Shown here: positions 1 to 38,619 of the stretch, in pieces
How the letters are laid out: every line of letters begins with the position of its first letter
Position numbering within the stretch: position 1 is the first letter of the stretch
Assembly (NCBI RefSeq): GCF_017940685.1
Contig: NZ_JAGAYD010000215.1
Location: 1 to 38,619 of the forward strand
Origin: Butyrivibrio sp.
GTDB lineage: Bacteria > Bacillota > Clostridia > Lachnospirales > Lachnospiraceae
Direction: 5' to 3'
DNA: 38,619 nucleotides
Made by a program: the position numbers and the translations under genes
Notes under the pieces: generated by a model
Seen by the model: only the letters and a program-made list of their open reading frames with translations
Database searches by the model: none
Told to the model about the DNA's origin: nothing

Positions 1-1359
1 TATAGGAATATGGACAGGGACAAGATACAGTTTGATTTCCTTGTCCACTATTCACCTGAAAAAACAGGAAAGAAGAGTCCGACTTCTGATGAACTGATGG
101 CAGTTCGAGAGCCGGACTATTTTGATAATAGCGTACATAAATTAGGGGGCAGGATATTCTGTCTTCCCAAGTTTACAGGTACCAATATCGTTGAGTACAG
201 AACTGCAATTAAGCGCTTTTTTGATACTCATCCCAATGAGTGGAAGGTTGTCCAGGGCCACATGACAAGCACTGCGTCAATTTATCTTCCTATTGCGAAA
301 AAAGCAGGAATACCAGTATGTATCGCTCACTCAAGAAGCGCCGGCGTAGACAACGGTATCAAGGGCTTTGCCACAAAGTTTTTGCGCAGTCCTCTTCACA
401 AGGAAGGCATAACTGATTACAATTTCGCCTGCTCAAGTGAAGCCGGGCTTTCAGTTTTTGGAAAAGAGCTTATGGACGCAGGAAAGGTCAGGATAATCCC
501 CAATGCCATTGACCTTAAGCGCTTTGCCTACAACGAGGAAAAGAGAAATGCCATCAGGCAGGAGCTTGGCGTATCAAACGCCATAGTCATCGGTCATGTT
601 GGCAGCTTTAGATATGCTAAAAATCACGAGTTTTTGCTGAATGTCTTTGCACAGGTATGCAGGCTCCTTGATAATGACGACCTCAACCAGTACAGCATGA
701 TGCATGGTATGAAGATCAAGCTTTTAATGCTTGGAAGAGGACCTTTGATGGAGGAGATGATGAAGCTCTCTGACAAGCTTCACATCAAAGACAGGTGCAT
801 CTTTGCAGGAAATAAGTCCAATGCCAGCGACTACTACCAGGCAATGGATTACTTCTGCTTCCCTTCAAGATATGAAGGACTTCCTGGAAGCGTTGTGGAG
901 GCTCAGGCAGCAGGACTTCAGTGTCTTGTATCTGACACCATCACCAAAGAGGTTTGCGTAACCGAGCTTGTATCTGTTCGCAGCATAACTTCCCAGCCCC
1001 GCGACTGGGCAAGAAAGATCTTAGATGATCTGATGCTCAGGGAAGATTATCAGCCGGATGCACTTATGGAGGAGATCAAGGTCAATGAGACCTTCACCAA
1101 GATAGCAGGCGAAAGGCGTGAGAGCGTATTTGAACAAGAGGATGCTCCTGACATTGATATGCTGGATAATGGCACAGGATTTGAAGCCTTAAACATCCCT
1201 GAAGCAGCTCCCAGCCATCACCACAGAGCCATTGAGTATTCAATTGGTGACAGGGCCCAGAGCAGTGACTACATACTTGGCAAGCTAAAGGCTGCAGGTT
1301 TTGATGTTAAGTCCCAGGCCAAGATGATGGCCTACTTCTATGAGAGAGGACATTTTTAA
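1..1359 (+). CDS. GT4 glycosyltransferase, CapH-like, 5' end missing
   Basis: This is a retaining GT-B glycosyltransferase of family GT4, probably adding a sugar to a lipid-linked glycan at the cytoplasmic membrane face. The frame is open from base 1 and reads Y-R-N before the first ATG at position 10; CapH-like enzymes carry this YRNMDRDKIQFDF segment some residues inside the protein after a glycine-rich N-terminal loop. The true start is therefore upstream of the window and the ATG at 10 is internal. Counting from that ATG, the C-terminal Rossmann half begins near 194 (GHVGSFRYAKNH) and the EX7E donor-site motif is E289 to E297. Residues about 360-420 form an acidic, low-complexity stretch with an HHH run, longer than I expect for the family. 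The stop overlaps the next start (TAATG). The acceptor and donor sugars cannot be told. Confidence 0.9.
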   Translation, partial: YRNMDRDKIQFDFLVHYSPEKTGKKSPTSDELMAVREPDYFDNSVHKLGGRIFCLPKFTGTNIVEYRTAIKRFFDTHPNEWKVVQGHMTSTASIYLPIAKKAGIPVCIAHSRSAGVDNGIKGFATKFLRSPLHKEGITDYNFACSSEAGLSVFGKELMDAGKVRIIPNAIDLKRFAYNEEKRNAIRQELGVSNAIVIGHVGSFRYAKNHEFLLNVFAQVCRLLDNDDLNQYSMMHGMKIKLLMLGRGPLMEEMMKLSDKLHIKDRCIFAGNKSNASDYYQAMDYFCFPSRYEGLPGSVVEAQAAGLQCLVSDTITKEVCVTELVSVRSITSQPRDWARKILDDLMLREDYQPDALMEEIKVNETFTKIAGERRESVFEQEDAPDIDMLDNGTGFEALNIPEAAPSHHHRAIEYSIGDRAQSSDYILGKLKAAGFDVKSQAKMMAYFYERGHF

Positions 1360-2552
1360 TGGGTTCTTTGGAAAAGAAAAATCTCATGCTGATAGTTCCT
1401 ATGCTGCATCAGGGCGGATTTGAGAGAGTCTGTGTCAAAACAGCAAGACTTTTGCAGGACGTCTACAATGTCCATATTCTTTTGTTTACAAAAAAGGACA
1501 TGCACTACGATGTATCTGGTCTTGATGTGATAGACATTGATGTGCCAGCAAGGGATGGCAAGGTTAATAAAGTTGTAAACCTTATAAAGAGAATAGGTAA
1601 GGTCCGCAGGATCAAAAAGGACCTTCACATTGACTATTCTTACAGCTTTGGATCATCTGCCAATTATGTCAATTCTCTTTCGGGCGTGGGAGAAGTTCTT
1701 TTGACAGGACTAAGAGGTCAGGTTGATCTTGAAAATCCATCTCAGATAAAGCTCTTTACAAAAAAGTCTACCTGTGTATTGTCCTGCTCCAAGGATATTG
1801 TAAGGCAGCTTTCAGAGAATTTTGGTTATGATAAGAGCCTTTGTATATACAACCCTGTTGATATTAAGGAACTTGAGAATAAGGCAAAAGAGCCTGTAAC
1901 TGACTTCCCGTTTCAAGGAGATGTACAGGTCATTTCCTGCATGGGAAGAGATGACTATCAGAAGGGCACCTGGCATCTTGTTAAGGCCTTTTACCTGGCT
2001 TCGAAAAATAACGACAGGCTCCGTCTCCTTATCCTGGGAGATGGCCCATGGACTAATTACAAAAAACTTGTTGAAGCCTATAAAATCTCAGACAAGGTGG
2101 CCTTTATGGGAGCTAAGCCCAACCCGTTCCCATATGTTATAGCCTCAGATCTTTATGTGTGCCCCAGTAACCATGAGGGATTTCCCAACGCTGTTCTGGA
2201 AGCTATGGCCCTTCAAAAGCCTGTCATTTCAACGGATTGTAAGACCGGACCAAGGGAAATCCTATTATCAGATAAAGAGTATAAGTCCCTTTCTGACAAG
2301 CAGGGGCTAAATAGCATAACAGAGCCTGTTCGCGGCGATTATGGTATACTAGTTCCAAATGTAGATGAAACAGAAAACTTTGATCCGGACTTTATCACAA
2401 AAGAGGAAGAGATGCTCTCTAAAGAGATTGAGAGCATAATGGCAGATAAAGAGGTGCTTTCGGATTATGCGAAAAGAGCCTATGAAAGAGCAGGACTCTT
2501 TTCACCGGAGCAGTATAAAGAGAATTTGATCAGGATTTTTGAAAGCCTATGA
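1359..2552 (+). CDS. GT4 glycosyltransferase
   Basis: A 397-residue GT-B glycosyltransferase for the glycan locus. The N-terminal half starts with the acceptor-side pattern L-x-Q-G-G-F-E-R-V near residues 16-24, a common GT4 hallmark. The donor half has MGRDDYQKG near 195-203, LGDGP near 226-230 and the EX7E motif E273 to E281 in NHEGFPNAVLEAM. Its start codon shares a base with the preceding stop codon (TAATG), and its last codons overlap the next gene (ATGA), so translation of genes 1 to 3 is probably coupled. An insert of about 35 residues (roughly 302-345) lies after the EX7E motif, between ILLSDKEYKS and the LVPNVDE segment. There is no signal peptide or membrane span, so it should be cytoplasmic or membrane-peripheral. 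Family assignment is firm; sugar specificity is unknown. Confidence 0.9.
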   Translation: MGSLEKKNLMLIVPMLHQGGFERVCVKTARLLQDVYNVHILLFTKKDMHYDVSGLDVIDIDVPARDGKVNKVVNLIKRIGKVRRIKKDLHIDYSYSFGSSANYVNSLSGVGEVLLTGLRGQVDLENPSQIKLFTKKSTCVLSCSKDIVRQLSENFGYDKSLCIYNPVDIKELENKAKEPVTDFPFQGDVQVISCMGRDDYQKGTWHLVKAFYLASKNNDRLRLLILGDGPWTNYKKLVEAYKISDKVAFMGAKPNPFPYVIASDLYVCPSNHEGFPNAVLEAMALQKPVISTDCKTGPREILLSDKEYKSLSDKQGLNSITEPVRGDYGILVPNVDETENFDPDFITKEEEMLSKEIESIMADKEVLSDYAKRAYERAGLFSPEQYKENLIRIFESL

Positions 2553-3649
2553 AGACAATAGCATTTCACGTAAGCAGCCTTGCCCAGGGCGGCGCAGAGC
2601 GAGTAGTGGCAAATCTTGCAAACAGGTTTGCACAGGATGGCTTTAACGTCTATGTGGCAACAGAGGAGTACGGGAATAATGAGTTTACCCTTGATCCAAA
2701 GGTAAAAAGGATCCATGTGGGACTTAAAGAAGAGGACGAAAAGAAAAACAGGATAGTTAAATTCCTTATCAGGGTGAAATACTTAAAGAGCTTTGTCAAA
2801 GAGTATAAGCCCGATGTCCTTGTGGCCTTTGCTCACAGATGTAACTACAGGGCTCTGATGGCAGCAGGTAATAGCAATGTCCCTGTGGTGATATCCATAA
2901 GGATCAACCCTGTTGGCTACTATGATGCATTTTCAGATACTGTTCAGATAAAATGGCTGTTTCCAAAGGCTGCCGGCTGTGTTTATCAGACTAAGGAGCA
3001 GAAGGACTGGTTTAAGCCATATCTGCAGGATAATTCCCGTATCATCATGAACCCCATAAATCCCAAGTACTTTGGAAATCCACTTCCAAAGGTCAGGGAA
3101 AAAGCAGTTATGCATCACGCAAGGCTTGTGGATTTTAAAAATCAGCCAATGCTTGTAAGGGCGTTTTTAAAGGTTCATGAAAAACATCCGGATTATGTTC
3201 TTAAGATCTTTGGTCCTGATTCCGGAGACGGAACAAAAGAGATCTTAGAGAAACTCATCCGTGATAACAATGCGGAAAGCTATGTTCTTTTAATGGGCGC
3301 CAGCAGCGACCTTGAAAAAGAGATACCAAAGGGAGAGATATACGCATATTCTTCGGACTATGAAGGAATGCCCAATTCTCTTTTGGAGGCAATGGCCATG
3401 GGAATGCCTGTGGTATCAACAGACTGCCCATGCGGCGGGCCAAGAGCGGTTATCCGCGATGGCGAAAATGGATTCCTTATTCCGGTTGGGGATGAGGATG
3501 CCCTTACTGACAGGATGAACAGGCTTATAGAAGATAAGGAGCTTTCAAAGCGCTTTTCAGAAAATGCCAGAAAGATAGAAGATGTTGCCAGCATGGAGGC
3601 AATCTACAAACAGTGGAAAGACTACCTTGAAGAGGTTACCAGTAAATAA
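2549..3649 (+). CDS. GT4 glycosyltransferase (paralogue of the 8225 gene)
   Basis: A 366-residue GT4 glycosyltransferase. Residues 9-19 read SSLAQGGAERV, the usual N-terminal glycine-rich acceptor loop, and the EX7E motif is E272 to E280 in YEGMPNSLLEAM, followed by a STDCPCGGPR block. This block and the following GENG-PVGDE stretch are almost the same as in the GT4 gene at 8225-9442, and both genes are followed directly by an asparagine-synthase gene, so the two look like copies of one ancestral gene pair. It starts four bases inside the previous gene (ATGA) and ends three bases before the next start, which supports a single mRNA. It probably adds a hexose or a modified sugar, but the sequence does not show which. 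Confidence 0.9.
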   Translation: MKTIAFHVSSLAQGGAERVVANLANRFAQDGFNVYVATEEYGNNEFTLDPKVKRIHVGLKEEDEKKNRIVKFLIRVKYLKSFVKEYKPDVLVAFAHRCNYRALMAAGNSNVPVVISIRINPVGYYDAFSDTVQIKWLFPKAAGCVYQTKEQKDWFKPYLQDNSRIIMNPINPKYFGNPLPKVREKAVMHHARLVDFKNQPMLVRAFLKVHEKHPDYVLKIFGPDSGDGTKEILEKLIRDNNAESYVLLMGASSDLEKEIPKGEIYAYSSDYEGMPNSLLEAMAMGMPVVSTDCPCGGPRAVIRDGENGFLIPVGDEDALTDRMNRLIEDKELSKRFSENARKIEDVASMEAIYKQWKDYLEEVTSK

Positions 3650-3652
3650 ACT

Positions 3653-5596
3653 ATGTGCGGAATAAGCGGCTTTTTTTCAAAACGAGATATATCTTCAGAA
3701 GAGCTTCGGATCATGAACGACACTATGTATCACAGAGGCCCTGATGACAGCGGAGTTGAGATCTATGAAGGCACAGGTGGCTACCGTATAGGTTTTGCCC
3801 AGAGGAGACTTGCGATACTTGACTTATCTCCCTTGGGGCATCAGCCTATGCACTCCCACAATGGAAGAGTATCAATAGTCTATAACGGCGAGATTTACAA
3901 TTTCCTTGAGCTTAAAGAGGAGCTAACAGACTACCCTTTTAAGTCAAGCTGTGACACTGAGGTTATCATTGCAGCATACCTTAAGTGGGGCATTGACATG
4001 GTGGATCACATCAATGGAATGTTCGCCATGGCTATCTTCGACAGGGAAACAGGAGATGTTTATCTTATAAGGGACAGGATAGGCAAGAAGCCTCTGTACT
4101 ACTGGCTCGATGGAGAAAACATTGTGTTTGCTTCTGAGCTTAAGCCTATCATGAAGTGTCCTGGCTTTAAGGGCGAGATAAGACGCCAGATCATACCAAG
4201 ATATCTCTACAATCAGTATATTGCAGCTCCGGAAACCATCTTTACAGATGTGTACAAGCTGGAGGCTGGTGGAATACTTAAGTTCAATAGCGGAAACCTC
4301 AAGAAGTGGAAATACTGGGATATTAAAAAGGTTTACCAGGAGATGTCTAGGGATAAGGTTGGAAGCTACGAAGAAGCCAAGGAAGGTTTAAAAGCAAGAC
4401 TTCAGAAGGCAGTAGTATCAAGAATGATCGCAGATGTACCTCTTGGAACATTCCTTTCAGGAGGCTATGACTCATCCCTTGTGACAGCTATGGCCCAGGA
4501 GTTTTCTAACGAACCGGTCAAGACCTTTAGTATTGGTTTTGATGTGCCACAGTTCAACGAAGCTGAGCATGCCAAAAAGGTATCAGAGTACCTTGGCACT
4601 GACCACACAGAAATCTATATTTCTGAAAGAGAGATGTTTGATCTTGTAAACAGCATCCCTCAGTATTATGATGAGCCTTTTGCAGACAGCTCACAGATAC
4701 CTTCAATGCTTGTCAGCAAGCTTGCGAAAAAAGATGTCACAGTTGCCCTTTCAGGTGATGGGGGCGATGAGTTCTTTTGCGGCTACAATGTTTACGACAA
4801 TGTATGGCAGGCCCAGATGCTGGACATCCCAGGTGCTATCGTTAATGGCATAGGCCAGATCCCGTTTGGAAGCGGAAAACTTCTTGATAAGATGCCCTTC
4901 AGGGTAAGGGTTGTGGCAGGAAACAGAGACCCTGAGACCAAGACCCAGCTTGTTTCCGAGGGCTATGTAAGAAGCTCCCACGCTTTTATATCAGGAAGGC
5001 AAGAGCTTGATATGCCTGTATCAGCTATGGAGTATCTAAATACAGATTTTAACCTAGGAATAAATGAAGCACCGGTTCTGTATCCCACAGAGTCTCTCTA
5101 TGGAGTGGGTAACTTCCAGGTAAGGAGAATGCTCCTTGATATGGACACATACCTTCCTGATGACATCTTAGTCAAGATGGACAGGGCATCCATGAAGTAC
5201 TCTTTAGAGAACAGATGCCCGATCCTTGATAAAGAGGTAATGGAGTATTCATTCAGGATTCCCCACAAATTCAAGTATTACCATGGAGACAAGAAGCATA
5301 TCCTTAAGGATATTGCCTATGACTATATTCCAAGAGAAATGCTTGACAGACCCAAGACCGGCTTTGGGGTTCCTCTTGATAACTGGATGAGAGGACCATT
5401 AAAGGAGGCTCTTTTGGATTATTCCGAGAGCTCATACCTTAAAAAGCAGGGAATATTTGATGTTAACTTTGTCAGCAGATTTATTAACGACTATGTTGTA
5501 AAGGGCGATGGTGGTCCTGCAACCGGAGCTAACTTTAGTAAGGTTGCCTGGTCATTCTTTGCCTTCCAGCAGTGGTACAACTACTATATGGAGTGA
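3653..5596 (+). CDS. asnB: Glutamine-dependent asparagine-synthase-type amidotransferase (copy 1)
   Basis: A 647-residue class II glutamine amidotransferase fused to an ATP-pyrophosphatase synthase domain. Cys2 after the removed Met is the glutaminase nucleophile (MCGISGF); RGPDD near 29-33 and the YNGEIYNF block belong to the same domain (about 1-220). The synthase domain carries the pyrophosphate loop SGGYDS at 269-274, where most relatives have SGG(V/L/I)DS, and a SGDGGDE motif near 369-375. In polysaccharide loci, members of this family are thought to convert the carboxylate of a uronic-acid residue to an amide (as proposed for WbpS-type proteins) rather than make asparagine. The context here, between glycosyltransferases and an acyltransferase and with a second copy in the locus, favours that role, but this is inference. 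The length suits AsnB. Confidence 0.88.
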   Translation: MCGISGFFSKRDISSEELRIMNDTMYHRGPDDSGVEIYEGTGGYRIGFAQRRLAILDLSPLGHQPMHSHNGRVSIVYNGEIYNFLELKEELTDYPFKSSCDTEVIIAAYLKWGIDMVDHINGMFAMAIFDRETGDVYLIRDRIGKKPLYYWLDGENIVFASELKPIMKCPGFKGEIRRQIIPRYLYNQYIAAPETIFTDVYKLEAGGILKFNSGNLKKWKYWDIKKVYQEMSRDKVGSYEEAKEGLKARLQKAVVSRMIADVPLGTFLSGGYDSSLVTAMAQEFSNEPVKTFSIGFDVPQFNEAEHAKKVSEYLGTDHTEIYISEREMFDLVNSIPQYYDEPFADSSQIPSMLVSKLAKKDVTVALSGDGGDEFFCGYNVYDNVWQAQMLDIPGAIVNGIGQIPFGSGKLLDKMPFRVRVVAGNRDPETKTQLVSEGYVRSSHAFISGRQELDMPVSAMEYLNTDFNLGINEAPVLYPTESLYGVGNFQVRRMLLDMDTYLPDDILVKMDRASMKYSLENRCPILDKEVMEYSFRIPHKFKYYHGDKKHILKDIAYDYIPREMLDRPKTGFGVPLDNWMRGPLKEALLDYSESSYLKKQGIFDVNFVSRFINDYVVKGDGGPATGANFSKVAWSFFAFQQWYNYYME

Positions 5597-5608
5597 GGAA
5601 CTTAGCAG

Positions 5609-7132
5609 ATGCAGTTTAATTCCTTTATCTTTATACTGTGCTTTCTCCCTCTGACTGTAGTCTTTTACTTTGGGCTTAACAGCCTGGGGAAAAAGAAGCT
5701 GTCGCAGGCTTTTTTGCTACTGATGTCCCTGTGGTTTTATGGCTACTTTAATGCAAGCTACCTGCTTGTTATCTGCAGCAGTATCACCGTTAATTTCCTG
5801 CTCTCAAGGGCCATGGAAAAAGTGGGTGATAGGGAGGGCAGGAAGAAGGGGCTTTTAGTACTTGGGATATTATTTAACGTATCCCTGATTTTCTATTTTA
5901 AGTACTACGACTTTTTTATCTCCAATATCAACGCGGTCTTTGGAAGCGACTTTGTGCTTAAGGACATAGTTCTTCCTTTAGGGATCAGTTTTTTTACCTT
6001 CCAGCAGATTTCCTTTATTGTGGACTCCTACAGGGGTGAGACCAAAGGGTATTCGTTTCTTGAATATGCCCTTTTTGTGGCGTATTTCCCCCAGCTGGTT
6101 GCTGGTCCCATAGTCCTTCACTCTGAGCTTATCCCACAGTTTCGTGATGAGAGAAAAAGAAAAGTCGATTTTGATAATCTCTCCAAGGGCATAATGCTCT
6201 TTTCAAGGGGCCTTGCCAAGAAAGTCCTGATCGCAGACACTTTCGGGGCAGCGGTTACCTGGGGATTTGATCATGCAAATATCTTTGTTGGTGAGGACGC
6301 CCTTAGATTCTATGAGATCATCATCGTGATGCTCTCTTATACCTTCCAGATTTACTTTGACTTTAGCGGCTACAGCGACATGGCAACGGGACTTGGGTGC
6401 ATGTTCAATTTCAACATCCCAATGAACTTTAACTCGCCCTACAAGGCCCTGTCCATTGCAGATTTCTGGAAGAGATGGCACATGACCCTCACAAGGTTTC
6501 TTACCCAGTACATCTACATCCCCCTTGGTGGCAACAGGAAGGGGAAGGTCAGGACCTATATAAATATAATGATCGTCTTTTTAGTGAGCGGTATCTGGCA
6601 CGGTGCCAACTGGACATTTATCCTGTGGGGTATCATTCACGGGCTTGGGCAGTGCTTTAACAAAGTGACAAGTGGCTTTAACAGGAAGATAATGGAAGTG
6701 GCAGGTAGAGGCAAGCTCGGATTTCTTTTCACCGGCGTTATAAAAGCCATAGAGTGGGCAGTGACCTTTGCCTTTGTTAACGTGGCGTGGCTCCTTTTCA
6801 GGGCTGATTCTGTATCCCAGTGGATAAGCATATTAAAAAGGCTTGGAGTTCATTACTATGACACCAGGTCAGAGCTTCTTGACTGCTTCAGGATCCCCAA
6901 GCTTACCTATGTGTTTGAAGCTCTTGGAGTTCCAAACGCCGATGATGTTGTATTAAAGCTTAGCCTGTATGGCGTGATGGCACTGGCATTTATCATATGC
7001 CTTTGCTTTAAGAATAACTATGAGAGAGAGTATAAGAGAAACTGGTGGTCCATGGCGTTCACGCTGCTGATCCTGGTTGCATCTGTTCTTTCTCTTAGCA
7101 GGATATCAACCTTCCTGTATTTTAACTTCTGA
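5609..7132 (+). CDS. MBOAT-family membrane O-acyltransferase, AlgI-like
   Basis: A 507-residue polytopic membrane protein of the MBOAT family, which moves an acyl (often acetyl) group across the membrane to a surface glycan. The two family histidines are visible: H291 in FWKRWHMTLTRF and the expected catalytic H331 in SGIWHGANW. The segment IYFDFSGYSDMATGLG ahead of them is typical of the AlgI/DltB/PatA branch. It has about 10-12 hydrophobic spans. The next gene encodes a membrane-anchored SGNH-like protein, matching the AlgI-AlgX, DltB-DltD and PatA-PatB pairings in which the MBOAT protein hands the acyl group to an extracytoplasmic partner. It lies twelve bases after the first asnB and probably belongs to the same transcript. 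The acyl donor and the acceptor sugar are unknown. Confidence 0.92.
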   Translation: MQFNSFIFILCFLPLTVVFYFGLNSLGKKKLSQAFLLLMSLWFYGYFNASYLLVICSSITVNFLLSRAMEKVGDREGRKKGLLVLGILFNVSLIFYFKYYDFFISNINAVFGSDFVLKDIVLPLGISFFTFQQISFIVDSYRGETKGYSFLEYALFVAYFPQLVAGPIVLHSELIPQFRDERKRKVDFDNLSKGIMLFSRGLAKKVLIADTFGAAVTWGFDHANIFVGEDALRFYEIIIVMLSYTFQIYFDFSGYSDMATGLGCMFNFNIPMNFNSPYKALSIADFWKRWHMTLTRFLTQYIYIPLGGNRKGKVRTYINIMIVFLVSGIWHGANWTFILWGIIHGLGQCFNKVTSGFNRKIMEVAGRGKLGFLFTGVIKAIEWAVTFAFVNVAWLLFRADSVSQWISILKRLGVHYYDTRSELLDCFRIPKLTYVFEALGVPNADDVVLKLSLYGVMALAFIICLCFKNNYEREYKRNWWSMAFTLLILVASVLSLSRISTFLYFNF

Positions 7133-7140
7133 TAAAAGAG

Positions 7141-8244
7141 ATGACTATGACCGGTAAGAAATGGTTTGGAACTTTTTTAATACTGTTTATGGCTGCTTTG
7201 GTGCTTGTGGGAAGCGTGGTGGCTTATGTGGATCCTTTCTTCCACTACAGGGCTCCAAGGGACTTCTTTTTCTACAAGCTCTATGATCAGAGATCCCAGA
7301 ACGATGGCATTACCAAAAACTTTGAATACGATGCCATGGTAACTGGAACATCCATGGCTGAGAACTTTAAAACATCGCAGTTTGATGAGCTTTTTGGCAC
7401 TGACTCTGTGAAGATCATCTATGCAGGTGCAACCTACAAGGAGATCAATGACAACATAAGAGTCGCCTATGAAACCGGACATGCACTTAAGTACGTGTTC
7501 AGACCCATCGACTATTCACTGCTCCTTAGGGATAAGGATGAGATGAGGATGGACATGGGTGAATACCCTGTATGGCTCACCAATAAAAATATCTTTGATG
7601 ATGTTAAGTACCTCTTAAACCGTGATGTTATTGTAAGCTATACTCTTCCTGCAATTGCCAAGTACTTCATGGGAGCAGAACCCGGTGTTACATCCTTTGA
7701 TGAATACAGCTACACCGGAGATGAGAACGATTATTCAAGGGATTCAGCTTTAGATGGCAGAAACGGAAAGAGCTTTGGAGAGCCAGTAGAGACCTTTGAG
7801 GCAACAAATGATGAGATACTGATGACGTATGCAAACGTGGACCAGAACATCGTTTCACTTGCAAAAGAGCATCCGGAGACTACCTTTATTTATTTCTTCC
7901 CGCCATATTCCATGGCCTACTGGGGCGGACTTAGGGAAGAAGGGGAGCTTTCTAAATACTTAGAGCTCATTAAGATATCTGCAGCTGCTATGCTTGAGTG
8001 CGACAACATCCACGTTTACAGCTTTGCCTATCAGCTTGATGTTACAAGTGATCTTGAAAACTATCGTGATGTGGCTCACTACAGCCCTGAGATAAATGAC
8101 CTTATAGAATCAGAAATCGCTGCAATTGAAAACGGCGGAATAAGCGCAGATAAGTGGAATCTACGTATAACCACAGATAACCTTGATAGCTTCTTTGACG
8201 GACTTTATAAGCTTTTGGAGAACTATGACTACAACTCGCTTTGA
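7141..8244 (+). CDS. Membrane-anchored SGNH/DltD-like acyl-transfer partner of the MBOAT protein
   Basis: A 367-residue protein with one hydrophobic N-terminal segment (about residues 9-30) and the rest predicted outside the membrane. A GTS motif (G69-T70-S71) after a hydrophobic strand, and D310-x-x-H313 in RDVAHYSP near the C-terminus, have the spacing of an SGNH-type Ser-Asp-His triad. This is the arrangement of AlgX, DltD and PatB, which accept an acyl group from an MBOAT channel protein and place it on a glycan. The gene follows the MBOAT gene after an eight-base gap. I infer that it is the O-acylation effector of this locus. Overall similarity to named members is weak beyond these motifs, so a non-catalytic scaffold role is possible. 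Its 3' end overlaps the next gene by 20 bases. Confidence 0.75.
   Translation: MTMTGKKWFGTFLILFMAALVLVGSVVAYVDPFFHYRAPRDFFFYKLYDQRSQNDGITKNFEYDAMVTGTSMAENFKTSQFDELFGTDSVKIIYAGATYKEINDNIRVAYETGHALKYVFRPIDYSLLLRDKDEMRMDMGEYPVWLTNKNIFDDVKYLLNRDVIVSYTLPAIAKYFMGAEPGVTSFDEYSYTGDENDYSRDSALDGRNGKSFGEPVETFEATNDEILMTYANVDQNIVSLAKEHPETTFIYFFPPYSMAYWGGLREEGELSKYLELIKISAAAMLECDNIHVYSFAYQLDVTSDLENYRDVAHYSPEINDLIESEIAAIENGGISADKWNLRITTDNLDSFFDGLYKLLENYDYNSL
8217..8220 (+). promoter_or_regulatory. Ribosome binding site deciding the 8225 start
   Basis: GGAG four bases before the ATG at 8225, inside the 3' end of the SGNH-like gene. It favours 8225 over the in-frame ATG at 8183, which would add 14 residues unlike any GT4 N-terminus. 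The ATG at 8244 that overlaps the stop codon is in another frame. Confidence 0.5.
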
Positions 8245-9442
8245 TGGAAAAAAGCATATTGCCATGTATATTGGCTCCCTTCAAAAGGGTGGCGCGGAAA
8301 GGGTTATGTGTAACCTGGCGGACTACTTTTTTGAAGAGGGCTATAAGGTGACTCTTGTAACCACCTACCTGGCTGTAGAGGAGCACGACGTAAGACATGC
8401 AGCCTGGAAAAGAGTTCCTGCAGGGGCAGACGGCGCAGAGCTTGTCATGGACATGGATGAAAATCCTGCATGGGTTGACCCAAAAGGCGGCGAAGCTGGC
8501 GGAATAGAGAGAGTCTTTTCAGCTCTCCTTAAGTCAGAACAAAAGGACCGCATTACAAACTTCAGGCTCCGCCACAGTAAACTGCGACAGGTCTGGAAGA
8601 AGATAGATCCGGACCTCATTCTTAGCTTTAGTGGCAAGAATAATATAATGGCGCTGTCCACTGCCACAAGAGATGGCTATAAGGTTGTGGTATCCTGCAG
8701 AGCTGATCCTGATATAGAGTACGGCTCAAAGAGTATGAGAGCAGCCATGCTGGCTACCTTTGGAAGGGCAGCAGGAATAGTTGTCCAGTCAAATGGAGCC
8801 AGGGACAGGTTCCCATCTTTCATACAAAAGAAATGCACCATTTTGCCAAACTCCATCAATCCCTCATTTATGAGAAAGAGATATATTGGAGAGAGGGAAA
8901 AGAGCATAGTCATGGTGGCAAGGCTCCATTTCAACAAGAACCATGCAATGGTCATGGAGGCCTTTAAGGAAGCTACTGAAAATGATCACAAGGATTTTAA
9001 GCTGATCTTTTACGGAGATGGTCCGGAGAGAGCAAAGCTCCAAAGGCTTTCGGTTTCTCTGGGAGTGGAAGATAGGGTGATCTTTAAAGGCAATGTGACG
9101 CATGTTGCTGAGCATATAGAAAAGGCCATGATATTTATCCTGGCTTCAGACCATGAGGGAATGCCCAATTCTCTCATTGAGTCCATGTCTTTAGGGCTTG
9201 CCTGCATCTCAACAGACTGCCCCTGCGGCGGTCCAAGAGATCTTATAAGGAATGGCGAAAATGGGATCCTTGTGCCAGTTGGGGACAAGAAGGCCATTGC
9301 TGAAGCTATAAAGCGTCTCATAGAAGACGATTCTTACAGAGAACTGTTAGGAAATAACGCAACTAAGCTTCAGGAGAGACTATCTCCTGATGTTGTAAAT
9401 GGAATGTGGAAAGAATACTTTGAGAGAGTAATGGGTTCATAA
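8225..9442 (+). CDS. GT4 glycosyltransferase (paralogue of the 2549 gene)
   Basis: A 405-residue GT4 glycosyltransferase. The chosen start gives MTTTRFDGKKHIAMYIGSLQ, which leads straight into the family loop SLQKGGAERV. The donor half has FYGDGPERA near 262-270 and the EX7E motif E311 to E319 in HEGMPNSLIESM, followed by STDCPCGGPR. The C-terminal half closely resembles that of the GT4 at 2549-3649. A region of about 30 extra residues (near 60-95), absent from that paralogue, lies in the acceptor domain and may reflect a changed acceptor. It is followed two bases later by a second asparagine-synthase gene. Cytoplasmic, with no signal or membrane span. The sugar is unknown. Confidence 0.88.
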   Translation: MTTTRFDGKKHIAMYIGSLQKGGAERVMCNLADYFFEEGYKVTLVTTYLAVEEHDVRHAAWKRVPAGADGAELVMDMDENPAWVDPKGGEAGGIERVFSALLKSEQKDRITNFRLRHSKLRQVWKKIDPDLILSFSGKNNIMALSTATRDGYKVVVSCRADPDIEYGSKSMRAAMLATFGRAAGIVVQSNGARDRFPSFIQKKCTILPNSINPSFMRKRYIGEREKSIVMVARLHFNKNHAMVMEAFKEATENDHKDFKLIFYGDGPERAKLQRLSVSLGVEDRVIFKGNVTHVAEHIEKAMIFILASDHEGMPNSLIESMSLGLACISTDCPCGGPRDLIRNGENGILVPVGDKKAIAEAIKRLIEDDSYRELLGNNATKLQERLSPDVVNGMWKEYFERVMGS

Positions 9443-9444
9443 CT

Positions 9445-11340
9445 ATGTGTGGAATAGCTGGACTTATAGGCTATAAGGGTGATCAGCATGCTGTCATAAA
9501 AAAGATGAACGACAGGATGTTTCACCGTGGCCCCGATGATGGTGGAAGTTATATAGACGAAGGAAACAAAGTGGCTCTGGGACACAGGCGACTTGCTATT
9601 GTGGACCTTTCAAAAAACGGAGCCCAGCCCTTTGTGTCCGCCAGCAAAAAGTCAGTGATGGTCTACAACGGAGAGATCTATAACGCTGGCACCATCAAGG
9701 AAAAACTGATCAAGGATTTTGGAGAGAGTCTTAAGTTTAGAAGTACCTCTGATACAGAGATACTACTTGAGGCCATAGAGAGATATGGCGCCGGTACAGC
9801 TCTTTCCATGTGCAAGGGAATGTTTGCTCTTGCAGTTTATGACAAGGATTCTGAGACAGTAACTCTTGCCAGGGACAGAGTTGGCGAAAAGCCTTTGTAC
9901 TATGGCACAGTTGCTGGCGCTTTTGCTTTCGCATCAGATATTGGGTGCCTTCCTCAGATTGACGGCTTTGACAATGAGATAAATAGTGACGTACTTGATA
10001 TTTACTTTGAGGACGGTTATATTCCTGCTCCTTATTCTATTTACAAGGATATCTACAAGCTTGAGCCAGGTAAGATACTTATCGTTGATGTCAAAAGCCT
10101 GACAACAAAAAAGATAACCTACTGGTCCATGAAGGAAGTTGCCAAAAGGGGACAAAGTAACCGCTTTAAAGGCTCTTTTGAAGAAGCATCCCTTGAACTT
10201 GAAAGACTTTTAAAAGAGTCCATCAAAGGCCAGATGATCGCAGATGTACCTTTGGGAGCCTTCCTGTCAGCGGGAATAGACAGCTCTACTGTTGTATCCC
10301 TGATGCAGGCCATCTCTCCAGGTAAAGTGAAGACCTTCACCATTGGAATGGAAGATGAGAAGTACAACGAGGCAGTCTATGCAAAAGAGATTGCAGCCCA
10401 CCTTGGGACAGAGCACACAGAAAAATACATAACAGAAAAGGACGCCAAGGAAGTGATCCCAAAGCTTTCCTTTATGTTTGGAGAACCCTTTGCGGATTCA
10501 TCACAGATCCCTACATTCCTTGTAAGCCAGATGACAAGGCAGCATGTTACGGTGTCACTATCTGGTGACGGTGGAGACGAGCTCTTTTGCGGATATAAAT
10601 CCTATGAGTCAGTAAGCCGCGTCTGGAACAAGATAAAAAAGATACCTTACCCTCTAAGGAGAGTCGCATCCAAGATAGTGACAAACACGCCGCTGTCAAA
10701 GGATGAAGTGTCTTATCTGAAGGGTTTGTATCTTGGGGCGAAAAGCCCATATGAGCTTCACAAGCTTGAACACGAGGAAGATGAGATCTTTAAGCACATC
10801 GCAAAAAAGAAGGGCAAAGCCATCTATAAGTGCATGGATATTCCTGCTAATTTCCTTGGGGAAGTAAATCATGAGGTAATGCTGATGGATATGCTCCTTT
10901 ATCATCCTGATGACATTCTTGTTAAGGTGGACAGGACAGCCATGGCAGTGTCTTTGGAAACCAGGGTTCCTATGCTTGATAAGGACGTTGTTGAATTTGC
11001 CTGGACACTGCCGATCGAGTACTTAAAGGAAGGTGATACAGGTAAGAGGATCCTTAGGGACGTGCTCTACAGGTATGTTCCCAAGGAAATGATGGAAAGA
11101 CCAAAGAAAGGTTTCTCAATTCCCATATCCAAATGGCTCATGGAAGATGACCTGAGAGAATGGGCTGAGGATCTTCTTGACAGAAAGAAGATTGAACAGG
11201 CAGGGATACTTGATGCTGATGTCGTAGAACAGATATGGCGCGACTTCACTGACAGAGGCAAGTACAGGATCCAGATATGGTACATTTTGATGTTCCAGCT
11301 CTGGTATGAAAATGAAGGTCCGGGAGCAAAATCCACATAA
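9445..11340 (+). CDS. asnB: Glutamine-dependent asparagine-synthase-type amidotransferase (copy 2)
   Basis: A 631-residue homologue of the protein at 3653-5596. It has the N-terminal Cys2 glutaminase nucleophile (MCGIAGL), RGPDD, and YNGEIYN, then the synthase pyrophosphate loop SAGIDS at 275-280 and SGDGGDE further on. The loop has Ala where the other copy has Gly, and Ile where it has Tyr, so the two copies are diverged and not a recent duplication. It starts two bases after the GT4 stop codon. By context it probably amidates a sugar carboxylate, possibly a different residue or linkage from copy 1. A housekeeping asparagine synthetase is less likely inside this locus but cannot be excluded from sequence. 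No transmembrane segments. Confidence 0.88.
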   Translation: MCGIAGLIGYKGDQHAVIKKMNDRMFHRGPDDGGSYIDEGNKVALGHRRLAIVDLSKNGAQPFVSASKKSVMVYNGEIYNAGTIKEKLIKDFGESLKFRSTSDTEILLEAIERYGAGTALSMCKGMFALAVYDKDSETVTLARDRVGEKPLYYGTVAGAFAFASDIGCLPQIDGFDNEINSDVLDIYFEDGYIPAPYSIYKDIYKLEPGKILIVDVKSLTTKKITYWSMKEVAKRGQSNRFKGSFEEASLELERLLKESIKGQMIADVPLGAFLSAGIDSSTVVSLMQAISPGKVKTFTIGMEDEKYNEAVYAKEIAAHLGTEHTEKYITEKDAKEVIPKLSFMFGEPFADSSQIPTFLVSQMTRQHVTVSLSGDGGDELFCGYKSYESVSRVWNKIKKIPYPLRRVASKIVTNTPLSKDEVSYLKGLYLGAKSPYELHKLEHEEDEIFKHIAKKKGKAIYKCMDIPANFLGEVNHEVMLMDMLLYHPDDILVKVDRTAMAVSLETRVPMLDKDVVEFAWTLPIEYLKEGDTGKRILRDVLYRYVPKEMMERPKKGFSIPISKWLMEDDLREWAEDLLDRKKIEQAGILDADVVEQIWRDFTDRGKYRIQIWYILMFQLWYENEGPGAKST

Positions 11341-11342
11341 AT

Positions 11343-11371
11343 TTGTGCTGGTACAGGAACTAAGGTATAAT
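11343..11371 (+). promoter_or_regulatory. Probable internal promoter before the first GT11 gene
   Basis: TTGTGC (11343-11348) and a perfect TATAAT (11366-11371) are separated by 17 bases, in the 56-base gap after the second asnB, the longest gap in the glycan locus. A GGAGG ribosome binding site follows at 11388-11392. The -35 keeps only the TTG of the consensus. It would start a second transcription unit from the GT11 gene onward. Confidence 0.55.
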
Positions 11372-11396
11372 ATATGGGGATTTTTTCGGAGGAATT

Positions 11397-12269
11397 ATGA
11401 TTATTATTCAGCTCAAGGGCGGGCTGGGCAACCAGATGTTCCAGTACGCTCTTTACAGAGAACTACTTCATAGAGGTAAAGAGGTCAAGATTGACGACGT
11501 TACGGGATTTGAACACGACAAGCTCAGGATCCCTGTTTTAGACCGCTTTGGAATTGAATATGAGAAGGCAACTCATGAAGAGGTTGTAGCTATCACAGAT
11601 TCCAAGATGGACATCTTTAGCCGCATAAGGCGTAAGTTAACCGGCCGCAAGACAAAAGAGATCGTTGAGGTTGAGGGAATCTTTGATCCACAGATACTAG
11701 AGCTTGATGAAGCGTATCTTGTTGGCTACTGGCAGTCTGAGAAGTACTTTACTTCACCGGAAGTTATAGAGCATCTTCAGGAGACTTTTTCAAAAAGGCC
11801 ACAGGAGATCATGCATGATTCAGTCAGCTGGACTACTCTTCAGCAGATCGAGTGCTGCGAGTCCGTCAGCATCCATGTAAGGCGTACAGACTATCTTGAC
11901 GCAGAGCATATCAAGATCCACAATCTGTGCTCAGAGACTTACTACAAGAACGCTATCAGCATGGTAAGACAAAAGCACCCCAACGCAGTGTTCTTTATCT
12001 TCACCGACGATAAGGAGTGGTGCAAGGAACACTTTAAGGGACATAATTTTATCAACGTAGAGCTCCAGGAGGGAGAGTTTACCGATGTAGCAGACATGCT
12101 CCTTATGAGCAGGTGCAAGCATCATATCATGGCCAACAGTTCATTTAGCTGGTGGTCTGCATGGATAGGTGATACTCCGGAGAAAATGGTCATCGCTCCA
12201 GCAAAATGGATCAACAACAGGAAGATGGATGACATCTATACTGAGCGAATGACGAAGGTGGCAATTTAA
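11397..12269 (+). CDS. GT11 alpha-1,2-fucosyltransferase-type glycosyltransferase
   Basis: A 290-residue inverting glycosyltransferase of family GT11. Hallmarks are the N-terminal GGLGNQMFQYAL (residues 8-19), the GDP-fucose-binding motif HVRRTDY (160-166) and ANSSFSWWSAWI near 246-257. These are the conserved blocks of bacterial alpha-1,2-fucosyltransferases such as FutC/WbsJ. It likely transfers fucose from GDP-fucose to a galactose-like residue in the repeat unit, although some GT11 members use other donors. The start follows GGAGG with a four-base spacer and a probable promoter. The gene abuts the ABC transporter gene without any gap. No GDP-fucose synthesis genes (gmd, fcl) are in the window. 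Confidence 0.9.
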   Translation: MIIIQLKGGLGNQMFQYALYRELLHRGKEVKIDDVTGFEHDKLRIPVLDRFGIEYEKATHEEVVAITDSKMDIFSRIRRKLTGRKTKEIVEVEGIFDPQILELDEAYLVGYWQSEKYFTSPEVIEHLQETFSKRPQEIMHDSVSWTTLQQIECCESVSIHVRRTDYLDAEHIKIHNLCSETYYKNAISMVRQKHPNAVFFIFTDDKEWCKEHFKGHNFINVELQEGEFTDVADMLLMSRCKHHIMANSSFSWWSAWIGDTPEKMVIAPAKWINNRKMDDIYTERMTKVAI

Positions 12270-14045
12270 ATGGATCTTTTGAAAAAGATTAATTATATAT
12301 TCGACAGAAAACAAAGAGGACAGCTTGTACTTTTAGCTGTCCTTATACTCATTGGGGGTGTAGTTGAAACGCTGGGCGTATCAATGATGATCCCTGTTAT
12401 TTCAGTTATCTTAAAGCCTGAATCTCTTCACAGGCAGATAGACAAGTATCCGGTTCTTAAAAGTCTTATAGAAGGGCTGGGACTGGATAATGATCTTAAG
12501 CTTGCAAGTGCTCTTTTGATCCTTCTGATATTCTTGTTTATTTTCAAAAATCTGTATCTTTTGTTTTTGGTCTACAAACAGAATACGTTCATCTCCCGTG
12601 CCAGAAACGACATGATAAGCAGAGTTATGAGGGAGTTCTTAAACAGGCCTTATGAGGATTATCTTGGAGCAGATATTCCAACTGTATTCAGAATTACAGA
12701 CAGTGATATCCCAAAGACATTTACTTTAATGCTGTCTATTTTGTCACTTACTACAGAACTTGTGGTTTCAATCTGTCTTGGAATAGTTCTTTTGTTTGTA
12801 AACTGGCAGATGACTGCACTTATCTTATTGGTTCTTGTTATTCTCACTCTGATCATAACCAGAATATTAAAACCAAGGCTCAACGTGATCGGCAGAAGGA
12901 ATCAGGAAACCCAGTCCAGGATCGCAAAATGGAGACTTCAGGCTATATATGGCCTTAAGGATGTAAAAGTGCTCAACAGACAGGACTTTTTCATTCGCAA
13001 CTATTACGAACAGGGCAAAATTGGAGCTGATATAGATAGAAACTATATCGTAATGAACAATATCCCAAGGCTCCTTATTGAGACAGTGTTTATTGCTGTA
13101 GTTCTTTTGTATGTGCTGTTTTATCTGCTGAGCGGAGGAGATGCTACTGCACTGCTTCCACAGATCACAGCATTTGGAATGGCAGCACTTCGTATCATGC
13201 CATCAGCAAACAGGATCAACACATACCTTACACAGATAGCATACAATCAGTACAGCCTTGATTTCGTTTATAACAACCTTACAGAGTCCATGAAGACTGA
13301 TAAAGCAATGCGTGCAGAAAGAGCTGCTATTGCAGGGCCAGCTCTTCATCTGGAAAAAGAGATCCAGATGAAGGATATTGTTTTTGCTTATCCTGATTCT
13401 GATGTAAACATATTCAGTGGCGCTAACATGACCATTAAAAAGGGACAGTCTGTAGGACTTATGGGACCTTCAGGTGCAGGCAAATCCACAATTGTGGATA
13501 TTCTTTTGGGACTTCTTCATGTTAAGTCTGGTGAGATCCTGTGCGATGGAAACAACATCTTTAGCAACTATGAATCCTGGCTTGCTCAGATAGGTTATAT
13601 TCCTCAGTCCATTTACCTTGTTGATGAATCTATAAGAGAGAACATCGCCTTTGGTATTGACGCAGAAGAGATAGATGACGACAGGATCTGGGAAGTTATG
13701 GAAGAAGCTCAGCTTGCTGAGTTTGTTAAGACTCTTCCGGAAGGCCTTGATACCAAGATCGGCGACAGAGGCGTAAGACTTTCTGGCGGACAGAGACAGA
13801 GGATTGGTATTGCCAGAGCTCTTTATCACAACCCTGAGATCCTGGTATTTGATGAGGCTACAAGCGCTCTTGATAATGAGACGGAGGCAGCAGTAATGGA
13901 GGCCATCAACAGCTTCCATGGCCGTAAGACTATGGTTATCATAGCCCACAGACTCAACACAATTGAGAACTGTGATGTTATCTACGAGGTCAAGGATGAG
14001 ACCATAACACCAACAACTCTTGAGGGAAGAGCAGTTATACACTAA
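12270..14045 (+). CDS. ABC-type exporter/flippase, permease-ATPase half transporter
   Basis: A 591-residue half transporter with about six membrane spans in residues 15-320 and a nucleotide-binding domain from about 350. Walker A is GPSGAGKST (399-407), the signature LSGGQRQRIGIAR starts at 504, and the Walker B catalytic pair is D528-E529 in FDEATSALD. A switch histidine appears in IIAHRLNT. The layout matches MsbA/PglK-type exporters. PglK flips lipid-linked oligosaccharides, and the placement among glycosyltransferases suggests the same role here, but MsbA-like lipid export or peptide export is not excluded. The start codon directly follows the stop of the GT11 gene. A Wzx-type flippase is also encoded at 23601, so the locus holds two candidate flippases. 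Confidence 0.88.
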   Translation: MDLLKKINYIFDRKQRGQLVLLAVLILIGGVVETLGVSMMIPVISVILKPESLHRQIDKYPVLKSLIEGLGLDNDLKLASALLILLIFLFIFKNLYLLFLVYKQNTFISRARNDMISRVMREFLNRPYEDYLGADIPTVFRITDSDIPKTFTLMLSILSLTTELVVSICLGIVLLFVNWQMTALILLVLVILTLIITRILKPRLNVIGRRNQETQSRIAKWRLQAIYGLKDVKVLNRQDFFIRNYYEQGKIGADIDRNYIVMNNIPRLLIETVFIAVVLLYVLFYLLSGGDATALLPQITAFGMAALRIMPSANRINTYLTQIAYNQYSLDFVYNNLTESMKTDKAMRAERAAIAGPALHLEKEIQMKDIVFAYPDSDVNIFSGANMTIKKGQSVGLMGPSGAGKSTIVDILLGLLHVKSGEILCDGNNIFSNYESWLAQIGYIPQSIYLVDESIRENIAFGIDAEEIDDDRIWEVMEEAQLAEFVKTLPEGLDTKIGDRGVRLSGGQRQRIGIARALYHNPEILVFDEATSALDNETEAAVMEAINSFHGRKTMVIIAHRLNTIENCDVIYEVKDETITPTTLEGRAVIH

Positions 14046-14067
14046 AGGAGGAGCCTAGGAAAGAACT

Positions 14068-15114
14068 ATGATAGGAACCGAGTTTATCCCGGGCTACGGA
14101 CTGGGGAATCAGCTTTTTTTCTATTTGACTATAAGATGTCTGGCACTGGAAAAGGGCCTTGATTTTGGATTTGTAAATCCAGGACAGATTGGAAATGTAG
14201 TGCAGTCGCAAAAAGGGCTGTATTTCATGGATCCCATAGAGATGGGAAAAGAGATCACTAGGGATGAGATGAAGGACTACACGATATATCATGAAAAGGA
14301 AGAGCGCCTGTTTATGGGGAATTCTAAGCATGATATGTCTCTTGGATGTTATATTAGCGGCGCAGATAAGGACCTTTTAAATGTTTCTGATGGAACTCTT
14401 ATCTACGGAAATATGCAGGCTCAGGAGTACTTTGAAAAATATAGGGATCAGATAAGAAACTGGCTTCACGTAAAAGAAGAGGCAGAGTCTTATGAATACA
14501 CAGCGGATGATCTTTGCATTATCAACATAAGAGGAGGAGAGTACACTGATCATCCGGAGCTGTACCTTGACAGAACATATTACCTTAACGCCATCAGAAA
14601 CATGAAAAAGATCAACCCCAAAATGAGATTCATGGTGGTCACAGAGGATGAGGAGTCAGCTAAAAAAGTTCTTCCTGAGTATGAGTGCCATCACTTTGAT
14701 ATGGGTAAGGATTACGTGACTATTAAAAATGCCCGGTATCTTATCATGTGCAATACATCTTTTGCACTTATGCCAGTTATGTCCAGCACAGAGCTTAAGA
14801 TGGCTATAGCGCCTAAATACTGGGCAAGACATAATATCTCTGATGGATTTTGGTCATCAGAACAGAATATATATAGCTTTTTGACATATCAGGATAAGAA
14901 GGGAAGGCTTTTTTCGGCTGATGAGTGCAGGAAAGAGCTTGAAGAGTATAAAGTACGTTCATCTCTTTATAAAAGACGTAATAAGCGCCCTGGAAAGATA
15001 AGATATTTTTGCCAGATGATCAGAAGAAAGTGCTTATATGCGATCTTCTATTCAAAGAAGATCATAAGATCTCTTGAGAGGCGACTGGGTATTATAAAAA
15101 CCTTCAGAGCCTGA
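14068..15114 (+). CDS. Divergent GT11-like glycosyltransferase
   Basis: A 348-residue protein with the GT11 beginning YGLGNQLFFYLTIR (residues 10-23), a CNTSFALMP block near 228-236 in the place of the family NSSFSWW block, and INIRGGEYTDHPELY at 152-166 in the place of HxRRxDY. The motif histidine is replaced by Asn and only one of the paired arginines (R155) stays, so donor binding may differ from true fucosyltransferases. The last 55 residues are strongly basic and partly hydrophobic, which may hold the enzyme at the membrane. It is 22 bases downstream of the ABC gene with a GGAGG sequence in the gap, and 12 bases before the DUF5672 gene. GT11 membership is moderately sure; activity is uncertain. 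Confidence 0.72.
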   Translation: MIGTEFIPGYGLGNQLFFYLTIRCLALEKGLDFGFVNPGQIGNVVQSQKGLYFMDPIEMGKEITRDEMKDYTIYHEKEERLFMGNSKHDMSLGCYISGADKDLLNVSDGTLIYGNMQAQEYFEKYRDQIRNWLHVKEEAESYEYTADDLCIINIRGGEYTDHPELYLDRTYYLNAIRNMKKINPKMRFMVVTEDEESAKKVLPEYECHHFDMGKDYVTIKNARYLIMCNTSFALMPVMSSTELKMAIAPKYWARHNISDGFWSSEQNIYSFLTYQDKKGRLFSADECRKELEEYKVRSSLYKRRNKRPGKIRYFCQMIRRKCLYAIFYSKKIIRSLERRLGIIKTFRA

Positions 15115-15126
15115 AAGTGGAGCTTT

Positions 15127-15891
15127 ATGAACAAAAAGAAATTACAGCTGCCAAGAGTGACATTGGTGGCTATGACAAGTGTAAATGTATATGAGACAGT
15201 AAGGGCAATGGAGTACAGCATGCGGGATATTGATTTTGGAGATGCTGTGCTTGTTACTGATAAAAAGCCCTGGTATCTTCCGAAAAATATCAGGTTTAGC
15301 TATACCAGTAAGCTTGATAGTATTGATAAGTTTAACTACAAGATGGTATATGAGCTCAAGGATCATATCAAGACGGACTACTGTCTTGTAGTTCATGCTG
15401 ACGGATTTGTTATTCATCCAGAGAACTGGAAAGACGAATTTCTTAACTACGATTACATAGGATCTCCATGGCCACTACCTAAAAATGATTATGCTTACAG
15501 GGATAGCAAAGGCGAGATCTGCAGAGTTGGTAACAGCGTATCACTAAGATCAAAAAGACTGTTGGAATACCCTTCCAAATACAATTTGAAGTGGGAGAAG
15601 GTGTTTGACGGTTTTTATAATGAGGATATTTTCCTGTGCTGCTACCATAAAAATGCCATGGAAGAAGCTGGGCTTAGATGGGCTAGTCTGGAAACTGCTA
15701 TTTTATTTGGAAGGGAACATCCGCTGCCAGAAAATAAGGGGATTGAACCTTTTGTGTTCCACAAGTGGTGGGGCGAGAATGAAGGCTACCCAAGGTTTTA
15801 TAGTCCGAAAAAAAGATTTAAGATGGCAATCCGGCCGCTTTTGTTTTGGAGAAAAACCGATAAGTGGAAGAAGGAGCACGGTATCACATGA
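15127..15891 (+). CDS. DUF5672 family protein, probable glycosyltransferase
   Basis: A 254-residue protein that I recognise as DUF5672, a family found in surface-glycan loci and expected to have a GT-A-like fold. Visible family blocks are VVHADGFVIHPENW (88-101) with an acidic D92 in a DGF motif, YIGSPWP (110-116), VGNSVSLRSKRLL (134-146), NEDIFLCC (165-172) and FVFHKWW (209-215). The ADG motif could serve as the metal-binding DXD equivalent. It starts after a GGAG ribosome binding site and its stop codon overlaps the next start (ATGA). No signal peptide or membrane span. The sugar transferred has not been defined for the family as far as I know. Confidence 0.75.
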   Translation: MNKKKLQLPRVTLVAMTSVNVYETVRAMEYSMRDIDFGDAVLVTDKKPWYLPKNIRFSYTSKLDSIDKFNYKMVYELKDHIKTDYCLVVHADGFVIHPENWKDEFLNYDYIGSPWPLPKNDYAYRDSKGEICRVGNSVSLRSKRLLEYPSKYNLKWEKVFDGFYNEDIFLCCYHKNAMEEAGLRWASLETAILFGREHPLPENKGIEPFVFHKWWGENEGYPRFYSPKKRFKMAIRPLLFWRKTDKWKKEHGIT

Positions 15892-16943
15892 AGTTTTCAG
15901 TTATTATTCCAGTGCACAATGGGGCCAAATATCTAGCAAGTGCCGTGGATTCTGTGCTTAGACAGACTAATGAATCAGGGGTCGATGTTGATGTTGTTTT
16001 AGTTGAAAATGGTTCCAGCGATGATAGCGGAAAAATATGTGATGAATATGCAGCTACTTACAGAATAGTAACAGCCTTTCATAGAGGCAGGATCGGAGCA
16101 TACTCTGCAAGACGCCTGGGAATGGAAGTGGCATCTGGAGAGTGGCTTCTTTTTCTTGATGCAGATGATGAATTATGTCCCGGAGCGATACCTGAATTAT
16201 ACAGGTTCCTAAGTGGTTTCTCTGACAGGCAAAAAGCGCCTGATATAGTTTTTTACAATTATGAGAGGGTGTCTTCATCAGGTAAGACCATAAGGACTTT
16301 TCCGTTTGTGCCAGCCAAGGTGTATGAGGGAGAAGATAAAAAGTTGTTTTTTGACATCATGTGTCAGGGCGACCTGCTTAACCCACTTTGGAATAAGTGT
16401 GTAAAAAAAGAACTTGCTCTGATCTCACTTGCAGAGGATGAGGATATTTTTTTAAACCACGGAGAGGATCTGCTTCAGACAGCACATTTTATTGATAGAG
16501 CAAAAAGCATATCATATCTTGATAAGACTATTTACTCTTATCGATGTGATAATCAGGGACTTACAGGAAGGTATCATAAGGAGTTTTTACAAAATCAGAA
16601 ATATGCATGGGGAAAACTTGAAGAGTACGCAGAAAAATGGGCAACGCATCCTGCAGAATATGATGTGATGCTAAAAGAGAGAAAGACACTTACAACCTGT
16701 ATTGCAGCAAAGACAATTGTTATGTCTGACTTGAAAAGAAGTGTGGTTTTTAGGACTCTTACAGAGCTTTTTGATGATTCTTTTTATAGGGATTATAGTA
16801 CGGGAGATCTGCCGAAGTGGGCATCAGAGGAAGATGTCTTTTTTCATAAGCTTCAGTTGTGTAAAAGACCACGTAATAAGTTTATGAGCTACTTTACAAA
16901 GCGCAGGATAAAAGCTTTTATCAAAGCGAGGATCAGAAAGTGA
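15888..16943 (+). CDS. GT2 glycosyltransferase
   Basis: A 351-residue GT-A glycosyltransferase of family GT2. It begins MKFSVIIPVHNGAKYL; an in-frame ATG 24 bases upstream would add eight residues before this canonical beginning and is rejected because the ATG at 15888 forms a coupled ATGA overlap with the preceding gene. The nucleotide-sugar metal site is D91-A-D93-D94 in FLDADDE, and GEDLLQT (192-198) fits the acidic ED catalytic-base position. The C-terminal 40 residues are basic. It ends in a GTGA overlap with the next gene. Specificity is unknown. Confidence 0.9.
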   Translation: MKFSVIIPVHNGAKYLASAVDSVLRQTNESGVDVDVVLVENGSSDDSGKICDEYAATYRIVTAFHRGRIGAYSARRLGMEVASGEWLLFLDADDELCPGAIPELYRFLSGFSDRQKAPDIVFYNYERVSSSGKTIRTFPFVPAKVYEGEDKKLFFDIMCQGDLLNPLWNKCVKKELALISLAEDEDIFLNHGEDLLQTAHFIDRAKSISYLDKTIYSYRCDNQGLTGRYHKEFLQNQKYAWGKLEEYAEKWATHPAEYDVMLKERKTLTTCIAAKTIVMSDLKRSVVFRTLTELFDDSFYRDYSTGDLPKWASEEDVFFHKLQLCKRPRNKFMSYFTKRRIKAFIKARIRK

Positions 16944-17896
16944 AAGTTTACGATTGCATACCGTTCTTTAATGAACTGGATATTTTGGAGCTAAGGCTCA
17001 ATATACTGGATAAGTATGTTGACAAATTCATAATAGAAGAAGCTACAATGACATTTTCCGGTCAGGAGAAAGACTTGTGCTTTAAAGCAAATAGAGATAG
17101 GTTTAAAAGATTTCTGGATAAGATAGTGTATGTAACTGTCGATGATTCGCCAACTACAGGAACTACTCATCAGAGGGATTATTTTCAAAAGAACCGTCTC
17201 ATAGAAGGACTAAAGCAAGTTGGAGCTACCAGTGATGACGTGGTTATCTTTGGTGACTGCGATGAGATACCAAATCCTGTAGAGCTTGAGAGGATCATAA
17301 AGAATTTTGACAAGACTAAAGTGTATCATCTTGCCCAGCGCAATTTTTATGGCTTCCTTAACATGGAGGAAAAATCTGGTAAGCTTTTGTCAATAACAAG
17401 AGATTTTCCAGATATTGCTGATAAGGATAGAAAGTGGCTTGGAACAAAGGTGACTTCTATAGACAATATTCCCAAGGAAGGGATAGTAAGGCTTCGAGAC
17501 CTATGTACTGTTACGGATGAGAATGCAGTACGTATAGCAAATGGCGGCTGGCATTTTGGATACATGGGCGGTGATCATGAGACCAACCCTGTAAAGAGGA
17601 TAGGAGTTAAGGTTGAAGCAGCTGCTCATCAGGAATATAACGAGAGAGAAATAATCCTTGAGACTATGGACAGGCTTGTGCTTGGACAGGATATTTTTGG
17701 CAGGGATGCTAAGTTTGAGAGAGTGGAAATAGACGATACTTACCCTCAGTATTTAAGCAGCCACATATCGGAGTATGAACATTTGGTAATGCCAAGGATA
17801 ACTATTTTTTCAAAGTGTTACCATAAATTTGATATCACCATTGGAAGATTTTTTAGAAAGGCAATTCGCAAGATAAGAAGGATTATCTTCAAATAA
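16940..17896 (+). CDS. GT17-family glycosyltransferase (GTG start)
   Basis: A 318-residue protein of family GT17, the family of eukaryotic beta-1,4-N-acetylglucosaminyltransferase III. It starts MKVYDCIPFFNELDILELR, a typical family beginning, with the DXD-like motif D106-C-D108-E in FGDCDEIP and GWHFGYMGG further on. The start codon is GTG, overlapping the preceding TGA (GTGA). The N-terminal MKVYD block is conserved, so the GTG start is convincing. Bacterial members occur in surface-glycan loci, and the enzyme probably adds GlcNAc or a similar sugar, but that is extrapolation. The last 20 residues are basic (RKAIRKIRRIIFK). No membrane span. Confidence 0.85.
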   Translation: MKVYDCIPFFNELDILELRLNILDKYVDKFIIEEATMTFSGQEKDLCFKANRDRFKRFLDKIVYVTVDDSPTTGTTHQRDYFQKNRLIEGLKQVGATSDDVVIFGDCDEIPNPVELERIIKNFDKTKVYHLAQRNFYGFLNMEEKSGKLLSITRDFPDIADKDRKWLGTKVTSIDNIPKEGIVRLRDLCTVTDENAVRIANGGWHFGYMGGDHETNPVKRIGVKVEAAAHQEYNEREIILETMDRLVLGQDIFGRDAKFERVEIDDTYPQYLSSHISEYEHLVMPRITIFSKCYHKFDITIGRFFRKAIRKIRRIIFK

Positions 17897-17900
17897 CCAT

Positions 17901-19079
17901 ATGCTAAGTGGACTACTAACAGATGAAAACAGGAAGAAAATAAAGGATATATTCTTTTATACTGCGCTTACTTTAGAGCTTCTTCTCATGATTCTTGAAA
18001 AGAGTGAGATCAGCTTTGGCTATGAAAGCTATGTGTTCAGGGTGACATTTCTTTTGACACTGGTTGCCATGGCTCTTGTAAAGAGAGATAAAAAAGAGTG
18101 GCTTTTGGTGGCGATTCTCCTTGGGTTTACCTTTGTGTGCTATGAACTGTCCGGTAAGAACGACCTTTTAAGAGTTGCGGTTTTCCTTGCGGCAGCAAGG
18201 GATATAGATCTTAAAAAGGCCATGAAATACAGTTTTTTTGTGAGCCTTTCTGGATTTTGCCTGATAGCTCTTTTATCCATAATGAGGATACTTGGGGAAG
18301 TAGTAAGAGTAGCAGACTACGGAAGAGGAATTGCCGACGAGACCAGACTGGTACTTGGCTTTGGACATCCCAATACTTTGTTTGGATGCGTCTATGTGCT
18401 GGTTCTTATGTGGCTGTGGATATATGGTGAAAAAGCTTCACTTCTCATGCACGGCGTTACTATAGCCATATCTTTTATTTTTGCAGCATTTACCAGGTCA
18501 AGGACAGCAATTGTAGTAATGGCTATGACACTGGTTTTGGCACTGGTCATTAGGATATTTCCAAAGCTTAAGGATGTTAAGGCGCTTTACGTTTTAGAGG
18601 GAATAGTTACTCCATTTACCTGCATAGGACTTGCGGTATGGGCAGCATACCTCAGTGATATCATTTATGTGGGTCATGGCCTTAGTGAGCCATACTGGTC
18701 ATTATTCTGGAAGGTTGAGGAAAAGATAAATTACCGCGTAAGTAACCTATACTACGAGGTGCCGGAGCACGGCGGGATCCTTAGGAACTGGCATCTTTTT
18801 GCGGGACATAACGCAGAAGGATATTTTGATCTTGGCTGGAACAGGCTCTTTTACTGGTATGGAATAATACCTACTGCCCTCATTGCAGTGGCTATCATAC
18901 TTCTTATCTATGTCTGCTATAAAAAGCGTGATATGTGGACTATGTTGATAATCCTTTCGCTGTCCGTATATACTATAATCGAGGCAACCTATGTTACCAG
19001 ATATATCGGAAGGTGCTTCTTCCTTCTGATCGCAGGAGTGTATCTGGGATACTTGTTTAAGGGGAAGATAAATGAGTGA
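17901..19079 (+). CDS. Wzy-like polysaccharide polymerase
   Basis: A 392-residue polytopic membrane protein with about 10-11 hydrophobic spans, a large polar loop at about 250-312, and the motifs FGHPNT (154-159) and TRSRTA (198-203), which are typical of O-antigen/capsule polymerase (Wzy/EpsG-class) proteins. It would join lipid-linked repeat units outside the membrane. It sits between the glycosyltransferases and another membrane protein in the same transcript. The start at 17901 has only a poor ribosome binding site, and the ATG is four bases after the previous stop, so re-initiation is likely. Primary sequence is poorly conserved in this class, so the call depends on topology, the two motifs and context. 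An O-antigen ligase (WaaL) is the alternative. Confidence 0.78.
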   Translation: MLSGLLTDENRKKIKDIFFYTALTLELLLMILEKSEISFGYESYVFRVTFLLTLVAMALVKRDKKEWLLVAILLGFTFVCYELSGKNDLLRVAVFLAAARDIDLKKAMKYSFFVSLSGFCLIALLSIMRILGEVVRVADYGRGIADETRLVLGFGHPNTLFGCVYVLVLMWLWIYGEKASLLMHGVTIAISFIFAAFTRSRTAIVVMAMTLVLALVIRIFPKLKDVKALYVLEGIVTPFTCIGLAVWAAYLSDIIYVGHGLSEPYWSLFWKVEEKINYRVSNLYYEVPEHGGILRNWHLFAGHNAEGYFDLGWNRLFYWYGIIPTALIAVAIILLIYVCYKKRDMWTMLIILSLSVYTIIEATYVTRYIGRCFFLLIAGVYLGYLFKGKINE

Positions 19080-20439
19080 CAAGCTCAGAAAGAAGCTGTT
19101 CTATGCAGCTGTTTTAGTAAATTTCATAATGGTCACAGTATATGAGTTTCTGACTCCCAACATGTCGGATGATATTATCTATGGCGACAAGGTAGCGGAG
19201 GCAGGAAGCTTTTTCGACCTGTTTGTCCAGGAATATGAGCACTACATGGACCACACAGGAAGGAGCGTTGCCCATTTTCTTTTAAGGATCTTTCTATACA
19301 TAGGCAATAAGGGCGTGTTCAACATTGCGGCGGGAGTTGTATTTGCTATCCTTTCTCTTTGCATTTACCAGTGCGTTGATTTCAAAAAAGAGTATGACAT
19401 AAGGGTATATATTGGCATTTTGATACTGCTGTGGCTCTTTGACCCTGCTATCAGCAACAACGTGTTTTGGGAAACCGGAGCCTGCAACTATCTTTTTACT
19501 GCAGCTATCATGTTTGCGTATATCACTTTGTTTAAGCGGGCTTATAAAGAGGATAAGCCTGGAAGTATTGGCTTTATCGCAGGGATGTTTTTCCTTGGGC
19601 TGCTGGCTGGATGGTGCAATGAGAACTCGTCAGGTGGAGTGATCTTCATGGTGCTGGTGCTCATGTTCCTTAAGTGGCGTAAAGGCAAGGAATTCAAGGC
19701 TATAAGGTCCTGGATGGTATCTGGCCTTATCGGCAACCTTATAGGTTTTGCTATTTTACTTCTTTCTCCAGGAAACAGGTCAAGGGCAGCAGCTGCAGAG
19801 GAGGCCCACACAGGTCTTTTGGCATTTGCAGCAAGAGCTCTTCGTGTAACGCTGATATTAAAAGAAAACTATCTTGTGCTGATCCTTGTTTTTGTGGTCA
19901 TTGCAATAGCTATGATCTACAGAGCAGGCTCAAAAGAAAAGTTTGTTCCTGCAGCTTTTAATATGCTGCTTTTTGGCCTTGCATTTTTGGTCACAAGTTA
20001 TGCCCTAGTGGCTGTTCCTGATTCCCAGCTTCGCACTTACTACTGTGCAAGCCTGTTTCTTATGACGGGAATTGCAAACGGCTTTAGCTGGATGGTGAAT
20101 AAGGGATTTTCAGAGGACCTTTTGCAGATCGTGGCAACATCCCTCATTACAGTTTTTTCCGTGCTGTTTTTGTTTTCATATATTGAGAACGGCGCCAATC
20201 TTGCAAGGATCAAGAGAGAGTTTGATGAAAGAGACGCCTACCTTACAGATATCGCCAAGGGCGATGAGATGTATGTTGAAGCGCCAATGCTAAGGCCTGA
20301 ATGGGACAACAGATATTCAATGGCATATGTCTCCGACATCTGTGAAGATAAAGAAAACTGGCTGAATCTTAGCTATGCTCAGCACTATGGCCTGTGGTAC
20401 ATAGTTGGTGTGGACAGAGAAAGCTGGACAGGATACTGA
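19072..20439 (+). CDS. DUF6056 family multi-pass membrane protein, possible GT-C-type transferase
   Basis: A 455-residue polytopic protein with about 10-12 spans. I recognise the DUF6056 pattern: an acidic MSDD pair (31-34) just outside the first span, GRSVAHF (63-69), WETGACNYL (133-141) and WCNENSS (181-187). An acidic pair in the first extracytoplasmic loop is a hallmark of GT-C glycosyltransferases that use polyprenyl-phosphate sugars, so a role in adding side-branch sugars outside the membrane is plausible but unproven. The start overlaps the Wzy-like gene by eight bases. The C-terminal ~60 residues are a soluble, tyrosine- and tryptophan-rich tail. No function has been shown for the family that I can name with confidence. 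Confidence 0.7.
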   Translation: MSDKLRKKLFYAAVLVNFIMVTVYEFLTPNMSDDIIYGDKVAEAGSFFDLFVQEYEHYMDHTGRSVAHFLLRIFLYIGNKGVFNIAAGVVFAILSLCIYQCVDFKKEYDIRVYIGILILLWLFDPAISNNVFWETGACNYLFTAAIMFAYITLFKRAYKEDKPGSIGFIAGMFFLGLLAGWCNENSSGGVIFMVLVLMFLKWRKGKEFKAIRSWMVSGLIGNLIGFAILLLSPGNRSRAAAAEEAHTGLLAFAARALRVTLILKENYLVLILVFVVIAIAMIYRAGSKEKFVPAAFNMLLFGLAFLVTSYALVAVPDSQLRTYYCASLFLMTGIANGFSWMVNKGFSEDLLQIVATSLITVFSVLFLFSYIENGANLARIKREFDERDAYLTDIAKGDEMYVEAPMLRPEWDNRYSMAYVSDICEDKENWLNLSYAQHYGLWYIVGVDRESWTGY

Positions 20440-20445
20440 TAGATA

Positions 20446-21438
20446 ATGACAGATAGTAGTGAAAAAATAGCAAGTATTATAATTCCTGTTTATCAGGCAA
20501 AAGACACACTAAAAACGTGTGTCTTATCTTGTTTAAACCAAAAGTTTGTTGAGCATAAGGAGATGGAAGTTATTCTGGTGGACGATGGTTCAACAGATGG
20601 TTCCTCCGACATCTGCGATGAACTTCAAAATGAGTATGGGGATGAGCGTATTGTGGTGATCCACGGAAAAAACCACGGAGTATCCCATGCCCGCAACCTT
20701 GGAATAGAGAGAGCAACCGGAAGGTTCCTTGTCTTTGTGGATGCTGATGATCAGGTACAAGAGACTCTGATAGACAATTTGACCAAGTACGCTGATGAGG
20801 GAACTGTTCTTGTCGATGAGACAAATAAGTATGTGGGCACGCAGAAACTAAGCGGTTTTCAGTATATAGAGAATGTGATCCTTAATGAGAACACCCACGT
20901 ATGGGGTAAGCTCTTTGACAGACATACCATAAATTACAGAAATATCAGGTTTAACGAGAATCTCACTATAGGAGAGGATCTTATCTTTTTGATCGATCTT
21001 GCTCTTTCTCAGGAAAAAGACCATACAATAAGGTGCATAACTGAGGAAGATTACATATATAACGACAACCAGGACGGAGCCATGGGGAGCGCCTTTAAGG
21101 AGAGCTACATGGACCAGTTTGTGTGCTGGAAGATGGCTGAAAAGAAACTATTGCCTTACAGAAAACAGGTGTCAGAATATGCCTTTGTAAGCCTTTCATG
21201 CAGCCAGATAATGACAGCTCTTTTGGTTGTTGGCAAGGTGGCTGTACTGGGAAAAAATGAGAGGGATGATGTGCTTGCAGATCTTGCTGTTTCAGAGGCA
21301 AGGGACCAGATAAACCATGCTCTGAAAACGAGAGGAGCCTTTGCAGGGCTTTCTTTCGGCTATAAGATCAAGGTTATGCTTTTCAGGCTAAGTCCTAAAG
21401 CCTATCTTGATCTATACTACAAACACAAGAAGGGATGA
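20446..21438 (+). CDS. GT2 glycosyltransferase
   Basis: A 330-residue GT2 transferase. The N-terminus reads IASIIIPVYQAKDTLK, followed by VILVDDGSTDGSSDICDEL (43-61), NHGVSHARNLGIERA (76-90) and the metal site D99-A-D101-D102 in VFVDADDQ. An ED pair in IGEDLIFLI is the likely catalytic-base region. The protein is shorter than the GT2 at 15888 and shares only the family blocks with it. It begins six bases after the DUF6056 stop and ends in an ATGA overlap with the pyruvyl-transferase gene. Cytoplasmic; the sugar is unknown. Confidence 0.9.
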   Translation: MTDSSEKIASIIIPVYQAKDTLKTCVLSCLNQKFVEHKEMEVILVDDGSTDGSSDICDELQNEYGDERIVVIHGKNHGVSHARNLGIERATGRFLVFVDADDQVQETLIDNLTKYADEGTVLVDETNKYVGTQKLSGFQYIENVILNENTHVWGKLFDRHTINYRNIRFNENLTIGEDLIFLIDLALSQEKDHTIRCITEEDYIYNDNQDGAMGSAFKESYMDQFVCWKMAEKKLLPYRKQVSEYAFVSLSCSQIMTALLVVGKVAVLGKNERDDVLADLAVSEARDQINHALKTRGAFAGLSFGYKIKVMLFRLSPKAYLDLYYKHKKG

Positions 21439-22646
21439 AAGACATCATGAGTATTGATCTGGGAAGACCCATTATTCTGTATATGCATGCCGGATCCGGT
21501 AACCATGGCTGCGAAGCCATCGCAGACAGCCTTATCAGGATCATCGATGCGATAAGGGCATATCATGGCGCAGACTCAAGAATGCCAATTGTCCTGGTGA
21601 CCAACAGCGCCAGGGAAGACAGAAAGTACAGGCTTGGCGATATTGAAAAGAGCGGCCTTTGCACAATAGTGGAAGAAAACCATATAGACAGACATTTATT
21701 TGACCATATTATCTACTACGGATACAGAAAAGTGTCCGGAGACAGAGAGTCTTTTTTGCGATATAGATTTAAAGATGCCTTCAGGGTATATGAGGAAATG
21801 TGTGCTGAGACAGAGGTACCAGCTTATGAACCTCAGGAGACGGGGCTTCGCCCCCTGGCTGTTTCCATAGGAGGAGACAATTACTGCTACCCTGAGATGA
21901 TAGACGATCTTATCCTTGCCCACAATGTCTTTAAGAAAAAGGGCTTTGATACTGTTTTGTGGGGATGCTCGATTGAACCGGATTCCTTATCAGGAAACCA
22001 GAGGCTTGTAGATGATCTTAAAAGCTACACCCATATAATTGCCAGAGAGTCCATCACCTATGGCGCTCTGGTGGGAGCTGGCATCGACAAGGATAGGTTA
22101 GAGATGAGAAAGGATCCTGCCTTTGAGCTACTTAAGGACCTTAAGCAGGTTCCTGAAAAGATACAAAAAGGAGGACCTGTTGGAATAAACTTAAGTCCAA
22201 TGGTCCTTGAAAGAGCCAAGTTCCCGGATAAAGTCAGGGACAGCTACAGGAAATTCATAAGGTTTATTCTTGATACAACAGACAAGGACATCCTTTTGGT
22301 ACCTCACGTTATATGGGGACACACTGACGACAGAAAGCCACTTGGGGAGCTTTATGCGGAGTTTAAGGATACAGGCAGGATACAGATGGTAGAGGACAAT
22401 TCAGCGGAGGTCCTAAAGGGGTACATCTCCTGCTGTAGCTTCTTTGTTGGTGCAAGGACCCACAGTACAATTGCGGCCTACAGCACCGGCGTTCCAACTC
22501 TTGTAATTGGCTATTCAGTAAAGAGCAGAGGAATTGCAACAGACCTTTTTGGAACCACAGACCACTATGTGCTTCCGGTACAGGAGATTGAGGATACAGA
22601 CTCGCTTATAAATTCATACAAATGGATCATGGAAAACAGGAAATAA
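21435..22646 (+). CDS. Polysaccharide pyruvyl transferase family protein
   Basis: A 403-residue member of the polysaccharide pyruvyl transferase family (CsaB/WcaK type), which places a pyruvate ketal from phosphoenolpyruvate on a sugar. The family beginning YMHAGSGNHGCEAIADSL is at 16-33, and the C-terminal VGARTHSTIAAYSTGVP block near 337-353 holds the conserved Arg-Thr-His. The first ATG overlaps the preceding stop (ATGA). A second in-frame ATG at 21447 has an AAGAAGG sequence 13 bases upstream and would remove four residues; the two cannot be separated by eye. Pyruvylation would add negative charge to the surface glycan. Some family members are not pyruvyl transferases. Confidence 0.82.
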   Translation: MKDIMSIDLGRPIILYMHAGSGNHGCEAIADSLIRIIDAIRAYHGADSRMPIVLVTNSAREDRKYRLGDIEKSGLCTIVEENHIDRHLFDHIIYYGYRKVSGDRESFLRYRFKDAFRVYEEMCAETEVPAYEPQETGLRPLAVSIGGDNYCYPEMIDDLILAHNVFKKKGFDTVLWGCSIEPDSLSGNQRLVDDLKSYTHIIARESITYGALVGAGIDKDRLEMRKDPAFELLKDLKQVPEKIQKGGPVGINLSPMVLERAKFPDKVRDSYRKFIRFILDTTDKDILLVPHVIWGHTDDRKPLGELYAEFKDTGRIQMVEDNSAEVLKGYISCCSFFVGARTHSTIAAYSTGVPTLVIGYSVKSRGIATDLFGTTDHYVLPVQEIEDTDSLINSYKWIMENRK

Positions 22647-22652
22647 TCTATT

Positions 22653-22658
22653 GGGGGA
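22653..22658 (+). promoter_or_regulatory. Ribosome binding site deciding the 22666 start
   Basis: GGGGGA seven bases before the ATG at 22666. It overlaps the in-frame TTG at 22651, so that codon is unlikely to be the start; the ATG gives the canonical GT11 beginning. Confidence 0.6.
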
Positions 22659-22665
22659 TTACGAA

Positions 22666-23595
22666 ATGTTAATTGTTCAGATTGCAGGAGGTTTGGGGAA
22701 CCAAATGCAGCAATATGCAGTATACTGCAAGCTTCGGGACTTGGGCAAGGATGTTAAGCTTGACCTGTCCTGGTTTGATAAGTCCACACAGAAGATCATG
22801 TTAGCACCAAGGGACTTTGAACTTTCACTTTTTAAGAACGTGGATTTTGAGGAGTGTTCAGACGCTGAGAGAGACTATTTTCTTAAGAGAAATGTCTTTC
22901 AAAAGGCAGCAGGCAAGGGCCTTAAAAAGCTGGGTATCTGGCAGCACGAAAATCCCAAGGTTTTTGCAGAATCTAAAATGTACCACGAAGAGCTCTTTTC
23001 CCTGGAAGATAAGTACATCACAGGATATTTTGCCTGCCAGAAGTACTACAGCGACATAATGGATGAGCTTACCAAGAAGTTTGAGTTTCCTGCCCATACA
23101 GACGAGATGCTCCACACAAGGAATATGGCTCTTGTTGATAAGATGGAGCACGAGACTAGCGTAAGCGTCCACATAAGAAGGGGTGACTACCTTGATCCCC
23201 CTAATGCAGCAATCCTTGGCAACATCGCCACTGAAGAGTATTACAGAGGCGCCATGGATTATTTCAGGGTAAAAGATAAGTCTACACACTTCTATATTTT
23301 TACCAGCGATCACGAGTATGCCAGGGAAAACTTCTCGGACACTTCAATGTACACAATAGTTGACTGGAACACTGGCAAAAACTCAGTGCAGGATCTTATG
23401 CTCATGAGCCACTGCAAGGGAAATATCTGCGCAAACTCAACCTTCAGTTTCTGGGGAGCAAGGCTCAATAAGAGACAGGACAAGACTGTTATCCGCACGT
23501 ATAAAATGAGAAATAATCAGCCGGTTCAGCCAGATATCATGCATGATTACTGGAAGGACTGGATACTTATGGATGAAAAAGGGAGTATTATCTAA
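22666..23595 (+). CDS. GT11 fucosyltransferase-type glycosyltransferase
   Basis: A 309-residue GT11 protein, the third in the locus. It begins MLIVQIAGGLGNQMQQYAV, has the donor motif HIRRGDYL (169-176), and CANSTFSFWGARL near 255-267. These are the three main blocks of bacterial alpha-1,2-fucosyltransferases, and unlike the 14068 protein it keeps the His-x-Arg-Arg motif. It probably uses GDP-fucose, though the locus has no GDP-fucose synthesis genes in view. It is 19 bases downstream of the pyruvyl-transferase gene and five bases before the flippase gene. Cytoplasmic. Confidence 0.9.
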   Translation: MLIVQIAGGLGNQMQQYAVYCKLRDLGKDVKLDLSWFDKSTQKIMLAPRDFELSLFKNVDFEECSDAERDYFLKRNVFQKAAGKGLKKLGIWQHENPKVFAESKMYHEELFSLEDKYITGYFACQKYYSDIMDELTKKFEFPAHTDEMLHTRNMALVDKMEHETSVSVHIRRGDYLDPPNAAILGNIATEEYYRGAMDYFRVKDKSTHFYIFTSDHEYARENFSDTSMYTIVDWNTGKNSVQDLMLMSHCKGNICANSTFSFWGARLNKRQDKTVIRTYKMRNNQPVQPDIMHDYWKDWILMDEKGSII

Positions 23596-23600
23596 ATTCC

Positions 23601-25130
23601 ATGGGACGAGTTAAGTCGGCAACAAGAAATATTGCATTCGGATATGTAGGGCAGGTGGCAACTGCTCTTATTTCCTTTGTCCTTAGAACAGTATTTCTGC
23701 TGCACTTAAATAAGGAACTCCTGGGGATCAACTCCACCTATACCAACGTTTTAGCCGTTCTTAACATGGCTGAGCTCGGTATCGGAACAGCTCTTAATTT
23801 CAGCCTCTATGGACCTGTGGCAAGAGGGGAAAAAGAGAAGATAAAGTCCTATATGAGGCTGTACCGCAAGGCGTACTTTATCATAGCCTGCGTTGTAGCC
23901 GGCGTTGGCCTTTTGATCTCGCCCTTCCTTAAATTCCTTGTTAAGAATCCAGGGGATGTCTCATTAAGAGACCTTACCCTGTTCTACTTCATATTTCTTT
24001 TCAACACAGTCAGCAGTTACTTTGTGGCCTACAAGTATTCCCTTGTAAATGCCGAGCAAAAGAACTACATCCAGACCAACATAAACACCATTACCAAGGT
24101 AATCACATCACTTTTGCAGATTGTGATCATAGTAGTATTTGAGAACTTTTATCTGTTCCTTCTTACGGATGCGGTGGTTCAGCTGATACAGAAGATATTT
24201 GTATCTCACTTCCTTAACAGGATGTACCCTTACCTCAAGGAGAAGGATGCAAAGCCACTCTCCAAGGAAGAGAACGATGAAGTCTGGAAAAAGACAAAGG
24301 CACTTGTATTTCACAAGATCGGCGATGTGGCAAGGCTTCAGACCGATGCTCTCATCATCTCAAGCTTTATCGAAGTCTCCGTGGCAGGCTTTGTAGATAA
24401 CTACAACCTGGTGATAAATTCTGTGGCAAACTTTGTAAATATCATCTTTAACTCAGTCATCTCAAGCTTTGGTAACCTCATTGCTACAGAGTCCAAAGAG
24501 AGGCAGTTTTCCATGTTCAGGGTCTACAGGTTTTTTGCTTCCTGGATCTATGGATTTTCCTGCGTTGGGTTCATGATCCTTTTGACTCCCCTTATCAGCA
24601 TCATCTGGGGACAGAAGTGGGTACTTCCGTCAGCGGCGGTTTACTGCATCCTTACGGACTATTACTTTAAAGGTGACAGGATAGTTCTTAGTAACTACAA
24701 GACTGCAGCTGGAGTGTTTGAACCCGACAAGTATCTGGCCCTTATACAGGGAGCTGTGAACCTTGTTCTTTCAATCCTCCTTGTACAGACACCTCTGGGG
24801 CTTACTGGTGTGTACATTGGAACCATCGTTTCAGGTCTTATTGCCAACGTCACCAAGCCTGTGATCATTTATGGTACATGCTTTGGAAAAAAAGCTACTG
24901 GCTATTTTATAGATACTTTAAAATACCTTCTTAGCATGGCCTTTGTACTTTTTGTGTGCAGATTCATTGCTGGATATGTACTTGCTGAGCTTAATATCAT
25001 CAGATTCTTTATCATGGTGATAGTGATAACAGTTATCTTTAACGGCGTGTACTTTATCTTGTATGGCAGATCTGAAGAGTTTAAATATGTCTATGCAAGA
25101 GTGAAGGATAAGTTCTCAAAAAGAGGATGA
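23601..25130 (+). CDS. Wzx-like polysaccharide flippase (MATE/MOP superfamily)
   Basis: A 509-residue polytopic protein with about 12-14 spans and the beginning RVKSATRNIAFGYVGQVATALISF seen in Wzx/RfbX-type flippases of Gram-positive capsule loci. The residues ELLGINSTYTNVLAVLNMAELGIG and the alternating hydrophobic layout fit the polysaccharide-biosynthesis-protein branch of the MOP superfamily. It would move the lipid-linked repeat unit to the outer face for the Wzy-like polymerase. A charged insert at about 205-235 lies in a cytoplasmic loop. The ribosome binding site is weak (GGGAG 15 bases upstream), and translation probably follows from the gene before. A second possible flippase of the ABC type is at 12270. 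Confidence 0.88.
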   Translation: MGRVKSATRNIAFGYVGQVATALISFVLRTVFLLHLNKELLGINSTYTNVLAVLNMAELGIGTALNFSLYGPVARGEKEKIKSYMRLYRKAYFIIACVVAGVGLLISPFLKFLVKNPGDVSLRDLTLFYFIFLFNTVSSYFVAYKYSLVNAEQKNYIQTNINTITKVITSLLQIVIIVVFENFYLFLLTDAVVQLIQKIFVSHFLNRMYPYLKEKDAKPLSKEENDEVWKKTKALVFHKIGDVARLQTDALIISSFIEVSVAGFVDNYNLVINSVANFVNIIFNSVISSFGNLIATESKERQFSMFRVYRFFASWIYGFSCVGFMILLTPLISIIWGQKWVLPSAAVYCILTDYYFKGDRIVLSNYKTAAGVFEPDKYLALIQGAVNLVLSILLVQTPLGLTGVYIGTIVSGLIANVTKPVIIYGTCFGKKATGYFIDTLKYLLSMAFVLFVCRFIAGYVLAELNIIRFFIMVIVITVIFNGVYFILYGRSEEFKYVYARVKDKFSKRG

Positions 25131-25134
25131 GCAT

Positions 25135-26238
25135 ATGGATGAACGCTATATCGGACTGGTAAAAGAGACTATCAGAGAGCTCTCTGATATCATGAATGTC
25201 TCCATAAAAGATCAGTTTAAGGACGCCATAAAAAGCGCCATGGGAAGATCTGTAAGGACCAAGGATCCCATGTTCTGGCCTGCAGGAATGCTGATCTTAG
25301 GGCTCGTGGAAGCCAGGGGGAAAATTGCTGACATGTTACCAGGCACTGAGGACATCTCAAAAAAAGCTGACCTTGGTGGTCTTGTCTGCGATATCGATAA
25401 GGCTATTTCTGACCATCTTGCCCTTTGGAGCAACAAATATGGCAGCAGAATAGATTACATTGATGATGCGTTATCCGGAGCTGCTCTTATAAAGCTCTAC
25501 TGCCAGCTTAATGCAGAAGGAAAGGCAGAGGGAGATCTGGCATCTTCCTGCGAACTTGCAGCAAACAGGATTTATGGCTATCTCACTGCAGCCCCAAGGG
25601 ATAAGACTGGTTCCATAGTTTATAACCCATCAAGAAGCAGCAACGTCTTTGCGGACGGAGCAGGACAGACTTCAATGTTTCTTGTGCTCTATGGAAATAC
25701 CTTTGGAGATAGCAGTGCTGTAGAACTTGGAGAGCTGCAGCTACTAAACTTTATGAAATACGGCTGCGATGAGGTTAGCTCTCTTCCATACCATGGATAT
25801 TCACTAACTGAAGGTGATGGAGAAGGGGCAGCGCTGATCATTGAAAAAAGAGGCGTTCTGTCCTGGGGAAGGGCAGCAGGCTGGATCATCATGGGGCTTA
25901 GTGAATGCAGGGCAGTACCTGAACTTAGAGACTGGTATGACAGGCTTGTGAAAGCTCTTTTGACCTATCAAAAGAAAGACGGCGGGTTCGCATGGCAGAT
26001 CCAGGCCACAGAAGGACGCCTTGACACGTCAGCAACGGGCATGATAGTTTATGGACTTGGCGGCGCAAGCATAGACCATGGCGATATCAGTGACACCATA
26101 GAAGCGCTGTGGCAGAATGTCCAGGATAATAAGGTTCTGGGAAGCCTTTCATCCTGCGACGACTTTGGGGTCCATTATCAGAATTATGGGCATTACCCAT
26201 GGGGACAGGGAGCAGTTTTAGCGGCTCTGTCTAAATAA
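25135..26238 (+). CDS. GH88/GH105-like unsaturated-uronyl hydrolase homologue, cytoplasmic
   Basis: A 367-residue protein with the motif order of an (alpha/alpha)6-barrel unsaturated-glucuronyl or rhamnogalacturonyl hydrolase: FADGAGQTSMF with D174, LPYHGYS (217-223), SWGRAAGW (243-250), DTSATGM (297-303) and WGQGAVLA (356-363). Known GH88/GH105 enzymes use an Asp at the first motif to hydrate the double bond of lyase products. There is no signal peptide, so it acts in the cytoplasm. It has AGRUGIHISEAG (25122-25127) as ribosome binding site region, AGAGGA, seven bases before the start, and is co-directional with the flippase. Such an enzyme is unusual in a biosynthesis locus; it could recycle glycan fragments or have a changed reaction. 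Family call is moderately sure; activity is open. Confidence 0.65.
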   Translation: MDERYIGLVKETIRELSDIMNVSIKDQFKDAIKSAMGRSVRTKDPMFWPAGMLILGLVEARGKIADMLPGTEDISKKADLGGLVCDIDKAISDHLALWSNKYGSRIDYIDDALSGAALIKLYCQLNAEGKAEGDLASSCELAANRIYGYLTAAPRDKTGSIVYNPSRSSNVFADGAGQTSMFLVLYGNTFGDSSAVELGELQLLNFMKYGCDEVSSLPYHGYSLTEGDGEGAALIIEKRGVLSWGRAAGWIIMGLSECRAVPELRDWYDRLVKALLTYQKKDGGFAWQIQATEGRLDTSATGMIVYGLGGASIDHGDISDTIEALWQNVQDNKVLGSLSSCDDFGVHYQNYGHYPWGQGAVLAALSK

Positions 26239-26244
26239 TTTTTT

Positions 26245-26249
26245 GGAGG
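26245..26249 (+). promoter_or_regulatory. Ribosome binding site deciding the TTG start at 26258
   Basis: GGAGG eight bases before the TTG at 26258. The in-frame TTG at 26243 overlaps this site and is therefore not credible as the start. Confidence 0.6.
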
Positions 26250-26257
26250 CATTAGTT

Positions 26258-27628
26258 TTGGAACATAGTAAAAAGAGAGGTTCCTTCTCAGGAAAGATCG
26301 GGTTTGTTTTATCTGCAGCAGGAGCTTCAGTAGGACTTGGAAATATCTGGAGATTCCCTTATCTGTGCGCAAAGTACGGCGGTGGGATTTTCCTTGCAAT
26401 CTATATAATACTGGCACTGACCTTTGGATACACCATGATCATTGCGGAGACAGCCATTGGAAGGCACACAAAAAAGAGCCCTGTTGGGGCTTTTAGCTCT
26501 TTTACAAATAAAAAGCACATGATCTTTGGTGGTTGGATAAACGCTGTTATTCCGATCCTGATAGTTCCGTATTATTCAGTTATCGGTGGCTGGGTATGCA
26601 AATATCTGTATGACTACATTACAGCTGATGTAAATGTGATCGCAGCAGATGGTTTCTTTACAGACTTTATCACCAATGGCGCAGAAAGTGAGTTTTGGTT
26701 TTTGATCTTTTCACTTATTGTGCTTCTGATCATCTTCATGGGAGTAAGAAGAGGAATAGAATCTGTATCTAAGATCATGATGCCAATACTTGCGGTACTT
26801 GCGGTTGTCATCTGCATCTACTCAGTTACAAGGCCAGGGGCTTTAGAGGGAGTTAAGTATTGCCTTATCCCTGACTTTTCAAGGTTTTCTATCATGACCT
26901 TTGTATCCGCTATGGGCCAGATGTTTTATTCTCTTTCCATCGCTATGGGTATCCTTATTACCTTTGGTTCCTATGTGAAAAAAGATGTAAGCATCGAGCA
27001 GTCCACAGAGCAGGTGGAAATATTTGATACAGCAATTGCCATTATCGCAAGCCTTATGATAATCCCTGCTGTATTTGCTTTTTCAGGTGGAAGCCCAGAG
27101 ACTTTAAAGGCTGGACCATCTCTTATGTTCATTACAATGCCCAATATCTTTGCCAGCATGGGCTTTGGAAAGATCATTGGAATACTGTTCTTTTTGCTTG
27201 TTTTATTTGCAGCTGTGACCAGTGCTATCGCACTTTTAGAGAGCGCTGTATCTACCTTTTATGACGAGTTTAAATGGTCAAGAAATCTTGGAACCAGCGT
27301 AATGGGCCTTATTATGGTGGCCCTTGGCTCACTGTCATCCCTCGGCTATGGACCACTTGGCGGTGTTACCATCTTTGGAATGCAGTTTTTGGACTTCTTT
27401 GACTTTTTGACCAACTCCATCATGATGCCAATAGCAGCTCTTTTCACCTGCCTGCTTGTGATCAGGTATATGAGCATTGCTCTTATTGAAGAGGAAGTTG
27501 AGCTTGGAGGACATCCTTTCCGCAGAAAGAAGATGTTTAGCTTCATGATAAAGTATCTGTGCCCGCTGTTTGTGTTGATCATTCTTGTGAGCTCTATCTG
27601 CAGCGTGCTGGGGCTTATTCAGATTTGA
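26258..27628 (+). CDS. Sodium-dependent transporter, NSS (SNF) family
   Basis: A 456-residue symporter of the neurotransmitter:sodium symporter family. The first span holds the diagnostic FVLSAAGASVGLGNIWRFPY, which forms part of the sodium and substrate sites in LeuT-fold members. About 11 hydrophobic spans follow, as in short bacterial members such as MhsT and TnaT, which import amino acids. The start is TTG at 26258, set by the GGAGG site. It is 19 bases after the GH88/GH105-like gene and so probably on the same transcript, though its link to glycan synthesis is not clear. I see no clear terminator after it. The substrate (probably an amino acid) cannot be named. Confidence 0.9.
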   Translation: MEHSKKRGSFSGKIGFVLSAAGASVGLGNIWRFPYLCAKYGGGIFLAIYIILALTFGYTMIIAETAIGRHTKKSPVGAFSSFTNKKHMIFGGWINAVIPILIVPYYSVIGGWVCKYLYDYITADVNVIAADGFFTDFITNGAESEFWFLIFSLIVLLIIFMGVRRGIESVSKIMMPILAVLAVVICIYSVTRPGALEGVKYCLIPDFSRFSIMTFVSAMGQMFYSLSIAMGILITFGSYVKKDVSIEQSTEQVEIFDTAIAIIASLMIIPAVFAFSGGSPETLKAGPSLMFITMPNIFASMGFGKIIGILFFLLVLFAAVTSAIALLESAVSTFYDEFKWSRNLGTSVMGLIMVALGSLSSLGYGPLGGVTIFGMQFLDFFDFLTNSIMMPIAALFTCLLVIRYMSIALIEEEVELGGHPFRRKKMFSFMIKYLCPLFVLIILVSSICSVLGLIQI

Positions 27629-27739
27629 AGATATCGGTCTTGATTTACAGATAGTAACGTGTTACATTATATGTAGTAATAAAAACTACATGCAATAAAT
27701 TTAAAAACTACTTGCGTTTACATATCTGGAGGAGAGACT
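27629..27739 (+). promoter_or_regulatory. Repeat-rich leader of the 85-residue gene
   Basis: A possible promoter is TTGATT (27640-27645), 17 bases, TACATT (27663-27668). Around it lie an inverted repeat GTAAC-GT-GTTAC (27654-27665), an inverted repeat ATGTAGT/ACTACAT with a seven-base loop (27671-27677 and 27685-27691), and a direct repeat of AAAAACTACWTGC at 27681-27693 and 27703-27715. The two direct copies start exactly 22 bases apart, two helical turns, on one DNA face. This suggests a dimeric regulator. GGAGGAG at 27728-27734 serves translation. Confidence 0.45.
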
Positions 27740-27997
27740 ATGAATACAAGAGAACTTAAGAAGTATTTTAAGGATCATTTAGTTCCTTCCAAGCTTTACA
27801 AGATTGGCGGCTCACACAAAAACAGGATCTGTCTTGATAAGACAGAAAGTGGATGGGCAGTATATTTCCAGGATAAAAAGGAGAAGATCGGAGTCCTGAA
27901 TTTTGTTGATGAAGCATCAGCCTGCAGCAGAATGAAGGATGAACTTCGTAAGCTCATGGAGCAGATGTACGGAGTAACATGGATTGCTGCCAGATAA
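27740..27997 (+). CDS. Small protein of unknown function (85 aa)
   Basis: An 85-residue soluble protein, with a strong GGAGGAG ribosome binding site five bases before ATG. Residues 1-40 read as a helix then KIGGSHKNRICLDK; 41-70 hold WAVYFQDKKEKIG and FVDEASACSRM. The pattern helix, glycine turn, W-x-V-Y-(F/Y) strand, then F-x-x-E-x-x-A-C helix recalls short immunity-type or orphan proteins of Firmicutes and Bacteroidetes, but this is an impression and I do not name a family. No toxin gene is next to it. It has its own repeat-rich leader and ends before a shared bidirectional terminator, so it is a stand-alone gene. Confidence 0.7.
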   Translation: MNTRELKKYFKDHLVPSKLYKIGGSHKNRICLDKTESGWAVYFQDKKEKIGVLNFVDEASACSRMKDELRKLMEQMYGVTWIAAR

Positions 27998-28026
27998 GTT
28001 AGAAACATTTGAATACTTACAATAAA

Positions 28027-28054
28027 AAAGAGGTGCCATTTCTGGCACCTCTTT
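28027..28054. terminator. Bidirectional intrinsic terminator
   Basis: A perfect 12-bp stem, AAAGAGGTGCCA (28027-28038) paired with 28043-28054, with a TTTC loop. It has an A-rich run before and a T-rich run after, so it can end both the small gene at 27740 and the convergent sensory hydrogenase gene. Confidence 0.9.
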
Positions 28055-28069
28055 CGTTATCTTTGGTAA

Positions 28070-30019
28070 TTAGTCATGTGAAGCAAGATTTTCTACTTCG
28101 GCTTTTACCTTCTCCATGGTTTCTGCAAGGGTCTGTGTAGATCCAGAAATGTCTTTTGCAGAAGTGGCAAGATTTTTGATCTTGTCATTGACCTGGGTTA
28201 CGATCTCAAGAAGGTCTGAAGTTTCAACGGTGATTCCCTCAAGGGCATTCTTGATGTTGTCGTTTGCAGCACCGCTGTTCTGGGCGGTAGTCTTGGAATC
28301 TGCTGCCAGGTCATTGATTTCAGTTGCGACAACTGCAAAGCCCTTACCAGCGTCTCCGGCTCTTGCAGCCTCGATTGCTGCGTTAAGAGCAAGGAGGTTA
28401 GTCTGGTTGGCAATCTCAACGACCTTCTTGTTGTTTGCTTCAAGCTCATCCAGGTAAGCCGTGATCTGGGTCATGGAGTCGTTGACCTTGTTGCAGAACT
28501 CATTTACGTTGGACATATCTTCTGAAATTGCGGAGCTTTCTTCGGCGTTGTTGCTGTTTCCGCTGCTGATCTCCTGCATAGTGGAGTTCAGTGATACGAA
28601 GTGCTCATTTATTGTATTGATAGCATCTATGATGCTCTGTTTCTGTCTATCAAGTGAAGATCTCTCTTTCTCAACAAGCTCCTGAGCATCTTTCTTTTCA
28701 ATCTCTACGAGATCCTTTAGATAGTGAACACAGTTGGAAGTGTGGTTAAAGCCGTTGTAGATGGCAGTAGCCATATCTTTACAGGTTGCATATCCACAGC
28801 TTGAGCAGTTGATCTTGCGGGACTCTGGTGTTGTCTTGTGCATGTCATTGAAGATCGCGTTGAGCTCAGCCTCTGATGGCTTTTTATATGCGCACTGCTT
28901 GGACTTGTCAGTATACTTTCTGAGGTAATCCTCAAGGCGCAGGTGAGCAAACTGCTTGTTAAGAGCAGCAAGTCTTTTTTGAGGAGTAAGTGGTCTGCTC
29001 CATGGACTCTTCTTGGTGTCTTTTTTAACTCTCTCCTGGATCTCATGGAGATTGTAGAGAGGATCGTCATTACTTGTGATCTTAGGATCTGTACCAGTTC
29101 CTGAAATACAACCGCATCTGCAGTTTAAGGCATCGATGAACAGGAATGGAGTCTTGCCACCTTTGATTCTGTCAGCATTCTTTTCAAGGAAGTGATACAT
29201 GTGCTTTTCACCCTCGATCTGTCTGATGAAGGCGTCGCTTCCAAGTAGCCAGTAAACATTGTCCTTAAGTCCGCCAGGCATAGGATAGATGGAACCAAGT
29301 CCATACTCGATCTCATCTGATACAGGACTTCCAGAGATACCATGCTCCTTCATATATTTCATCATGTGATTGAAGGTTACGTTATATTGAACAAGGCCCT
29401 TGTTATTAGGGTCATCAATTTCCATTTTCTTAGCGATACATGGGCTGATAAATGCCAGCTTATCCTTTATTCCCATCTCTTTTCTTGCATAGACAGCAGC
29501 GCACATAAGAGGGCTCTGTACCGGGAAGAGCTTTGGAAGAAGCTGAGGCAGGTATCTTTCAATATAACCTACAACAGCAGGACAAGGCTGGGAAATTCCG
29601 CCAAGGAAGTTATGCTGCTGGATGTAGTTGATATATGCCCAGGTTGTGATATCAGCACCAAAGGATACACTGATCATCCTGTTTACGCCCATTTTTTTAA
29701 GGCCACCAAGAGCGGATTCATATTCTCTTGGGTAGTCTGCAAGAAAGGCTGGTGCGATGAGGATAGATATCTTTTCGCCCCTCTTAAGGTCTTCAAAGAA
29801 TCTCTCTGTATCGTCATTGTATTCTCTTGCGTTATGCTCGCAGGCATCAAAACATGCACCGCAGGCAATACACTTGCTGGAGTCAACTTGGATCTTGGAT
29901 ATGCCATCAGCGTCAGGCTCTCCAGACACACATGCACCCATACAGCTACAAGCACTGATACATTTGTTACAGCCAACGCAGTTGTCGTTGGTAAATACTA
30001 ATTGAAAGTTTTCAGCCAT
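28070..30019 (-). CDS. Soluble sensory [FeFe]-hydrogenase fused to a chemoreceptor signalling domain
   Basis: A 649-residue protein without membrane spans. Two ferredoxin-like 4Fe-4S clusters are bound by C14/C17/C20/C24 and C50/C53/C56/C60. The hydrogenase large-subunit domain (about 75-370) has the three H-cluster motifs in altered form: QPCPA (C146), SPCIAKKME (C194) and NCRCGC (C300 and C304). These altered forms mark sensory rather than catalytic [FeFe]-hydrogenases. A further 4Fe-4S site has C405, C408, C413 and C430. A coiled coil follows, and then a methyl-accepting chemotaxis signalling tip at about 530-575 ([19 protein letters not shown]). I infer a cytoplasmic hydrogen or redox sensor that signals to CheA/CheW. 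Ribosome binding site GGAGAC precedes its start. No PAS domain is seen. Confidence 0.88.
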
Positions 30020-30160
30020 TTTATAGTCTCCAATCTCCTATTGCGAACATCATACCGCACATATATATATCTTATACCGATTGGATGAAATGGGGGATGT
30101 TTTTCGGTTAATTTAATCAAAATTTAAGGATTGATATTCAGGGAAAAGAACTCTGAAAAA

Positions 30161-30174
30161 TAAAAACGTTTTTG
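30161..30174. promoter_or_regulatory. Upstream LacI-type operator 1
   Basis: TAAAAACGTTTTTG, a 12-bp perfect palindrome AAAAACGTTTTT around the CG centre at 30167/30168. Its centre is 120 bases from operator 2. LacI-family repressors bind palindromes with a central CG, and a LacI-type gene lies in the same unit. Confidence 0.65.
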
Positions 30175-30235
30175 TATAAAATGCAGAATTTTTATTTTCC
30201 AATATGTCTAAAATGCCAAAAATAGTGAAAGCATA

Positions 30236-30265
30236 TTGCCAAACTTGTATGCATTATGCTAGTAT
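30236..30265 (+). promoter_or_regulatory. Probable promoter of the sugar-importer operon
   Basis: TTGCCA (30236-30241), 18 bases, TAGTAT (30260-30265). The predicted start near 30272 would put operator 2 at about +9 to +23, a typical repressing site. GATAAT at 30276-30281 is an alternative -10 with a poorer -35. Confidence 0.45.
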
Positions 30266-30280
30266 CTGCTTACAAGATAA

Positions 30281-30294
30281 TAAAAACGTTTTTA
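30281..30294. promoter_or_regulatory. LacI-type operator 2, perfect 14-bp palindrome
   Basis: TAAAAACGTTTTTA is its own reverse complement. It lies just downstream of the best promoter candidate and 34 bases before the permease start, so a bound repressor would block transcription. Confidence 0.7.
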
Positions 30295-30327
30295 TTCGTG
30301 ATCTAACTAGTATTTGGGAGGATTTGT

Positions 30328-31779
30328 ATGAGGAATAAATGGATATCTGGAGGCAAGTGGATATCGGGAATAAGTGCTTTCATTCTTATTCTTTCTCTCC
30401 CTATTTTTAACTGGATCAAGGTAGTCAACCTGGTTACTCTCTTTTCCAGGATTGGCGTGACAAAAGAGATGGCAGGCGATCTCCTTACTGGATACAACCT
30501 GTACAATCTTTTGTCCTTTGTCCAGTATTCAAACCAGGGAGTTCTGGGACTGCCATCCATGGTACTTCTGATACTTATGGCGTCTGCGATCTACTTCAAT
30601 GTAGCCTACATCATCAGAACCTTTATGGCCAGCAGGAACAGAAAGGGGAAGGGCGAGCTTTCACTTTTAGCTGCAGGAAAATGTGCCTTTTTATTTGAGT
30701 TCATAGCAGCTTTATCAACAATCGTGTTTGTGATCTTTTCCAACATAAGATTTGGAATGACGGGATTTCTTCCATCTGCAGTGGTGTTTATCGAGCTGAT
30801 CGTTTCACTGGCGGCTTACATCTACATCAAGGTACTTGAGAGCAGAGAACGCAAGAAATACCGAGAGCATGGACTATTAGTAGAAATAAAGAGAAACTGG
30901 GTACTGTTTGTCATGCTGATACCTACATTTGTCTACTTCATGATCAACAACTACCTGCCGATGCTGGGTGTGTACTTTGCATTCACATCATTTAACTTTA
31001 GAGACGGCCTTTGGTCCAGTCCCTTCACTGGATTTAAGAACTTTGAGTTTTTGATCAAGGCAGACCTTTTCAGACTCACCAAGAACACAGTTCTTTACAA
31101 CGTGGTGTTCATAGGAATTGGCAATATACTTCAGATCATCTTTGCAATCCTTGTTAGCAGGGTGACAGTTAAGTGGTTTAAAAAGACTTCACAGACACTG
31201 ATGTTCATGCCATATTTCGTATCGTTTGTTATTTTAAAAGTTATTGTCTACAACGTATTTGAGTATCAGTACGGACTTATCAATAACATCATCACCGGCT
31301 TTGGGGGAGACAGGATTGACTTTTACAACACCCCAGGCTACTGGCCATTTCTCATAACCTTCTTCTATTTATGGAAGAATATCGGATATGGAATGGTTGT
31401 GTACCTTGCCACCATCATGGGAATTGACAACGAGATCTACGAGGCAGCAAGAGTTGACGGAGCAAACGATCTTCAGCAGATCTGGTACATCACTCTGCCA
31501 CACATCAAACCAACCTTCATAATCCTTTTGCTCTACGCACTTGGAAGCATCATGAAGGGCCAGTTCGAGCTGTTCTACCAGCTTATTGGTAACAACGGAG
31601 TATTGTTCAACGCAACGGATATCTTTGACACATATGTGTATAGGATCACAATGACACAGCCACTTTCAATCGGCCTTGGAACTGCTGCTGGTCTTTACCA
31701 GTCACTGTTCGGATTTTTGATCATTGTCCTTGTAAACTATGTTGTTAAAAAGAGAAATCCAGAGTACGCACTGTTCTAA
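30328..31779 (+). CDS. CUT1-type sugar ABC importer permease (LplB-like) with N-terminal extension
   Basis: A 483-residue permease. The usual LplB/YtcQ-type domain starts near residue 185 with VLFVMLIPTFVYFMIN and holds the EAA loop from E372 (EAARVDGANDLQQIWYITLP), which contacts the ATPase. Before it are about 180 residues with four more hydrophobic spans (about 8-27, 74-98, 110-135 and 145-165) and a charged linker, not present in normal ~300-residue members. It pairs with the permease at 31794 and the binding protein at 32764. There is no ATPase gene nearby, so a shared MsmK/MsmX-type ATPase encoded elsewhere is expected. The GGGAGG site precedes ATG by six bases. The substrate is probably an oligosaccharide. 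Confidence 0.9.
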   Translation: MRNKWISGGKWISGISAFILILSLPIFNWIKVVNLVTLFSRIGVTKEMAGDLLTGYNLYNLLSFVQYSNQGVLGLPSMVLLILMASAIYFNVAYIIRTFMASRNRKGKGELSLLAAGKCAFLFEFIAALSTIVFVIFSNIRFGMTGFLPSAVVFIELIVSLAAYIYIKVLESRERKKYREHGLLVEIKRNWVLFVMLIPTFVYFMINNYLPMLGVYFAFTSFNFRDGLWSSPFTGFKNFEFLIKADLFRLTKNTVLYNVVFIGIGNILQIIFAILVSRVTVKWFKKTSQTLMFMPYFVSFVILKVIVYNVFEYQYGLINNIITGFGGDRIDFYNTPGYWPFLITFFYLWKNIGYGMVVYLATIMGIDNEIYEAARVDGANDLQQIWYITLPHIKPTFIILLLYALGSIMKGQFELFYQLIGNNGVLFNATDIFDTYVYRITMTQPLSIGLGTAAGLYQSLFGFLIIVLVNYVVKKRNPEYALF

Positions 31780-31793
31780 GGAAGGAGGAAGAC

Positions 31794-32720
31794 ATGGCAA
31801 AAGATTTAGACTACGAACCATCAGCCCCAAAGACCATAAAAAAGTCCACTGGGACCAAGATCTTTGAAGCTATAGCTTACATATTGCTTGCGGTTGGATC
31901 CATAGTGTGCGTGCTCCCTTTCATCATCATTGTGTCAGGATCATTTACAGATAACTCAACGATCCTTATAAAGGGATATTCTCTTCTTCCAAGGGATTTC
32001 ACACTATCTGCATATCAGACGATCTTTAGATCGCCAAAAGATATACTCCAGGCCTACAAGATGACTCTTTACTACACAGTTGTAGGTACAGGCCTTGGAC
32101 TTATGATGATAACTTTAACTGGTTACGTTATCTCAAGAAAAGAGTTTAAGTACAGAAATACCGTTTCATTTCTTATTTATTTCACCAGCATCTTCGGAGG
32201 CGGCATGATCCCATGGTATCTGATGTATGCCAATGTACTCAACTTAAAGGGATCAACACTGGCAATCTGGTTCCCGGCTCTTATGAGTCCCTTCCTTGTA
32301 ATCCTTATGAGGACATTCATTGTGGGAGCAGTTCCGGATGCTATTACAGAGTCAGCCAAGATAGATGGCGCAGGACATTTTACAATCTTCTTCAGGATCG
32401 TACTTCCGGTTCTTAAACCGGGACTTGCGACAGTAGGTCTTTTCCTGGCACTTGGCTACTGGAATGATTGGTACAGATCTTCAATGTTTAGTACCAATTC
32501 ATCCACCTGGCAGCTGCAGTTCTATCTGTATGACCTTCTTAATGCCACAACAGCCATGAAGCAGATGGCAAGTAACGTCAGCATGAAGACAGCTGACCTT
32601 CCTACTGAGTCAGTTAAGCTGGCAATGGCAGTAGTAGCAACAGGACCAGTGCTTTTGTTCTATCCATTTGTACAGAGATTCTTCGTTTCAGGAATCACTG
32701 TTGGTGCAGTAAAAGGCTGA
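31794..32720 (+). CDS. CUT1-type sugar ABC importer permease (LplC/YtcP-like)
   Basis: A 308-residue permease with six spans and the EAA loop from E186 (ESAKIDGAGHFTIFFRIVLP). It is the normal length for the family and is the second half of the membrane channel with the 30328 gene, 14 bases upstream. A GGAGG site precedes the ATG. The N-terminal ~25 residues are polar and cytoplasmic. In LplB/LplC-type importers of gut and rumen Firmicutes the substrates are plant or host oligosaccharides. The gene ends 43 bases before the binding-protein gene, and the gap holds operator 3. Confidence 0.92.
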   Translation: MAKDLDYEPSAPKTIKKSTGTKIFEAIAYILLAVGSIVCVLPFIIIVSGSFTDNSTILIKGYSLLPRDFTLSAYQTIFRSPKDILQAYKMTLYYTVVGTGLGLMMITLTGYVISRKEFKYRNTVSFLIYFTSIFGGGMIPWYLMYANVLNLKGSTLAIWFPALMSPFLVILMRTFIVGAVPDAITESAKIDGAGHFTIFFRIVLPVLKPGLATVGLFLALGYWNDWYRSSMFSTNSSTWQLQFYLYDLLNATTAMKQMASNVSMKTADLPTESVKLAMAVVATGPVLLFYPFVQRFFVSGITVGAVKG

Positions 32721-32724
32721 TTTA

Positions 32725-32738
32725 TAAAAACGTTTTCA
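32725..32738. promoter_or_regulatory. LacI-type operator 3 before the binding-protein gene
   Basis: TAAAAACGTTTTCA, matching operators 1 and 2 except at the last two bases. It lies in the 43-base gap after the permease, ahead of TATAAA at 32745-32750 and the GGAGG site. It may control a second promoter for the binding protein. It also fits the CcpA cre pattern at all but one position. Confidence 0.6.
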
Positions 32739-32763
32739 TATTTATATAAAAAGGAGGCAAAAT

Positions 32764-34413
32764 ATGAAGAAAAAAGTTTTAAGTGTATTGTTGTCAATGG
32801 CAATGGTGGCTGGAGTCATCACAGGTTGTGGCGGCGCAGCTCAGTCAGCAGCTGATCAGCTGGAGGCTGAAGGGGTTACAGAGATCCCTCAGTCAGAGGC
32901 TTCAACAGAGGCTGCAACTACGGAGGCACCTGCAGAGACAGAGGCAAAAGAGCTTGATCTCTCACAGCAGGTTGATCTTGTGTTCTATGTAATGGGTGAT
33001 GCTCCACAGGACGAAGAGCTTGTTGAGGATGCCCTCAATGAAAAGCTCCTTGAGAAGTGCAACGCAACAGTTGATATGCAGTTTTCAACATGGACAGATT
33101 TCCAGCAGAAGTATGCTAACGAGATCACAGCACAGAGTGCAGATCTTATCTACATCGCTAACTGGCTCAACTATGGACAGCTTGCAAGTAGCGGAGCTTT
33201 CGAAGAGCTTGATGAGATGCTTGACACTGTAGCTCCTGAGCTTAAGGCAACTGTTGGCGATAGCGCTCTTAACATGTGCAAGGTAGATGGCAAGATCTAT
33301 GCAGTACCTAATACATGGGCTGAGTATGTATGTAACGGTGTTAAGTACAGAGAAGATCTTCGTGCTAAGTACGACCTTCCTGTTCCTGATTCACTTGAGA
33401 ACCTTGAGGCTTACCTTCTTGGTATCAAAGAGAACGAGCCTAACCAGGGCCTTCTTACTGTAACAACAGAAGAGAGCCAGGGACTTAAGACTGGTTTCGA
33501 TGCAGCATGGGCTCTTAACTTCAAGTATCCTTGGGTTGCTAACAATGGTCTTGACTATGGTCTTGCAGCAAACTACGACACACCTGCAGATGTTTATGAC
33601 TACTGGTATTCAGATGACTTCGTAGATGATATGAAGCTTATGAAGAAGTGGGCAGATCTTGGCTTCTGGAGCAAGAGTGCACTTTCAGATACAAACAACT
33701 CTGATGCATACAAGAACGGCCTTTGCGTAGCAGAGGTTGCTGGACAGAACCCTAACAAGCAGGTTACAGCTATCGCAGATTTTGAGAATGCAGGACAGGG
33801 CTGGGAGTCAGCATATGTTGCATATGGTGAGACAAACGGAATCATTTATCCTGGACATGCTACACAGAACGGAACAGCAATCGTAAGAGGCTGCAAAGAT
33901 CCTGAGAGAGCACTTCTTGTTCTTCAGACACTTCTTTGCGACGAAGAGACAAACGCAATCCTTCAGTATGGTATCAAGGGAACACACTACGATGTAGTTG
34001 ATGGCATCTACAAGAACCTTCAGGAAGAGGCAGGCGAGACACCTACATTCCCATATGAAGGCTTCAACACATGGAACCTCAGAAATGGTGAGACCAAGCT
34101 TCCTCAGAAGACAGACGTAGCTCTTCAGGAGATGTTTGACAAGTACGCAGCACTTGGCGCTAAGACCAAGTTCCCTAACGTAAATATCTATGATGGCTTT
34201 GCAGAGAACTATGACTCCTACAGCGCTGAGAGATCAGCAGTAAGTAACGTTATGAGACAGTACCTTGCTCCTCTTGAGGCAGGTCTTGTTGATGATGTTG
34301 ACGCAGCAGTAGAAGAGTTCAGAAGCAAGATGAAAGAAGCTGGCATTGATAAGTGCCGTGAAGAGTACACAAAGCAGTGGGTTGCATACTGCGAAGAGTA
34401 CGATTACAAGTAA
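32764..34413 (+). CDS. Extracellular sugar-binding lipoprotein of the ABC importer
   Basis: A 549-residue lipoprotein. Residues 1-21 are a signal peptide, and VITGC places the lipidated Cys at 22. A Glu/Ala/Thr-rich linker (about 28-65) is followed by the binding domain. The length and position after two LplB/LplC-type permeases match family-1 type oligosaccharide-binding proteins. Visible WxxY and aromatic clusters (TWAEYVCN, WALNFKYPW) may stack on sugars. The codon choice is visibly narrow (runs of CTT, GCA, AAC, ACA), more so than in neighbouring genes, which agrees with high expression of a binding protein. GGAGG is six bases before the start. The substrate is unknown. Confidence 0.92.
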   Translation: MKKKVLSVLLSMAMVAGVITGCGGAAQSAADQLEAEGVTEIPQSEASTEAATTEAPAETEAKELDLSQQVDLVFYVMGDAPQDEELVEDALNEKLLEKCNATVDMQFSTWTDFQQKYANEITAQSADLIYIANWLNYGQLASSGAFEELDEMLDTVAPELKATVGDSALNMCKVDGKIYAVPNTWAEYVCNGVKYREDLRAKYDLPVPDSLENLEAYLLGIKENEPNQGLLTVTTEESQGLKTGFDAAWALNFKYPWVANNGLDYGLAANYDTPADVYDYWYSDDFVDDMKLMKKWADLGFWSKSALSDTNNSDAYKNGLCVAEVAGQNPNKQVTAIADFENAGQGWESAYVAYGETNGIIYPGHATQNGTAIVRGCKDPERALLVLQTLLCDEETNAILQYGIKGTHYDVVDGIYKNLQEEAGETPTFPYEGFNTWNLRNGETKLPQKTDVALQEMFDKYAALGAKTKFPNVNIYDGFAENYDSYSAERSAVSNVMRQYLAPLEAGLVDDVDAAVEEFRSKMKEAGIDKCREEYTKQWVAYCEEYDYK

Positions 34414-34428
34414 TTGGTGTGGTATAAT
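34404..34428 (+). promoter_or_regulatory. Extended -10 promoter of the LacI-type gene
   Basis: TGGTATAAT at 34420-34428 is a perfect TGn extended -10. It needs no strong -35; TTACAA at 34404-34409 has too short a spacer (13). It begins inside the 3' end of the binding-protein gene. No palindromic operator is near it, so the regulator would not repress itself by the same sites. Confidence 0.6.
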
Positions 34429-34437
34429 GTCTAGATG

Positions 34438-34443
34438 AAGGAG
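34438..34443 (+). promoter_or_regulatory. Ribosome binding site for the TTG start at 34453
   Basis: AAGGAG nine bases before the TTG at 34453. No ATG is available between it and the DNA-binding helix-turn-helix, so TTG is the start. Confidence 0.65.
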
Positions 34444-34452
34444 TAACCTACT

Positions 34453-35460
34453 TTGTCTAACGAAAACAGAAAAATAACAATTAAAGATGTGGCTAGAGAA
34501 GCGGGGGTATCAATATCTACTGTTTCCAATGCCTTGAATAATGTGAATGTTCTTCACCCTGATACCAAGGAGAGGATCCTGGAGGTAGCCAGAAGGCTTA
34601 ACTATACTCCAAACCTTAATGGCAGGAATTTAAAAGCTGGAGCTACCGGCGTTTTAGGTCTTTTCCTTGGTGCCATCAGAGGACCTTACTACGGCGAACT
34701 GTCTGATTCCATATACAACGCCTGCAAGGATAATGGATATGAGCTGGAAATCTTTTTAAGCTACGACGCCAGACATATCATGGCAAACATCATGGGACAC
34801 AGAGTTGATGGAGCTATTATCCTTAACGGAGCCATAGGCAGTGACCAGGTGGAGGTCCTCAAGAACCAGGGTATTCCAACTGTCTACATTGACAGGATCC
34901 TTGTAGGAGACAAGTCATCCAGCGTGGTGTTTGACTCCTACAATGGAGGACAGAAGGTTGCCAGGTTCCTTTTGGAGCTTGGTCACAAGAGATTCATGTT
35001 CATAGAAGGTGAAGTGACCAACTACGATGCTGGTGAGCGTAAAAAAGGCTTTTTTGATGAGCTTAAAAAAGCAGGCATCACCGTATCGGATGATTATATA
35101 TTACGTGGCGAATTTGAGCGAAAGGCTGCCTATGATTCTGTAACAGAATTTTTGGATTCAGGTAAGCCTTTGCCAGATGCTGTTTTTGCAGCCAATGACC
35201 TGAGTGCTATAGGTGCATCTGAGGCCTTCAGAGACGGAGGCGTAAGTGTTCCGGATCAGGTCAATGTCATAGGATGTGATGATATCGAGCTTACAAGACT
35301 TGTAAGCCCATCTATCACCACTATTCGTACCTTCTTTGAAAAGCAGGGCGTAATAGCAGTAGATAAGCTCGTTAAGATGATAAACGGAGAATCTGGCGAG
35401 CTGATAACCTTAAACGGAAGGATAATCCCGCGCGAGTCCACAAAAGCAAAGGATTCGTAA
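34453..35460 (+). CDS. LacI-family transcriptional regulator
   Basis: A 335-residue regulator. The N-terminal helix-turn-helix KDVAREAGVSISTVSNALNN is at about 10-29, with the hinge helix NLNGRNLKAG near 56-65 leading to the type-1 periplasmic-binding-protein-like sugar-sensing domain. TTG start. It lies in the same unit as the importer and the GH30 gene, and its stop overlaps the GH30 start (TAATG), so the two are co-translated. It is the likely reader of the three TAAAAACGTTTT palindromes. The effector sugar is unknown but should be the imported or hydrolysed sugar. Confidence 0.9.
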   Translation: MSNENRKITIKDVAREAGVSISTVSNALNNVNVLHPDTKERILEVARRLNYTPNLNGRNLKAGATGVLGLFLGAIRGPYYGELSDSIYNACKDNGYELEIFLSYDARHIMANIMGHRVDGAIILNGAIGSDQVEVLKNQGIPTVYIDRILVGDKSSSVVFDSYNGGQKVARFLLELGHKRFMFIEGEVTNYDAGERKKGFFDELKKAGITVSDDYILRGEFERKAAYDSVTEFLDSGKPLPDAVFAANDLSAIGASEAFRDGGVSVPDQVNVIGCDDIELTRLVSPSITTIRTFFEKQGVIAVDKLVKMINGESGELITLNGRIIPRESTKAKDS

Positions 35461-36797
35461 TGAAAAATATAAAAATTATCGAGACAGATACCAGCAGGGG
35501 CCTGTTCTGGGCACAGCAGAGCGCTGGAGAAGTCACTGCTGCTAAGGAAATGAAGCAGCTTGTCATCTATCCCGATGAAAAGGAGACCACCATCAGAGGT
35601 TTTGGAGGAGCCTTCACTGAGGCTGCAGCCCATACCTATATGTGCCTTCCGGAGGACAAAAAAGATAACCTCATCGAGGATCTTTATGGAGATTCTGGTC
35701 TTCGCTATACAATGGGGCGCATTCACATGAACAGCTGTGATTTTGCCCTTGGTAATTACACCTATATCGAAGAAGGGGATGAGACCTTAGACACCTTTGA
35801 TATCTCTCATGATAAAAAAGAGATCATTCCCATGATAGAGGCAGCTACCAAAAAGCTTGGCAGACAGCCGGTCCTTATGATGGCTCCATGGTCACCACCG
35901 CCATTTATGAAGACCAACGGAGAGATGAACCACGGCGGTAAGCTTAAAAGTGAGTATAAAGAGCTTTGGGCTAAGTACTATGTTAGATTTATAGAAGAGT
36001 ATAGAAGTATCGGAATAGATATTTCTTTTACATCCATCCAGAATGAACCCATGGCAACACAGACCTGGGATTCCTGCATTTACACGGCTCAGGATGAAGC
36101 AGAGTTTGTGGCAGATTACTTAGGGCCTGCTATGGAGAAGGCAGGACTTCTAGATAAGATGAAGATCTTTGTCTGGGATCACAACAAGGAAATCTCTTAT
36201 GTAAGACTAAAGGAAATCCTTGAAAGAAAGGGCGCAGAAAAGTATGTATCTGGCTGCGCAGTTCACTGGTACACAGGAGATCACTTTGAAAACCTCCATC
36301 TCATAAAAAAGCATTTCCCTGAAAAAGAGATCTTTTTTACGGAAGGCTGTGTTGAGTATTCAAGGCTTTCTGATGCCAGCGATGTACAGAACGCAGAGAT
36401 GTACGCCCACCAGATGATCGGAAATCTAAAGGGCGGAATAACAGCAATCTTTGACTGGAACCTGATCGTTGACTTTAAGGGAGGCCCAAATCACGTAGGA
36501 AACTACTGCGATGCTCCCATAAAGGCTCTTGAATCCGGCAAAGACTATGAGAAAAAGCTGTCCTACTATTACATTGGCCATATGACAAGGTACATAAAGG
36601 AAGGTGCAAATCTTATCTGGAGCAGTAATTATACAGATAAGCTTGACGCGTTAGCTTCTCTTAATCCAGATGGGCAGCGGGTAGTTGTCATACTTAATAA
36701 GTCTGGTGAGGAGCTTCCTGTAGAACTTCGTGAAGGCGATGAATCTACAAGACTTACACTTGCGCCTCACTCCATACAGACAGTATTATATGAGTAA
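35460..36797 (+). CDS. Cytoplasmic GH30-family glycoside hydrolase
   Basis: A 445-residue retaining glycosidase of family GH30. The acid/base is E196 in SIQNEP and the nucleophile is E295 in FFTEGC, on the two usual strands of the (beta/alpha)8 barrel; other family blocks are GFGGAFTEAAA (near 42-52), MAPWSPPPFMK and HWYTGDHFE. The C-terminal beta-domain ends QTVLYE. There is no signal peptide, so it acts on a substrate brought in by the ABC importer, splitting a beta-linked di- or oligosaccharide. Family members include glucosylceramidases, beta-1,6-glucanases and xylanases, and the subfamily cannot be fixed by eye. The ATG shares a base with the LacI-type stop codon. Confidence 0.9.
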   Translation: MKNIKIIETDTSRGLFWAQQSAGEVTAAKEMKQLVIYPDEKETTIRGFGGAFTEAAAHTYMCLPEDKKDNLIEDLYGDSGLRYTMGRIHMNSCDFALGNYTYIEEGDETLDTFDISHDKKEIIPMIEAATKKLGRQPVLMMAPWSPPPFMKTNGEMNHGGKLKSEYKELWAKYYVRFIEEYRSIGIDISFTSIQNEPMATQTWDSCIYTAQDEAEFVADYLGPAMEKAGLLDKMKIFVWDHNKEISYVRLKEILERKGAEKYVSGCAVHWYTGDHFENLHLIKKHFPEKEIFFTEGCVEYSRLSDASDVQNAEMYAHQMIGNLKGGITAIFDWNLIVDFKGGPNHVGNYCDAPIKALESGKDYEKKLSYYYIGHMTRYIKEGANLIWSSNYTDKLDALASLNPDGQRVVVILNKSGEELPVELREGDESTRLTLAPHSIQTVLYE

Positions 36798-36805
36798 AAG
36801 AAAAT

Positions 36806-36852
36806 GAACCCTTTGAAATACGCTGCTTAACAGGCGTTATTTCCAAGGGTTC
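36806..36852 (+). promoter_or_regulatory. Long hairpin before the MATE gene
   Basis: GAACCCTT (36806-36813) pairs with AAGGGTTC (36845-36852); after one mismatch, GAAATA and CGC pair with GCG-T-TATTTC (36834-36843), with one bulged T and a ten-base loop. The 3' arm includes the AAGGG ribosome binding site (36845-36849) of the MATE gene. The sequence after it is poor in T, so it is a weak terminator for the GH30 gene; it could instead control translation. Confidence 0.6.
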
Positions 36853-36856
36853 TGTT

Positions 36857-38209
36857 ATGGATAAAACTATGATAGATAACAAGGCTTTTTACAAAAACCT
36901 CATAACGATAGCTCTTCCCATTGCGCTTCAGAGCCTGATGCTGGCACTGGTTGCAGCCTGCGATGCGCTGATGCTTGGAAGAGTAGCCCAGATACAGATG
37001 ACTGCAGTATCTTTGGCGACGCAGATCCAGTTTGTGCAGAATATGTTTCTTTCTTCAGCTACTGCTGCTGGAGCTATTTTGGGAGCCCAATACTGGGGCA
37101 AGGGTGATAAGAAGGCGCTTGAGAACATCTTTAACATCATGCTGCTGTTTTGTGGCATTGTCTCAGTGCTTTTCTTTCTGGCCTGCGAGTTTAGTCCACA
37201 GGTTCTTATGGGGATATTTGCGGCTGACAAAGATCTTATCAGGATCGGCAGTGATTACCTTCGCATTGCTGGATGGTCTTATCTTATAACTGGTGTATCT
37301 CAGTGCTATCTTACCATCATGAAGGTCACTGAGAGAGTTAAGGCAGGAGCTGCCATAAGCTCCGCTGCAGTTGTTATCAATATCATCTTTAATGCAGTGT
37401 TCATTTTTGGAATGTTTGGTCTTCCAAGGATGGAGGCAAGAGGAGCTGCCATTTCAACTACTATTGCAAGGATCTGCGAGCTGGCTTTATGTCTTTTCAT
37501 ATCGGCGAAGCCCTCTTATATCAGACCAGCTCTCTCAAGGCTGTTTAAGATACCAAAAGAGCTGTTCTTTGATTTTATGAAACAGTGCCTGCCTCTTATG
37601 GGTGGGTGCCTGTGCTGGGGCGTAGGATTTACATCATACACTGCCATCATGGGACATATGGGAGTTGATGCTGCTGCAGCCAATTCAATTGCAGCTGTTG
37701 TGAGAGACCTTGTATGCTGCATGTGCAATGGTATCGGAAGCGCTGCAGGGATCATCGTTGGTAACGAGCTTGGAGCGGGAAGGCTTGAACTTGGGAAAAA
37801 ATATGGCCTGAAGCTAAAGAATATTTCCTTTGTCATTGGCTTTATCTCAACAGCCATAGTACTTGCTGTTACCCCCATTGTGGTGGGCGGCGTTATATTG
37901 ACGGACCAGGCAAGAGAATACCTCATTTGGATGATGGTGATCATGTCATTCTACATGATCGGAAGATGCGTAAACACTGTAACTATCAACGGAGTTCTTG
38001 ACGGCGGCGGAGATACTATTTTTGATCTGTACAGCCTTGTGGTGTGCATGTGGATGATAGCGATACCGCTGGCTTTGTGCGGAGCCTTTGTTTTCCACTG
38101 GTCACCCCTTGCGGTATATGCCTGCACATGCCTTGATGAAGTTGGAAAAATCCCCTGGGTCATGCTAAGGGTAAAGAAATATAAGTGGGTTAGAGACCTT
38201 ACAAGGTAA
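36857..38209 (+). CDS. MATE-family multidrug/cation antiporter
   Basis: A 450-residue membrane protein with about 12 spans, usual for the MATE branch of the MOP superfamily. The beginning NLITIALPIALQSLMLALVAACDALMLGRV and the repeat of this layout in the second half (SYTAIMGHMGVDAAAANSIA) fit sodium- or proton-coupled drug efflux proteins. It is 59 bases after the GH30 stop, with a hairpin between them, so it may be transcribed separately. The ATG at 36857 is used; an in-frame ATG four codons later is possible. The substrate is unknown; a link to the sugar unit is not evident. Confidence 0.9.
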   Translation: MDKTMIDNKAFYKNLITIALPIALQSLMLALVAACDALMLGRVAQIQMTAVSLATQIQFVQNMFLSSATAAGAILGAQYWGKGDKKALENIFNIMLLFCGIVSVLFFLACEFSPQVLMGIFAADKDLIRIGSDYLRIAGWSYLITGVSQCYLTIMKVTERVKAGAAISSAAVVINIIFNAVFIFGMFGLPRMEARGAAISTTIARICELALCLFISAKPSYIRPALSRLFKIPKELFFDFMKQCLPLMGGCLCWGVGFTSYTAIMGHMGVDAAAANSIAAVVRDLVCCMCNGIGSAAGIIVGNELGAGRLELGKKYGLKLKNISFVIGFISTAIVLAVTPIVVGGVILTDQAREYLIWMMVIMSFYMIGRCVNTVTINGVLDGGGDTIFDLYSLVVCMWMIAIPLALCGAFVFHWSPLAVYACTCLDEVGKIPWVMLRVKKYKWVRDLTR

Positions 38210-38213
38210 TTAA

Positions 38214-38243
38214 TTGGCACGAAAAACGACTATGAGATATAAT
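38214..38243 (+). promoter_or_regulatory. Promoter of the ParB-like gene
   Basis: TTGGCA (38214-38219, one mismatch to consensus), 18 bases, TATAAT (38238-38243, perfect). The -10 is in the loop of the inverted repeat at 38225-38258. Predicted transcript start is about 38250. Confidence 0.65.
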
Positions 38244-38258
38244 TATTTCATAGTCGTT
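38225..38258. terminator. Inverted repeat: terminator of the MATE gene and/or operator
   Basis: AACGACTATGA (38225-38235) and TCATAGTCGTT (38248-38258) form a perfect 11-bp stem with a 12-base loop, followed by ATTT. As RNA it can end MATE transcription. As DNA it brackets the -10 of the next gene's promoter and could be bound by a dimeric repressor. Confidence 0.6.
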
Positions 38259-38293
38259 ATTTAGTTAATGTCAACCTGTGAAAGGATGCGCAT

Positions 38294-38619
38294 ATGCCAA
38301 AAAGGACTGAGTTTGAAGAGTGGTTATACAATGAGATAGAGAGTCAGAAGGGACTGTATGTTCCTGTAACAGCCAGTATTTTTGAAAGGCTTCTGATCAC
38401 AAAACTTCCCTGTGACAAGATCCATCCAAATCCCGAGGATGAATTTTGCTTTCCTGAGATTGGACCGAGCTTTCGGATAATATCCAATTATGTAAATGAG
38501 TTCAGGGAGAACGCTCAAAACGGATATCCTGCAATTCAGGAGCCCCTGATGGTTGGTAAGGTTCATCCCAGCGGATACATGCTGATCAATGGTCATCACA
38601 GGTGGGCAGCAGCCATGAA
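38294..38619 (+). CDS. ParB-like nuclease-domain protein, 3' end cut by window
   Basis: An open frame of 108 codons runs from ATG 38294 to the window end, preceded by AAAGGA seven bases upstream. After about 45 residues it reads IHPNPEDEF, then PLMVGKVHPSGYMLINGHHRWAAAM, the order of the ParB/Spo0J/Srx-type domain, whose (D/N)GHHR(W/Y)xAA loop is the nucleotide-binding hallmark. The C-terminal part lies beyond the window, so DNA-segregation, nuclease or free-standing uses cannot be told apart. A minus-strand open frame on the same stretch has no motif and is taken as a shadow. It has its own good promoter. Confidence 0.65.
   Translation, partial: MPKRTEFEEWLYNEIESQKGLYVPVTASIFERLLITKLPCDKIHPNPEDEFCFPEIGPSFRIISNYVNEFRENAQNGYPAIQEPLMVGKVHPSGYMLINGHHRWAAAM

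Follow-up and report, generated by a model that had tools for sequence, protein, structure and literature searches.

The contig of 38,619 nucleotides analyzed here (the window), which belongs to a Butyrivibrio genome, carries a gene, named here hyd-MCP, for a protein in which an [FeFe]-hydrogenase-type domain is joined to a chemoreceptor signaling hairpin. The identification of this protein as a cytoplasmic chemoreceptor with a chemotaxis output is well supported. As regards its signal, the reading we favor, to which we give very nearly an even chance, is that this soluble Fe-S chemoreceptor steers by the redox state of the cell in this organism and by H2 in the relatives linked to the maturases HydE, HydF, and HydG.

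Gene and Domain Organization

The features discussed below are as follows, residue numbers being those of the hyd-MCP protein.

28070..30019, minus strand: whole hyd-MCP gene, encoding a hydrogenase-like soluble chemoreceptor; ATG start, 649 amino acids, intact frame
29825..29998, minus strand: ferredoxin-like unit, residues 8–65; two four-cysteine motifs, C14/17/20/24 and C50/53/56/60
29099..29770, minus strand: [FeFe]-hydrogenase-type domain (PF02906, by Pfam), residues 84–307
29576..29590, minus strand: QPCPA, residues 144–148; C146 is the presumed [4Fe-4S]H ligand, P145 lies at the position of the proton-relay residue C299 of CpI
29420..29446, minus strand: SPCIAKKME, residues 192–200; C194 is a presumed ligand, K197 presumably equals K358 of CpI, S192 replaces M353
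29108..29125, minus strand: NCRCGC, residues 299–304; C300 and C304 are presumed ligands, L298 just before them lies at the position of M497 of CpI
28727..28816, minus strand: PF04060 site, residues 402–431; C405-C408-C413-C430, spaced Cx2Cx4Cx16C as in HydS
28085..28702, minus strand: predicted coiled-coil arms and signaling hairpin, residues 440–645
28325..28402, minus strand: chemoreceptor tip, residues 540–565; standard tip motif, intact
28024..28055: inverted repeat (arms 28030–28038 and 28043–28051) with a T run on the minus strand; likely terminator, read by eye

The Pfam searches and the reading of the motifs agree on the layout proposed in the initial annotation, namely a single chain with two ferredoxin motifs, an [FeFe]-hydrogenase domain, a further 4Fe-4S site, and a chemoreceptor tip. 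Besides Fer4 (43–65) and Fer4_7 (13–64), the three families for which an HMM search had been suggested all scored above their cut-offs: Fe_hyd_lg_C at 84–307 (E 2.6e-30, 106.3 bits, cut-off 22.1), FeS PF04060 at 402–431 (E 6.3e-7, 29.5 bits, cut-off 23), and MCPsignal at 511–647 (E 4.5e-24, 85.7 bits, cut-off 34.6). The top NCBIfam match was the group B hydrogenase TIGR04105, far below its cut-off (137.7 of 450 bits). The protein was also correctly predicted to have neither a membrane span (maximum hydropathy 1.2 in a 19-residue window) nor a PAS domain, no PAS family being detected in the Pfam search down to E 0.1. The two N-terminal 4Fe-4S ferredoxin motifs and the four H-cluster cysteines (C146, C194, C300, and C304) are present. 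The residue K197 occupies what we take to be the position of K358 in CpI. As to methylation sites, the strict consensus pattern gave 0 matches and the relaxed pattern one match, at 479–486.

Comparisons with the Butyrivibrio locus L089 indicate that the hyd-MCP gene is under purifying selection: dN/dS amounts to 0.023 in the ferredoxin unit and 0.025 in the hydrogenase domain, and among the C-terminal parts to 0.091 in the linker, 0.109 in the short FeS site, and 0.053 in the arms and tip. Among the matches listed, the closest named loci come from Butyrivibrio MAGs (L089, 94%; L090, 87%; L091 and L092, 86%), and Pseudobutyrivibrio ruminis stands lower (69%). The draft genome to which the window belongs comprises 3.67 Mb on 281 contigs, with a completeness of 94.8%.

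The ten neighbors of hyd-MCP scanned are genes for sugar metabolism, transport, a regulator, and polysaccharides, with no evident link to the receptor. Positions 20446–27628 hold a single run of genes for a glycosyltransferase 2, a polysaccharide pyruvyl transferase, a GT11, a GH88-like protein, and an SNF-family symporter (the scan excludes 23601–25130), and positions 30328–36797 hold ABC transporter genes and genes for a DUF3502 protein, a LacI regulator, and a GH30 enzyme (the scan excludes 31794–32720). The 85-amino-acid open reading frame at 27740–27997, with 0 Pfam matches, ends at the same inverted repeat as hyd-MCP, which, read by eye, is likely to be a terminator common to both. As to a conserved promoter, the alignment of five upstream regions yielded nothing firm.

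Distribution and Conservation in the Lachnospiraceae

Full-length relatives of hyd-MCP were identified in 57 of the 299 Lachnospiraceae genomes sampled, which span 298 genera. The carriers leave out the genome G285 and the fragmentary MCP of G029. They do include G083, G122, G200, and G101, in which a single stop lies within the match (in G101, within that of one copy). A pattern search of the genome contigs gave at least 590 matches, and 574 of the 590 listed encode a relative; on these counts, a chance domain match was rejected. The best 80 were kept as named loci, which were found by the motif ISQPCPAV and then filtered by CPAVV, so that the invariance of ISQPCPAV among them results from the way in which they were chosen. 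Six of these 80 loci were dropped before the counts, and L033, L038, and L047, having no single open frame, were left out of the counts. The maturase-labelled set of 52 rows is independent of the selection by motif: five of 57 labelled loci were dropped, and four with partial maturase sets stand outside the comparison of the two main classes (48 rows). The 57 labelled loci do not amount to one per carrier, G011, G076, and G157 occurring twice and some carriers being absent.

In an alignment of 27 relatives showing 54–72% identity to the window protein, C146, C194, C300, and C304 are invariant, as are the second ferredoxin motif and C405, C408, C413, and C430. The CpI residues were mapped onto hyd-MCP by alignment to group A proteins, the CpI sequence itself standing outside the alignment. 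On this mapping, P145 stands for C299, Y129 for E279, Y132 for E282, F165 (variable) for S319, S192 for M353, and L298 for M497; serine is retained at the S319 position in 9/48 relatives. As to a conserved neighborhood, no neighbor family, the maturases included, occurs in more than seven of 74 named loci.

Variants of the receptor were also observed. Longer versions of 788–794 amino acids are encoded at L041 (G135), L155, and L157, and the additional C-terminal part of L041 resembles, by eye, a response-regulator receiver domain. At L178 (G108:C4:51500-56800), two hydrogenase-MCP genes lie in tandem, one 61% identical to the window protein and the other divergent (35%).

Relation to Known Sensory Hydrogenases

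The direct chemoreceptor output, singled out in the initial annotation as the notable point, belongs to a class that already has a name: Table 1 of PMC5037454 lists the [FeFe] group C2 of HydDB, "Chemotactic (putative)," linked to methyl-accepting chemotaxis proteins. Since this class exists and the relatives are common, the newness of the hydrogenase-MCP idea was rejected. The window protein is likened to C2 by description, as an [FeFe]-hydrogenase-type sensor with an MCP link; it differs in that C2 is proposed to sense H2, whereas the genome of the window has no detected maturases and carriage in the family is not associated with HydG. In the available text of PMC9431212, C2 hits were discarded after checks, and our literature search found no experimental work on fusions between a hydrogenase and an MCP. 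The non-association with HydG, the maturase arrays of some relatives, and the swapped outputs described below are new with respect to the literature covered.

With the HydS enzymes (TmHydS, group C M2f; TamHydS, group D M2e), hyd-MCP shares the two N-terminal 4Fe-4S motifs, the Cx2Cx4Cx16C site, and the loss of the group A proton-transfer residues (C299, E279, S319, and E282), in place of which it carries P145, Y129, F165, and Y132. It differs from them in having no PAS domain, which group C has, in the MCP hairpin following the cluster, in the proline at C299, and in the leucine at M497. The match between the spacing of C405-C408-C413-C430 and that of the M2e/M2f sensory hydrogenases had not been foreseen; these enzymes, as far as the available text of PMC8163306 goes, show none of the group A proton-transfer residues and have the C-terminal motif Cx2Cx4Cx16C. 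About 10% of the sensory sequences in HydDB also carry a proline at the C299 position (PMC10055695). According to the portions available of PMC8163306 and PMC10055695, both TmHydS and TamHydS take up [2Fe] in spite of lacking those group A residues; TmHydS does so without the methionine at M497 as well, a position of poor conservation in groups C and D. In CpI carrying the M497L change, [2Fe] is not properly integrated (PMC10055695).

The cluster motifs QPCPA, SPCIAKKME, and NCRCGC, initially described as of a non-catalytic type, are present, but they do not settle the nature of the signal, since the HydS enzymes share the losses and still bind [2Fe]; that odd motifs alone exclude an H-cluster was rejected for the same reason. 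The correspondence between L298 and the M497L change of CpI may be taken as a weak point in favor of the redox reading, and the uptake of [2Fe] by TmHydS and TamHydS, together with the poor conservation of M497, counts against it. The available text of PMC4478896, which finds little evidence for a role of [FeFe] hydrogenase in butyrivibrios and assigns their H2 to Ech, counts for it.

Ten further proteins carry the hydrogenase module with other outputs: GGDEF, GGDEF-EAL, HisKA/HATPase with or without receiver and Hpt domains, and PAS-kinase. In a tree of 43 rows, a single branch (22 rows, 100/99) separates the MCP, kinase, and GGDEF proteins from the PAS-type group of L176, group B, and group A, and the MCP and kinase outputs are interleaved; the finer order is unsure because of a long-branch warning. 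The sensors L169–L175 and L177 have the same module as hyd-MCP and stand on its side of the branch, their outputs being swapped for GGDEF, GGDEF-EAL, or histidine kinase; L177 (G029:C134) is a histidine kinase whose sensor module shares 62% identity with the window protein across residues 7–464. The PAS-type sensory hydrogenase L176 of the same family keeps the order of Fer4, Fe_hyd_lg_C, and FeS, but ends in a PAS domain and forms a separate clade with L222–L225 (100/100; the domain scan refers to L176 alone). L169, L170, L174, and L175 are GGDEF or GGDEF-EAL proteins, and in L169, L170, and L174 the K197 position is occupied by R or I, the cubane cysteines remaining in place. The first cluster motif reads TSCSP, and not TSCCP, in the group A hydrogenases L055, L056, L058, L059, L060, L065, L066, L067, and L072.

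Maturation Genes and the Signal Sensed

HydE, HydF, and HydG are described as being required for the [2Fe] unit (available text of PMC12752695 and PMC6212873). None of the three was found above the cut-off in the genome of the window (94.8% complete, 281 contigs) or in the same-genus genome G207 (100% complete), which has no full-length receptor either, and a search with a HydG protein gave no match in these two genomes. This search covered 38 genomes, eight of which matched: three positive controls at 78% identity and five others at 27–34%.

In the family as a whole, HydG is above the cut-off in 131/299 genomes, and carriage of the receptor is not associated with it: 26/57 carriers and 105/242 other genomes have HydG (p=0.77), and within the CheA-positive genomes 26/56 carriers vs. 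48/98 others (p=0.87). In the controls, HydG is present in 96/190 genomes with a group-A-strength hydrogenase vs. 35/109 (p=0.002), and in 127/266 genomes with any group A- or B-strength match vs. 4/33 (p=6e-5); the group A label means a best E-value under 1e-80, and four genomes were scored as having no match by elimination. Although the control hydrogenases are associated with HydG, about half of these genomes have none, and the absence of HydG is therefore a weak sign that no H-cluster is made. HydG is below the cut-off in 94/190 genomes with a group-A-strength hydrogenase, including the single-contig genomes G191 and G232, so that either many hydrogenases stay unmatured or some maturation route has been missed, and the idea that a missing HydG simply means no hydrogenase is weakened. 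A group B hydrogenase whose motifs are canonical (TIGR04105, 570 bits) is encoded in the genome of the window itself, in which maturases were not detected.

HydE and HydF were sought in 65 genomes (the 57 carriers, seven with partial or other-output relatives, and G207) and were above the cut-off in 34 and 35 of them, respectively. All three maturases are present in 30 of these genomes, none in 29, and a partial set in six (G011, G083, G086, G122, G134, and G245). Among the 57 carriers, 25 (the genome of the window and 24 others) have no HydE, HydF, or HydG, and six have a partial set. G233 (100% complete) and G255 (99%) have no PF02906 match other than the receptor and no maturase above the cut-off. 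The four cluster cysteines and K197 are nevertheless identical in 25/25 maturase-positive and 23/23 maturase-less proteins, and the other pocket positions (the equivalents of S319, Q325, and E279) vary in both classes alike. On the receptor tree, the maturase status is scattered, with 20 changes for the positive state (shuffled mean 17.5) and 16 for the negative one (mean 17.4), a weak signal being expected since the 299 genomes span 298 genera; G180, with maturases, and G233, without, are sisters.

That hyd-MCP is a decaying, functionless relic, as the failure to find maturases in its genome might suggest, is very unlikely, given the intact frame, the same ligands in all the maturase-less relatives, and above all the dN/dS of 0.025 in the hydrogenase domain, which speaks against decay.

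Of 120 loci (80 named and 40 others, some overlapping), each examined with a limited stretch of flanking sequence, seven have maturase genes near the receptor. Five of them are operon-like arrays in two gene orders: hydE-hydG-hydF-receptor on one strand (L095 and L197), and receptor-hydE-hydG-hydF (L108 and L125), with L109 showing receptor-hydG and then hydF, no hydE being seen. At L094 and L166 the nearby maturase genes lie on the opposite strand. In G151 (locus L197, 72% complete), the receptor of the array is the only PF02906 match. The arrays lead us to argue that the receptor in these hosts is matured by HydEFG and senses H2. The receptor gene at L198 (G116:C8) lies immediately after a group B hydrogenase gene; maturases were not detected in that genome.

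These data bear on the possibility that hyd-MCP is a true hydrogen chemoreceptor, in which a full H-cluster would bind H2, the electrons would reduce the C-terminal cluster, and CheA would be switched, the maturases having been missed, lying in an assembly gap, or being replaced by an unrecognized [2Fe] route. We regard this possibility as plausible, if on balance somewhat doubtful. It is consistent with the arrays, the four cysteines and K197 being alike in 48/48 rows of the two main classes, a domain layout equal to that of HydS minus PAS, and the C2 definition in the part of PMC5037454 available, and the canonical hydrogenases of genomes lacking HydG give a hint of possible H-cluster assembly in them; against it stand the lack of HydE, HydF, and HydG above the cut-off in the genome of the window and in the complete G207, the carriage unassociated with HydG, and the retention of the receptor in G233 and G255.

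The redox reading is favored by the fact that carriage tracks CheA (see below) but not HydG, by the failure to find HydE, HydF, and HydG above the cut-off in the genome of the window, in G207, and in 24 other carriers, by G233 and G255, which keep the receptor as the only PF02906 match without maturases above the cut-off, by the cysteines and K197 being fixed without maturases and the hydrogenase-domain dN/dS of 0.025 (the maturase status of the L089 genome lying outside that comparison), and by the unclustered maturase status on the receptor tree. Counted against it are the arrays at 5/120 loci and the case of G151, the HydG-less group-A-strength genomes and the canonical group B hydrogenase of the window's own genome, and the draft state of the assembly; an identical pocket with or without maturases would also fit one shared cofactor equally well. 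Since 25/57 hosts are without detected HydE, HydF, or HydG while the ligands and K197 are still fixed, the protein may be a [4Fe-4S]-only redox sensor of hydrogenase fold, its H-domain signaling by the cubane alone, or else these hosts may build an H-cluster without the three maturases; this either-or statement we rate at a little under an even chance.

Chemotaxis Output

One contig of the genome carries consecutive genes for FlhA-, FlhF-, and FlhG-like proteins, a YcgR-like PilZ protein, CheB, CheA (705 amino acids), CheW, CheC, CheD, and a sigma factor; CheV is encoded on a different contig. There are eight flagellin matches and 16 MCPsignal matches above the cut-off, that of the window included. 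The search for che genes suggested in the initial annotation thus succeeded. In the family, CheA (PF02895) is present in 154/299 genomes, and in 56/57 carriers vs. 98/242 others (p=1e-17), the only CheA-less carrier being G174 (76% complete). The initial proposal that hydrogen or redox state steers motility or another Che-like output therefore stands on the chemotaxis side, as shown by the co-occurrence with CheA and the che and flagellar genes, while hydrogen as the signal in this organism is doubtful because HydE, HydF, and HydG were not found above the cut-off.

The tip Glu of hyd-MCP is followed by 99 residues, as compared with 159–162 in 10 of the 11 other MCPs of the genome measured and 150 in the remaining one; four of the 15 other MCP loci (L005, L006, L008, and L018) show no tip by the search pattern and stand outside this comparison. 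Since this arm is about 60 residues shorter, hyd-MCP is unlikely to share an MCP array of its own genome in register, and with a hairpin of a shorter class it probably belongs to a cytoplasmic cluster. The MCP part might serve a CheA-linked output other than swimming, or form a separate cytoplasmic cluster controlling another process, as the related modules driving GGDEF, GGDEF-EAL, and histidine kinase outputs might also suggest. We consider this unlikely in view of the standard tip motif of hyd-MCP and of the single CheA (H-kinase_dim) match in the genome, which lies inside the flagellar gene run.

Proposed Mechanism and Implications

According to the redox reading, electrons from a low-potential pool, probably reduced ferredoxin, would enter the N-terminal ferredoxin clusters, presumed to be occupied. 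From there they would reach the hydrogenase-type domain with its cubane and then the C-terminal [4Fe-4S] site, which heads the coiled coil. A change in charge or shape at this cluster would alter the hairpin and set the activity of CheA, and the cell would thereby steer by its own redox state. We infer that the receptor of this genome lacks the [2Fe] part of an H-cluster and would therefore respond to redox and not directly to H2. Where maturases are present, H2 could feed the same chain of clusters, and where they are not, the reduced ferredoxin of the cell would do so; the relatives encoded beside hydE, hydG, and hydF most likely carry the full H-cluster and sense H2.

Surveys based on HydDB score such genes as putative H2 sensors. 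Since the present family, which is common in the Lachnospiraceae, goes with CheA and shows no association with HydG, such surveys may in part miscount H2 sensors, or the known picture may lack a maturation route. The persistence of canonical hydrogenase genes, including the group B gene of this genome, without detected maturases is puzzling. Pairs of hosts such as G180 and G233, whose receptors are close relatives and of which only one has maturases, make HydS-type signaling without [2Fe] directly testable, and either outcome, whether signaling by the cubane alone or an H-cluster built without HydEFG, would, if true, change the way in which "hydrogenase" genes are read in the Lachnospiraceae.
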